DNA from: a virus
Reading direction: 5' to 3' (one strand)
Length of the DNA: 39,235 bases
IMG/VR virus record: IMGVR_UViG_3300038701_000590
Coordinates: 1 to 39,235 of that record
The notes under the pieces are model-generated. The model saw only the letters and a list, made by a program, of their open reading frames with translations. It made no database searches and was not told the DNA's origin. Below, one piece after another: positions 1 to 39,235 of the stretch (the stretch's first letter is position 1; the number at the start of each line of letters is the position of its first letter). Position numbers and translations under genes: made by a program.

Positions 1-206
1 AAGAGCGGACCAGCGCCGCGCAGAGCAAGACTGTTCAGGCGTCCGCTGTGACCGTGGCCTCTGGTGCTGGCGCTGCTGTAAGCGCCGTCTCAGCGCTCGA
101 CAGCACGGCTCAGTATATTGTGCTGGCGTTCGCTGGCGTGATTATCTTGACTGGTATGTTTATCATGCGTGAGCGCCTGAAGGCTTGGGCGGCAGGGCGC
201 AAATGA
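1..206 (+). CDS. Endolysin-like protein, C-terminal end only
   Basis: Only the last 67 codons are inside the window; the frame is open from base 3 and stops at TGA 204-206. The visible part has an Ala/Ser/Val-rich linker followed by a hydrophobic segment of about 18 residues and a basic end (RERLKAWAAGRK). The same design ends the complete M15 endolysin at 37251-37880, and both lie just before an Rz-like gene, so I infer this is the membrane-tail end of a related endolysin. No catalytic residues are in view. The stop overlaps the next start as ATGA. It could also be another membrane-anchored lysis protein. Confidence 0.6.
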   Translation, partial: ERTSAAQSKTVQASAVTVASGAGAAVSAVSALDSTAQYIVLAFAGVIILTGMFIMRERLKAWAAGRK

Positions 207-397
207 TGCTGCGCCTCAAGCTGGCGCTGGCAGCAGCGGGTTCGGTTATCCTCGCCGTGCTGCTGGCCTTCTGGCAGGGCAAGGCAAGGCAGAAGGATGA
301 GGGCTATGCAGAGACCCGCAAGCGCATCGACGAGGCTGATCTTGGCGACGATCCTGATGCCGCTCGTCGCTGGCTGCACGAACGCGGTAAGCGGTGA
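203..397 (+). CDS. Rz-like inner-membrane spanin subunit, left copy
   Basis: This 64-residue protein starts with a hydrophobic helix at about residues 5-22 (LALAAAGSVILAVLLAFW), followed by a short charged periplasmic-type part ending in LHERGKR. The second copy at 38400-38618 shares the TRKRIDE, DLGDDPD and LHERGKR blocks. Its partner, an Rz1-like lipoprotein, is nested out of frame and runs past its end, the classic spanin arrangement. Spanins join inner and outer membranes and disrupt the outer membrane in the last step of lysis. The start at 203 overlaps the upstream stop (ATGA); ATG 206 is also possible. The protein is shorter than Rz of lambda. Confidence 0.65.
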   Translation: MMLRLKLALAAAGSVILAVLLAFWQGKARQKDEGYAETRKRIDEADLGDDPDAARRWLHERGKR

Positions 398-524
398 CGC
401 GATATGCGATGCGACAGCGGCAAGCCGAACGGCACATGCAGCCGCGCTTGCCTCCGATGGCGGTGACAGGTCAGTGATTACAGGCGCGTATCTTATTCGG
501 CAGATCGACGCGGCCTGTCAGTAA
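297..524 (+). CDS. Rz1-like outer-membrane spanin lipoprotein, left copy
   Basis: A 75-residue protein in a different frame, overlapping the Rz-like gene by about 100 bases. It has a lipoprotein signal: basic start, hydrophobic core and lipobox LVAGC with the cysteine at residue 27. After processing, about 49 residues would remain on the outer membrane. AAGG at 286-289 is seven bases before ATG 297, so I prefer this start to ATG 306. The mature part (CTNAVSG, TAASRTAHAAALA, GAYLIRQIDA) is strongly conserved in the right copy at 38521-38748. It is followed directly by terminator 585-620. Confidence 0.65.
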   Translation: MRAMQRPASASTRLILATILMPLVAGCTNAVSGDAICDATAASRTAHAAALASDGGDRSVITGAYLIRQIDAACQ

Positions 525-584
525 TTCCGCCTAAGGCGGTTTCCGTGCCTGCCGGATGCAGGTTATCGTGTACCCCGCGATATG

Positions 585-620
585 CCCCGGCAGCGCCTCA
601 ACTGCCGGGGTTTTTCGTTT
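585..620 (+). terminator. Rho-independent terminator after left lysis genes
   Basis: CCCCGGCAG (585-593) pairs perfectly with CTGCCGGGG (602-610) across an 8-base loop, followed by TTTTTCGTTT. A smaller hairpin, CCTGC/GCAGG, lies just upstream at 548-562. The whole unit resembles those at 2490-2576 and near 39087-39173. Confidence 0.85.
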
Positions 621-641
621 AGGGCATGGAACGCGACCGTC

Positions 642-995
642 CTATTGTTGAATGGCGATCACGTCGCCTTTGAAGCCCATTTCACGCAGTACGGAAATCG
701 GGTCTTTGGCGTCGGCCAGCACGTCTTTCAGGGCCGGGTCGAGAGTGAAGGTTTCGCCGTGTTCGGCAATGAAGGCATCGCGGTGCGCCTCCCATCCGCG
801 ACCATCCACGTCGCGCGGTAATTCTGGATGACACAGGATCAGCGCATCCGCTGCCGGCTTGCCGTAGTGCGCCAGCTCGTGCGTCATGGCGGAACGTCCG
901 ATCATGTGGCTGATCACCTCATAGACGCCGCCGATGTCGCCCATAAGAACGCCAGTGCTGACGCTCAAGACGCCGTGAGTGGGGAATGCTGTCAT
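642..995 (-). CDS. Small phage protein, DUF7736-like
   Basis: A 117-residue leftward protein. The start at 995 is preceded by GAGGACGGACAGC, a good ribosome-binding site; upstream in-frame starts lack one. The N-terminal part (VLSVSTGVLMGDIGGVYEVISHMIGRSAMTHELA, quoted here as separate blocks VLSVSTG, GGVYEVI and MTHEL) recalls the DUF7736 family of small phage proteins from memory; function unknown. The C-terminal half (WEAHRDAFIAEHGETF) resembles an accessory segment found in related phage proteins. It is transcribed away from the resolvase-like gene, and the shared promoter region carries an inverted repeat. The equivalent position in the right-end copy of this locus lacks the gene. Confidence 0.55.
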   Translation of the reverse strand: MTAFPTHGVLSVSTGVLMGDIGGVYEVISHMIGRSAMTHELAHYGKPAADALILCHPELPRDVDGRGWEAHRDAFIAEHGETFTLDPALKDVLADAKDPISVLREMGFKGDVIAIQQ

Positions 996-1021
996 GCTGT
1001 CCGTCCTCGAATTTGTGTTTC

Positions 1022-1063
1022 TGCAAAAACATATAACGTGTTTATCTAAACGGCGCAAGCATA
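1022..1063 (-). promoter_or_regulatory. Leftward promoter with inverted repeat in its spacer
   Basis: On the minus strand TTGCGC and TTATAT are 16 bases apart upstream of the gene that starts at 995. The spacer holds the inverted repeat GTTTA-TC-TAAAC (1040-1051). An operator between -35 and -10 would allow direct repression. A related site, CGTTT-CT-AAACG, lies at 5828-5839; the two share CTAAACGG. Confidence 0.4.
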
Positions 1064-1072
1064 GATCAACAC

Positions 1073-1101
1073 TTGCAATGTTTTTCTGTTCGAAATAGAT
1101 T
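1073..1101 (+). promoter_or_regulatory. Rightward sigma70-type promoter, probably leaderless
   Basis: TTGCAA (1073-1078), a 17-base spacer and TAGATT (1096-1101). The start codon is at 1108, about where transcription should begin, and no AGG-type ribosome-binding site lies before it. This suggests a leaderless mRNA for the resolvase-like gene. Confidence 0.5.
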
Positions 1102-1107
1102 GCGGCT

Positions 1108-1572
1108 ATGAAAATAGCATACCTCTATGACCGCAACATTCAGGACGCAGCCGATTGGGGCTGTGAGAAAGTGTTTGCGGACACACCACAGACGCGGCGC
1201 ATGGAGCGCAACGATCTGATCGAGTTCGCCTTATCGCCCGGTGACACGCTTTGCATTGCCGCACGGTCGGACATTGGCAGGGGGCGCGAGGTGCCGATCC
1301 TGATGGATCGCATCGCCGCTATGGGCGTCTATGTGGACGTGCGTGGCGAACCTGCCAAGCCAAAGGCCAAGGTGGGGCGCAAAGCCAAGTTGACACCTAC
1401 GCCAGAACAAGAGGCGCAGATATGCCGCCTATGGCGTTCTGCTCTGGACCAGTCGCATGTGCTGGAACGTGCCGCGCAGATCGCGGGCGTCGAAGGTGTG
1501 ACGCGCAACCAGATCAACAGGCTGTGCGGGCCGCGACACAAGAAACAGAAGGAGGGCCAGAGCGATGGCTGA
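1108..1572 (+). CDS. Resolvase-like protein without catalytic serine, HTH C-terminus
   Basis: This 154-residue protein has a serine-recombinase-like N-terminal fold signature: MKIAYLY at the start, then GDTLCIAARSDIGRG and IAAMGVYVDV, which match the resolvase pattern in which GD-x-L leads to the DRLGRS region and the late beta strand. The usual YARVS motif is replaced by YLYDRN, so the catalytic serine is missing. A basic linker (KPKAKVGRKAK) leads to a C-terminal helix-turn-helix-like segment (residues about 98-145). I infer a DNA-binding regulator, not an active recombinase. It lacks a ribosome-binding site and probably starts at the 5' end of its mRNA. Overlaps the next gene by 8 bases. 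Confidence 0.55.
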   Translation: MKIAYLYDRNIQDAADWGCEKVFADTPQTRRMERNDLIEFALSPGDTLCIAARSDIGRGREVPILMDRIAAMGVYVDVRGEPAKPKAKVGRKAKLTPTPEQEAQICRLWRSALDQSHVLERAAQIAGVEGVTRNQINRLCGPRHKKQKEGQSDG

Positions 1573-1978
1573 AATGTCGTACCAGAAAGCGGAGCGGAAA
1601 GCCTGTGAGAAAGTGACCGCTGCGTTGACCTTGCCTCTGCCTGAGAGCGAAGAACAGCTTGGCATTGTAGGGGAATTTGACCCGTGGGACTTGTTCCCGT
1701 CACTCTATGGTTCGTACGATGGCGACTTTGACAAGTTGGCAATCGAAGTGCTTGAGGACATCCAGAACGGAACACACAAGCGTCGAGATTTAGCTGCAAG
1801 AATGTTCCGCGAAATGCTTTGCACTGCTGACCTCTGTGACTACGGAACAAGCCCTCGCGGCTGCTTTCCAAACCCTGGCTTCAAGTCGTTGCTGCCTGAA
1901 CTGCTTGAAAAGTGGCGGGCATATTCTTTGATCGCTTGGGGTGAAGACGTAACCGAAAAACCCAAGGAGGGCGAATAA
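1565..1978 (+). CDS. Unknown phage protein, 137 residues
   Basis: A strong site, AAGGAGGGCC, precedes ATG 1565. The protein is acidic and soluble with no signal or membrane segment; blocks include EFDPWDLFPSLYGSYDGDFD and a cysteine pair in LCTADLCDYG. I do not recognise a family. It sits between the resolvase-like protein and a 57-residue protein in a tightly coupled operon and is absent from the right-end version of this junction, so it travels with the insert at 525-2147. Confidence 0.6.
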   Translation: MAEMSYQKAERKACEKVTAALTLPLPESEEQLGIVGEFDPWDLFPSLYGSYDGDFDKLAIEVLEDIQNGTHKRRDLAARMFREMLCTADLCDYGTSPRGCFPNPGFKSLLPELLEKWRAYSLIAWGEDVTEKPKEGE

Positions 1979-2151
1979 TGCCAGAAGTAACGAAACAACC
2001 CGTTTCACTTTGGGATGACAACGAGGGCGAGTTGATTTGCTTTCGAGATGACCACAGCATAGCCGACATTGCGAGATGGGTTATTAGCAACCAAACCGAG
2101 GCCGAGGAATTGCACCGCATTTTGGGCGAGATGCTTGGTGACGGCCAATGA
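1978..2151 (+). CDS. Unknown small protein, 57 residues
   Basis: ATG 1978 overlaps the previous stop (TAATG) and has AAGGAGG seven bases before it, one of the best ribosome-binding sites in the window. The product starts MPEVTKQPVSLWDDNEGEL and ends with an amphipathic helix (IARWVISNQTEAEELHRIL). Its stop overlaps the next start as ATGA. Function unknown; the strong site and double coupling support a real gene. Confidence 0.6.
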   Translation: MPEVTKQPVSLWDDNEGELICFRDDHSIADIARWVISNQTEAEELHRILGEMLGDGQ

Positions 2152-2477
2152 CCCGCCTAGCACTCGCAGCAGCCCTTGCCGCCACAAGCGCACAAGCCGG
2201 GCTAGAGCGGATGAGGCTTCTGCCCGGCGAAGGTCCGTGCTTTGCGATTGTCAGTATTGAGAACCGCATGGGGCGCTACAACGCTGTTGAGACTCTAGAG
2301 ACCGATCATGGCGTCGTGTCTATCCGGTACGAGACCGTGGGCAATCACAACGCCACAGACCACGACCTTGTTGACGTGGTGGACCTACCGCCCGGCGTTG
2401 CAGCCAATCCGATGCACATTGATTTGCCGGATGGCGACACGGGCTATGTATGCCTGATGGAATACCTTGGAAATTGA
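2148..2477 (+). CDS. Secreted conserved protein, 109 residues, left copy
   Basis: A Sec signal peptide (MTRLALAAALAATSAQA, cleavage likely before G18) is followed by a mature domain of about 92 residues with two cysteines (GEGPCF and YVCLMEYL) that could form a disulfide in the periplasm. The copy at 38745-39074 is nearly identical after the signal peptide, while the signal peptides differ freely. In the right copy the gene follows Rz1 directly (ATGA overlap), so I infer a link to lysis or to the host envelope. I do not recognise the family. It ends before terminator 2545-2576. Confidence 0.65.
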   Translation: MTRLALAAALAATSAQAGLERMRLLPGEGPCFAIVSIENRMGRYNAVETLETDHGVVSIRYETVGNHNATDHDLVDVVDLPPGVAANPMHIDLPDGDTGYVCLMEYLGN

Positions 2478-2634
2478 ATTGCGCCAAGTGGCGTGATCCG
2501 TGCCTGCCGGACGCAGGTATCGTTTGTTTACCCCAAGCGATTAACCCCGGCAGCCTGAACTGCCGGGGTTTCTTTTAGAGCGGCTGCGCATTTCTTGCAG
2601 TATTTGCGCCGTTCTCTTTGCGTGGAAGGTGTGC
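2205..2634 (+). repeat. Long direct repeat, left copy (partner 38802-39231)
   Basis: Aligned without gaps at an offset of 36597 bases. I count about 22 mismatches in 430 bases (about 95%), and the last 147 bases, holding the terminator and the end of the zinc-ribbon gene, are identical. Similarity ends abruptly just after 2634/39231. Confidence 0.9.
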
Positions 2635-2774
2635 GGCGGCTTGGTGCATCCGGGGCAAGCATCGTATTCGGCCTTCATGCCGATTGTGCTGTTGGGCGGG
2701 AATGACATTCCGACAAGCAGTTTACGCCTACCCATGCAAATTTCACAGCCGTTACTGCCTATCGCGTCACTCAT
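2541..2774 (-). CDS. Small zinc-ribbon protein
   Basis: A 77-residue protein with two CxxC pairs (CEIC at residues 10-13 and CPGC at about 40-43), as in small zinc ribbons, and a basic tail (RSRSKRNPGSSGCRG). It is the last gene of the leftward early operon. Its C-terminal codons are inside the terminator hairpin. It overlaps the gene before it by 8 bases. The C-terminal 31 residues recur at the right edge of the window (39138-39235). Probably a nucleic-acid- or protein-binding early protein; function unknown. Confidence 0.6.
   Translation of the reverse strand: MSDAIGSNGCEICMGRRKLLVGMSFPPNSTIGMKAEYDACPGCTKPPHTFHAKRTAQILQEMRSRSKRNPGSSGCRG
2545..2576. terminator. Shared terminator between convergent operons
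   Basis: CCCCGGCAG (2545-2553), loop CCTGAA, CTGCCGGGG (2560-2568), then TTTCTTTT for rightward transcripts. The stem also encodes the last residues of the leftward zinc-ribbon gene, so it may slow leftward transcripts too, although the leftward T-run is poor. Confidence 0.85.
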
Positions 2775-2997
2775 CGTCCTGCCCCTTGGGGTGAACCCAA
2801 TCCTCTACGCGTTCCCCCGTATATCGAAAAACGAGCACGCTGTAGCCTTCAGAATAGAACTCTTTGGCACAGCGATAGGCCTCATTCTCATCGTGAAACT
2901 GATGGATTTTAACCTCGAGGATAGGTGCTTCGCCATCCGACGGTAGTCTTTTTCGAGCTTTGACTTGCCACAACTCCTCTGATTTTTTTGAGTGCAT
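2767..2997 (-). CDS. Unknown early protein, 76 residues
   Basis: Starts MHSKKSEELWQ with AAGGAATTAGAAAA upstream as ribosome-binding site. The middle (EVKIHQFHDENEAYRCAKEF) and the end (LVFRYTGERVEDWVH) look like a small alpha/beta domain. No membrane segment. Part of the leftward chain of small genes; I do not recognise a family. Confidence 0.55.
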   Translation of the reverse strand: MHSKKSEELWQVKARKRLPSDGEAPILEVKIHQFHDENEAYRCAKEFYSEGYSVLVFRYTGERVEDWVHPKGQDDE

Positions 2998-3024
2998 TTT
3001 TCTAATTCCTTCTTCCCGGTCCTT

Positions 3025-3180
3025 CTATTTCTTGTCGTAATGTCGGTTGAGAACGTCCGCAATTTCGCGGGCCAAACCGACGATGGAAAATGACCCACCG
3101 ACCACGACCAGAGTTCGGACCTTCTGACCGTCTTCGTGCGTGACGTAAATTTCGTTATCGACTGCGTTGAATGTCGGCAT
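3025..3180 (-). CDS. Unknown small protein, 51 residues
   Basis: Below the usual size cut-off. ATG at 3180 is preceded by AAAGGAC. The product (MPTFNAVDNEIYVTHEDG and on) has a beta-like first half, a VVVGGSFSIVG centre and an amphipathic C-terminal helix (LAREIADVLNRHYDKK). It fills an otherwise empty gap in the leftward operon, 12 bases after the stop of the gene before it, and is followed after 27 bases by the next start. Confidence 0.55.
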   Translation of the reverse strand: MPTFNAVDNEIYVTHEDGQKVRTLVVVGGSFSIVGLAREIADVLNRHYDKK

Positions 3181-3192
3181 GTCCTTTGGTCC

Positions 3193-3324
3193 TTATCGTT
3201 GCTGCGGCAAAGAGCCGTTTGGAAAGCATTTTTTGCAGAGTAAGCCGCGCTCCTGCATCGCGTCCCGAACATCCTGAACCCGAAGCAAGTAACTATCCGG
3301 TAATCCACTGATGCGACACGCCAT
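3193..3324 (-). CDS. Unknown small protein, 43 residues, CxxC
   Basis: I choose ATG 3324 because it overlaps the upstream stop as ATGA and has AAGGAGGGGGAG in front. The product is MACRISGLPDSYLLRVQDV and on, with CKKC near the end, possibly half of a metal site. An in-frame extension to 3381 would overlap the neighbour by 58 bases and has no good site. Confidence 0.5.
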   Translation of the reverse strand: MACRISGLPDSYLLRVQDVRDAMQERGLLCKKCFPNGSLPQQR

Positions 3325-3674
3325 CACTCCCCCTCCTTTGTGGCTTGGTAGGCGGCGAGGGCGGCATCTATATGCCAGCAAAGGGCCATGTCGCGCCTGT
3401 GTTTGTTTTCGTAGGTTGGGTATTTTTCGCGCAAGTCTTCAGGCCAGTCGGCAGCAACATAGCCCGCAAGATCAAGACGCGCTTCTTTTAACAACTCTGC
3501 CAGCGCATCCGCAGCCGCGACACGCTTTCGCAGCGCAAGCACTTCTGCTCGTTCTGTCATGATGATAGAGGCAGCACCTTCGGCTGCCGCCTCTAGGGCT
3601 TCGATGCGGTCAACGGCTTCGTCGCATTCGTCCAAGGCGTTGGCGCGTAGCTGTTTGATCAGATCATCGTTCAT
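3324..3674 (-). CDS. Early protein with DDLIxxLR helix, 116 residues (family member 1)
   Basis: The first 30 residues (MNDDLIKQLRANALDECDEA, then RIEALEA) match the next two upstream paralogues. The central part is an Ala/Glu-rich coiled coil, and the end (HIDAALAAYQATKEGE) is a helix seen in many short phage proteins. The site AAAGGACAAGACG precedes the start. Probably a helical early protein; function unknown. It overlaps the preceding gene by 11 bases. Confidence 0.6.
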   Translation of the reverse strand: MNDDLIKQLRANALDECDEAVDRIEALEAAAEGAASIIMTERAEVLALRKRVAAADALAELLKEARLDLAGYVAADWPEDLREKYPTYENKHRRDMALCWHIDAALAAYQATKEGE

Positions 3675-3900
3675 CGTCTTGTCCTTTCAGTTCTGCGAGA
3701 GTGGTGCGGGCAGCTTCCCGTGCGTCCCAAATCTCTGCCCAAGATGGGTGCGCGTCCGCATAGTCCACCATTTCATCTAGTGCCGTGCCGAGAGCCTCCA
3801 CCGCCTTCGCCAGCTTGGCTTCCAGTTCCTCGATGCGGTGGGCGGCTTCGTCGCATTCGTCCAAAGCGTTGGCGCGTAGGCGTTCGATCAAATCATCCAT
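3664..3900 (-). CDS. Early protein with DDLIxxLR helix, 78 residues (family member 2)
   Basis: MDDLIERLRANALDECDEAA is almost the same as the start of the gene at 3324-3674, in protein and DNA, so one arose by duplication. It then diverges into a coiled coil and a Trp-containing helix (DAHPSWAEIWDAREAART). ATG 3900 overlaps the previous stop as TGATG and is preceded by GGGAGGG; an upstream TTG is less likely. Confidence 0.6.
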   Translation of the reverse strand: MDDLIERLRANALDECDEAAHRIEELEAKLAKAVEALGTALDEMVDYADAHPSWAEIWDAREAARTTLAELKGQDDER

Positions 3901-4031
3901 CACCAAACCCTCCCCGCCACGATCAGCACCGCAACGTAGAGCGATGCAATGCCGACCAGGGCCAGTGCAGAAAACGGGCGCGGATCAACCGTGCGGCCTT
4001 GATTGCGGCGCATTTCGGCTTTCAGTTTCAT
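3900..4031 (-). CDS. Single-span membrane micro-protein, 43 residues
   Basis: Starts at ATG 4031, which overlaps the previous stop as ATGA, and stops at a TGA that overlaps the next ATG. A basic N-terminus (MKLKAEMRRNQGR) leads to one hydrophobic helix at about residues 20-39 (FSALALVGIASLYVAVLIV), with a short GRVW tail. This suggests an inner-membrane protein with the basic end in the cytoplasm. Roles such as exclusion or lysis control are possible but not shown. Confidence 0.55.
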   Translation of the reverse strand: MKLKAEMRRNQGRTVDPRPFSALALVGIASLYVAVLIVAGRVW

Positions 4032-4288
4032 GCTTCCATTCCCCATTTGATCGCCTGCCACACGATTTGATGCGCGCGTTTTTCTGGCGTGTAATCCTCA
4101 TCATCAAGGATATCCGCCAAGTCCGCCATGAGATCGGCAGGCAACGGGCCGTTCAACCAAATGCGCGCAAACTCTTTCAGCTTTTTGTCGCGCTTGTGCG
4201 GGTGCATTTTGACCGTGTTTTGATCGCGCTCTACATCCGGCATGTTGCGCAAATGTCCGGTGACATTCGGGTGTCCGTTCCTGTTCAC
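4028..4288 (-). CDS. Unknown early protein, 86 residues, GTG start
   Basis: The start is GTG 4288, supported by AAAGGAAAC eight bases before it and by overlap with the stop of a tiny upstream frame. The product is rich in His and basic residues at first (KMHPHKRDKKLKEFARIWLNG), then acidic (LADILDDEDYTPEKRAHQIV). Helical, soluble, unrecognised. It overlaps the next gene as ATGA. Confidence 0.55.
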   Translation of the reverse strand: MNRNGHPNVTGHLRNMPDVERDQNTVKMHPHKRDKKLKEFARIWLNGPLPADLMADLADILDDEDYTPEKRAHQIVWQAIKWGMEA

Positions 4289-4359
4289 TTCCGTTTCCTT
4301 TCAACTTGCGCGGCCAATGCGGCTGCTATGATGGCGTGTAGGGTGGCGAGGGCGGTCAC
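4285..4359 (-). CDS. Possible 24-residue hydrophobic peptide
   Basis: GTG 4359 overlaps the previous stop (GTGA), has GGAAGGGAGG just before it, and its stop overlaps the next GTG. The peptide TALATLHAIIAAALAAQVER is hydrophobic with a basic tail. It may be a real membrane peptide or only a coupling leader that carries ribosomes across the gap to 4288. Confidence 0.35.
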   Translation of the reverse strand: MTALATLHAIIAAALAAQVERKRK

Positions 4360-4787
4360 GGCCTCCCTTCCTCTCGATAGAAACGGGGGGCTGGCTTAAC
4401 GTCTGCGATGGCGTCCTCGACAAGCGCCTTCTCTGCCCTTGCAGCCATTCTTCTAACTGTTGCATTTGGCGACACGCCGGGGGCTTCGATTATTTCCGCC
4501 AGCGCCCGCCAGAGATTGTTGTGCGCCTCCATCACCTTATCCGCCGCAGCTACGCGCGTCTCTAAAACTTCGATGCGGTCGGCGGCTTCGTCAGCCATGC
4601 GGTACAGCGCACCAACTCGGAGCGTTATGTTTTTTGCGCGGCGTAGGCGGTCAACAAGATCATCCATCGTCTTTCTCCTAGCTATCGCCGCCAGCACTTC
4701 CAGCGCCAGCGGCTTGATTGTCAGTCTGCGACAGACCCTGAGCGGACAGTCGCGGCCTTGGTTGCAGTCGTGGGTGCAGCACTTCAC
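4356..4787 (-). CDS. Cys-rich segment fused to a DDLVxxLR helix protein (family member 3), internal start
   Basis: From GTG 4787 (GTGA overlap with the previous stop) the frame encodes a Cys-rich N-terminus (KCCTHDCNQGRDCPLRVC) like short free-standing phage proteins. It then runs into MDDLVDRLRRAKN, the shared start of the helix family. The internal ATG 4667 has AGGAGAAAGACG in front, a much stronger site than the GTG, so two products are likely: 143 and 103 residues. The C-terminal part is coiled coil plus a helix (EIIEAPGVSPNATVRRMAAR). Function unknown. Confidence 0.5.
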   Translation of the reverse strand: MKCCTHDCNQGRDCPLRVCRRLTIKPLALEVLAAIARRKTMDDLVDRLRRAKNITLRVGALYRMADEAADRIEVLETRVAAADKVMEAHNNLWRALAEIIEAPGVSPNATVRRMAARAEKALVEDAIADVKPAPRFYREEGRP

Positions 4788-4981
4788 CACGGACGCGCCT
4801 TCGGTCGCGGCGATGCGCTCAACAGCGATGAGCGTTCACACATCACCGCCACGTCGTCGTAGGATGCATCGAGGACGGCCTGCATGGGCTGTAGGGCTGC
4901 GCTGCACTCAGCTTCGCTGGGAAACAGAACGCGGCTTTCCACGTCGCCATATAAAGCGATCAATACGGTCCAGAGTTTCAT
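4784..4981 (-). CDS. Unknown small protein, 65 residues
   Basis: ATG 4981 overlaps the previous stop as ATGA. The N-terminus MKLWTVLIALYG is hydrophobic and could be a weak signal or a buried strand. The rest (FPSEAECSAALQPMQAV, VMCERS) resembles small phage proteins in which a Ser/Glu/Cys helix follows a hydrophobic start, sometimes secreted. Two cysteines could pair outside the cytoplasm. Not recognised. Confidence 0.5.
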   Translation of the reverse strand: MKLWTVLIALYGDVESRVLFPSEAECSAALQPMQAVLDASYDDVAVMCERSSLLSASPRPKARPW

Positions 4982-5214
4982 CTCGACATCCCCCCGGCAT
5001 CGCGCAATGCGCTCTCTTTATACTGGCACCAATCCGGCGTCTCGTTTGTGTCGCTTGGCAGCTTGCGCGACTTGCTGTCATCCGTCCCATTCCAGAGACA
5101 TGCGCCGCCGATGTAGCCGCGACAGCAATATCCACCGCTCAGACACTTGGCGATCAGCTTGCCGGGTTCGTCTTTGCGTTCAATGATTACGGGTCCGAAT
5201 GTGTATTGGGTCAT
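4978..5214 (-). CDS. Unknown Cys-containing early protein, 78 residues
   Basis: Begins MTQYTFGPVIIERKDEPG. The centre is cysteine-rich (KCLSGGYCCRGYIGGACLW), with one more Cys in DWCQYKESALRD, possibly a metal or disulfide knot. The start at 5214 overlaps the previous stop by ATGA and the stop overlaps the next ATG. Unknown function. Confidence 0.55.
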   Translation of the reverse strand: MTQYTFGPVIIERKDEPGKLIAKCLSGGYCCRGYIGGACLWNGTDDSKSRKLPSDTNETPDWCQYKESALRDAGGMSR

Positions 5215-5426
5215 AGTCCTGCGTTCCTTTCCATCATTGCATGTGCTTTGTCATCCTCGGCCATCTCTTGCATGGCAGCAGCTTCTTCGTCATTCGCGCG
5301 GGCGCAGCTATCGCAAGCCCATTTGTTTCGCTCGTATTCGGTGAGATCGTCTTCCTCAAAATCGCATTCGCAATAATCGCAGCGGAACGTCTCGACAAAG
5401 GCGGGGGGATAGAGCCAGGACGCCAT
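5211..5426 (-). CDS. Small zinc-finger-like protein, 71 residues
   Basis: I use ATG 5426, which overlaps the previous stop as TGATG; the longer frame to 5486 would bury the upstream membrane micro-protein. CDYCECDFEEDD and CDSC give two CxxC pairs about 24 residues apart, typical of a zinc ribbon, then an acidic helical tail (EEAAAMQEMAEDDKAHAMME). Probably an early nucleic-acid- or host-protein-binding factor. Confidence 0.55.
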   Translation of the reverse strand: MASWLYPPAFVETFRCDYCECDFEEDDLTEYERNKWACDSCARANDEEAAAMQEMAEDDKAHAMMERNAGL

Positions 5427-5524
5427 CACATCCACCCCGCGCCATAGGCCACGAACATCAGAACAAACGGCAGCGCAAAGACGCACGCCGCACCGATCAA
5501 GTCAGCTAGAAATTCGCGGATCAT
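5426..5524 (-). CDS. Membrane micro-protein, 32 residues
   Basis: Starts at ATG 5524 (ATGA overlap) and stops at a TGA sharing its A with the next ATG. The sequence MIREFLADLIGAACVFALPF and on is one hydrophobic helix over about residues 8-28 with a very short tail (GAGWM). Its position in an unbroken chain of coupled genes supports translation; too short for most gene callers. Function unknown. Confidence 0.55.
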   Translation of the reverse strand: MIREFLADLIGAACVFALPFVLMFVAYGAGWM

Positions 5525-5727
5525 GCTGTCCACCCCGCCTGCTTAACCGCGCCCTCAGCAATCTTGCGATTGCGCATCTCTTCGCGCGTCATGCCATGAT
5601 CGATGATGTGGTCAACCTCTGCGGCCATCTCGCGCAGTGCAGTGACGGGCTGGCCTTCGCGGTTGCCGGATCGTATCGCGTCGTAAATCGCGCGGTTGAG
5701 CGCCTGCATGTTCTTTGCGTGTGTCAT
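5521..5727 (-). CDS. First gene of leftward early operon, 68 residues
   Basis: ATG 5727 has AGGAGAAACGACAC before it, and this site fixes the start; the frame stays open upstream to 5820 but without a site. MTHAKNMQALNRAIYDAIRS and later DHIIDHGMTREEMRNRKIAEGAV look helical. I do not recognise a family. It follows a 115-base untranslated region with a strong hairpin and opens the run of small genes down to 2541. Confidence 0.6.
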   Translation of the reverse strand: MTHAKNMQALNRAIYDAIRSGNREGQPVTALREMAAEVDHIIDHGMTREEMRNRKIAEGAVKQAGWTA

Positions 5728-5842
5728 GTGTCGTTTCTCCTGTGTGAAGCGGGGGCCGTAACCCCCGCGTTGCTGCCATTGAGACAACATTACGCAATCC
5801 CCACCCCAGTGTAAATACAAATCGACACGTTTCTAAACGGTT
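5728..5842 (-). promoter_or_regulatory. Control region before the early small-gene operon
   Basis: Non-coding gap between the helicase stop and the first small gene. It holds the inverted repeat CGTTT-CT-AAACG at 5828-5839 (like 1040-1051) and a strong hairpin GCGGGGG/CCCCCGC at about 5749-5768 just before the ribosome-binding site. I could not define convincing -35 and -10 boxes here. The hairpin may be an attenuator or an mRNA-processing site. Confidence 0.4.
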
Positions 5843-7177
5843 TTATGGTTTGAGCGCGTCTAGCAGGCTTTTTTGCGAGGCGTCTTTGTCGCGCAGAACA
5901 GTCATCACGCGCTGGTCAATCGTACCATCAGCGACGATGTGGACGATCCTGACGGGCCGATCTTGACCTTGACGATGTAGGCGTGCGTTAAATTGCTGAT
6001 ACAACTCAAGTGACCAATTCAATCCAAACCAAACGCACAACGCGCCGCCTTTTTGGAGGTTCAAACCATGACCCGCACTGGCTGGGTGGGCTAGCAACAT
6101 TTTGATCTCACCACGGTTCCAAGCGTCAATCGTGTCTTGCGACTTGTCCAAAACCCGCGCGTCTGGAAACCGCGTCAACAAACGCTCCAGATCGCTTTTA
6201 TAGTTGTATGCGACAAGCATTGTTTCTGACGGGTTATCGTCAACGATCTCAGCAAGCGCGTCCAGCTTTGCGACGTGCGTTTCCGTCCAGTTTTTGTGCG
6301 CGTCCGTATAGATTGCACCATTGGCATATTGCATCAACTTGTTTGCCAGAACCGCAGCTGTTGACGCCTCAACCTCTTTGCCGTCGTCCAACTCAGCCAA
6401 CATCGTGCGCTCGAAGTCTTTGTAGCCAGGTTCCGCTTTGCCAAGCGAAACGGTTTCAACCAAATCAATTCGCGCTGGCATGTCCAAGTAGTCTTCTGCG
6501 CTCATGTGAATAACCTTGTCTGACACAAGCCGATGAATTTTGTCATCTGATCCGGCGCGCAATTCAAACTTACGCCCAAAATAGTCAGCTTCAAAAAACC
6601 GATGCTTGTATCCGGTCAAGGTGCGTCCAAGCCTTTCGCCGTAGTCGATCAGATACATCTGTGACCATAGATCAAGCAAGCCGTTCGGGCTGGGCGTCCC
6701 AGTCAGAAGCACAATGCTTTCAATGCTTGGCAGCATCTTGCGCAATGCCTTGAACCGTTTGCTGGAAGCGTTCTTGAATGAACTGCTTTCATCAACCACC
6801 ACCACATCAAACGGCCATTTTGACCCGTAATTCTGCACCAACCAAGGCACGTTTTCACGGTTGATAACGTACACATCAGCATCGACACTGAGAGCCGATC
6901 TGCGGACCTTCTCTGCACCAGTGCAGACCGACACCCGCAAATGATTGAGATGCACCCACAGCCGCGTCTCCTGCGCCCACACGCTGTTTGCAACGCGCAA
7001 AGGGGCAATGACCAAGACCTTGTTGGCGGTAAAACCGTCAAGCATGTCGCTGATTGCGGTAAGCGTGGACACGCTCTTTCCTAGACCCATCTCCAACGCC
7101 AACATGCAACGCTGCTCGCTCAGTATAAAATCAACAGCCTTGCGCTGATACGCGTGAAGATTATGGCGTGAAAGCAC
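5843..7177 (-). CDS. SNF2-type DNA helicase/ATPase
   Basis: A 444-residue superfamily 2 motor. Motif I is MGLGKS (residues 30-35), motif II VVDES (127-131), motif III LTGTPSPN (158-165); motifs V and VI are SAGHGLNLQ and QFNARLHRQGQ near the C-terminus. The compact length without extra domains is usual for phage members found beside VRR-NUC and polymerase genes. GTG 7177 is the start, set by GGAGGACGCCC just before it; it overlaps the nuclease gene by 17 bases. Probable role: DNA remodelling or branch processing in phage replication, in the cytoplasm. Confidence 0.88.
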   Translation of the reverse strand: MLSRHNLHAYQRKAVDFILSEQRCMLALEMGLGKSVSTLTAISDMLDGFTANKVLVIAPLRVANSVWAQETRLWVHLNHLRVSVCTGAEKVRRSALSVDADVYVINRENVPWLVQNYGSKWPFDVVVVDESSSFKNASSKRFKALRKMLPSIESIVLLTGTPSPNGLLDLWSQMYLIDYGERLGRTLTGYKHRFFEADYFGRKFELRAGSDDKIHRLVSDKVIHMSAEDYLDMPARIDLVETVSLGKAEPGYKDFERTMLAELDDGKEVEASTAAVLANKLMQYANGAIYTDAHKNWTETHVAKLDALAEIVDDNPSETMLVAYNYKSDLERLLTRFPDARVLDKSQDTIDAWNRGEIKMLLAHPASAGHGLNLQKGGALCVWFGLNWSLELYQQFNARLHRQGQDRPVRIVHIVADGTIDQRVMTVLRDKDASQKSLLDALKP

Positions 7178-7430
7178 GGGCGTCCTCCATGCTGTCGATC
7201 ACGCGCACATCGCAACCCAGCGCCCTGCGGCGCTCATGGTCGCGGTGCTGTAATTCCGTCGGCTTTTTGCCGGGGGCTTTCACCTCAACAAAGATGATCC
7301 GACCACCGGGCAGTGTGACAATGCGATCAGGCACAGATCGCTTTGTTGGGGACGTAAACTTTTCGCACGTCCCGCCCAACACCTTGACGCGCTGCACCAG
7401 CGCCCGTTCAACATCTCGCTCAAGCATCAT
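7161..7430 (-). CDS. VRR-NUC endonuclease
   Basis: An 89-residue stand-alone VRR-NUC nuclease of the PD-(D/E)xK fold. SVPDRIVTLPGGRIIFVEVK holds the core: the PD aspartate, then the E-V-K pair, followed by the basic helix (ELQHRDHERRRALG) and DVRVIDS strand. Phage VRR-NUC proteins cut branched DNA such as Holliday junctions. It lies between the polymerase (11-base overlap) and the helicase, consistent with joint replication and recombination. Confidence 0.9.
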   Translation of the reverse strand: MMLERDVERALVQRVKVLGGTCEKFTSPTKRSVPDRIVTLPGGRIIFVEVKAPGKKPTELQHRDHERRRALGCDVRVIDSMEDARAFTP

Positions 7431-9204
7431 TCACTCCTAATTGCTTGAACACCATTTTCGCCATCCCGACATATCGCTCAAAATCAACGTCGTCTGGAAA
7501 CACGCCTGGCAGATCGAGGCACGGCATCGCACCATCGCTCTGCGGAACCTTGTTGCTGTTCTTGGCGTAGTTGATTGTTTCGTCAGGGCTGACGGATGTG
7601 CTGTAATAAAACCGAACAGCCTTACCGAGTGACTGGTCGCGCCATGTCGCTCCACCAGTGACCTTGCGCAGCATGATTAGCTTTCGCATGTCCTGACATG
7701 AGCGGATCACGTCTTTGTAATTACCCGACCCAGACAGGTGTGCCGCTACTGCATCCGACACAATTTCAAACTGAGGGTTTTTCATCAGCCCGGCTTGTGC
7801 GAATGCGCCTTTGCGCTTGGCGGTTCCGTCAGGCTTAACGGCAATATAATTATTTACGTCTCGATTGTGCAAAGACAGATAATCGCTGCGCTCCAACTCG
7901 TAAGACGTGTCCAACTCCCAATCAAACATCACCTGCGCCAAGTCAGGCTCAAGGCGCTTGTGCGCAAAGACCACGATCCCGTCGGTATTGGCGCTGACAA
8001 CCTTTGCCCCAACACCCTCAACACGTTCGATCAACATCAACAGCGCAAGCTGACCAGTTATCGTTGTCTGGATCAGTAGGTTTGGGGCATACAGCGTTGA
8101 ATACTTGCTGCCCAACTTTCCAAACGACCCATTGACGACAATCTTGAGAGTGCTTGCGGTCACTGTATCGCCAGCGCGCTTGGCCTTGATGCGTCGATCA
8201 ACAATCGACTGATATACGCGCGTAAAGTTGTCGCCCATGCTGTCTGGCGCAATGTCTTGTTGTAGAATGATCGAAGGGTAATAGGACGCAACGTCAAAGT
8301 CGGCCAGCATGTGATCCGATCCAGCGTAAACGCTCTGTCCCTTTTCGCATGAGTGTAGACCGCCAACACCCATTTGATATTCACCATCGCCGATCTTGAT
8401 CTTGGTATCTTTGAGCCAATCAGGCATTTTGATTGACCCGTTGCCGCTTATCTCAAACCGATGCGCGATCAGGCGTGCCAGCACATCGCGCAGCGTCGGG
8501 CCGTTGAATGTGATGATCTTCGGATCAAGATACCGGAATGTCTCATCTTCGCTGATCTTCGGCACGCGCAACGTCTTGCCGCTTACATCCTCAACCTCGG
8601 ACTTCAACACAGCCTCGGCGATCTGCGCATCTGACTTTGACCGCAGATCGACACTATATTCCCGGCTCATGTCAACGCGCAGCGCCACTTGCTTTTCTAC
8701 CGTTTGATACAGCGCATCAGTTACGCGCAGATCATTCACGCAATACTTCTTCAACACTTCTCGCTGATCCGGCGCAATGCTTGCATTTGGTTCTATGGGC
8801 AAGTCTTGCAGCTTCGGGTATCCGAGCCTGCCAGCATATACTTTGAGGCTGGCCTGACCTGGCACAACGTCGAAGATGTCAATGTGGTCCCACTTCTGCG
8901 GAATTTCGATGCCGTGTTCTTTGCAGACGCGCCAGCTTGGAAGGTTGCTTTTGATGATCGCATCACTGATGCGCTTCAACTCTCCACAGTTGCGGTTTTC
9001 CAGCGCACCCGCAATCATCGGCAGGTCGTAGCTGTTCCCATTAAAGCTGATCGTCGTGTGGCTGCGCATCAGATTCGACACCTTAGAAACATCAAGTTTC
9101 TTGTCGGTGTGCATTTCAAAAGACGCAACTTTTCCGCTTCCACGGTCCAAAAAACAAATCAAGAAATAGTCACGGTAACATTCAACGTCGAGTATTAATG
9201 CCAT
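7420..9204 (-). CDS. Compact family-B-like DNA polymerase with 3'-5' exonuclease
   Basis: 594 residues. The exonuclease motifs are intact: DVE (6-8), FNGNSYD (54-60) and YCVND (154-158). Polymerase motif A is DVASYYPS (304-311), motif B KIVVNGSFG (354-362) and motif C SANTDGIVV with NTDG at 406-409. Family-B enzymes usually have DTDS there, so the first aspartate is Asn. The TPR insertions of protein-primed enzymes are not obvious. GGAGG lies nine bases before the ATG. It is the replicative enzyme of the leftward operon. Confidence 0.85.
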   Translation of the reverse strand: MALILDVECYRDYFLICFLDRGSGKVASFEMHTDKKLDVSKVSNLMRSHTTISFNGNSYDLPMIAGALENRNCGELKRISDAIIKSNLPSWRVCKEHGIEIPQKWDHIDIFDVVPGQASLKVYAGRLGYPKLQDLPIEPNASIAPDQREVLKKYCVNDLRVTDALYQTVEKQVALRVDMSREYSVDLRSKSDAQIAEAVLKSEVEDVSGKTLRVPKISEDETFRYLDPKIITFNGPTLRDVLARLIAHRFEISGNGSIKMPDWLKDTKIKIGDGEYQMGVGGLHSCEKGQSVYAGSDHMLADFDVASYYPSIILQQDIAPDSMGDNFTRVYQSIVDRRIKAKRAGDTVTASTLKIVVNGSFGKLGSKYSTLYAPNLLIQTTITGQLALLMLIERVEGVGAKVVSANTDGIVVFAHKRLEPDLAQVMFDWELDTSYELERSDYLSLHNRDVNNYIAVKPDGTAKRKGAFAQAGLMKNPQFEIVSDAVAAHLSGSGNYKDVIRSCQDMRKLIMLRKVTGGATWRDQSLGKAVRFYYSTSVSPDETINYAKNSNKVPQSDGAMPCLDLPGVFPDDVDFERYVGMAKMVFKQLGVNDA

Positions 9205-9265
9205 GAGGGGTGGCCTCCATGTCTGGCGATGTGGTGAGGGGCGACCGAAGCCGCCCCGCTAGGTC

Positions 9266-9793
9266 TTACATGAAGTCGTCCATCTCGGCGTCGTCAAATA
9301 CGTCAAAATCATCTGCGCTGGCGCTGACACCATCGGCAAACGGCTCGCCGTCCTTAAAGAATTGTACACCGAGCAGGTTGGCGTTGATGCGCTTCCCATA
9401 CTGGTTGTCTTGCGCCCACAACTCAATCACCGCGTTGACGTAGCAACCCGCATAAATGCGGTTATCGTCTTCGGTCAGCGGTGAGCGGTCACGGTCCAAC
9501 ACCATCGGGCGTTTGCCGTTGGACGCCTTGATTGACATATGACCGGCGTAACCAGCGTAGTCGATGTCGTCGCCGTCCTTCAGGCAAATCTTGTCAGCCT
9601 TTAGCTTTGCGCCTTTCAGCCGATCAGCGATCAAACCTTCAATCGCCTTTTCAATTTCGGCGATCTTGTCTGCCTGCGTATCTTTGTCAATCAGGAACGT
9701 GCCTTCAAACTTTGTTTCTTCGCCAGAAAACGTGGCTTTGCGGAACAAAGACGGAAACGAGAGGCGCACGTTGTTCAATTTGATCTTCGACAT
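9266..9793 (-). CDS. DUF2815-type ssDNA-binding-like protein
   Basis: 175 residues from MSKIKLNNVRLSFPSLF, start fixed by AAAGGAAAAG; upstream codons in this frame lack a site. The N-terminal signature and the NAVIELWAQDNQYGKRINANL block match DUF2815, whose members occur next to phage polymerase and DUF2800 genes. The acidic C-terminus (DDFDVFDDAEMDDFM) looks like the tail by which single-strand-binding proteins recruit partners. I infer the phage SSB. A 61-base gap with a small GGGGCG/CGCCCC hairpin separates it from the polymerase gene. Confidence 0.82.
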   Translation of the reverse strand: MSKIKLNNVRLSFPSLFRKATFSGEETKFEGTFLIDKDTQADKIAEIEKAIEGLIADRLKGAKLKADKICLKDGDDIDYAGYAGHMSIKASNGKRPMVLDRDRSPLTEDDNRIYAGCYVNAVIELWAQDNQYGKRINANLLGVQFFKDGEPFADGVSASADDFDVFDDAEMDDFM

Positions 9794-9858
9794 TTTACTT
9801 TTCCTTTCAGGGTTTTTGCGCTGCGTTTTGCAGCGTTCTTGCACAATACATTTCGATT

Positions 9859-11028
9859 TTAACCAGTGCAATCACTAAAATCGTTTTCTGATACACCCAA
9901 CGCTGGGCGCGGATCAGATGACTTTGCCAATGTTGGTGCGCCGCTTGGCTTCACAATCAAGTCGGCAACATCTGATGCGCGTTTCTTGCCCAACGCCTTT
10001 TCAGCTTGTGCAGGGCTGATGATCTTGCGCGGCGCAAAGGCATTGTCGTCAAGCATATCAACCAGTCTCGCTTCTGCATTGCGCTCATCTGACCAGCGGC
10101 GATTGCTTCGCCCCTCAACCAGCTTGTACCCATCAAAGCTGCCACCATCGGTAAGACGATCTTTGACAAGGGTTTCAATAGCCGACAACCAGCTTTCGAT
10201 CAGAGGCTTTGCGTCAAGGGCTGTCCGCATCTGCGCATCAGTAAGCGTGTTGGCCTTGGGCATGTTGTCTAGGTCATCAAATTCAGACAAGATCACCGCT
10301 TCAGTCATGTCGCGTAGGGCTTGGCATGATGCCTTGGCACGGCAGAACCGACATTGCTTTTCGCCGGGTACGCGCGGTGCATCATCTTCGGCTGTTTCTT
10401 CGGCGCGTTGCTTTGCCCATTCAGCCCACCGCAACAGGGCGTCAATGCTGATTTCCCATTCGCTGATGTGGTCAAGGCGCGGTTGCACAATGCTGATGCG
10501 GGCAGTGTGTATGTCACCGATCCAACTGTTCTCAGCGTATGCGCCCAGCGCGTAAAGCATCCCCTGCGGGTTTTCTTCGGCATCTACGCGCACACCCATG
10601 CCGTACTTAAGGTCGCAGACGTGGATCACACCATCCTTGATAATGACCGCATCAGCAGTGCCGAAACCACCCTCAACCCAATCGGCGTAACTGACGCGCT
10701 GTTCAATCTCGAACAAATCAGCACCTTTGGCGGCTTGATTGACGTAATCAACGTACACGCGCACAAAGTCAGCCATTTCGGTGTTTTCATAAAGGTCAAG
10801 CCATTCGTGGGATTTGATGTGCGCGTAGCGATCAAAGTCGTCGCCATCAACATGCTCCGGTGGAAGGTGTGCCATGCGCAAAGCCATTTCGGCCAACTCA
10901 TGCGCCTCAGTACCTTCGGCTGCGAACGGGCTTGTTGTGTTGGGAATGTCGCGTTCAGCTTCAACGCTGCCGGGACATACAAGCCAGCGGTGCGCGTTGG
11001 ACGCGCCAAGCGTCGCGTGCGCAGTCAT
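9859..11028 (-). CDS. DUF2800 Cas4/RecB-like nuclease
   Basis: 389 residues. The PD-(D/E)xK core is visible as GTADAVIIKDGVIHVCDLKYG (about residues 122-142; here D125, D139 and K141), followed by QGMLYALGAY, the QxxxY motif. A cysteine at residue 18 and the cluster CRFCRAKASC near 222-231 would hold an Fe-S cluster as in Cas4/AddB-like nucleases. Found with DUF2815 and polymerase in many phages; likely end resection or recombination. The start overlaps the previous stop as ATGA. Confidence 0.85.
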   Translation of the reverse strand: MTAHATLGASNAHRWLVCPGSVEAERDIPNTTSPFAAEGTEAHELAEMALRMAHLPPEHVDGDDFDRYAHIKSHEWLDLYENTEMADFVRVYVDYVNQAAKGADLFEIEQRVSYADWVEGGFGTADAVIIKDGVIHVCDLKYGMGVRVDAEENPQGMLYALGAYAENSWIGDIHTARISIVQPRLDHISEWEISIDALLRWAEWAKQRAEETAEDDAPRVPGEKQCRFCRAKASCQALRDMTEAVILSEFDDLDNMPKANTLTDAQMRTALDAKPLIESWLSAIETLVKDRLTDGGSFDGYKLVEGRSNRRWSDERNAEARLVDMLDDNAFAPRKIISPAQAEKALGKKRASDVADLIVKPSGAPTLAKSSDPRPALGVSENDFSDCTG

Positions 11029-11348
11029 TGATCTGCACCCAGCGATGTGACCCAGCCGTAAAACGCAACTGCGTTGCCCGCATCGAGGTCTTGGATTTTC
11101 GTCACGCCAAACCCAGCCAGCTTGTCTCGGATCGCGTCTTTATGACCAGATCGCGCAGCCTTGAGCGTGGCGTCTTTAAGGTCTTGGGCGTTTGGGGTTT
11201 TTTGTGTCAGTGTTTGATCGCCTGGCTTCGGTGTCGGTGTCAGCGTTGACGCATCGTCGTTTGACGTCGGCGTGTTTGACTGGGCTTCAATCACCGCCGT
11301 CAGCTTTTCAACGGCATCTGTTAGGGCTGCGATTTTCTGTTCAAGCAT
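11025..11348 (-). CDS. Unknown replication-operon protein, 107 residues
   Basis: First gene of the leftward replication operon. Residues 1-22 form a coiled coil (KIAALTDAVEKLTAVIEAQ), then a Thr/Pro-rich linker, then a small helical domain (KDAIRDKLAGFGVTKIQDL and VAFYGWVTSLG). This C-terminal domain type is common in short phage proteins next to recombination genes. Possible multimeric partner of the DUF2800 nuclease or SSB. GAGGAAACC precedes the start. Confidence 0.6.
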   Translation of the reverse strand: MLEQKIAALTDAVEKLTAVIEAQSNTPTSNDDASTLTPTPKPGDQTLTQKTPNAQDLKDATLKAARSGHKDAIRDKLAGFGVTKIQDLDAGNAVAFYGWVTSLGADQ

Positions 11349-11423
11349 TTTAGGTTTCCTCTTGTTGCGATAACCGGTTTATTACTATACGTTACGCGAC
11401 AATGCAACACGAAAGGAAACGAA
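11349..11423. promoter_or_regulatory. Divergent promoter/operator between replication operons
   Basis: Minus strand: TTGCAT, 17 bases, TAATAA. Plus strand: TTGTTG, 17 bases, CTATAC. The two promoters overlap. An imperfect inverted repeat, GTTGCGATAAC (11364-11374) and GTTACGCGAC (11391-11400), flanks the centre, and AACCGGTT (11372-11379) is a perfect palindrome inside it. The HTH protein encoded just to the right is the obvious candidate to bind here. Confidence 0.5.
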
Positions 11424-11597
11424 ATGCTGCGATCCAGTGAACTGGCCGAACACCTCGGCCTGACCAAGAACAAAATCATCCAGCTTGCCAACAACGGTGA
11501 AATCCCCGCGATCAGGCTTCCAAGCGGGCATTATCGCTTTGACGCAGACGCAGTGGTTGAGGCGTTGCGCACAGGTGGCAGCAAGAATGATGATTAA
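11424..11597 (+). CDS. Excisionase/MerR-like helix-turn-helix protein, 57 residues
   Basis: MLRSSELAEHLGLTKNKIIQ, then NNGEIPAIRLPSGHYRF: the winged helix-turn-helix pattern of HTH_17/excisionase proteins, where the helix pair is followed by a beta wing with GHYRF. ATG 11424 has AAAGGAAACG before it. It starts 27 bases from the right arm of the inverted repeat in its own promoter, so autoregulation of the two divergent operons is likely. With no integrase in view, a role as a true excisionase is unlikely. Confidence 0.75.
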   Translation: MLRSSELAEHLGLTKNKIIQLANNGEIPAIRLPSGHYRFDADAVVEALRTGGSKNDD

Positions 11598-14049
11598 ATT
11601 CACTTACTGTAAAAACTTCGCTCATGCCGAAACCAAGGAAGTCGAGTGGGACGATTTTTCCCGCGTCGCCGTCAAGTCGGTCGGGTTTGACACCAAAGAA
11701 CAAAGCATCCAGCGCGCGGCCATTGTCGGAGGCGTTCGCGCTGATGAAACTGCTGGGCGGGCTGAAAACATAGCCGCCCGCACAATGGCGTCGCTTGATT
11801 ATGATGATCTGCCGGCTGGCACGACAATCGAAGATGTAGAACTGGCATTATCACTCAGCCTTGATTGCGCATTCACAGCTTACAGCACTTTTCGGCACGC
11901 GCCGAATGTGCCGCGCTTTCGTGTATTTGTCCCGCTGTCGCGGCCAGTTGCGCCGGATGAATATCCGTCGATTGTTGACGCTATTGCTCATACCATTGGC
12001 CTCAGCGGCCTTGATGACTGCTCATACACCGTCAATCAAATCATGTTTTTGGCGTCTCACAAGCACGGCACAGAACCTTGGAGTTTGTCGCAAGACGGCG
12101 AGCCTTGGGGCGTGGCAGATGCGCCTGTTGGCGGGATTGTGCGGGCCGAGCGTGAAGACGACGATCTAAGTATAGCAGTCATCAATCAGCCGCTGGACAT
12201 TACGCCAGATGAGGTTGACGCGATCTTGGAAAACCACCCGCCGCATGATCTGGATTATGATGATTGGTTGCGTGTGGGAATGGCGATCTACCACCAAACA
12301 GAAGGGCGTGGTTACGAAAAATGGCTGCGGTGGTCAGAACAGTCGCCCAAGCACGACGCCCGCCAAATGAAAACCAAGTGGCGCAGCTTTGGGGGATCAT
12401 CAAACCCAGTCACTATGCGGTCAATCATCAAAGCAACAGGCGGGATGGCCAAAGGCGCGGTCGTCACTGCTGACAGCGATGTTGCTTTGTCTTTGGAAGC
12501 TGAGGCCGAGCAAGTCTCTGATCGCGGGACTTACTCGGCGTTCAAAAAGCGTGTTCAGGCGCTTAACGAAATACAGCTTTCGCCGGATATTAGATCGCTT
12601 TTAGCCAAAACCGTTCACGAGGTCTACGCCAAAGATGCTGGTATGGGGCTGCGTGAAGTAAAGGCGTCATTCAAGCCGATCAAGGCTAGTCGCTGGGCAG
12701 CTGGCGCAGATGGTGATACCGTTGAAATGCCAGAATGGCTTGATGGGTGGTGTTATCACACTGCCGACAATCTTTTCGTGAATGTTGAAAACCCGGCGCT
12801 GGCAATAAATGACCGTGGGTTCAACGCGAAGTTTGCCCACAAACAAGATGTCATCGCAGCCGAAATGTCGGCGTCCGATTACGCGATAAGGCACATTCAC
12901 ATTCCAACAGTGGACCGCTTGTTTTTCATGCCTGACACGGCTGAATTGTTTTGTGAGCGCAACGGCTTTCAAGCCCTTAATACATACCGTCGTAAAGGTG
13001 TGACCCCATGTGAGACACTTGAGGGTGACACAGACGCGCAAATGGTTGTTGATCTGTTCATGCAGCATCTGGCGTGGACATTCCCCAAAGAAGAAGAACA
13101 ACGCCTTGTTCTTGATTGGATGGCGCATGTTTACCAAAACCCCGGCCAGCGGGTGAATTGGGCGCTGCTGATCTGGGGCATACCGGGATCAGGGAAGACG
13201 CTTCTGTTTAACATCTTGCAACGTGTGATCGGACCAGAAAACACGAAAGACGTGTCACCAAGCAGCATCAAGACAGACTACAATGACTGGGCTGTCGGTG
13301 GGATCGTCGGTTGCATCGAGGAAATTCGGATCAGCGGCCAGAGCAAGTGGGCGGTGATGGATATTATGAAGCCGGCAATAACCAACGACTTTTTGGCAAT
13401 CAACCCGAAGGGAAAGACGTCATACTCAGGCGCTCCAAACTTTTGCTCATACATGATGTTGACCAACCACCAAGACGCGATTCCGGTGAACGACGCGGAC
13501 AGGCGGTTCTGCGTTCTTTTTTCTGCACACAACGACACGCAGGCAATGGAGGCCACACACGGCGGGCCAGAGGGCTTGGCGGCGTATTTCAGGTCTCTTT
13601 TTGATGGGTGCGTAAACCGCCGACCAGACGCTATGGCGCGGCTCCTGGCGGACCATAAAATCTCCCCAACATTCGATCACAAGGGGCGCGCGCCGAGGAC
13701 TGAGGCGTTCAAGAAAATGGTGGATGCCAACGTCTCTGATGAGCATCAAATCATCTTGGATATGATCGAAGACCACCAATCGGATATACTTAACGACAGG
13801 ATCATTTGCGTCACCGAGTTGCGCGCACAGGCGGCGATGAACGCCGAGTCCGAGTTACCCACCGGGCGGGCGCTGGGGCAGATTTTGAGGGAAATGGGTT
13901 ACCAACCCGTAGGCCCCAAATACTATCGGGTTCGGGGCCTGAAGCACTTTGTTTGGGTCAGATCGGGGCGCATTGACGAGGATGAAGCGAAAAATCTGGT
14001 CAGGGGGTTCTACGACACTGCCTCAGATTTTGCAGATGTTCCGTTCTGA
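11587..14049 (+). CDS. Primase-polymerase / SF3 helicase (PriCT-2, DUF5906-like)
   Basis: 820 residues. N-terminal archaeo-eukaryotic primase domain: LDYDD (about 70-74), then YSTFRHAP with PRFRVFVPLSRPV, and D in LDDCSY. A PriCT-2 linker domain (PPHDLDYDDWLRVGMAIYH) spans roughly 203-285. The helicase has Walker A GIPGSGKT (about 531-538), and MLTNHQDAIPVNDADRRF (about 622-640) as sensor/arginine region. I start at ATG 11587, inside the HTH gene, with AGGTGG before it; an earlier in-frame ATG at 11485 has no site. It should prime and unwind at the nearby repeat array. Confidence 0.88.
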   Translation: MMIKFTYCKNFAHAETKEVEWDDFSRVAVKSVGFDTKEQSIQRAAIVGGVRADETAGRAENIAARTMASLDYDDLPAGTTIEDVELALSLSLDCAFTAYSTFRHAPNVPRFRVFVPLSRPVAPDEYPSIVDAIAHTIGLSGLDDCSYTVNQIMFLASHKHGTEPWSLSQDGEPWGVADAPVGGIVRAEREDDDLSIAVINQPLDITPDEVDAILENHPPHDLDYDDWLRVGMAIYHQTEGRGYEKWLRWSEQSPKHDARQMKTKWRSFGGSSNPVTMRSIIKATGGMAKGAVVTADSDVALSLEAEAEQVSDRGTYSAFKKRVQALNEIQLSPDIRSLLAKTVHEVYAKDAGMGLREVKASFKPIKASRWAAGADGDTVEMPEWLDGWCYHTADNLFVNVENPALAINDRGFNAKFAHKQDVIAAEMSASDYAIRHIHIPTVDRLFFMPDTAELFCERNGFQALNTYRRKGVTPCETLEGDTDAQMVVDLFMQHLAWTFPKEEEQRLVLDWMAHVYQNPGQRVNWALLIWGIPGSGKTLLFNILQRVIGPENTKDVSPSSIKTDYNDWAVGGIVGCIEEIRISGQSKWAVMDIMKPAITNDFLAINPKGKTSYSGAPNFCSYMMLTNHQDAIPVNDADRRFCVLFSAHNDTQAMEATHGGPEGLAAYFRSLFDGCVNRRPDAMARLLADHKISPTFDHKGRAPRTEAFKKMVDANVSDEHQIILDMIEDHQSDILNDRIICVTELRAQAAMNAESELPTGRALGQILREMGYQPVGPKYYRVRGLKHFVWVRSGRIDEDEAKNLVRGFYDTASDFADVPF

Positions 14050-14289
14050 GGCCCCGAAAACCCCAAACAGGCCCCGAAACAGGCCCCGAAGTTGATTGTT
14101 TCGGGGCCTGATTTTTTCTTTTGTTTTCTTATGTTTATAGCTCTAGGCCCCGAAAGCCTCGAAAAAAGTAAGTAGTAGTATAAAAGTAATTTAATTTTAA
14201 AATTTGTGTTTTCACACAGTGTAAAATTTAAAGTTAATATTAGAACTGCGCTGACCGGGGATTTTCGGGGCTTTCGGGGCTTCGGGGCC
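14050..14289. other. Candidate replication origin: repeat arrays flanking A+T-rich core
   Basis: GGCCCCGAA(A) occurs at 14050, 14070, 14082 and 14146 on the plus strand, and inverted as TTTCGGGGC(C) at 14099, 14262, 14272 and 14281. Between the arms, 14161-14247 has about 18% G+C by hand count, far below the rest of the window. It includes GTGT-TTTC-ACAC and runs of A/T. Iterons beside an unwinding element next to a PrimPol-helicase gene fit an origin. Two more copies lie in the end of the helicase gene (13912 with one change, 13931). Part of the array doubles as a terminator. Confidence 0.6.
14082..14121 (+). terminator. Terminator after the primase-helicase gene
   Basis: GGCCCCGAA (14082-14090) pairs with TTCGGGGCC (14100-14108) across nine bases, then TGATTTTTTCTTTT. 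A strong rho-independent terminator built from two oppositely oriented copies of the repeat. 14290-14476 beyond the array holds no convincing gene, only the leader of the next operon. Confidence 0.75.
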
Positions 14290-14476
14290 TGCTGGTCGCT
14301 TTTCGCATGTTTTTATGGTCGCACAAAAATCTTGGAAGGTGACACTCAGTTTTTGGTTGTCAAAACTCAAATGTTGCGTATCGTACGCCTGCGCGACCTA
14401 GCCCCGATCAGGCGAACATCGGACCTCCCACCGACTGGTCGTGCATCACACTTTGGGAAAGCGAAAGGGAAACGCT

Positions 14477-14743
14477 ATGACAAACAAACGAACTCAAATT
14501 CTCGAAGACGCGTCACGCCTTATCAGCGGCGACAGAGAAGCGGCGTATGGGCCACCTGCCGAAAACTTTGAACGCGTTGCCGCCGGGTGGCGGGTCATCC
14601 TTGGCGCAGACGTAACGCCGTCTCAGGTCGCCTTGTGCCTCGCATGGCTAAAGACGGCGCGCTTGGTCAACACGCCGACCCACGAGGACAGCTTTGTTGA
14701 TATGGCTGGCTATGCGGCCTTAGCTGGCGAATTGGCGGAGTAA
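14477..14743 (+). CDS. DUF6378-like phage protein, 88 residues
   Basis: The start is set by AAAGGGAAACGCT before ATG 14477. ILEDASRLISGDREAAYGPP, ENFERVAAGW, ALCLAWLKTARLVNTPTHEDS and FVDMAGYAALAGELA match the DUF6378 pattern found in many phages (GDR-YG-P at the start and a D-DS-VD-AGYAA end). Members resemble MazG-like all-alpha nucleotide hydrolases in pattern, but the function is not established. First gene after the candidate origin; the next gene starts 5 bases after its stop. Confidence 0.72.
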   Translation: MTNKRTQILEDASRLISGDREAAYGPPAENFERVAAGWRVILGADVTPSQVALCLAWLKTARLVNTPTHEDSFVDMAGYAALAGELAE

Positions 14744-14748
14744 CGCAC

Positions 14749-15345
14749 ATGCTTATATCCCAAACACGCACCCCCGTGCCACCCGCGCAACCCGCCAAGC
14801 GCCGACCGATGACCGAGGACGAACTGATCGCCGCCATGAAGGAGGACGCTAAGGAAATCGCCAAGCGACACCACCGCGAACGACCACCATCCCAACAAGC
14901 GCGAGGGCCAATAGCAGAGCACAAGATTTACGACTTCATCGCACAGAACCCAAATTGCAGCGTGCTTGACATCGCGGCACACTTCGACAGGCAGTCCAAA
15001 TCTATATCCAGTCTGCTGTCGCGCATGGAGGGCCGCAATGCGATCAAGGCAACGATGGGCAAAAACCCAGCAACAGGCCGACCAATTCGCTTGTTTAAGA
15101 TCGTGCCGGAAAAGAAGATCGACAGACAGCGCGTGTCGCAAACCAAAGCAGTCTTTGATTACATCAAAGCAAATCCTGGTTGCAGCAAGGCCGAAATGGC
15201 CGCAGGGTTAAATCTGAGCACCAAACAGATCGAAGGCGCGCTGACCAACATGGGACGTTACAAAGACCGCTTTCCGATCCGGCGCGAGTACGAAAACGGC
15301 AAGCGGTCGGCGGTGCGTGTCTGGGCAACGGAGGCCGTGCAATGA
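14749..15345 (+). CDS. Tandem winged-helix DNA-binding protein, 198 residues
   Basis: Two similar winged-helix units: residues about 60-108 (IYDFIAQNPNCSVLDIAAHF, then SLLSRMEGRNAI) and about 135-190 (VFDYIKANPGCSKAEMAAGL, then GALTNMGRYKD). Both contain the NPxCS turn before the recognition helix. The N-terminus is a proline-rich, charged extension. GGAGTAACGCAC precedes the start. Probably a sequence-specific DNA-binding protein, for example a late-gene regulator. Stop overlaps the next start as ATGA. Confidence 0.65.
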   Translation: MLISQTRTPVPPAQPAKRRPMTEDELIAAMKEDAKEIAKRHHRERPPSQQARGPIAEHKIYDFIAQNPNCSVLDIAAHFDRQSKSISSLLSRMEGRNAIKATMGKNPATGRPIRLFKIVPEKKIDRQRVSQTKAVFDYIKANPGCSKAEMAAGLNLSTKQIEGALTNMGRYKDRFPIRREYENGKRSAVRVWATEAVQ

Positions 15346-15488
15346 CCAAACAGGCAAAGCGCGGGCGAAAAGGCACGCGAAAATCACTCACTGCAATCGT
15401 CGAACGCCTTGGCCTGACGCACGCGCGAACAAAGGCCGAAGCCGTCCGTAAATCAAAGAAGTACGCAAAACAAAAGGCCGCGCAATGA
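15342..15488 (+). CDS. Small very basic protein, 48 residues
   Basis: MTKQAKRGRKGTRKSLTAIV and on, with Lys/Arg at over one third of positions and the end KSKKYAKQKAAQ. ATGA overlaps on both sides show coupling. It could bind nucleic acid or a host protein; I do not recognise a family. Confidence 0.55.
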   Translation: MTKQAKRGRKGTRKSLTAIVERLGLTHARTKAEAVRKSKKYAKQKAAQ

Positions 15489-15733
15489 CCCTGCCCGAAG
15501 GACGCCAGCCCATAGAGGCGCAGGACATGGCAAAGCTGCACCTGTCAACTTGGCGGCAGGAGGTCGAGCAGTTGCGGGCCGAGAACGAACGGCTGCGGGA
15601 AATTGCTACAAGGGCGCTAGGCGAGTGGGAAGAGTGGGTTGAGGATCAGCTTGCAGGCACCAGCATGTTTGCGGACGCAATCTCAGAAGTGCGGGAAGCC
15701 CGCGCCGCGCTACAGCAGGAGGCCAAGCCATGA
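15485..15733 (+). CDS. Coiled-coil protein, 82 residues
   Basis: A central heptad-rich stretch (WRQEVEQLRAENERLREIA) followed by a Trp-rich acidic helix (GEWEEWVEDQL) and SEVREARAALQQEAKP. Typical of small phage accessory proteins; no catalytic motif. Coupled to its neighbours by ATGA at both ends. Confidence 0.55.
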   Translation: MTLPEGRQPIEAQDMAKLHLSTWRQEVEQLRAENERLREIATRALGEWEEWVEDQLAGTSMFADAISEVREARAALQQEAKP

Positions 15734-15930
15734 CCACCACAACCCGCATCATCCGCGCGGCCATTCCCGGCGAGAGCAGCAGCGCATACGGATACGTTGC
15801 CCTTGTCACCATGCCAGCACCGCCTTGGGAGCAGCCCGTCACGAAGGACGAGGCATGGAAGCAAGCCCGCGAACTTGGCGCGTATGTCCGAACAGATCAC
15901 AGGGAACCGAAACGGAAAGTGAAAGCATAA
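15730..15930 (+). CDS. Unknown small protein, 66 residues
   Basis: MTTTTRIIRAAIPGESSSAY opens a beta-like first half; TKDEAWKQARELGAYVRTDH is a helix, and the end is basic (REPKRKVKA). The start overlaps the previous stop (ATGA) and the stop TAA shares its last A with the next ATG. Not recognised. Confidence 0.5.
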   Translation: MTTTTRIIRAAIPGESSSAYGYVALVTMPAPPWEQPVTKDEAWKQARELGAYVRTDHREPKRKVKA

Positions 15931-16118
15931 TGACCGACACGCAAGCGCAGATCGTCATAGCAATGCGGCGCAGCAATACAGCGATGACGCAAGCCGAAAT
16001 CGCCAAAGTCACAAACCTAGATGCAGGGCAGGTTCTTAGCGACGTGCTAGCCCTTGGGGCTGCGGGATACATCCGCAAGGCAGGCAGCTTCTACGCGCTT
16101 ATCAGGGCGCGAAGGTAA
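15930..16118 (+). CDS. Small winged-helix-like protein, 62 residues
   Basis: MTDTQAQIVIAMRRSNTAMT, then QAEIAKVTNLDAGQVLSDVLAL and GYIRKAGSFYAL: a single winged-helix unit (three helices and a short wing), similar in size to each half of the protein at 14749. It starts inside TAATG. 16119-16265 downstream holds no gene I can support, only a 21-codon frame at 16118. Confidence 0.55.
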   Translation: MTDTQAQIVIAMRRSNTAMTQAEIAKVTNLDAGQVLSDVLALGAAGYIRKAGSFYALIRARR

Positions 16119-16265
16119 TGGATAGCCCAGCGGGCGGTGGCGAGGCGGTCGCAAAAGTCATGGTTCGTTCATGGTGCCTCTAACACCCGCAGCCACGGCC
16201 CGGTCCCAATGCGACCTTCTTCCTGCTGGGTGACGTGGCAATCAACACATGATAGGATTAACGAC

Positions 16266-17489
16266 ATGACACAATGGCCCGCAGACAAACCAGAACGGCG
16301 CAAGGTCTCAGACCTGACGCCATACGCGCGCAACAGCCGAACCCACAGCGATGAGCAGGTGGCGCAGATCGCCGCCAGCATTAAGGAGTGGGGCTTCACA
16401 ACGCCCGTTCTAATCGACCCTGACGGCGGCATCATCGCAGGGCATGGCCGCGTTATGGCCGCACAGCGCCTTGGGCTGGAGGACGTGCCTTGCATCATCG
16501 CACAGGGGTGGAGCGATGCGCAAAAGCGGGCTTACGTCATCGCGGACAACAAGCTGGCTCTCAATGCCGGGTGGGATAATGAAATGCTCGCCGTGGAGTT
16601 TGGCGAACTCAAAGACCTTGATTTTGATCTTAGCCTGACTGGCTTTGAGATGGACGAAATTGACGCTCTATTTCCAGAGGATGTCACAGAAGGGCTGACT
16701 GACGAGGACGCGGTGCCGGAGGCACCAGAGGCGCCCGTTACGGTCGAGGGCGATGTGTGGGTGCTGGGGCGGCATCGGCTGATGTGCGGGGATAGCACGA
16801 GCATTGATGCGGTGGAGCGGTTGATGGATGGCATGAAGGCGGACATGGTTTTCACCGATCCGCCTTATGGGGTAGAGTATCAAAGCAATAAAAGGACAAA
16901 GAGCGCCAAGTTTGACGTGCTAAAAAACGACGACATGTTCTTGGACATCGCTCCGATCATTGAGGCATGTTCCACTGGGTGGGTCTTTGTTTGGACAAGC
17001 TGGAAGGTTCAAACCAAATGGATCGACCAGTTTCAATCTATGGGCTATCCGACAAACATTGTCGTCTGGCACAAGCCCGGCGGCGGCATAGGCGACTTGA
17101 AAAAGACGTTTTTCAGCGATTACGAAATCGCGCTGGTCTGGCATCGTGGCGCTGAGCTGTGCGGCAAGCGGATCGGCAGCGTTTGGACAGTGAACAAGGA
17201 CGGCGCATCAACCTATGTTCACCCAACGCAAAAGCCCGTTGCGCTGGCAGAGGAGGCGCTCGACAAGACAACGCGCGCATCTGCCGTTATCATGGACCTT
17301 TTCGGCGGCAGCGGCTCCACCCTAATCGCTTGCGAAAAGACAGCCCGCGACTGCCGCATGATGGAACTCGACCCCAAGTATTGCGACGTCATCATCAAAC
17401 GCTGGCAGGACTTCACAGGCCAACAAGCCACCCTTGAGGCAACAGGCCAGACATACGACGAACTCAAGGATGAGCGGGAGGCCGCGTGA
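16266..17489 (+). CDS. ParB/Srx-domain DNA methyltransferase
   Basis: 407 residues. N-terminal ParB-like domain (VSDLTPYARNSRTHSDEQV and the GxxxGHGR motif in IIAGHGRVMAAQRLG) at about 12-90. Then a DNA methyltransferase of the beta class: DPPYG (about 198-202) comes before the SAM motif LFGGSGST (about 344-351), with HPTQKP between. The likely product is N6-methyladenine or N4-methylcytosine in DNA. This fusion is common in phages next to terminase genes and may protect phage DNA from host restriction. AGGATTAACGAC sets the start; an upstream frame extension has no site. Confidence 0.87.
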   Translation: MTQWPADKPERRKVSDLTPYARNSRTHSDEQVAQIAASIKEWGFTTPVLIDPDGGIIAGHGRVMAAQRLGLEDVPCIIAQGWSDAQKRAYVIADNKLALNAGWDNEMLAVEFGELKDLDFDLSLTGFEMDEIDALFPEDVTEGLTDEDAVPEAPEAPVTVEGDVWVLGRHRLMCGDSTSIDAVERLMDGMKADMVFTDPPYGVEYQSNKRTKSAKFDVLKNDDMFLDIAPIIEACSTGWVFVWTSWKVQTKWIDQFQSMGYPTNIVVWHKPGGGIGDLKKTFFSDYEIALVWHRGAELCGKRIGSVWTVNKDGASTYVHPTQKPVALAEEALDKTTRASAVIMDLFGGSGSTLIACEKTARDCRMMELDPKYCDVIIKRWQDFTGQQATLEATGQTYDELKDEREAA

Positions 17490-17917
17490 TGCCAGCCAAA
17501 GCACCGACAACCCGCAAGCCCGCCGCCGAGCGCAAAAAGACTGGACCCAAAGGGCCGATGAAGCCAATGGCCGACAAGGAGTTTGAGCAGCTTATCAACA
17601 TGATCCGCATCCAGTGCACGGCAGAGGAAATCAGCGACGTTCTGGGGATGAGCGAGGACACGCTTGGGCGCCGAATTGCCGAGCGAAAGATCGATGGCGT
17701 CTCAAACTTTGCGGACCTCTATAAAAAACACCAGGGCGAGGGGAAGGCTTCGCTGCGCCGCGCACAGTGGAAAGCCGCCCAGGATGGAAACCCGACGATG
17801 CTCGTTTGGCTTGGCAAGCAGATGCTCGGCCAGAAGGACAAGCAGGAACTTTCCGGCCCGAATGGCGGTGCAATCCCGGTCGAGATCAAGCGCACCATCG
17901 TTGACCCGAAGGCATGA
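17489..17917 (+). CDS. Terminase small subunit
   Basis: 142 residues beginning at ATG 17489 (TGATG overlap; GGGAGG upstream). After a basic proline-rich start, residues about 40-65 form a helix-turn-helix (CTAEEISDVLGMSEDTLGRR), then SLRRAQWKAAQDGNPTMLVW and LGKQMLGQKDK. This is the usual layout of small terminases that recognise the packaging site. It overlaps the large subunit by ATGA. Confidence 0.85.
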   Translation: MPAKAPTTRKPAAERKKTGPKGPMKPMADKEFEQLINMIRIQCTAEEISDVLGMSEDTLGRRIAERKIDGVSNFADLYKKHQGEGKASLRRAQWKAAQDGNPTMLVWLGKQMLGQKDKQELSGPNGGAIPVEIKRTIVDPKA

Positions 17918-19140
17918 AGCTGAACATCCAGACACCGCGCTGGGCGGCACCGATCCTTGACCGCGAGAACGCCCGCTATATCGGTGCCTTCGGAGGACGC
18001 GGCTCTGGAAAATCGTGGTTCTTCGCCGAGTGGATCGTCGAACGCTGCGTGATGCGTCGCACCGACGTGGTCTGCGTGCGCGAGGTGCAGAAGTCGCTCA
18101 AGCAGTCGGTCAAGAAGCTGATCGAGAACAAGATCGAGGAACTGGGCGTCGGCCACCTGTTTGACATCCAGCAGTCCGAGATCAAGTGCCCTCACGGTGG
18201 GGTGATCATCTTTCAGGGCATGCAGAACCACACGGCCGACAGCATCAAGTCGCTGGAAGGCTTCGACATTGCTTGGGTGGAGGAAGCGCAGTCGATCAGC
18301 CAGTTTTCGCTGGACCTGCTGCGCCCGACAATCCGCAAGCCCGGCTCGCAGTTGGTGTTCTCATGGAACCCGCGATACGACACAGACCCGATTGAGGTTC
18401 TGCTGCGTGGCGAGAACGCGCCGCCTGACAGCGTGGTGGTTGATGTCAACTATGCCGACAATCCGTGGTTTCCAGACGTTCTGCGCGAAGAGATGGAATA
18501 CGACAAGCGCCGCGATCCTGACAAATACCTGCACGTCTGGAAGGGCGAATACGTCCGCAACAGCGAGACGCGCGTGTTCAAGAACTGGACCATCGAGGAG
18601 TTCGACGCGCCTGGCGATGCGATCCACCGGCTTGGCGCTGACTGGGGCTTTGCCGCCGACCCGACAGTCGGCATCCGCTGCCACATCATCGGTCGCAAGC
18701 TGTTCATCGACTGGGAGGCCTACCAGATCGGCTGCGAGATCGTGGACACGCCTTCGCTGTTCATGTCGATCCCAGAGGCGGAGAGTTGGCCGATGGTGGC
18801 CGACAGCGCGCGCCCGGAAACCATCAGCCACATGCGCAAGAACGGCTTTCCCAAGATCATGCCTGCGGTCAAAGGCCCGAAGTCGGTCGAGGAGGGCATT
18901 GAGTGGCTCAAGTCGTTCGACATCATCGTTCACCCGCGCTGCCAGCACACGATCGACGAACTGACGCTCTACAGCTACAAGACCGACCCGACCACGAACA
19001 AGGTTTTGCCGATCCTTGAGGACAAGCACAACCACGTCATCGACGCCCTGCGCTATGCCTGCGAAGGCGCTCGGAGGGCGAACAATACCAAGCCAAAAGT
19101 GGCTCGCCCGGTCGCCAGCGTGATGCCCATCGCTCGGTGA
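17914..19140 (+). CDS. Terminase large subunit (PBSX/Terminase_3 type)
   Basis: 408 residues. ATPase: Walker A GGRGSGKS (about 27-34), Walker B FDIAWVEEA (about 115-123), coupling region SWNPRYD. RNase H-like nuclease: ADWGFAADPT (about 241-250), ADSARPET and HNHVIDALRYA carry the acidic metal ligands. It packages DNA into the prohead and cuts it. P22 relatives package by headful cutting, so terminal redundancy is expected. The stop is immediately followed by a strong promoter. Confidence 0.93.
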   Translation: MKLNIQTPRWAAPILDRENARYIGAFGGRGSGKSWFFAEWIVERCVMRRTDVVCVREVQKSLKQSVKKLIENKIEELGVGHLFDIQQSEIKCPHGGVIIFQGMQNHTADSIKSLEGFDIAWVEEAQSISQFSLDLLRPTIRKPGSQLVFSWNPRYDTDPIEVLLRGENAPPDSVVVDVNYADNPWFPDVLREEMEYDKRRDPDKYLHVWKGEYVRNSETRVFKNWTIEEFDAPGDAIHRLGADWGFAADPTVGIRCHIIGRKLFIDWEAYQIGCEIVDTPSLFMSIPEAESWPMVADSARPETISHMRKNGFPKIMPAVKGPKSVEEGIEWLKSFDIIVHPRCQHTIDELTLYSYKTDPTTNKVLPILEDKHNHVIDALRYACEGARRANNTKPKVARPVASVMPIAR

Positions 19141-19169
19141 TTGTTTTTCGCGCAACTTACCCCTATAAT
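19141..19169 (+). promoter_or_regulatory. Consensus sigma70 promoter for the virion operon
   Basis: TTGTTT (19141-19146), 17 bases, TATAAT (19164-19169): an exact -10 box at ideal spacing, in the only gap between terminase and portal. Transcription would start near 19176, 23 bases before the portal GTG. Confidence 0.75.
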
Positions 19170-19198
19170 TCGGGCAAATTATCTTGCGAGGCGAACCC

Positions 19199-21268
19199 GT
19201 GGCGCGATTGACCAAAGAGCAGAGACTGGCGAACGTCCATCAGGAAGCCCTGGAGGAGTTCGACAACATCCAGTCCGCGATGCACGACGAGCGTCTGCAG
19301 TGCCTGCAAGATCGCCGCTTTTACTCGATCTCTGGTGCCCAGTGGGAAGGCGCTCTTGGTGACCAGTTCGAGAACAAGCCCAAGTTCGAGGTCAACAAGG
19401 TCCACCTTTCGGTGATGCGGATCATCAACGAATACCGCAACAACCGGATCACGGTTGATTTCATCAGCAAGGAAGGCGACGAGGATGATCGCCTAGCCGA
19501 TGCTTGCGACGGCCTCTATCGCGCCGACGAAGAGGACAGCGTGGCAGACGAGGCCTACGACAACGCCTTCGAGGAAGCGGTGGGCGGTGGCTTTGGTGCC
19601 TGGCGCCTACGGAACGAATACGAGGACGAATACGACGACGAGGACGACCGCCAGCGGATCAGGATCGAGCCGATCTACGACGCTGACAGTTCGGTGTTCT
19701 TTGATCTGAACGCCAAGCGCCAGGACAAGAGCGACGCGCGTTCGTGCTACGTCCTGACCGCGATGACGCGCGAGACCTACAAGCAGCAGTTCAACGACGA
19801 TCCGACCACCTGGCCGAAGGACATCAGCGACACCGAGTTCGACTGGTCGACGCCGGACATGGTCTACATCGCCGAGGTCTACAAGGTCGAGGAGCGCAAC
19901 GAGACGATCCGCATCTTCCAGACCATCGACGGCGAGGAGGAGCGCTACAGCGAGGCGGACTTTGAGAACGACGAGGCGCTTGAAGAAACGCTCGCGGCTG
20001 TCGGCACGATCGAGGTGCGCCAGAAGCGGGTGAAGCGCCGCAAGGTCCACAAATACCTGATGAGCGGCGGCGGCGTCCTTGAGGATTATGGCTACATCGC
20101 CGGGACCGAGATCCCCATCGTGCCGGTCTATGGCAAGCGCTGGTTCGTGGACAACGTCGAGCGGTGCATGGGGCATGTGCGCCTGGCCAAGGACGCCCAG
20201 CGCCTCAAGAACATGCAGCTTTCCAAGCTGGGCGAAATCAGCGCATTGACGCCGATTGAGAAGCCGATCTTCATGCCCGAGCAGGTTGCTGGCCACGAAA
20301 TGATGTGGGCCGAGGACAACCTGAAGAACTATCCCTACTTGCTGGTCAACCCAGTGCAGGACGCCAACGGCAACGAACTAGCGTCCGGCGCGATTGGCTA
20401 CACCAAGCCGCCGCAAATTCCGCAGGCGATGGCTGCGCTCTTGCAGATTACCGAGCAGGACATGCAGGACATTCTGGGCAAGCAGGAAGCCGGTGAAGAA
20501 ATCGCGCCCAACATCAGCGGCAAGGCAATAGAACTGATCCAGTCGCGCCTGGACATGCAGTCGTTCATTTACATGAGCAACATGTCCAAGGCTGTGAAGC
20601 GCTCGGGCGAAATCTGGCTTTCAATGGCGCGGGACATTCTGGTTGAACCAGGCCGCAAGATGAAGGCCGTCGGCACGCAGGGCGAACTGTCCACGATTGA
20701 ACTGGGCCGCCCGGTGCTGAATGAAGAGACCGGCGAGATCGAATACGAGAACGATCTGTCGAACGCCAAGTTCGATGTGGCTGTTGACGTCGGGCCATCC
20801 TCGTCCTCGAAGCGCGCCGCAACGGTTCGCTCGCTGATGGGCATGATCCAACTGAGCCAAGACCCGGAAACCCGCATGGTTCTCACCGCGATGGCGATGA
20901 CGAACATGGAGGGCGAGGGCATTTCGGAGGTACGCGACTTCTTCCGCCAGAAGCTGGTGCAGATGGGCGTGATCAAGCCGACCGAGCAAGAGGCCGAGGA
21001 AATGATGGTCGCCATGCAGAACCAGCAGCCCGACCCGCAGTCGCTCTACCTGCAGGCAGAGGCGACCAAGGCCCAGGCGCAGGCGGTCAAGGCGCAGGCC
21101 GACACAGAATACACGATGGCACGGGCCGAAGAGACCCGCGCCAAGACGATTGAGACACTGGCCTCAGTCGAGAACGATCAGCGCGAGAGCGCGGTCAAGA
21201 CCGCGAAGAACCTGCAAGAGGTTGTGCAGGGCGCGCAAGGGATGCGGCAACCACCCAGCCGCACATAA
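19199..21268 (+). CDS. Portal protein, P22 type
   Basis: 689 residues from GTG 19199, set by GAGGCGAACCC. The N-terminal region (RRFYSISGAQWEG, FEVNKVHLSVMRIINEYRNN), the acidic central part and the C-terminal Ala/Gln/Lys coiled coil (KAQAQAVKAQADTEYTMARA) match P22-family portals, including the long barrel helix. The portal forms the dodecameric DNA gate at one capsid vertex, where the terminase docks and gp4/gp10-like factors later bind. Length is close to the P22 protein (about 725). Confidence 0.9.
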   Translation: MARLTKEQRLANVHQEALEEFDNIQSAMHDERLQCLQDRRFYSISGAQWEGALGDQFENKPKFEVNKVHLSVMRIINEYRNNRITVDFISKEGDEDDRLADACDGLYRADEEDSVADEAYDNAFEEAVGGGFGAWRLRNEYEDEYDDEDDRQRIRIEPIYDADSSVFFDLNAKRQDKSDARSCYVLTAMTRETYKQQFNDDPTTWPKDISDTEFDWSTPDMVYIAEVYKVEERNETIRIFQTIDGEEERYSEADFENDEALEETLAAVGTIEVRQKRVKRRKVHKYLMSGGGVLEDYGYIAGTEIPIVPVYGKRWFVDNVERCMGHVRLAKDAQRLKNMQLSKLGEISALTPIEKPIFMPEQVAGHEMMWAEDNLKNYPYLLVNPVQDANGNELASGAIGYTKPPQIPQAMAALLQITEQDMQDILGKQEAGEEIAPNISGKAIELIQSRLDMQSFIYMSNMSKAVKRSGEIWLSMARDILVEPGRKMKAVGTQGELSTIELGRPVLNEETGEIEYENDLSNAKFDVAVDVGPSSSSKRAATVRSLMGMIQLSQDPETRMVLTAMAMTNMEGEGISEVRDFFRQKLVQMGVIKPTEQEAEEMMVAMQNQQPDPQSLYLQAEATKAQAQAVKAQADTEYTMARAEETRAKTIETLASVENDQRESAVKTAKNLQEVVQGAQGMRQPPSRT

Positions 21269-21295
21269 CGTGGGTGAGAAAATCACGAGGGTCTG

Positions 21296-22186
21296 ATGAC
21301 AAACATGGCAGAGGAAATCGACGAAGAAACCATCGCGGACGCTTTCGAGGCAGAGGAGCCGGAAACTGAACTTGAGGACGAGGCCGAAGAGGTCTCCGAA
21401 GACGAGGACAGCGACACCGAGGCCGAAGCCGAAGATGCTGACGAGGACGATGGTTTTGTCGCCGTGACCATTGGGGGGGAAGCGCCGCCTCCCGAAGATG
21501 AGGAATCCGAGCGTGCGCCTGAATGGGTGCGCGATCTTCGCAAGCAGTATCGTGAGGAAAAGCGTCGTAACAAGGAACTGCAAGAGCAACTGGCCAGGAC
21601 ATCGGGCGCGACCAAGGTCGCAGAACTCGGTGAAAAGCCAACGCTTGAGAAAGCCGATTACGACACCGAGCGATATGAGACGGAACTCGCTGCGTGGTAT
21701 GAGCGGAAGCGCAAGCACGACGAGGTAGAAGCGACACGACGGGCCGAGGCAGACGCCGTGGAACGTGAGTGGAAGCAGAAGCTGGAAGGCTATCAGTCTG
21801 CGAAAGCAACGCTGAAAGTTCGTGATTACGATGAAGCGGAAGACGTCGTTCAAGACGCCTTCAATGTCACGCAACAGGGCATGATCCTGCAAGGGGCAGA
21901 AAACCCCGCTCTGCTGGTTTACGCGCTGGGCAAGAACTCAAAACGTGCGAAGGAACTCGCCTCGATTAAAGACCCGGTGAAGTTCGCTTTCGCAGTGGCC
22001 AGATTGGAGACGCAATTGAAAGTCACGAAGCGCAAAGCAACCTCGAAACCCGAACCGAAGGTGTCCGGCACAGGCCGCATCTCCGGGGCGGTTGACAGCA
22101 CCCTGGAACGTCTGAGAGCCGATGCTGAAAGGACTGGAGACTATTCAAAGGTTTTCCAGTATAAGAAGCAGAAGCGATCAGCATAA
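21296..22186 (+). CDS. Scaffolding protein
   Basis: 296 residues located between portal and coat, the P22 position for scaffold. The first 70 residues are extremely acidic; the middle is a charged coiled coil (RDLRKQYREEKRRNKELQ), and the end is a basic helical tail (YSKVFQYKKQKRSA), which fits the coat-binding end of P22 scaffold. It directs prohead assembly and leaves before DNA fills the head. GAGGGTCTG precedes the ATG. Confidence 0.85.
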   Translation: MTNMAEEIDEETIADAFEAEEPETELEDEAEEVSEDEDSDTEAEAEDADEDDGFVAVTIGGEAPPPEDEESERAPEWVRDLRKQYREEKRRNKELQEQLARTSGATKVAELGEKPTLEKADYDTERYETELAAWYERKRKHDEVEATRRAEADAVEREWKQKLEGYQSAKATLKVRDYDEAEDVVQDAFNVTQQGMILQGAENPALLVYALGKNSKRAKELASIKDPVKFAFAVARLETQLKVTKRKATSKPEPKVSGTGRISGAVDSTLERLRADAERTGDYSKVFQYKKQKRSA

Positions 22187-22204
22187 AGCAAATGGAGCAG
22201 CCCA

Positions 22205-23500
22205 ATGGCTAATGCTTTCTCGAAAGAAGAGCGCGTCGCGTTCGAAAACATCCTTGAGGGTTTCAACGACGCCCTCGTTATGTCGCGCAATGTCTCGGTC
22301 TACAATACCGATGGCTCGATGATGGAGCGTACCAACGACGTGATCTGGCGTCCGCAGCCCTACATCGCCACCTCGATCAACGGCGCACCCCGGACGGACA
22401 TCTCGTCCAACTTCATCGACTTCACGCAGCTTGCTGTTCCGGCGTCGCTCGGCTTCAACAAGACCGTGCCGTTCACTTTGGACGCCAAGGAACTGCGTGA
22501 CCAGCTTCAGGAAGGTCGCCTCGGCGATGCTGCCAAGCAGAAGCTGGCGTCGGACATCAACGTCGCAATCATGAACGTGGCTGCAAACCAGTCCACGGTT
22601 GTGGTGGCTCGCTCGACCGCTGCCGGTGGCTATGCCGACGTGGCCGAGTGCGACGCTGCGTTCAACGAACTCGGTGTCCAGATGTTCGACCGCTATCTCG
22701 CGCTGTCCTCGCGCAGCTACAACGGGATGGCCTCGGACCTCGCAGGCCGCGAGACGATGACAGGCAAGCCTACCACCGCTTACGAGCGTTCGTTCGTGGG
22801 CACCGTCGCTGGCTTCGAAACCTACAAGATGGACTATGCCAACCGCATTCTGGGCAACACGACCCCGAGCGGCGACATCACCATCAACGGTGCGGGCCAG
22901 TATTACACCCCGGCTGCGACTTCGACCGCAGGCACGGGTGAGACGGCGAACGTCGACAACCGCTACCAGTCGCTTGATGTGACCCTGGCGGCTGGCGCTG
23001 TTCTGAACGTTGGTGATGCTCTCAAGATCGATGGCGTGAACTCGGTTCACCACATCACCAAGGGCGACACCGGCCAGCAGAAGACCTTCCGCGTGATCTC
23101 GATCACGTCGGGCGGTGGCACGGCGGGCAACAACACCATCGTGATCTCGCCTCCGATTATCTCGAACGGCGGCGCGACCGATGCAGAAGCCCAATACCAG
23201 AACGTCACGGCCACCCCGGCCAACGGCGCGACGGTAGACGTGATCAACGTGGATGCGGCCGACATCAACGTGTTCTGGCAGAAAGACGCGCTTGAAATCC
23301 TGCCGGGCCGCTACGCAATGCCCGCCAACGCTGGCGCGGAAATCATGCGTGGCGCGACCGATCAGGGTCTCGAACTGGTCATGCAGAAGTTCTACGACAT
23401 CAACACCGCCGTCACGAAGTATCGCCTTGATACCTTCTTCGGCGTGGTGAACAAGCAGCCGGAAATGTCCGGCATCATGCTGTTCAACCAGGTGCCGTGA
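22205..23500 (+). CDS. Major coat protein, P22 gp5 type
   Basis: 431 residues, the length of P22 coat (430). HK97-fold parts are interrupted by an inserted Ig-like domain (about residues 220-345) marked by NVDNRYQSLDVTL and ADINVFWQKDAL, which align with the same blocks in P22 coat as I remember it (NVDNRF, TNVFW). The product forms the capsid shell with scaffold. Codon use is strongly biased to G/C third bases, as expected for the most abundant protein. A strong hairpin follows the stop. Confidence 0.9.
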   Translation: MANAFSKEERVAFENILEGFNDALVMSRNVSVYNTDGSMMERTNDVIWRPQPYIATSINGAPRTDISSNFIDFTQLAVPASLGFNKTVPFTLDAKELRDQLQEGRLGDAAKQKLASDINVAIMNVAANQSTVVVARSTAAGGYADVAECDAAFNELGVQMFDRYLALSSRSYNGMASDLAGRETMTGKPTTAYERSFVGTVAGFETYKMDYANRILGNTTPSGDITINGAGQYYTPAATSTAGTGETANVDNRYQSLDVTLAAGAVLNVGDALKIDGVNSVHHITKGDTGQQKTFRVISITSGGGTAGNNTIVISPPIISNGGATDAEAQYQNVTATPANGATVDVINVDAADINVFWQKDALEILPGRYAMPANAGAEIMRGATDQGLELVMQKFYDINTAVTKYRLDTFFGVVNKQPEMSGIMLFNQVP

Positions 23501-23506
23501 TCTTTC

Positions 23507-23532
23507 GGGGAGGCGGGGCAACTCGCCTCCCC
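23507..23532 (+). terminator. Perfect 9-bp hairpin after the coat gene
   Basis: GGGGAGGCG (23507-23515) pairs with CGCCTCCCC (23524-23532) over an eight-base loop. No T-run follows, so it is more likely an mRNA-stabilising hairpin or partial attenuator than a full terminator. Confidence 0.55.
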
Positions 23533-23557
23533 ATCACCTTGAACGAGGGACAGTTCT

Positions 23558-23764
23558 ATGACCACGATGCTTTATCAGTCTCCGGGACCGAAAACCCGGC
23601 CCGACGGCACCTACGGAGGCCTGATTTTTAATGACGGCGATGTTGAGGCAGCGCTCGCAGCCGGGTGGCACAAGACGCCGCGCGAAGCGATTGAAGCAGC
23701 CTCCAAGCCCGTCGAGGAAAAGCCCAAGCGCGGGCGCAAGCGCGCTCGGACGGACGAGGAATAA
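23558..23764 (+). CDS. Small virion-region protein, 68 residues
   Basis: MTTMLYQSPGPKTRPDGTYG, then GDVEAALAAGWHKTPREAIE and a basic tail (KPKRGRKRARTDEE). Short proteins of this type occur between coat and gp4-like genes in related phages and may be head-associated. GAGGGACAGTTCT precedes the start. Function not known. Confidence 0.6.
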   Translation: MTTMLYQSPGPKTRPDGTYGGLIFNDGDVEAALAAGWHKTPREAIEAASKPVEEKPKRGRKRARTDEE

Positions 23765-23766
23765 TC

Positions 23767-24252
23767 ATGGCCTACACGAAGCGCGACATCATCAACATGG
23801 CTTTCGAGGAAATCGGGCTGGCAGGTTACGTGTTTGATCTGCAGCCGCAGCAGCTTGAAGGCGCGCTTCGTCGGCTGGACGCCATGATGGCCACATGGAA
23901 CGGCAAGGGCATTCGCCTGGGCTATCCGCTGCCGTCCTCGCCGGGCGCAAGCGATCTGGATCAGGAGACGGGAGTTTCCGATGAGGCGCTTGAGGCGATG
24001 GCGCTGAACCTCGCTGTGCGGATCGCACCGGGCTACGGCAAGACGGTCTCGCCAGACACCAAGGCCACGGCCAAGAACGCCTACAACCAGATCATCGCGC
24101 AGGCGGCCAAGCCGGTCGAAATGCAGCTTGATAGCATGGCGATCCCGGCTGGCGCTGGCGGCAAGGGCTGGCGCGACCGCAAAGACCCGTTCCTTCCTCA
24201 CCCCATTGACCCGCTGACGGCTGGACCGGACAGCATCCTCGACTTGGAGTAA
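23767..24252 (+). CDS. Tail accessory factor / head completion protein, P22 gp4-like
   Basis: 161 residues, close to P22 gp4 (166). MAYTKRDIINMAFEEIGLAG, LEGALRRLDAMMATWNGKGI and ALNLAVRIAPGYGK follow the gp4 pattern, in which a helical domain ends in the conserved NLA-RIAP-YG block. gp4 binds the portal after packaging and starts tail assembly. GAGGAATAATC precedes the ATG. Confidence 0.85.
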   Translation: MAYTKRDIINMAFEEIGLAGYVFDLQPQQLEGALRRLDAMMATWNGKGIRLGYPLPSSPGASDLDQETGVSDEALEAMALNLAVRIAPGYGKTVSPDTKATAKNAYNQIIAQAAKPVEMQLDSMAIPAGAGGKGWRDRKDPFLPHPIDPLTAGPDSILDLE

Positions 24253-24256
24253 ACCG

Positions 24257-24700
24257 ATGACCAGCATCAACAAGCTATCCTCTCTCGACACGCTCTCAGG
24301 CGGCGATCTGCTGGCCGTGTGGGCCACAGGCAATGGCGACACCCGCAAGGCATCCCTGACCCTGCTCACAAGCTACCTGCAGGGCGTTCTGTCGCTCCCT
24401 GGCGCTCTCAGCACGCAGTATGCTGCGCCCAGCGCCACCGCCTTCACGGTGACCGTCTCTGCGGCTGACACATGGCTGATCCTGACGCCCACTGGTGCCT
24501 TCGCTGCTGGCACGATCGTTCTGCCTTCTGCGCCGACCGACAAGGCTGTGGTCAACGTCAACAGCACTCAGGCGATCACGTCGCTGACGGTTTCGGCAGG
24601 CGGCACAACGGTGACCGGCGCGCCGACGACACTGGCGCAGAATGGCTTTTTCACCATGCGCTACGACGCAGCAACCTCCGCTTGGTATCGGACCGCATAG
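24257..24700 (+). CDS. Beta-rich structural protein, 147 residues
   Basis: The N-terminus (SINKLSSLDTLSGGDLLAVW, then DTRKASLTLLTSYL) is a segment found at the start of many small phage tail-region proteins. The rest is Thr/Val/Ala-rich beta structure (TAFTVTVSAADTWLIL, GFFTMRYDAATSAW), like the outer domain of fibres or decoration proteins. Located between the gp4-like and gp10-like genes. GGAGTAAACCG sets the start. Confidence 0.6.
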   Translation: MTSINKLSSLDTLSGGDLLAVWATGNGDTRKASLTLLTSYLQGVLSLPGALSTQYAAPSATAFTVTVSAADTWLILTPTGAFAAGTIVLPSAPTDKAVVNVNSTQAITSLTVSAGGTTVTGAPTTLAQNGFFTMRYDAATSAWYRTA

Positions 24701-26101
24701 ATGATGATCCCGATCCTCAATGGCATCTTCACCGACAGCAGCCCGAACTTCCGCACAAGCTATCCGGTGAACTTGGTTCCAGTTCCGAAGGCGACTGGGA
24801 TTTCGGAGGGCTATCTGCGCCCTGCCGATGGGATCGTGAAAACTGGCGACGGCCCAGGTGCAAACCGTGGCGGCCTCAACTGGAACGGCGTGCTCTATCG
24901 CGTGATGGGCACCAAGCTGGTCACGGTGGCGCAGAACGGCACGGTCACGGTGATCGGCGACGTTGGCTCTGGTGGCCGCGTGACGATGACCTACAGCTTC
25001 GACTATCTGGCGGTGACGTCGGGTGGTCGGCTCTATCTCTACGACGGCACGACGCTGACGCAGGTCACCGATCCCGATCTTGGCGTTGCACTGTCGGTGG
25101 TGTGGGTCGATGGTTACTTCATGACCACCGATGGCGAGTTCCTTGTGATTACGGAACTGGCCAACCCGTTCGCGGTTGATCCGCTCAAGTATGGATCATC
25201 CGAGGCTGACCCTGATCCAGTCAAGGCGCTGCTCAAGCTGCGCAACGAGGTCTATGCCCTGAACCGGCACACGATCGAGGTGTTCGACAACACCGGACAG
25301 ACGGGCTTTCCGTTCCAGCGCATCTCGGGCGCGCAAATCCAGAAGGGCACGCTCGGCACGCATACCTGCTGCGTGTTCGATGAAACGATCGCCTTTATGG
25401 GCAGCGGCGTGAACGAAAGCGTTTCGGTCTACATCGGGGCCAACGGCACGGCGCAAAAGATCGCCACCCGCGAGATCGAGGAAATCCTTGCGACCTACAC
25501 CGAGGCGCAGCTTTCGACGGTGTTCATGCAGGAGCGGACCGAGGGCGCGCATCAGTTCCTCGAAATCCATTTGCCCGATCAGACCATCGTGTTCGACGCT
25601 GCGGCTTCGCAGGCTCTTGGCCAGCCGGTGTGGTTTATCCTGCGGTCCTCGCTGGTTGGTCTTGGCCGCTGGGAAGTGTGCGATGCGGTTTGGGCCTATG
25701 ACCGCTGGAACGTCTGCAAGCCTGGCGAGACCGATGTGGGCTATCTGGACAAGAGCGTGGCGACACACTGGGGGCAGATTGTCGGCTGGGAGTTCGGCAC
25801 GATGATCGCCCACAACGAAAGTCGCGGCGCGATATTCCACGAAATGGAACTGGTGGCTCTCACAGGCCGCGTGCAGCCCGGTGCTGACCCGACGGTGTGG
25901 ACGTCCTACTCGGTCGATGGCCTGACTTACAGCGTGGAGAAGCCCGCACGGGTGGGCACGCTGGGGCAGTATGACAAGCGCGTGGTATGGCTGCAGCAGG
26001 GCCACATGCGGAACTGGCGCGTGCAGAAGTTCCGGGGCACCAGCGACGCCCAGCTTGCGATGGCACGATTGGAGGCGCGGCTTGAGCCGCTGAACTTCTG
26101 A
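24701..26101 (+). CDS. Tail accessory / DNA stabilisation protein, P22 gp10-like
   Basis: 466 residues against 472 in P22 gp10. MMIPILNGIFTDSSPNFRTS, the NLVPVP and GLNWNGVLYRVMG blocks and GRWEVCDAVWAYDRWNV follow the repeated beta-propeller-like pattern of the gp10 family. gp10 hexamers extend the portal/gp4 tube and plug packaged DNA. It follows the gp4-like gene as expected. The stop overlaps the next ATG. Confidence 0.87.
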   Translation: MMIPILNGIFTDSSPNFRTSYPVNLVPVPKATGISEGYLRPADGIVKTGDGPGANRGGLNWNGVLYRVMGTKLVTVAQNGTVTVIGDVGSGGRVTMTYSFDYLAVTSGGRLYLYDGTTLTQVTDPDLGVALSVVWVDGYFMTTDGEFLVITELANPFAVDPLKYGSSEADPDPVKALLKLRNEVYALNRHTIEVFDNTGQTGFPFQRISGAQIQKGTLGTHTCCVFDETIAFMGSGVNESVSVYIGANGTAQKIATREIEEILATYTEAQLSTVFMQERTEGAHQFLEIHLPDQTIVFDAAASQALGQPVWFILRSSLVGLGRWEVCDAVWAYDRWNVCKPGETDVGYLDKSVATHWGQIVGWEFGTMIAHNESRGAIFHEMELVALTGRVQPGADPTVWTSYSVDGLTYSVEKPARVGTLGQYDKRVVWLQQGHMRNWRVQKFRGTSDAQLAMARLEARLEPLNF

Positions 26102-27276
26102 TGGCTGATCCAACACCGCTCAACCGAAACCAGATCGCCCGCTTCGTCGGAAATGACCCGGACTCAATCCGGGCGCTTGAGCGGCTGTTCGTGGTGGCTG
26201 GGCAACTGACGCCTGCGGACATTGCAACGCTGACGCAATTGATCCTCGACAACAGCTATGCGGTGGGCGCGGCGGACAACAAGGCAGAGGTGGCGCTGTC
26301 GAGCGCGACGACGGATTACATCGATCTGAACCGCTCCGCACCGCATGTCAGCCGCATCGCACGCTTGGCGTGGAATGATGCTGAGCAGACCGCCGACCTT
26401 GGCATGGACTATGGCGTGGTTCAGCAGATCGGCTTGGAGTATTACGCGCGGGTTGAGAATGCGACCGGCGTGACGATCCCCAATGGCTCGGTGGTGGGCT
26501 TTGCTGGTGTCAGCGGCAACAACGTGATCTCGGTCACGCCATATCTGGCGGATGGGTCGCAATCATCGCTCTACATTCTCGGCGTGCTGACGCATGATCT
26601 GCCCAACAGCGGCGAGGTTGGGTATTGCACCGTCTGGGGCCATGTGCGCGGCGTGGACACCAGCGCGTTTTTGGTCGGCGATATTCTCTATGCAAGCCCG
26701 ACAGTGGCGGGCGGCTTTACGGCGACCAAGCCGACCGCGCCTGATAACGTGATCCCGGTGGCTTCTGTGCTGGCTGTCGATGCGACCGACGGCGAAATAT
26801 TCGTGCGCCCAACCGTTGAGCAGCAGCAATTTTATGGCGAGTTCACCAAGACGACCGACCAGACACCGGCGGCGATCAACACGGCTTACGCACTGACATT
26901 CGACAACACCGAGATTGCAAACGGGGTGGCGATCGGGACGCCTGCTTCGCGCATCGTCGTGCCGGAGAGTGGTCTTTATCAATTCGATGTGACGATCCAA
27001 GTCACCAGCGGAAACACATCCGCAAAGAATGTCTGGTTGTGGTTTCGCAAGAATGGAACGGACGTGGCGAACAGCGCGCGCATCGTGACGATCAACATCA
27101 ACAATGGCTATGTTCCGGTTTCACTGGCTGAGTTTTTCTCGCTGGCTGCCTCGGATTACATCGAGATCATGTTTGCGGCAGACGACACCAACGTGACCAT
27201 CGACAATGTCGCATCAACCGCGTTTGCGCCTGCGGCTCCGGCCGTTGTTCTGGCGGTTTCGCAGGTTCAGCAATAG
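26101..27276 (+). CDS. Candidate tail needle with C-terminal jelly-roll tip
   Basis: 391 residues in the slot of P22 gene 26, directly after gp10. The start (LNRNQIARFVGNDPDSIRAL) is common to podophage proteins in this place. The last 140 residues (GLYQFDVTIQVTSGN, NVWLWFRKNGTDVANS, DYIEIMFAADDTNV) have the strand order of C1q/TNF-like jelly rolls; the related phage Sf6 needle ends in a TNF-like knob. By place and tip I infer a needle or needle-like plug; the central part is not an obvious coiled coil, so a decoration protein remains possible. Confidence 0.55.
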   Translation: MADPTPLNRNQIARFVGNDPDSIRALERLFVVAGQLTPADIATLTQLILDNSYAVGAADNKAEVALSSATTDYIDLNRSAPHVSRIARLAWNDAEQTADLGMDYGVVQQIGLEYYARVENATGVTIPNGSVVGFAGVSGNNVISVTPYLADGSQSSLYILGVLTHDLPNSGEVGYCTVWGHVRGVDTSAFLVGDILYASPTVAGGFTATKPTAPDNVIPVASVLAVDATDGEIFVRPTVEQQQFYGEFTKTTDQTPAAINTAYALTFDNTEIANGVAIGTPASRIVVPESGLYQFDVTIQVTSGNTSAKNVWLWFRKNGTDVANSARIVTININNGYVPVSLAEFFSLAASDYIEIMFAADDTNVTIDNVASTAFAPAAPAVVLAVSQVQQ

Positions 27277-27285
27277 GAGACGAGA

Positions 27286-27621
27286 ATGGCAGTCACACCC
27301 AAGGTTCTGATCCCGCCAAAGCAGGCCGAGGCTGCGCAGACGACGCAATACACCGCCGATGCGGTCAAGGCGATCATCGACAAGTTCACGGTCACCAACA
27401 CCAGCGCGAACAACGTGACGATCTCGGTGAACCTGGTCAACTTCGGCGGCTCGGCTGGTGCATCCAACCTTGTGATCGACGCACGCACCATCGCGCCTGA
27501 TGAGACCTACACTTGCCCGGAACTGATCGGCCAAGTGCTTGAGGCTGGGCAATTCATCTCGACGCTGGCCTCGGCCGCCACGTCGCTCACGATCCGCTGC
27601 TCTGGAAGGGAGGTCACCTGA
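27286..27621 (+). CDS. Small beta-structured virion protein, 111 residues
   Basis: MAVTPKVLIPPKQAEAAQTT, then IDKFTVTNTSANNVTISVNL and ATSLTIRCSGREVT. This is a single beta-sandwich-like domain in which T/N/V strands alternate. Similar proteins occur near phage tail genes. AGGAGACGAGA precedes the start. Its stop overlaps the next ATG. Likely structural; precise role unknown. Confidence 0.6.
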   Translation: MAVTPKVLIPPKQAEAAQTTQYTADAVKAIIDKFTVTNTSANNVTISVNLVNFGGSAGASNLVIDARTIAPDETYTCPELIGQVLEAGQFISTLASAATSLTIRCSGREVT

Positions 27622-27992
27622 TGGACTACGAAGACATCGAAGTGTTCAGCGTCGGCATGAAGGTGCCCAGCGCCAAGGACAACAAGAAGAACAAGCAGAT
27701 CGCCATTGATAGCTGGCAGTTTGGGCCTGAGAACCCGTCGCTTGATCCGAAGGCGAACAAAGCGTTCTGGGCTGATCTTGGCAAGGCGTGGGGCATGGGC
27801 GAGAAGGACGCGCGCCGCCGCATGTGCCTCAACTGCGAATACTTCTGCACCAGCCCGATGATGCAGGCCATGATGGAGGCGATCCCGGTCACCAATTACG
27901 ACAGCGCCGGTGGCGGTCGCGGCTACTGCAAGAAGTTCGACTTCGTCTGCTCCGCGCTTCGTGCCTGCCAAGCATGGGAGGAAGATGACTGA
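27621..27992 (+). CDS. Cys-rich conserved phage protein, 123 residues
   Basis: The C-terminal half holds six cysteines in MCLNCEYFCTSP, GYCKKFDFVCSALRACQAWE, a pattern able to hold zinc or form an Fe-S site. The N-terminal half (DIEVFSVGMKVPSAKDNK) is short and charged. Proteins of this pattern lie among virion genes in other podophages, but the function is unknown. Coupled at both ends by one- to four-base overlaps. Confidence 0.6.
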   Translation: MDYEDIEVFSVGMKVPSAKDNKKNKQIAIDSWQFGPENPSLDPKANKAFWADLGKAWGMGEKDARRRMCLNCEYFCTSPMMQAMMEAIPVTNYDSAGGGRGYCKKFDFVCSALRACQAWEEDD

Positions 27993-28627
27993 TGATTGAC
28001 TGGTCCCGATACGCTGTTGGTGGCGCTGCGGCGCGCGAAGACAGCTTCACTGGTTTGCGTCCTGAAATGCAAGATCGCGTTGCCGCGATGTTGCAGGCTG
28101 CGGAGCAAGAATTGGGTCCGGGCGCCTTGCGCATTACATCTGCTTACCGTTCGCCGGAATTGCAGGCGCAGCTATATGCCGGCGCGCTTGAGCGTTACGG
28201 CTCGGAGGAAGAGGCGCGGCGATGGGTTGCGCCACCAGGAAGGTCGCAACACAATTTTGGCACCGCCGTTGACTTTGCAAATGCCGATGGTGGCTTGTTG
28301 CGCGATCCAAGCAGCCGCGAAGCACAATGGCTGCGCGAGAACGCTGCGCGCTTTGGGCTTGCTGTGCCGATGGATTGGGAGCCGTGGCAGGTTGAACTTG
28401 AAGGTGCGCGCAATCAGCCACTGCCTGCGTCTTACGATGATTTTCAGCTTCCAGATCAAACATCGCCTCTCGCGCCCCCGGCGCCGCAAGCTGGCGAAAT
28501 GCAAGGCATGGCAAGCGGCTATCAGCCGCCGCGTGATGTGAATGATCTTTACACCGAGCGCGAGCAGATTGACCCGCTTTCGTTCTACAATCCGTTCGAA
28601 ATTGCGGAGAGGTTCCGACTGCAATGA
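27992..28627 (+). CDS. Virion-associated M15-like peptidase with altered zinc ligand
   Basis: 211 residues. ITSAYRSP (48-55), SQHNFGTAVDFA (85-96; H87 and D94) and EPWQVE (130-135) mark the VanY/M15 metallopeptidase fold, which cuts peptidoglycan peptides. The third zinc ligand is normally His in the PWH motif; here it is Gln133. The C-terminal 75 residues are a proline-rich extension likely used for virion attachment. It lies among tail and ejection genes, so it may help local wall penetration during DNA entry, or be a catalytically changed binder. Confidence 0.7.
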   Translation: MIDWSRYAVGGAAAREDSFTGLRPEMQDRVAAMLQAAEQELGPGALRITSAYRSPELQAQLYAGALERYGSEEEARRWVAPPGRSQHNFGTAVDFANADGGLLRDPSSREAQWLRENAARFGLAVPMDWEPWQVELEGARNQPLPASYDDFQLPDQTSPLAPPAPQAGEMQGMASGYQPPRDVNDLYTEREQIDPLSFYNPFEIAERFRLQ

Positions 28628-29181
28628 CCAACCTTGCCGAAACAATCGAAATTTGCGATACTGGCGGCGCTGAGACGATAGCCCGCCAGCAGGCATGTTC
28701 CGCAGAGGGCGAGCCGGTGCAGATCAATCACGAAATCGCGGTAACGACGTCGCTGGATCAGATCGAAGCGATGATGCTTGCTGCGCCGCAAATTGATTGC
28801 CCTGTTCAGCATCACTTCGGCGTCGGCATTTACATGCGCGAGGCGTTCCTGCCCGCTGGCACCTATGTCATGGGACATGCCCACAAAGACGAGCACATGA
28901 ACATCATGCTCAAGGGCAAGATGGCGGTCATCGTCAACGGCGAGGCCAAAGTGATCGAGGGGCCATACATCTTCACGGGCCAGCCCGGTCGCAAGTTTGC
29001 CTACATCATTGAGGATACGGTTTTCGTGAACGCTTATGCGACTGAAGAAACCGACATCGATAAGCTGGAAGAAATGTATGTGGACAAAAGCGATGCCTGG
29101 CATGACACGCATCAGCAGGCTTTGAATATGCAGGCGATTGACGCTGCCGTTCACAAATACCTTGGGGGATCGTTCTCATGA
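28624..29181 (+). CDS. Cupin-domain phage protein
   Basis: 185 residues. The cupin core at about 66-140 contains GTYVMGHAHKDEHMNIMLKG, that is G-x5-HxH-x3-H-x6-G, the cupin motif 1 with His in place of Glu, and a second motif GPYIFTGQPGRKFAYI. Metal binding is therefore possible. Similar proteins occur among virion genes in podophages. No substrate can be inferred. ATGA overlaps at both ends. Confidence 0.72.
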   Translation: MTNLAETIEICDTGGAETIARQQACSAEGEPVQINHEIAVTTSLDQIEAMMLAAPQIDCPVQHHFGVGIYMREAFLPAGTYVMGHAHKDEHMNIMLKGKMAVIVNGEAKVIEGPYIFTGQPGRKFAYIIEDTVFVNAYATEETDIDKLEEMYVDKSDAWHDTHQQALNMQAIDAAVHKYLGGSFS

Positions 29182-29867
29182 GCTGGGTCGCAGCAGCCGT
29201 CGTCGGCAGCACCGTTGTCAGTGGCGCAATTCAATCTAGATCGGCAAGCAAAGCAGCAGATGCGCAGACAGCTTCTGCCGAGGCTGGGATTGAGGAGCAG
29301 CGCCGCCAGTTTGATGCGGTCCAAGAACTGCTGGCTCCATTCGTCGGCGCAGGGACGACGGCGCTTGGGCAACAGGCCGCGCTTGTCGGCGTTGAGGGGC
29401 CAGAAGCGCAGCGAGCGGCCATTCAGGCGATTGAGCAGGGGCCGGAGTTTCAGGCGCTGACCCGTCAGGGCGAAGAGGCGATCTTGCAGAGCGCAGCGGC
29501 GACCGGCGGCTTGCGTGGCGGCAACATTCAAGGTGCGCTGGCGCAGTTTCGCCCGCAAATCCTCTCTGGGTTGATTGAGCAACAATATGGGCGGCTCGGA
29601 GGCTTGGCGGAGATGGGGCAGGCATCTGCTGCTGGTCAAGCGGCCTTTGGTCAGCAGACCGGCGCAAACATCTCCAACCTGATGCAGCAGCAGGGCGCGG
29701 CCCAAGCGGGATCGGCTCTGGCCCAAGGGCAGGCTTGGGGGAACGTCCTCGGCAGCGTCGGCACGCTTGCTGGTCGTGGCATGGCATATCAAGGCTTCAC
29801 GCCTCAAGGCGCTTCTGCGCCTCTGACATTTGGTCAGGGCATGTTCTACGGCGGAGGGCGGTTCTGA
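29178..29867 (+). CDS. Ejection protein 1, P22 gp7-like (DNA transfer protein p32 type)
   Basis: 229 residues. The N-terminus (MSWVAAAVVGSTVVSGAIQS) is a hydrophobic glycine/alanine helix able to enter membranes, followed by RSASKAADAQTASAEAG and many Gly/Ala/Gln helices. This matches short internal virion proteins annotated as DNA transfer protein p32. It heads a run of three such genes as in P22 (7, 20, 16). Ejected into the cell to form the DNA channel. Confidence 0.72.
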   Translation: MSWVAAAVVGSTVVSGAIQSRSASKAADAQTASAEAGIEEQRRQFDAVQELLAPFVGAGTTALGQQAALVGVEGPEAQRAAIQAIEQGPEFQALTRQGEEAILQSAAATGGLRGGNIQGALAQFRPQILSGLIEQQYGRLGGLAEMGQASAAGQAAFGQQTGANISNLMQQQGAAQAGSALAQGQAWGNVLGSVGTLAGRGMAYQGFTPQGASAPLTFGQGMFYGGGRF

Positions 29868-31327
29868 TGGTCAGGCCAATTGATTACACGATGGACGTTT
29901 TGAACCCGATTGAGGGCATGCTGCGCGGCTACTCTCTTGGGCGGCAAGACATCGAGCAGCGCCAAGTGATGCAAGAGCGCGAGCAGGTCATGGGCATTCG
30001 CGGCCAGCAGGAGGCCCGAGCGCAGCAGCAGGAGGCCCGAGCACAACAGCAGTTTGAGGCACAGCAGGCGGCAGCGGCTCGCAAGCGCGCCCAGGCGGCG
30101 GCGATGCAAGACCAACTGATGGGCCTGCGATCAATGGCTCTTGAAGGAAAGCTGACGTCAGAAGCGCTTGATCAGTTTGCCTTGGCAAACGCATCGACGT
30201 TTGATGAGTTCCGCAGCGCTTTTCAAAACCTTTCAGAACCGCGTCGGCAAGAAACCACTCAATTCAATTTGCAGCTTAACTCCAGCTTGCTTCGCGGCAA
30301 CACCGACGTGGCCATGAGCATGCTGGACACGCGCATTGCGGCTGCGGAGAACGCGGGGACGCCTGAAGCTATGCGAGAAGCCGCTGCGTTGAAGGCTGTC
30401 CGAAGCGAGATAGAACTTGATCCGGTTGGTTTTGCTGGCGCCAATCTTGCAAACATGGCGGCGCAAGGGGCGATTGACAGCACGACGGCAAAGACATTTT
30501 TGGATAGCGTTGGGCAGGGTGAAGCGGTTTCGCCAATCGGCAAATTGCGCGCTGACCTTGACGCCGGTCGAATTACGCAGGAAGAGTTTGATGCTGCTAC
30601 TGCAGAAAAAGGTCCGCTTGTTCAAAACATAATTGGCGATAGTGAGAGCACGCTCGCAAAAGAGCTTGCTAAGGGTCAAGCAACATCCATCAATGAAACA
30701 ATTGACATCGGATCGTCGGCTTCCAGAAATATTGTGGAAATTGATAATCTTGAAAATATTTTGTCTGATGTTGCAACAGGAACAGGAGCTTCTGTTAAAG
30801 CCTATCTTGGTCGATATGGTATTGCAACAGAGGGTCTAGATCTCATTCAAGCTGCAGAAGCTGCAATCAATCGGCTTGTTCCGGCGCAGCGCCCTCCTGG
30901 GTCTGGCACAATGTCTGACGCTGACTTGGAATTGTTCAAGCGCTCTCTTCCTTCGCTGATAAACCAGACTGGCGGCAACCAGAAAATCATCGATACGATC
31001 CGTGCAATCAACGAATACGATGTTGCTCGCGCTATCATCGCTGGAAAAGTTTCTGATTGGGTGCTTACACCTAAAGAGGAACGTAAAGAATTAGAGGCTC
31101 AAGGTGTTATTATTAATCCATCAGATGGCCGAAAAGCTATGATGGAAATTCCGAACCCGCTTGAGGGTTTCAAAGCACCGCAAGGCGGAACTGCTCCTGC
31201 TGGCGGCGCACCTGCGCCCGCTGGCGATCAAAAGGCAGCATTTATGGCCGACCCGCGCGTGCAGGCATTGCCGGAAGCCCAGCGTGAGGTTGCGTGGGAG
31301 ATTTATCAACAGCAGGTGAGCGAGTAA
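29867..31327 (+). CDS. Ejection protein 2, P22 gp20 position
   Basis: 486 residues from ATG 29867 (TGATG); a longer upstream frame overlaps the previous gene and is not used. The first 90 residues are Gln/Ala/Arg-rich with a tandem EARAQQQ repeat (about 45-60), then helices, a mid domain (LEGKLTSEALDQF), and a C-terminal domain with QRPPGSGTMSDADLELFKRS, common in phage internal proteins. Bases 30600-31150 are clearly richer in A/T than both sides, suggesting domain exchange. Confidence 0.68.
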   Translation: MVRPIDYTMDVLNPIEGMLRGYSLGRQDIEQRQVMQEREQVMGIRGQQEARAQQQEARAQQQFEAQQAAAARKRAQAAAMQDQLMGLRSMALEGKLTSEALDQFALANASTFDEFRSAFQNLSEPRRQETTQFNLQLNSSLLRGNTDVAMSMLDTRIAAAENAGTPEAMREAAALKAVRSEIELDPVGFAGANLANMAAQGAIDSTTAKTFLDSVGQGEAVSPIGKLRADLDAGRITQEEFDAATAEKGPLVQNIIGDSESTLAKELAKGQATSINETIDIGSSASRNIVEIDNLENILSDVATGTGASVKAYLGRYGIATEGLDLIQAAEAAINRLVPAQRPPGSGTMSDADLELFKRSLPSLINQTGGNQKIIDTIRAINEYDVARAIIAGKVSDWVLTPKEERKELEAQGVIINPSDGRKAMMEIPNPLEGFKAPQGGTAPAGGAPAPAGDQKAAFMADPRVQALPEAQREVAWEIYQQQVSE

Positions 31328-33501
31328 TGGCGGACCTTGATCCTATCGCGCTGGCAACGGCAATTGCTGAAGCACAATCCAAAGCCGAAAAGCCTGGCGT
31401 CTTGTCTCGCCTATGGACTTCCATCGCGGGGTCTGATGCAGACCCAACAATCCCTGCAATGGTTGATGCCCGTCTTGGGCTTCCGCCTGCGAAGTCAGCA
31501 CAAATGACAGCTTTGCTGGCGACAACGCGCAGCCCAGATCGGCTTCGCAGCGGCATTGCCAAGATTGAGCCAGATGCTGAATTTGGTGAAGACGATGCAG
31601 GTCGCTTGTTCGCGGTGCTTCCTGTGTATCGTGAAGGCAAAAAGACCGGTCAGTTCTCGCGGGTATATCCAAACGAGCCGGGCCTTGGCCTGACAGAAGC
31701 CATGCAGGCGTCTGGGGCCGTGGCGATGGCAACGCCTGTGGGGCGCGGGCTGCGCGCTCTGGGTGTGCCGACAACGGGTGCAGCTGGCGCTGCCGCCATT
31801 GGCGCGACAGAGGCTGCCTTGGTCGAGGGCGCAAGTTCAAGCCTGACGGGTGCGCCGTTTCAGGTGACTGACATTCCTCTCGGCGCTGCTGGCGGTGTTG
31901 CTGGTGAAAAGCTGTTTAATGTGGTCGGGTCACTTGTTTCTGCAGCGCGGCGATCTGGTCCTGAAGCTATTATTGGCCCTGATGGCAGGCTTTTGCCGGG
32001 GCCAGCGCGATTTGTTGAGCAGGCTGGTCTAAACCCGGATCAGGTGACAGAGGCGGTCGCGCGAGAAATACAGAAGCAGGTGCGATCCGGCATCGAGCCA
32101 GAAGCGGCGGCCGTTTCGGCAATGTCTCGTGGGCTTCCAGTTGAAGTCCCAATGACCAGGGGGCAAGTCACGGGCAGCAAAAGCCAGCAGCTTGCCGAGG
32201 ACGTCATGGCCAGCGGAGGCATGGGCGGCGTTGCTGAGCAGAGAATGGGCGAGTTCCGCGCGGGGCAACAAGAGGCGTTGCGCGAAAACATCGGGGCTAT
32301 TGCCGAAGGGCTGGCACCCGGCACGACGCCGATCAGCAAGGGCGAAGGCGGGGCGCTTGCTCAGGATGCTTTGGTTGCGGCGAGAGCGGGCGATCAGGCG
32401 CGCGCCAATGAACTTTATGCGCAGGCCCGGTCTTCTGGGTTTGCGGCTGTTGAGCCACAAGAAGCGCTGCGCATCACAGATGCGGCTCGCTCAACCTATC
32501 GAGAGGGTTTTGACCCGATCACTGCGCCGAAGATGGACCAGCTTCTTCTGCGGCTTGACGAAATCATGGAAAATGGCGGCGATGTTCAGTCACTGCAGAC
32601 TTGGCGTCGTCAGGTCAGCAACCTGCGATCGGGCGAGCCTGATGTCGAAGGCGCTGCCGCTGGCGCTGTTCTTCGCCAGTTTGATGAACAGTTGAAAGAT
32701 GCTGTCGATAATCAGCTTTTGATCGGCGACCAAGCCGCGGTTGACGCTTGGCAAAACGCGATCCGAAATTACGCTGAGTATGCCAGCACATGGAAAGATC
32801 GCGGCGGCATCCTGAACCTGCTGACGGAACAAACGACCCGTGACGGACAGCGTCAGTTGAGAGTTCCACCCGAAAGCGCTGCAAACGCGATCTTCACAAT
32901 GACGGCATCGGGTCTGGCGAGAAAAACAGGCCTGCCCAGAGACTTGCTGACGTTGAAAAGCCAGCTTCGAGAGCCCGAGTGGAACGCTCTGCGCCAAGAG
33001 GCATTCACAAGGCTGATGGACACAACTCGCGGGGCGTTTCGCGGGGGCGAGCGGCAGTTCTCGGGCGTGACGTTTAAAAAGGCATTGGAAAACCTGCGGA
33101 ATGACAACCCCGGCGTTATGAACGCGCTGTTTACCAGAGACGAACAGGCGCTGTTCAGCCAGTTTGCTGACGTGGCAGCCCGCGCGACGAACGTGGCGAT
33201 CAACGCTTCGAACACCGCGAACACTGCGGCGGGTCTGATCCCAAGGATTGCATCCGCAATGGCCGCCACCGGTCCGGGCCAGTTTGCGATCAACAACTTC
33301 TTGGCAAAAGCCATTCAGCTGCCGTTCGGGGCCGCCAGGGCCGCGTCTGCAACGGCACAGCGAAATGCGCCTCGGCAGATCGTCGGCACGCCCAGAGCCG
33401 GTGCTGTGGGGGCAGGAACGGGGGCTGCGCTGTCGCAAGAGGAAGAACTTGGGCCGCGCATCCCAATCACTGGCCGCATGACGGTTGGTGGCCCGCAATG
33501 A
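31327..33501 (+). CDS. Ejection protein 3, P22 gp16 position
   Basis: 724 residues from ATG 31327 (TAATG). Largely helical and Ala/Gly-rich, with no lysozyme motif seen. About residues 120-190 are hydrophobic and glycine-rich (TPVGRGLRALGVP, AAGAAAIGATEAALVEG), and the C-terminal part has helical blocks such as QFADVAARATNVAINASNTA. Third and longest of the ejection-type genes; it probably crosses or lines the host envelope during DNA entry. Assignment rests on position, length and composition. Confidence 0.65.
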   Translation: MADLDPIALATAIAEAQSKAEKPGVLSRLWTSIAGSDADPTIPAMVDARLGLPPAKSAQMTALLATTRSPDRLRSGIAKIEPDAEFGEDDAGRLFAVLPVYREGKKTGQFSRVYPNEPGLGLTEAMQASGAVAMATPVGRGLRALGVPTTGAAGAAAIGATEAALVEGASSSLTGAPFQVTDIPLGAAGGVAGEKLFNVVGSLVSAARRSGPEAIIGPDGRLLPGPARFVEQAGLNPDQVTEAVAREIQKQVRSGIEPEAAAVSAMSRGLPVEVPMTRGQVTGSKSQQLAEDVMASGGMGGVAEQRMGEFRAGQQEALRENIGAIAEGLAPGTTPISKGEGGALAQDALVAARAGDQARANELYAQARSSGFAAVEPQEALRITDAARSTYREGFDPITAPKMDQLLLRLDEIMENGGDVQSLQTWRRQVSNLRSGEPDVEGAAAGAVLRQFDEQLKDAVDNQLLIGDQAAVDAWQNAIRNYAEYASTWKDRGGILNLLTEQTTRDGQRQLRVPPESAANAIFTMTASGLARKTGLPRDLLTLKSQLREPEWNALRQEAFTRLMDTTRGAFRGGERQFSGVTFKKALENLRNDNPGVMNALFTRDEQALFSQFADVAARATNVAINASNTANTAAGLIPRIASAMAATGPGQFAINNFLAKAIQLPFGAARAASATAQRNAPRQIVGTPRAGAVGAGTGAALSQEEELGPRIPITGRMTVGGPQ

Positions 33502-33554
33502 ACCTATCCAACACCCCGCATTTCGTGGTAAAAAACACGCGAGAGGAACGATAA

Positions 33555-34397
33555 ATGGCCCTGACGCAACTCGCACCGCCCTATCCGATCTTCACCGATC
33601 GAGACGGATCGCCGCTCGACGCGGGGTTTCTCTATTTCGGCGTCGCTGGCCTCAATCCTGAAACCAATCCGATCCAGGTTTATTACGACATCAACCTGAC
33701 GCAACCCGCTGCCCAGCCTCTGCGCACGTCCAACGGATATGTGATGCGCAACGGCGCGCCTGCGCTGATCTATGCCGACGCGCAGTTTTCGGTGACGGTG
33801 CGAGACAAGAACAGCCAGCTTGTGATCTACAGCCCGGTTGGGTTTGGCGTTGCACCTGGTTCGGCTGCGGCTGGTGGAACTTCTTCTTTGTCTTACGACA
33901 CTTTTGTCGGTGACGGCACAACCGTTAATTACACGCTCACCGGCGCTGTGCTTGTTGGATCGGCCGCTGATGTTTTCATCGATGGCGTCTACCAGTCCAA
34001 GGACAACTATTCGATCACCGGCGGTGTCTTAACGTTCAGCACCGCTCCGCCGCTTCTGTCGGAAATCGAAGTGGTCGCGGCCAGCGTAAACAATCTTGGC
34101 GGCACAAATGCAAGCAGCGTGGTTTTCAACGCCGGGCTTTCTGGATCAATTAACCGCACCGCAGAAGCCAAGATGGCAGAGATGCCTTCGGTTCTGGATT
34201 TCGGCGCAACTGGTGACGGCGTGACGGACGACACGGCGGCTTTCAACGCAGCCTGGTCGGCCACTGCTCCGCAGGCGGTCTATGTGCCAGCGGCATCTTA
34301 TGCGATCACCGGCACCGTGACAGGCAAGTTCTTTTCATTCGGCGTGGTGACCGTGGTCGGCGGAACCGTGACCACAATCACCAACCTAGTGCCTTAA
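33555..34397 (+). CDS. Tailspike-like adaptor with head-binding domain
   Basis: 280 residues. Residues 8-100 (PYPIFTDRDGSPLDAGFLYF, then PIQVYYD and TSNGYVMRNGAPALIYAD) match the P22-tailspike-type virion-binding domain. A small beta domain (FVGDGTTVNYTL, DVFIDGVYQSKDNY) follows. Then comes the pectate-lyase-superfamily entry motif VLDFGATGDGVTDDTAAFNA, but the beta helix that should follow is missing: only about 45 residues remain. It may dock the separate spike encoded at 35007. GAGAGGAACGATAA sets the start. Confidence 0.75.
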   Translation: MALTQLAPPYPIFTDRDGSPLDAGFLYFGVAGLNPETNPIQVYYDINLTQPAAQPLRTSNGYVMRNGAPALIYADAQFSVTVRDKNSQLVIYSPVGFGVAPGSAAAGGTSSLSYDTFVGDGTTVNYTLTGAVLVGSAADVFIDGVYQSKDNYSITGGVLTFSTAPPLLSEIEVVAASVNNLGGTNASSVVFNAGLSGSINRTAEAKMAEMPSVLDFGATGDGVTDDTAAFNAAWSATAPQAVYVPAASYAITGTVTGKFFSFGVVTVVGGTVTTITNLVP

Positions 34398-34407
34398 GGA
34401 GGCGATC

Positions 34408-34983
34408 ATGACGATCAGGCAGCAAGGCGGCATCTTCGGTCGTAACCCAACATTCAACAACGTGACCGCTGACCAGATTAACAGCAACGGAGCAGTTATT
34501 GCTGCTGGCGCTGGTTCATTCGGGGACGATGTAAATATCAATGGTGACATTATTCTTGCCAACGGCAAAGGCATTGACTTCTCGGCTACATCAGGAACAG
34601 GCACAAGCGAACTGTTCGATGACTATGAAGAGGGGACGTGGACGCCTGTCGATGCGAGCGGAACATTGGGCGCTGCACTTGCGTTTGCGGTAGGAAATTA
34701 TTCGAAAATTGGCAGAATGGTATTTGCCTCATTCATGATTACTTATCCAGCAAGCGCTAATACAAACACCGCATCACTAGGAGGGCTTCCGTTTTTATCA
34801 ATGACGGGAAACCAAACTGGCGGAAGCGCAATCACATATACAGATTTTGGCTCGTTCATTTCAGTCCTAAATTCGGCTGGCGGTTCCACAGCGCTTCTCT
34901 GCAATGCCTCTGGCGCATTTTTAACAAATGCAAATATGTCAGGTAAAATAATTAGAGGCACAGTGTCTTATATGACAGCCTAA
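34408..34983 (+). CDS. Tail-fibre-like protein, 191 residues
   Basis: FGRNPTFNNVTADQINSNGA, GDDVNINGDIILANGKGIDF and ELFDDYEEGTWTPV form the repeated strand pattern and the hallmark segment of many phage tail-fibre ends. The last half is a beta domain (GRMVFASFMITYP, GKIIRGTVSYMTA) that may be the receptor tip. DNA here is poorer in G+C than in the head genes. AAGGAGGCGATC precedes the start. Confidence 0.72.
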   Translation: MTIRQQGGIFGRNPTFNNVTADQINSNGAVIAAGAGSFGDDVNINGDIILANGKGIDFSATSGTGTSELFDDYEEGTWTPVDASGTLGAALAFAVGNYSKIGRMVFASFMITYPASANTNTASLGGLPFLSMTGNQTGGSAITYTDFGSFISVLNSAGGSTALLCNASGAFLTNANMSGKIIRGTVSYMTA

Positions 34984-35006
34984 TAACCAAAACTCAGGAG
35001 TGTGAT

Positions 35007-36419
35007 ATGACACTAACTAAAGTTCCTCAGGTCATGCAAAAGGACGCCCCTATTAGCGTCCTCGACTACAGGTCTCTTGCCACGACTGTGACGGCAAAAA
35101 GTCCTAGCAACCCAGCAAGTCATCTTTTCACCAGCTTTTTAAGCTGGAAGCTGCCTATTCAGGCTGCACTTGACGAAGCCTTTAACCGTGGCGGCGGAAC
35201 GGTAATCTTGCCGAAAAACTCTGTCCCTTACTACATCGACGACTTCGTGACCGTTAAATCTAATACCACGTTAGTCTGCGAGGACTGGATTGTCCTTGCG
35301 GATTATACAAGCCTTGGGGGATCGTTTGTTGTCGATGGTGACAACATTTTGGTTCAAAACCTGCTGCTTGATAACAGCAACATCTTTGCTGGTGGTTCGG
35401 GTGAAAACGGGATCAACCCTAACGGCTCTAGCATCACTTTCATCGGAGGCTATGTTAAGAACTGCCAGAGGGGTGGCGTGTCTCCATTTGATGGCGGTAA
35501 GGGTATTCAAGTAGAATCTGGTGACAGCTACGACATATCCGTAACAGACATGACGTTTGACAACTGCTTCATGGCTATGTCTACGCAACGTAGCTATTCA
35601 GTGGTGCCTCCATATCGGGGCATTGTCTATAACAGCATTGTTGCATTCGATTGCGACATCTTCTTTTTTGTCAAGCAGGTGGATGGGCCACAGGATGTAA
35701 CTGGTCTGCAGCACGCCATATCTTTAAGCAACTTTTACGCACGAGACTGCGGGGTTGTTGGCGATGTTGACGGCGGAGGCGTTGTAGATGACGGGGTGTT
35801 CCAGCTTTCCCGTGCTGCGAATGTTGTTGTGGCAAATGGGATTGTCACCACTGCGGCTTCTGTCGGAACGCCACCTCTTATTAGGGGCAACCATTCGGCC
35901 TGCACTTTTAGCAACATTCAGTTCTTTTCCGATTGCGACAGAGTTATTGATATTGACCCAACGTATTATGCCCCCGACGCAAGCCAGCCAAACAGCAACA
36001 ACCGCTATGATATTATGGTGCTTGGGCAGGTTGATATGCTTGTCGATGCTTCTGCGACTACACCAAACAGAACAATCCAGAATTGCTTCGGAAGTTTTCA
36101 GTGCGAAAACGATGTAACAACGGCTTGGTTTGGCTTTGAAATGAGAAATGGCGTATCTGCCTTTGACCTTACTCAGGGAAGCAAAACGTGTCGTGCAGTT
36201 ACGAATGTTAATTTCAACACTCAGCTTGTAAACCCTAAGAAGTTTTCGGAACTTGAAGTATCTTCTGACATGATCTTCTCGCAATTCCTGAACCCAAGCG
36301 ACGTAAGGTTCGTACCCAAACCAGCCGCCAGCGCACGAAACAACTCAGTTTATGTAGACATCGGCACAGGAAAACTGACATTCAAAGATAGCGGTGGCAC
36401 AATCCACGCTCTCTACTAA
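35007..36419 (+). CDS. Beta-helix tailspike
   Basis: 470 residues without a virion-binding domain. SVLDYRS, IQAALDEAFNRGGGTVILPK and YYIDDFVTVKSNTTLVCEDW are the usual opening of a right-handed beta helix of the pectate-lyase type, followed by rungs with repeated N/G/D turns (VDGDNILVQNLLLDNS). The C-terminus (NNSVYVDIGTGKLTFKDSGG) is a domain seen on many spikes. Likely a receptor-binding or polysaccharide-degrading spike. The low G+C compared with head genes fits horizontal exchange of host-range genes. CAGGAGTGTGAT sets the start. Confidence 0.75.
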   Translation: MTLTKVPQVMQKDAPISVLDYRSLATTVTAKSPSNPASHLFTSFLSWKLPIQAALDEAFNRGGGTVILPKNSVPYYIDDFVTVKSNTTLVCEDWIVLADYTSLGGSFVVDGDNILVQNLLLDNSNIFAGGSGENGINPNGSSITFIGGYVKNCQRGGVSPFDGGKGIQVESGDSYDISVTDMTFDNCFMAMSTQRSYSVVPPYRGIVYNSIVAFDCDIFFFVKQVDGPQDVTGLQHAISLSNFYARDCGVVGDVDGGGVVDDGVFQLSRAANVVVANGIVTTAASVGTPPLIRGNHSACTFSNIQFFSDCDRVIDIDPTYYAPDASQPNSNNRYDIMVLGQVDMLVDASATTPNRTIQNCFGSFQCENDVTTAWFGFEMRNGVSAFDLTQGSKTCRAVTNVNFNTQLVNPKKFSELEVSSDMIFSQFLNPSDVRFVPKPAASARNNSVYVDIGTGKLTFKDSGGTIHALY

Positions 36420-36458
36420 TGCGGCTCGCCCGTGGACAGTCCAGCCAAGGAGGTAAAC

Positions 36459-36713
36459 ATGGCACTGACTAAGACAACGACCAACGACAAGATCGAGGTT
36501 CTGCAACTGGCAGCGGGTTATCCTGTCGTGCAGGTCCGCACGGCCACCATCATCGCAGAGGATGGCGTGGAGATCAGCCGCACTTTCCATCGGCATGTGC
36601 TGCCGCCTGACGCCGATCTGTCGGCAGAGGCTGCTGATGTGCAGGCGATTGCTGCCTCGGTGTTTACGGACGCAGCCAAGGCGGCGTATGCTACCGCGCA
36701 GGAGGAAGCGTGA
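36459..36713 (+). CDS. Unknown small protein, 84 residues
   Basis: MALTKTTTNDKIEVLQLAAG begins a beta-rich first part (VVQVRTATIIAEDGVEISRT) and ends in an Ala-rich helix. The perfect site AAGGAGGTAAAC precedes ATG 36459. This type of protein follows tail genes in many phages; structural role likely but not shown. Ends in TGATG with the next gene. Confidence 0.6.
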   Translation: MALTKTTTNDKIEVLQLAAGYPVVQVRTATIIAEDGVEISRTFHRHVLPPDADLSAEAADVQAIAASVFTDAAKAAYATAQEEA

Positions 36714-37021
36714 TGCCCGCAACAAGCAAAACCATTTCTGCGGCCGATAGCTGGACCGATCCGGTCCACATCATTGGCGAGTTCAACTTCTCGATCGTGG
36801 CCAGCACGTCGCCCGCCTTCTCTGGCACGGTGACGGTTCAGCGATCCAGCGACGGCACCAACTGGCGCGACGTTGACACCTGGGTGAGCGTGTCCTCGGA
36901 GGAAGTCGGCTACGACCCGATGAAGAACTATTACCGCGCCGGGATCAAGACGGGCGAATACACCGCAGGCTCGGTGACGCTCTCAATCAACGGCTATGAT
37001 GTCTGGCCACCGCGAGTGTGA
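36713..37021 (+). CDS. Small beta-sandwich protein, 102 residues
   Basis: MPATSKTISAADSWTDPVHI, NFSIVASTSPAFSGTVTVQR and SSDGTNWRDVDTW show the strand pattern of small carbohydrate-binding or decoration domains found in phage tails (VQRSSDGTNW is a frequent motif). No catalytic residues seen. ATG 36713 overlaps the previous stop; a GTG just upstream is less likely. Confidence 0.6.
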   Translation: MPATSKTISAADSWTDPVHIIGEFNFSIVASTSPAFSGTVTVQRSSDGTNWRDVDTWVSVSSEEVGYDPMKNYYRAGIKTGEYTAGSVTLSINGYDVWPPRV

Positions 37022-37024
37022 TCG

Positions 37025-37249
37025 ATGGAAGTTCTGGACACAATCATGCAGTGGATCGTTGCACCTGTGGCGGCTTTCGTGTGGCTGCTTCATAGCAAGA
37101 CGCAGACTAACACCACAGACATCGCCGTCCTCAAGGCCCAAACCGAGGCCAACAAGGAAGCGCATGACCGTGAGTTCAAAGAGATGAAGTCTAGCTTTGC
37201 CAAGGTAATGGAGAAGCTGGATAACATCGAGCAGCATCTGAGGAAGTGA
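37025..37249 (+). CDS. Candidate holin, 74 residues
   Basis: One hydrophobic helix at about residues 8-22 (MQWIVAPVAAFVWLLH) is followed by a long charged coiled coil (AVLKAQTEANKEAHDREFKE and EKLDNIEQHLRK). It lies directly before the endolysin gene, the classic holin position. One membrane helix and a cytoplasmic coiled coil are known in some holin-like proteins, so I infer this role by place. It might instead be a lysis regulator. Confidence 0.5.
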   Translation: MEVLDTIMQWIVAPVAAFVWLLHSKTQTNTTDIAVLKAQTEANKEAHDREFKEMKSSFAKVMEKLDNIEQHLRK

Positions 37250-37250
37250 T

Positions 37251-37880
37251 ATGAAGCGGCGCTACACTCACTTCACGGACATCCCTGCATCAGACTGGCG
37301 CTGGCCGTCGTTCAGCCCGCGTGAGATTGCGTCCAAGGGTGAGGGGGAGTTGCTTGTGGACGATCATGCCATGGACAAGCTACAGGCGCTCCGTGACGCT
37401 CTGGGCAAGCCCCTGATCCTCACCTCGGCCTATCGGTCCCCAAAGCACAACAAGCGGGTGGGCGGGGCCAAGAACAGCCGCCACATGCAGGGCGATGCCT
37501 TTGACGTGCGGATGGACAACCACGATCCGCATGAGTTCGAGGCTGCGGCCCGGAAGATCGGCTTCACTGGTTTCGGTTACTATCCCAAGTCGGGCTTCAT
37601 GCACATCGACCTTGGCCCGGCTCGGTCTTGGGGCACGCCCTGGCCGCGGACGGCAACGTCATGGCCCACAGAGCCGCCCATTCAGCCAGAGAGCGTTGTG
37701 GAGGACCGTGAGACCCAAGCGGCTGCTGGTGCCGGTGTGGCAAGCGCTGTCGCGGTCGCTGCGGAGCATCTGCCGGTGGCGTCGAGCCTTCTCGGCAATC
37801 TGGCCCCGACGGCGCAGCTTGTGGCTGTGGTCGTGGCTGCGGTGTTCATCGGCTATCTTCTCTGGAAAAGGACACGGTGA
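37251..37880 (+). CDS. Endolysin, peptidase M15_3 with C-terminal membrane tail
   Basis: 209 residues. LTSAYRSPKHN (58-68), NSRHMQGDAFDV (75-86; H78, D85) and GFMHIDLGPARSWG (115-128; H118) hold the three zinc ligands of the M15_3 peptidase, which cuts peptide cross-links in the cell wall. After a linker there is a hydrophobic helix at about 186-205 and a basic end (LLWKRTR). This C-tail is unusual for an endolysin and could hold the enzyme on the membrane until lysis. GAGGAAGTGAT sets the start. Confidence 0.85.
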   Translation: MKRRYTHFTDIPASDWRWPSFSPREIASKGEGELLVDDHAMDKLQALRDALGKPLILTSAYRSPKHNKRVGGAKNSRHMQGDAFDVRMDNHDPHEFEAAARKIGFTGFGYYPKSGFMHIDLGPARSWGTPWPRTATSWPTEPPIQPESVVEDRETQAAAGAGVASAVAVAAEHLPVASSLLGNLAPTAQLVAVVVAAVFIGYLLWKRTR

Positions 37881-38041
37881 TGGCGAAGGGTCTTTACGCG
37901 AACATCCATGCGAAGCGCGAGCGGATCAAAGCAGGCTCGGGAGAGCGGATGCGCAAGCCGGGATCAAAAGGCGCTCCCACCTCAAAGGCTTTTCGTGAAG
38001 CGGCCAAGACGGTCAAGAAACCGAAGAAAGGAAAGAAATGA
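37880..38041 (+). CDS. Small basic protein, 53 residues
   Basis: MAKGLYANIHAKRERIKAGS begins a pattern of short Lys/Arg-rich proteins found in many phages; the end is KKPKKGKK. TGATG overlaps the endolysin stop and the stop overlaps the next ATG. No signal or membrane segment. Absent from the left-end version of the lysis locus. Function unknown. Confidence 0.65.
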   Translation: MAKGLYANIHAKRERIKAGSGERMRKPGSKGAPTSKAFREAAKTVKKPKKGKK

Positions 38042-38100
38042 TGTATGGCAAAAAGATGGGCACGAAAAAGACCACCAAAAAGGGCGGGAAGAAGAAGTAA
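38041..38100 (+). CDS. Lysine-rich micro-peptide, 19 residues
   Basis: MYGKKMGTKKTTKKGGKKK: ten of 19 residues are lysine. ATG 38041 (or 38038) has AAAGGAAAGAA upstream and overlaps the previous stop; its own TAA shares an A with the next ATG. The strong site and unbroken coupling argue for translation. Such poly-basic peptides recur beside phage virion and lysis genes. Confidence 0.5.
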   Translation: MYGKKMGTKKTTKKGGKKK

Positions 38101-38396
38101 TGTCCACCGCTGACAAAGCCCGCGCGGCCGTCAAGCGCGCTGGCGTTGCTGGCGTGAACAAGCCCAAGCGCACACCAGGACACCCGACCAAAAGCCACAT
38201 CGTCGTGGCCAAGGAGGGTGACAAGGTGAAAACGATCCGCTTCGGCCAGCAGGGTGTGAGCGGGTCGCCCCCCAAGAAGGGCGAAAGCGAGGCCGCAAAG
38301 AAGCGTCGCGCGTCCTTCAAGGCCCGGCACGCAAAGAACATCGCCAAGGGCAAGATGAGCGCAGCATACTGGTCCTCAAAGGCGAAATGGACGTGA
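38100..38396 (+). CDS. Conserved basic phage protein, 98 residues
   Basis: Contains TPGHPTKSHIVVAKEGDKVK, TIRFGQQGVSGS and RRASFKARHAKNIAKGKMSA followed by AYWSSKAKW, a set of blocks I remember from many podophage genomes, without an assigned function. Very basic, soluble, possibly packaged with DNA. Starts in TAATG after the lysine-rich peptide and ends just before the spanin gene. Confidence 0.65.
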   Translation: MSTADKARAAVKRAGVAGVNKPKRTPGHPTKSHIVVAKEGDKVKTIRFGQQGVSGSPPKKGESEAAKKRRASFKARHAKNIAKGKMSAAYWSSKAKWT

Positions 38397-38399
38397 AGC

Positions 38400-38618
38400 A
38401 TGATCATGGCTCGCATCAAACTGTGGCTGGCCGCCGCTGGGGCTTTCTTAATCGCGCTTGGCGCGGCTTACTGGCGCGGAAGGTCCACCGAGGCCGCTGC
38501 CGCAGAACGTGAGAGGCTCGATGGCTATGTCGAAACACGCAAGCGCATCGATGAAGTTGATCTTGGCGACGATCCCGATATGGCTAGGCGCTTCTTGCAC
38601 GAACGCGGTAAGCGGTGA
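38400..38618 (+). CDS. Rz-like inner-membrane spanin subunit, right copy
   Basis: 72 residues: a hydrophobic helix at about 8-25 (LAAAGAFLIALGAAYWRG), a charged stretch (STEAAAAERERLDGY), then ETRKRIDE, DLGDDPD and LHERGKR as in the left copy. The Rz1-like gene is nested in another frame. The ribosome-binding site is weak, so coupling to the preceding gene is likely. Starts at 38400; ATG 38406 is also possible. Confidence 0.65.
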   Translation: MIMARIKLWLAAAGAFLIALGAAYWRGRSTEAAAAERERLDGYVETRKRIDEVDLGDDPDMARRFLHERGKR

Positions 38619-38748
38619 GGCTATTTGTCAAGCGACAGCGGCAAGTCGAACGGCACATGCCGCTGCTCTTGCTGAGGACGGCGGCGACAGGTCAGTGGTT
38701 ACAGGCGCGTATCTTATTCGGCAGATTGACGCGGGATGTGGGCTATGA
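38521..38748 (+). CDS. Rz1-like spanin lipoprotein, right copy
   Basis: 75 residues from ATG 38521, which has GAGAGGCTCG before it. The N-terminal signal (MKLILATIPIWLGASC) ends in a less typical lipobox (GASC) than the left copy, but the mature part is conserved (CTNAVSGEAICQATAASRT, GAYLIRQIDA). It overlaps the Rz-like gene and ends in ATGA with the secreted protein gene, whereas the left copy ends at a terminator. Confidence 0.62.
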   Translation: MAMSKHASASMKLILATIPIWLGASCTNAVSGEAICQATAASRTAHAAALAEDGGDRSVVTGAYLIRQIDAGCGL

Positions 38749-39074
38749 CTAGGCTGGCGGTCATTGTCGCTCTATGTGCCACGCCTGCGATTGCTGGATT
38801 CGAGCGGATGAGGCTTCTTCCCGGCGAAGGTCCGTGCTTTGCGCTTGTCAGTATTGAGAACCGCATGGGGCGCTACAACGCTGTTGAGACGCTAGAGACC
38901 GATCACGGGTCAGTTTCGATCAGCTACGAGACCATCGGCAATCACAACGCCACGGATCACGACCTTGTTGACGTGGTGGACCTACCACCCGGCGTTGCAG
39001 CCAATCCGATGCACATTGACTTGCCGGATGGCGACACGGGCCATGTATGCCTGATGGAGTACCTTGGAAATTGA
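38745..39074 (+). CDS. Secreted conserved protein, 109 residues, right copy
   Basis: Signal peptide MTRLAVIVALCATPAIA, then a mature part nearly identical to the product of 2148-2477, including GEGPCF and the final CLMEYLGN. Directly coupled to Rz1 by ATGA, making it the last gene of the late/lysis transcript. Most differences in the mature part fall in one block of about ten codons (GVVSIRYETV against GSVSISYETI). Role unknown, probably periplasmic. Confidence 0.65.
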   Translation: MTRLAVIVALCATPAIAGFERMRLLPGEGPCFALVSIENRMGRYNAVETLETDHGSVSISYETIGNHNATDHDLVDVVDLPPGVAANPMHIDLPDGDTGHVCLMEYLGN

Positions 39075-39231
39075 ATTGCGCCGGGTGGCGTGATCCGTGC
39101 CTGCCGGACGCAGGTATCGTTTGTTTACCCCAAGCGATTAACCCCGGCAGCCTGAACTGCCGGGGTTTCTTTTAGAGCGGCTGCGCATTTCTTGCAGTAT
39201 TTGCGCCGTTCTCTTTGCGTGGAAGGTGTGC
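38802..39231 (+). repeat. Long direct repeat, right copy (partner 2205-2634)
   Basis: Same repeat as described at 2205-2634, offset 36597 with no gaps. After 39231 the last four bases of the window no longer match. Confidence 0.9.
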
Positions 39232-39235
39232 CCTT
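39138..39235 (-). CDS. Zinc-ribbon protein, C-terminal end only, right copy
   Basis: A leftward frame entering from the window edge encodes HTFHAKRTAQILQEMRSRSK and the same final residues as the gene at 2541-2774, stopping at TAA 39140-39138. The upstream CxxC region is outside the window. It shows that the order secreted protein, terminator, convergent zinc-ribbon gene is repeated at the right end, as if the next genome unit begins here. Confidence 0.65.
   Translation of the reverse strand, partial: GHTFHAKRTAQILQEMRSRSKRNPGSSGCRG
39142..39173. terminator. Terminator after right lysis genes
   Basis: CCCCGGCAG (39142-39150), loop CCTGAA, CTGCCGGGG (39157-39165), then TTTCTTTT. Identical to 2545-2576. 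Confidence 0.85.

Follow-up and report, generated by a model that had tools for sequence, protein, structure and literature searches.

Gene content of the contig

The window analysed here, 39,235 bases long, is the entire IMG/VR record, a single whole contig that is classed as linear. Its body is one P22-like phage. A leftward unit of early genes encodes a helicase, a polymerase, an ssDNA-binding protein and an exonuclease; rightward genes follow in the order primase, methyltransferase, terminase, portal, scaffold, coat, head-closure, ejection and tail, and downstream of the tail genes, in the same direction, lie an M15 endolysin, basic proteins, Rz/Rz1 and a secreted protein. The gene order is that of P22-type phages (portal phrog_156, major head protein phrog_283 and Hc3 phrog_578 in PHROG, with a scaffold present), and over the whole contig the virion genes are single-copy, with one set of terminase, portal, coat, tail and head closure genes. 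Neither a tyrosine integrase (PF00589) nor a serine resolvase (PF00239) was matched by Pfam anywhere in the contig, and no host genes were recognised in it; an integrase accompanied by attachment or host sequence, which would mark a prophage, was not found.

Some smaller features of the body were also recorded. An Rfam match to the int-alpA RNA (14391-14458, 37.4 bits against a cut-off of 35.8) lies between the primase and a MarR-like gene, in a contig with no recognisable integrase. A stretch among the leftward early genes is repeated at 3589-3673 and 3818-3902 (82% over 85 bp), with a third copy of 36 bp at 4557-4592, which suggests a small family of duplicated early proteins. A second peptidase-like gene, distinct from the lysis endolysin, sits amid the head and tail genes (27992-28627) and may be virion-associated.

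Rz, its embedded Rz1 lipoprotein gene and the secreted protein gene are present at both ends of the contig, and the left end also repeats an endolysin tail and the beginning of the convergent early unit (Table 1). The junction marks where the late (lysis) transcription unit ends, facing the leftward early unit. The two versions differ by a cassette. At the left, Rz1 is followed by a first copy of an RNA/terminator element (T1), a leftward gene and a rightward operon ending in the secreted protein gene and a second copy of the element (T2); at the right, the secreted protein gene comes straight after Rz1. The left insert comes with a copy of the element, which gives the left version two copies against one in the right. 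A preliminary description of this DNA had counted four genes inserted between Rz1 and the secreted protein gene, and we find there one leftward and three rightward ORFs. The secreted protein has 109 residues at the left and 109 to 112 at the right, depending on the start. Searches with this protein and with two of the left cargo genes returned one relative each. By eye, the product of 1108-1572 slightly resembles the N-terminal domain of a serine recombinase without the catalytic serine; with no Pfam resolvase match, we rejected a resolvase reading.

Three basic proteins had been proposed between the right endolysin and Rz. The first (37880-38041) and the third (ending at 38396) have homologues in contig L030, whereas the 20-residue one (38038-38100) is only an ORF. 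The reading frame that opens the window matches the end of an M15 endolysin in L052 (tblastn, 65% over residues 1-65), with matches of 45-49% also in L068, L070, L071 and L076. This C-terminal membrane segment is joined to differing catalytic domains, M15-type in L052 and, by eye, CHAP-like in L068 and VanY-like in L076, which suggests domain swapping.

Table 1. Features of the two versions of the lysis/early junction and of the putative circle
Feature	Position	Strand	Evidence
C-terminal membrane segment of left-version endolysin, cut by contig end	3..206	+	tblastn
Left Rz spanin	203..397	+	PHROG 1026 Rz-like spanin, E 1.3e-5; start codon at 203
Left Rz1, embedded lipoprotein gene	297..524	+	84% DNA identity to right copy; lipobox LVAGC
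T1, first RNA/terminator element copy, left version only	516..618	+	covariance model 99 bits; core 543-562
Leftward cargo gene, DUF7736	642..1058	-	Pfam PF24875, E 1.2e-16
First rightward cargo gene	1108..1572	+	homologues in L006, L010/L011, L068; tblastn 45% and 35%
Rightward cargo gene	1565..1978	+	ORF; no Pfam or PHROG match
Rightward cargo gene, overlaps start of secreted-protein gene	1978..2151	+	ORF
Left secreted-protein gene	2148..2477	+	right copy matches at 95% (DNA) from 2205; L004 at 81% (protein)
T2, second RNA/terminator element copy	2470..2576	+	covariance model 96.5 bits
147 bp exactly repeated at 39085-39231; probable join between two strain alleles	2488..2634	.	overlap comparison
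Zinc-ribbon-like last gene of leftward early unit	2541..2774	-	ORF with CxxC pairs; no Pfam match
Putative full circle, one P22-like phage genome, 36,597 bp	2635..39231	.	single terminase, portal, coat and head closure genes; overlap geometry
Right-version M15 endolysin	37251..37880	+	Pfam PF08291, E 8.7e-28
Small basic ORFs, endolysin-Rz interval	37880..38396	+	homologues 81% and 67%, same order, in L030
Right Rz (38400-38618) and embedded Rz1 (ATG 38521, end 38748)	38400..38748	+	
Right secreted-protein gene, immediately after Rz1	38736..39074	+	DNA match to left copy
Right RNA/terminator element copy	39067..39173	+	covariance model 96.6 bits
Four bases CCTT past the shared stretch, unmatched at left (GGCG there)	39232..39235	.	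overlap comparison

Comparison of the two ends

A BLASTN comparison of the window with itself aligns 2205-2634 with 38802-39231 at 95.36% identity (681 bits, far beyond chance) and, in the same order, 299-513 with 38520-38734 at 83.7%, the latter pair covering Rz1; no further match of comparable size links the ends. These pairs bear out the earlier claim that the same lysis/early junction stands at both ends in two diverged versions. The first pair had been described as matching at about 95% without gaps, and this is essentially right: it holds a single offset of 36,597, BLAST placing two compensating one-base gaps. The second pair has a different offset because the left copy is about 1.6 kb longer between Rz1 and the secreted protein gene. 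Identity decays leftwards, from the last 147 bp, which are exact, through the secreted protein gene (about 93%) to Rz1 (84%), and the signal-peptide region and the endolysin are diverged between the versions.

Simple exact terminal redundancy was rejected, since the first bases of the contig recur nowhere and the exact repeat is internal on the left. The same exclusion made beforehand stands for the left start; it fails for the right end, whose 147 bp (followed by the four stray bases) recur exactly, 2,487 bp inside the left end. Because the right end overlaps the contig there, the overall shape is that of a circle with a 2.5-kb branch leading into it; the circle, at 36,597 bp, agrees with the previous estimate of 36.6-38.2 kb. 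Bases 39232-39235 differ from 2635-2638 and literal closure is not seen, which counts against the circle. A scan of IMG/VR with the shared stretch found no contig extending past 39235.

Related contigs

Scans with the endolysin, the terminase and the terminator core led to many IMG/VR loci, and whole contigs were compared for 18 of them. In each of the seven contigs of the terminase set that reach 34 kb (G001-G007, 34.5-42.7 kb), the two ends repeat 123-141 bp exactly, most often 126, 127 or 141, so that the sequence closes into a circle; circle sizes range from 34.3 to 42.6 kb. From the endolysin set, G019 and G021 close likewise. Word sizes in metaSPAdes and MEGAHIT usually go up to 127 and 141. 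The window's overlap of 147 bp is not itself a standard k value and is no shorter than an assembler word. Three of the closed relatives also end in non-matching bases (nine in G004, three in G007 and seven in G021), so the four stray bases of the window are not unusual. The closed contigs are opened at differing map positions, in the scaffold, portal, tail or other regions, a pattern compatible with headful packaging of permuted, terminally redundant DNA that may simply reflect the assembler's choice. Another circular relative, MW202867 (34.5 kb), has one lysis module adjoining convergent early genes. Among 76 sequences, some of them overlapping records, the window is the only one with two Rz/Rz1 pairs; 50 others hold Rz and/or Rz1, each as a single copy.

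Both types of junction occur alone elsewhere. L004 has the right type, with the end of Rz1, the secreted protein, the terminator element and early genes, and L030 has it up to Rz1: there, the right-type endolysin, basic proteins, Rz and Rz1 come after the window's late genes (one at 95%), which links this type to the tail genes. L068 shows the left type within one junction, from the endolysin tail, Rz, Rz1, T1 and leftward cargo through a homologue of 1108-1572 and other rightward cargo to T2 and the early genes; it also links the left type to middle genes like those of the window (marR-like, 92%). In L015, L070 and L071, the terminator element and the early genes follow Rz1 without any cargo; in L012 a single other small gene precedes the element, and L010 is a further single-junction example. 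The several layouts of these single junctions show that the lysis/early junction is a variable site, of which the window shows two states.

A structured RNA element at the junction

Both versions of the junction end in a copy of an element of about 105 nt that closes rightward units and consists of a variable hairpin, the invariant core CCGTGCCTGCCGGAYGCAGG, a hairpin with a C-rich loop and a terminator. The window contains three occurrences of the core, against 0.01 expected when up to three mismatches are allowed. It was also found in 14 IMG/VR stretches, and the element in some 13 related phage contigs, in both cases nearly always at the lysis/early junction. Core matches in two bacterial genomes (L078 and L079) were rejected as chance, as they lie within coding sequence and the rest of the element is absent; L072, which matches the core and hardly the rest, was omitted.

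Run over 642 kb, a covariance model built from 15 copies recovers those already known, with no other convincing hit. RNAalifold detected little covariation on a MAFFT alignment because the two variable stems were misaligned, and a direct stem search was used instead. The stretches before and after the core form stems far better than shuffles do, with z of about 11 and 13, values that overstate independence since the copies are related. Differing sequences build the hairpin before the core (GCGCC/GGCGT, CTCAC/GTGAG, CCGCC/GGCGG) as well as the one after it (TACAGTG/CACTGTA, TATCGCT/AGCGATA), the latter mostly round a C-rich loop; this second stem is absent in two copies, T1 of L068 and the element of L004. 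The L004 element resembles T2 of the window upstream of the core and T1 of L068 downstream of it, a mosaic that would fit an exchange at the core and is only suggestive.

No Rfam family was matched at its gathering score by the terminator element. Anti-hemB (RF02837) aligns along its whole model, mostly via the terminator stem, and far under the gathering score (23.8-30.9 bits against 49.5), so it was rejected as an identification. It is possible, though not probable, that the element is a structured RNA of phages, about 105 nt long and so far undescribed (covarying hairpin, invariant CCGUGCCUGCCGGAYGCAGG core, covarying C-rich-loop hairpin, terminator), whose core also serves as homology for the exchange of lysis/early cargo cassettes between strains.

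Origin of the doubled junction

How did a single contig come to hold two versions of the junction? Nothing else is doubled: the contig covers one full gene set, and its ends overlap in map position. Very probably, it represents the genome of one P22-like phage, whose map (2635-39231) is circular and about 36.6 kb long; the sample would have contained at least two strains that differ at the lysis/early junction, and the assembler would have joined their alleles. The right end would be the junction of one strain, attached to the late genes, and the left 2,487 bp the junction of another, linked to the early region via the common 147-bp stretch. The assembler would have started in one allele and finished in the other, leaving the circle unclosed; two strains with the 147 bp and the early region in common and different sequences upstream would yield such a circle with a branch. 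We infer that these strains were present together in the sample, and place the join, also by inference, inside the 147 bp. A circularly permuted genome assembled through two strain variants was among the options of the preliminary description, and it is well supported by the seven closing relatives, by the presence of each junction type alone elsewhere and by the fact that no relative has two lysis modules. Doubled ends of this kind are an ordinary effect of assembling mixed phage populations.

Alternatively, one genome of more than 39.2 kb might truly hold two diverged lysis/early junctions in tandem, with a missing stretch past 39235 that runs into the left endolysin. It is true that one contig carries both versions, that the sequence at 2635 does not follow the right end, and that the circles of relatives, which reach 42.6 kb, leave room for such a genome. 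We nevertheless consider it unlikely, as none of the 75 other sequences, closed circles included, has two copies of Rz or Rz1, and the two-terminator layout that makes up a single junction in L068 is already complete in the left version. Moreover, a right end that stops four bases past an exact interior match is what an assembly join should produce, and would otherwise be a coincidence.

The same early account had also offered a tandem of two related phages, or one phage next to a remnant. On this reading, which extends to tandem prophages, the left 2.6 kb would be the end of a neighbour's genome. The left end is indeed that of a related phage's lysis module, as a neighbour's right end would be, but this option found no support: there is one set of terminase, portal, coat and tail genes, and no integrase, resolvase or host gene was recognised in the contig. 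The left module passes directly into the early genes of this phage, not into an attachment site, and the neighbour would have to share the exact map point of the contig end. We consider this arrangement very unlikely. It is likewise very unlikely that the versions are alternative states of one population, in which the repeated terminator elements recombine and a single lineage flips between cargo and no cargo. T1 and T2 do bracket most of the left cargo, junctions with and without cargo are found across relatives, and the mosaic element of L004 is in keeping with such events; yet T1 and T2 are only about 76% identical. With the flanking Rz1 genes 16% different and the endolysins wholly different, the two versions are diverged alleles, not two states that one lineage adopts.

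Comparison with known systems

Within-population variation and shared regions cause breaks and mixed paths in phage contigs (COBRA, PMC10914622; Phables, PMC10563150). As in those cases, the assembly of a phage with a circular map stops where variants have a stretch in common, and the overlap is part of the contig; unlike them, the window has at one end some 2.5 kb that belong to the alternative allele. The overlap is thereby internal, and tests for end repeats class the record as linear. Linear status in a record can thus conceal a full phage genome with a strain-variant tail, which such tests miss and whose lysis module appears doubled. The window also offers a clear pair of alleles at the variable lysis/early junction, and the conserved RNA element found there may merit its own study.

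The closest annotated phage, MW202867 (Caudoviricetes sp.), shares the order of terminase, portal, scaffold, coat and head-closure genes (terminase 74%, portal 70% and coat 70% identical) and has one lysis module facing leftward early genes. It differs in its early region, its endolysin type and its junction cargo, and the basic protein gene lies elsewhere in its genome. The extra genes of the left allele, which sit with their own terminator between conserved genes, resemble moron-type cargo of phages. In contrast to such cargo, they are arranged as two diverging units, with a copy of the same element at the close of every rightward unit.

Follow-up and report, generated by a model that had tools for sequence, protein, structure and literature searches.

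A candidate phage replication origin of facing iteron arrays directly 3' of a PrimPol–SF3 helicase gene

Origins of PICIs, which are helper-dependent satellites, lie 3' of rep and consist of two iteron sets around an AT-rich region, a plan that a 2018 paper described as common to no other known bacterial replicon (PMC6092414). In the pri-rep-ori organisation of PICIs and SaPIs, including the Gram-negative EcCICFT073, the origin is located directly 3' of the initiator gene and is recognised by the C-terminal domain of a self-loading Rep helicase that is sometimes fused to a primase (PMC6092414, PMC7581432); SaPI Rep and SCCmec Cch2 each use a C-terminal domain to bind repeats that lie downstream of the respective gene (PMC7581432). 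In the P4 alpha protein, a single polypeptide combines a TOPRIM-type primase and a helicase with a winged helix, which binds origin repeats (PMC4234260). PrimPol–SF3–winged-helix proteins with an origin 3' of their gene are represented by pRN1 ORF904 and BPP-1/BIP-1, the phage versions carrying PriCT-2, and Berkner 2014 proposed a stem-loop and dismissed iterons (PMC4234260); the related protein of pRN1 gave no specific in vitro binding to its origin. The closest solved structure and fold is that of the NrS-1 primase-polymerase, whose C-terminal helicase region forms a ring and which recognises an 8-nt template site present twice per genome, the text consulted describing no facing arrays (PMC7102993).

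Here, we analysed the 39,235-nt IMG/VR virus record IMGVR_UViG_3300038701_000590 (positions 1 to 39,235; hereafter the window), for which a preliminary description had put forward facing repeats around an A+T-rich core as a candidate phage origin. Clustering of the repeats, a layout conserved among relatives and covariation of the repeat word with the initiator's winged helix support that proposal, making it very likely that the repeat region functions as a replication origin. The fuller reading, in which 14050–14289 plus the final ~140 nt of the gene before it constitute the phage replication origin and the PrimPol–SF3 helicase encoded upstream is its initiator, is in our judgement highly probable on this comparative sequence evidence.

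The region shares with PICI/SaPI-type origins an AT-rich region with an iteron set on either side, the location directly 3' of the initiator gene and a helicase initiator with a putative C-terminal DNA-binding domain. It differs from them in belonging to full-size phages with their own DNA polymerase, in having iterons within the end of the gene and in having a hairpin built of iterons. A PICI element itself can be rejected: terminase, portal, scaffold, coat and head-closure genes lie downstream, the terminase genes 3.4 kb from the region, and these virion genes mark a phage rather than a satellite. P4 has a two-site ori/crr arrangement, which was not seen here. The 820-residue initiator has no TOPRIM match, being of the PriCT-2 and primase-polymerase type instead, so that a P4 alpha-type replicon is also rejected. 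Lambda carries iterons inside its O initiator gene, beside an AT-rich element; lambda O is without a helicase, whereas in the present phage the proposed initiator and the helicase are a single protein and most of the iterons are extragenic. An iteron plasmid origin of the RepE/RepA/TrfA type, with DnaA boxes next to its iterons and a helicase-less initiator, does not fit either, as the region holds no exact DnaA box and the initiator has a helicase domain; across the 43 loci described below, DnaA boxes are not clearly enriched (28 one-mismatch boxes versus 26.8 expected, 3 exact versus 0.7). New here are the occurrence of this plan in full phages, the variety of natural words, the winged-helix covariation and the in-gene copies; a search of the open-access literature found no description of such an origin in such phages.

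The repeat region and its proposed initiator gene

The features of the locus are as follows.

11587–14049, + strand: gene of the 820-aa PrimPol, PriCT-2, SF3/D5-type helicase and winged-helix protein, the proposed initiator (Pfam PriCT_2 and DUF5906; PHROG DNA primase families; AF2 model)
13792–13971, + strand: codons of the C-terminal winged helix (residues 736–795), the proposed iteron reader (AF2 model; covariation peak with the repeat word)
13911–13939, no strand assigned: in-gene iterons AGGCCCCAAA (one mismatch) and exact TTCGGGGCC (13931–13939) (repeat search; family enrichment)
14050–14091, + strand: outer left iterons GGCCCCGAA(A) at 14050, 14070 and 14082 (repeat search)
14080–14122, + strand: hairpin of one direct and one inverted iteron with a T run behind it, probably terminating transcription of the gene and proposed to double as binding sites
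14099–14108, − strand: inverted iteron forming the right arm of the hairpin (repeat search)
14146–14164, + strand: tandem pair GGCCCCGAAA-GCCTCGAAA forming the inner left array, with a 9-bp period and oriented towards the right array (repeat search; geometry of relatives)
14165–14262, no strand assigned: A+T-rich core, proposed DNA unwinding element (G+C minimum; contains a spaced dyad)
14263–14289, − strand: right tandem triple TTTCGGGGC-TTTCGGGGC-TTCGGGGCC at 14263, 14272 and 14281, 9-bp period (repeat search; geometry of relatives)

The word GGCCCCGAA occurs 8 times in the window versus 0.38 expected, a count reached by 0 of 100 dinucleotide shuffles. Six of these copies fall in 14050–14289; of the other two, the first is at the 3' end of the initiator gene (13931) and the second outside this locus, at 33325, in agreement with the earlier expectation that the repeats cluster here instead of being spread evenly. 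The preliminary description counted four direct and four inverted copies: the direct ones stand (14050, 14070, 14082 and 14146), whereas only two of the inverted ones are exact (14100 and 14281), those at 14263 and 14272 being TTTCGGGGC, which lacks the first G; a ninth, degenerate direct copy, GCCTCGAAA at 14156, adjoins the 14146 copy. Its placement of the region's start one base past the helicase gene was correct (stop codon 14047–14049, region from 14050), and its estimate of about 18% G+C for the core agrees with the computed 18.4% at 14161–14247, compared with 56.8% for the window. The lowest-GC 87-mer of the whole window starts at 14159 (18.4%), the next lowest having 32.2%. Two elements had been missed, namely the extension of the repeat field upstream into the last ~140 nt of the PrimPol–helicase gene (an exact copy at 13931, one-mismatch copies at 13913 and 13962) and a terminator-like hairpin with a 13-bp stem at 14080–14110 followed by T-rich DNA. 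A nucleotide search of the region against named phages gave no match.

Domain matches and an AlphaFold2 model (mean pLDDT 79.6, pTM 0.45; 27 window and locus sequences) describe the 820-aa protein as a helicase with a putative DNA-binding domain at its C-terminus. The modelled winged helix spans residues 742–792, with helices at 742–751 and 761–769 and strands at 780–782, 785–787 and 789–792; because pTM is 0.45, the arrangement of the domains in the model is uncertain. The best solved relative is the C-terminal region of the NrS-1 phage primase, 6k9c.

Layout and repeat words in relatives

Protein-guided scanning, four times over virus contigs and once over genome contigs, yielded some tens of full-length close relatives and many distant ones. 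For statistics we used 43 loci including the window, non-redundant at 97% identity, each encoding a full-length protein and scoring 34 or more for its word; the initiators at the relatives' loci are 32–76% identical to that of the window. Words were found by position-weight search, plain 8-mer counts failing at loci with degenerate copies such as L053.

The 43 loci have a common layout of outer repeats, a hairpin formed by an inverted pair, and then two facing arrays around an AT-rich core. Essentially every close relative sharing the helicase has this layout at this locus, nearly all of them directly past the stop codon, yet with a different word: GGCCCCGAA in L005, GTCCTCGAA in L006, AGTCCCTAA in L007, GGGGCGCAAAG in L009, CACTGAGCACT in L019, ACTGGGCACC in L021, ATTGCGCCCC in L030, TTGCACCCCAA in L039, CTGGTCCCCT in L044, CTGTTCCCCT in L046, ATTGCGCATC in L053 and AGGTCGCAAT in L144. 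The word is lineage-specific, and within a locus every copy changes together; since the copies of a locus share its word, they evolve together. The hairpin, too, is made at the corresponding place from each locus's own word. Two loci that seemed empty at first, L055 and L228, carry a full array with the word ATATGCGCAAA ~320 nt downstream, past other intervening sequence, and thus retain every layout element at a distance from the gene.

Measured from the stop codon, copies at 0–30 have the orientation opposite to the right array, those at 35–65 (the hairpin) have the same orientation as it, those at ~95–117 are again opposite, and the right array itself lies at 205–260; these bins were read off the same data and therefore describe the layout rather than test it independently. 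Of 41 loci measured, 40 have facing arrays, which enclose a core of 76–118 bp (median 105); the spacing within arrays is mostly 7–9 bp. The G+C content of the core is 0.31 versus 0.56 for the locus and is the lower of the two in 40/40. The repeat-strength score has a median of 71 in the origins, whereas 258 control segments taken from these contigs have a median of 27, with 95th and 99th percentiles of 47 and 70, respectively; 40 of the 43 origins exceed the former (compared by hand) and 22 the latter. Because repeat strength alone passes the 99th percentile in just 22 of 43, it is layout, position and covariation that carry the argument. In about half of the distant relatives (~30% identity), the position-weight method finds no clear array within 330–400 nt past the gene, and wider validity outside the close family therefore has only partial support.

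Copies inside the initiator gene were searched with each locus's own word, learned solely from DNA past the stop codon, against a null of synonymous-codon shuffles. The last 210 nt of the gene contain a copy in 18 of 43 loci versus 3.1 expected, with a total of 19 copies versus 3.2 (sd 1.7; maximum 8 in 100 shuffles), compared with 15 versus 10.4 in the remainder of the gene. Their positions vary by lineage (−117, −84, −75, −46), and they therefore seem to arise repeatedly.

A candidate origin of the same plan is visible in the sequences of cultured Casjensviridae phages and Bordetella phage BPP-1. Burkholderia phage AH2 has 9 exact copies of AGGTCCGAAT in 58 kb, all lying from the primase end to just across the cos end. 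BcepNazgul, SS2019XI, Vibrio phage 1.017.O and Enc34, each using a word of its own, have by inspection the inner pair, the AT core and the right array, the inner element of BcepNazgul being a single copy, not a pair. None of the records examined for AH2 and these phages carries an origin annotation at these places. In BPP-1, four of the six genome copies of GCCTCGTTT form two facing tandem pairs (26609–26626 and 26691–26708) around a 64-nt core of 36% G+C, and the array lies ~470 nt 3' of the primase gene.

Several further repeats were noted at these loci. A spaced dyad in the AT core goes beyond chance in 12 of 40 cores (seen in L005, L024, L030, L033, L057, L142 and L206, with CTGTAGACTT...AAGTCTACAG at several loci) and might be an operator or an additional protein site; with 12/40 loci, we rejected it as a general feature. 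The dyad of the window's own core (14191–14205 / 14223–14237) is borderline, 2 of 30 shuffles being equally good. In L055, ACCGCCAATAA-like units that bear no relation to the origin word are repeated in tandem at 5820–5995; L226 has a long GGCGGCA/GGCGGCATC-type array at 280–520, upstream of the initiator gene; and L037 has extra GGGGGCGCAATG-type words beyond the right array, ~275–300 nt past the gene stop (7484) and outside the standard layout.

The reader of the repeat word and competing explanations

For the 43 loci we compared word distance with protein distance in 60-residue windows while holding whole-protein distance constant (partial Mantel with label permutation, which is not a full phylogenetic model). 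Covariation peaks at residues 721–795, with a partial rho of 0.53. By domain, the partial rho is 0.50 for the winged helix (p 0.001), 0.47 for the wing alone, −0.30 for the primase and −0.08 for PriCT. Thinning the set to a single representative of each 70% identity cluster (22 loci) leaves the winged-helix value at 0.50 (p 0.001), and that of the helicase drops to 0.14 (p 0.14); linker residues 380–470 also give some signal in this set (partial 0.37, p 0.008). The winged-helix signal is 0.48–0.51 when loci with iterons in the wing codons are removed, and we thus rejected the possibility that it merely reflects those iterons. The co-encoded DNA polymerase and exonuclease give no word signal (−0.06 and −0.18). 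By eye, the TTTCGGGGCC, TTCGAGGAC, TTAGGGACT and TTAGGGCCT lineages are mostly aromatic at a place in the wing where most others have arginine. It is likely, judging from this covariation, that the repeat word is read by the winged helix of the phage's own PrimPol–helicase.

The preliminary description had left the binder as the PrimPol–helicase or a partner, and the covariation favours the former. In the manner of lambda O and RSF1010 RepC, a separate DNA-binding protein might read the iterons and bring in the helicase; candidates would be the HTH protein (14749–15345) and the ParB–MTase fusion (16137–17489) encoded within 3.5 kb. However, homologues of the HTH gene are present at 0 of 42 relatives' loci and those of the DUF6378 and ParB–MTase genes at 3 each, yet the iterons are there, and the change of word follows the helicase's own winged helix; we regard such a partner as very unlikely. 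A packaging (pac/cosB-like) or partition (parS-like) site might be considered from the arrays that adjoin the cos end in Casjensviridae such as AH2 and from terminase genes at 3.4 kb in the window, but TerS and TerL relatives are near the array in just 2–3 of 42 loci, the array accompanies the replication module, and the word follows the PrimPol winged helix, leaving this reading hardly any probability at all.

Two further explanations turn on the hairpins. The 13-bp stem at 14080–14110 with its T-rich downstream DNA, and the similar hairpins of relatives, would suit repeats that are merely a transcription terminator and related hairpins ending the initiator gene, but a terminator has no need for in-gene iterons, for facing arrays ~100 bp apart, for the lowest-GC core or for a word that covaries with a protein domain, and L055 and L228 keep all elements ~320 nt from the gene; we therefore give this explanation very little credence. 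A pRN1-type origin, in which the initiator recognises a stem-loop structure and not an iterated word, draws on the identical protein architecture (PrimPol, helical domain, SF3, winged helix), on the stem-loop that pRN1 requires 3' of the gene and on the facing arrays, which here also form an inverted repeat. Such an origin would make the tandem copies on each side and the in-gene and extra copies unnecessary, whereas here iterated words dominate, the word covaries with the putative DNA-binding domain, and the core dyad is beyond chance in only 12/40. We thus rejected the pRN1 type, with its iteron-free stem-loop, as a class and find recognition of structure instead of a word highly improbable.

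Proposed initiation and a possible replication cassette

In the origin proposed here, the winged helix, mainly its wing, would bind each 9–10 bp iteron, and the facing tandem pairs or triples with their 7–9 bp spacing would nucleate two opposed helicase rings flanking the A+T core. These rings would melt the core and then unwind outward, the fused primase-polymerase domain would lay the first primers, and the phage's own DNA polymerase (7420–9204) would extend them. The inverted iteron pair before the core probably also terminates transcription of the initiator gene, an arrangement through which transcription and the bound initiator may affect each other. The mechanism is known in kind because of the precedents of PICI origins and of SaPI Rep and SCCmec Cch2. 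We also lean towards the broader view that PrimPol–SF3–winged-helix phages share one origin class, a portable initiator–origin cassette in which the wing reads a private 9–10 bp word, some of its sites lying within initiator codons. If so, a specificity code for a self-loading replicative helicase could be read from the more than 40 natural word–protein pairs, and origin sites could be predicted in cultured phages such as BPP-1, AH2 and Nazgul. An organisation described as unique to phage satellites appears common in ordinary phages with a fused PrimPol–helicase; it provides a natural data set linking DNA words to the winged helix of a helicase thought to load itself, and may explain how initiator and origin stay matched when phages swap replication modules.

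On the opposite strand, the window encodes an SNF2-like helicase, an endonuclease, the DNA polymerase and an exonuclease. Of these, the DNA polymerase gene accompanies the origin in 31/42 loci and the exonuclease gene in 34/42, counts limited by flank length, and the array module travels with the replication genes, not with the downstream genes. The block at 5843–14289, comprising the SNF2 helicase, endonuclease, DNA polymerase, exonuclease, PrimPol and origin, is common to phages that differ downstream and in this resembles an interchangeable replication cassette with the origin as its end point. The ParB-like domain encoded at 16137–17489 is fused to a DNA methyltransferase, and its gene adjoins the terminase genes.
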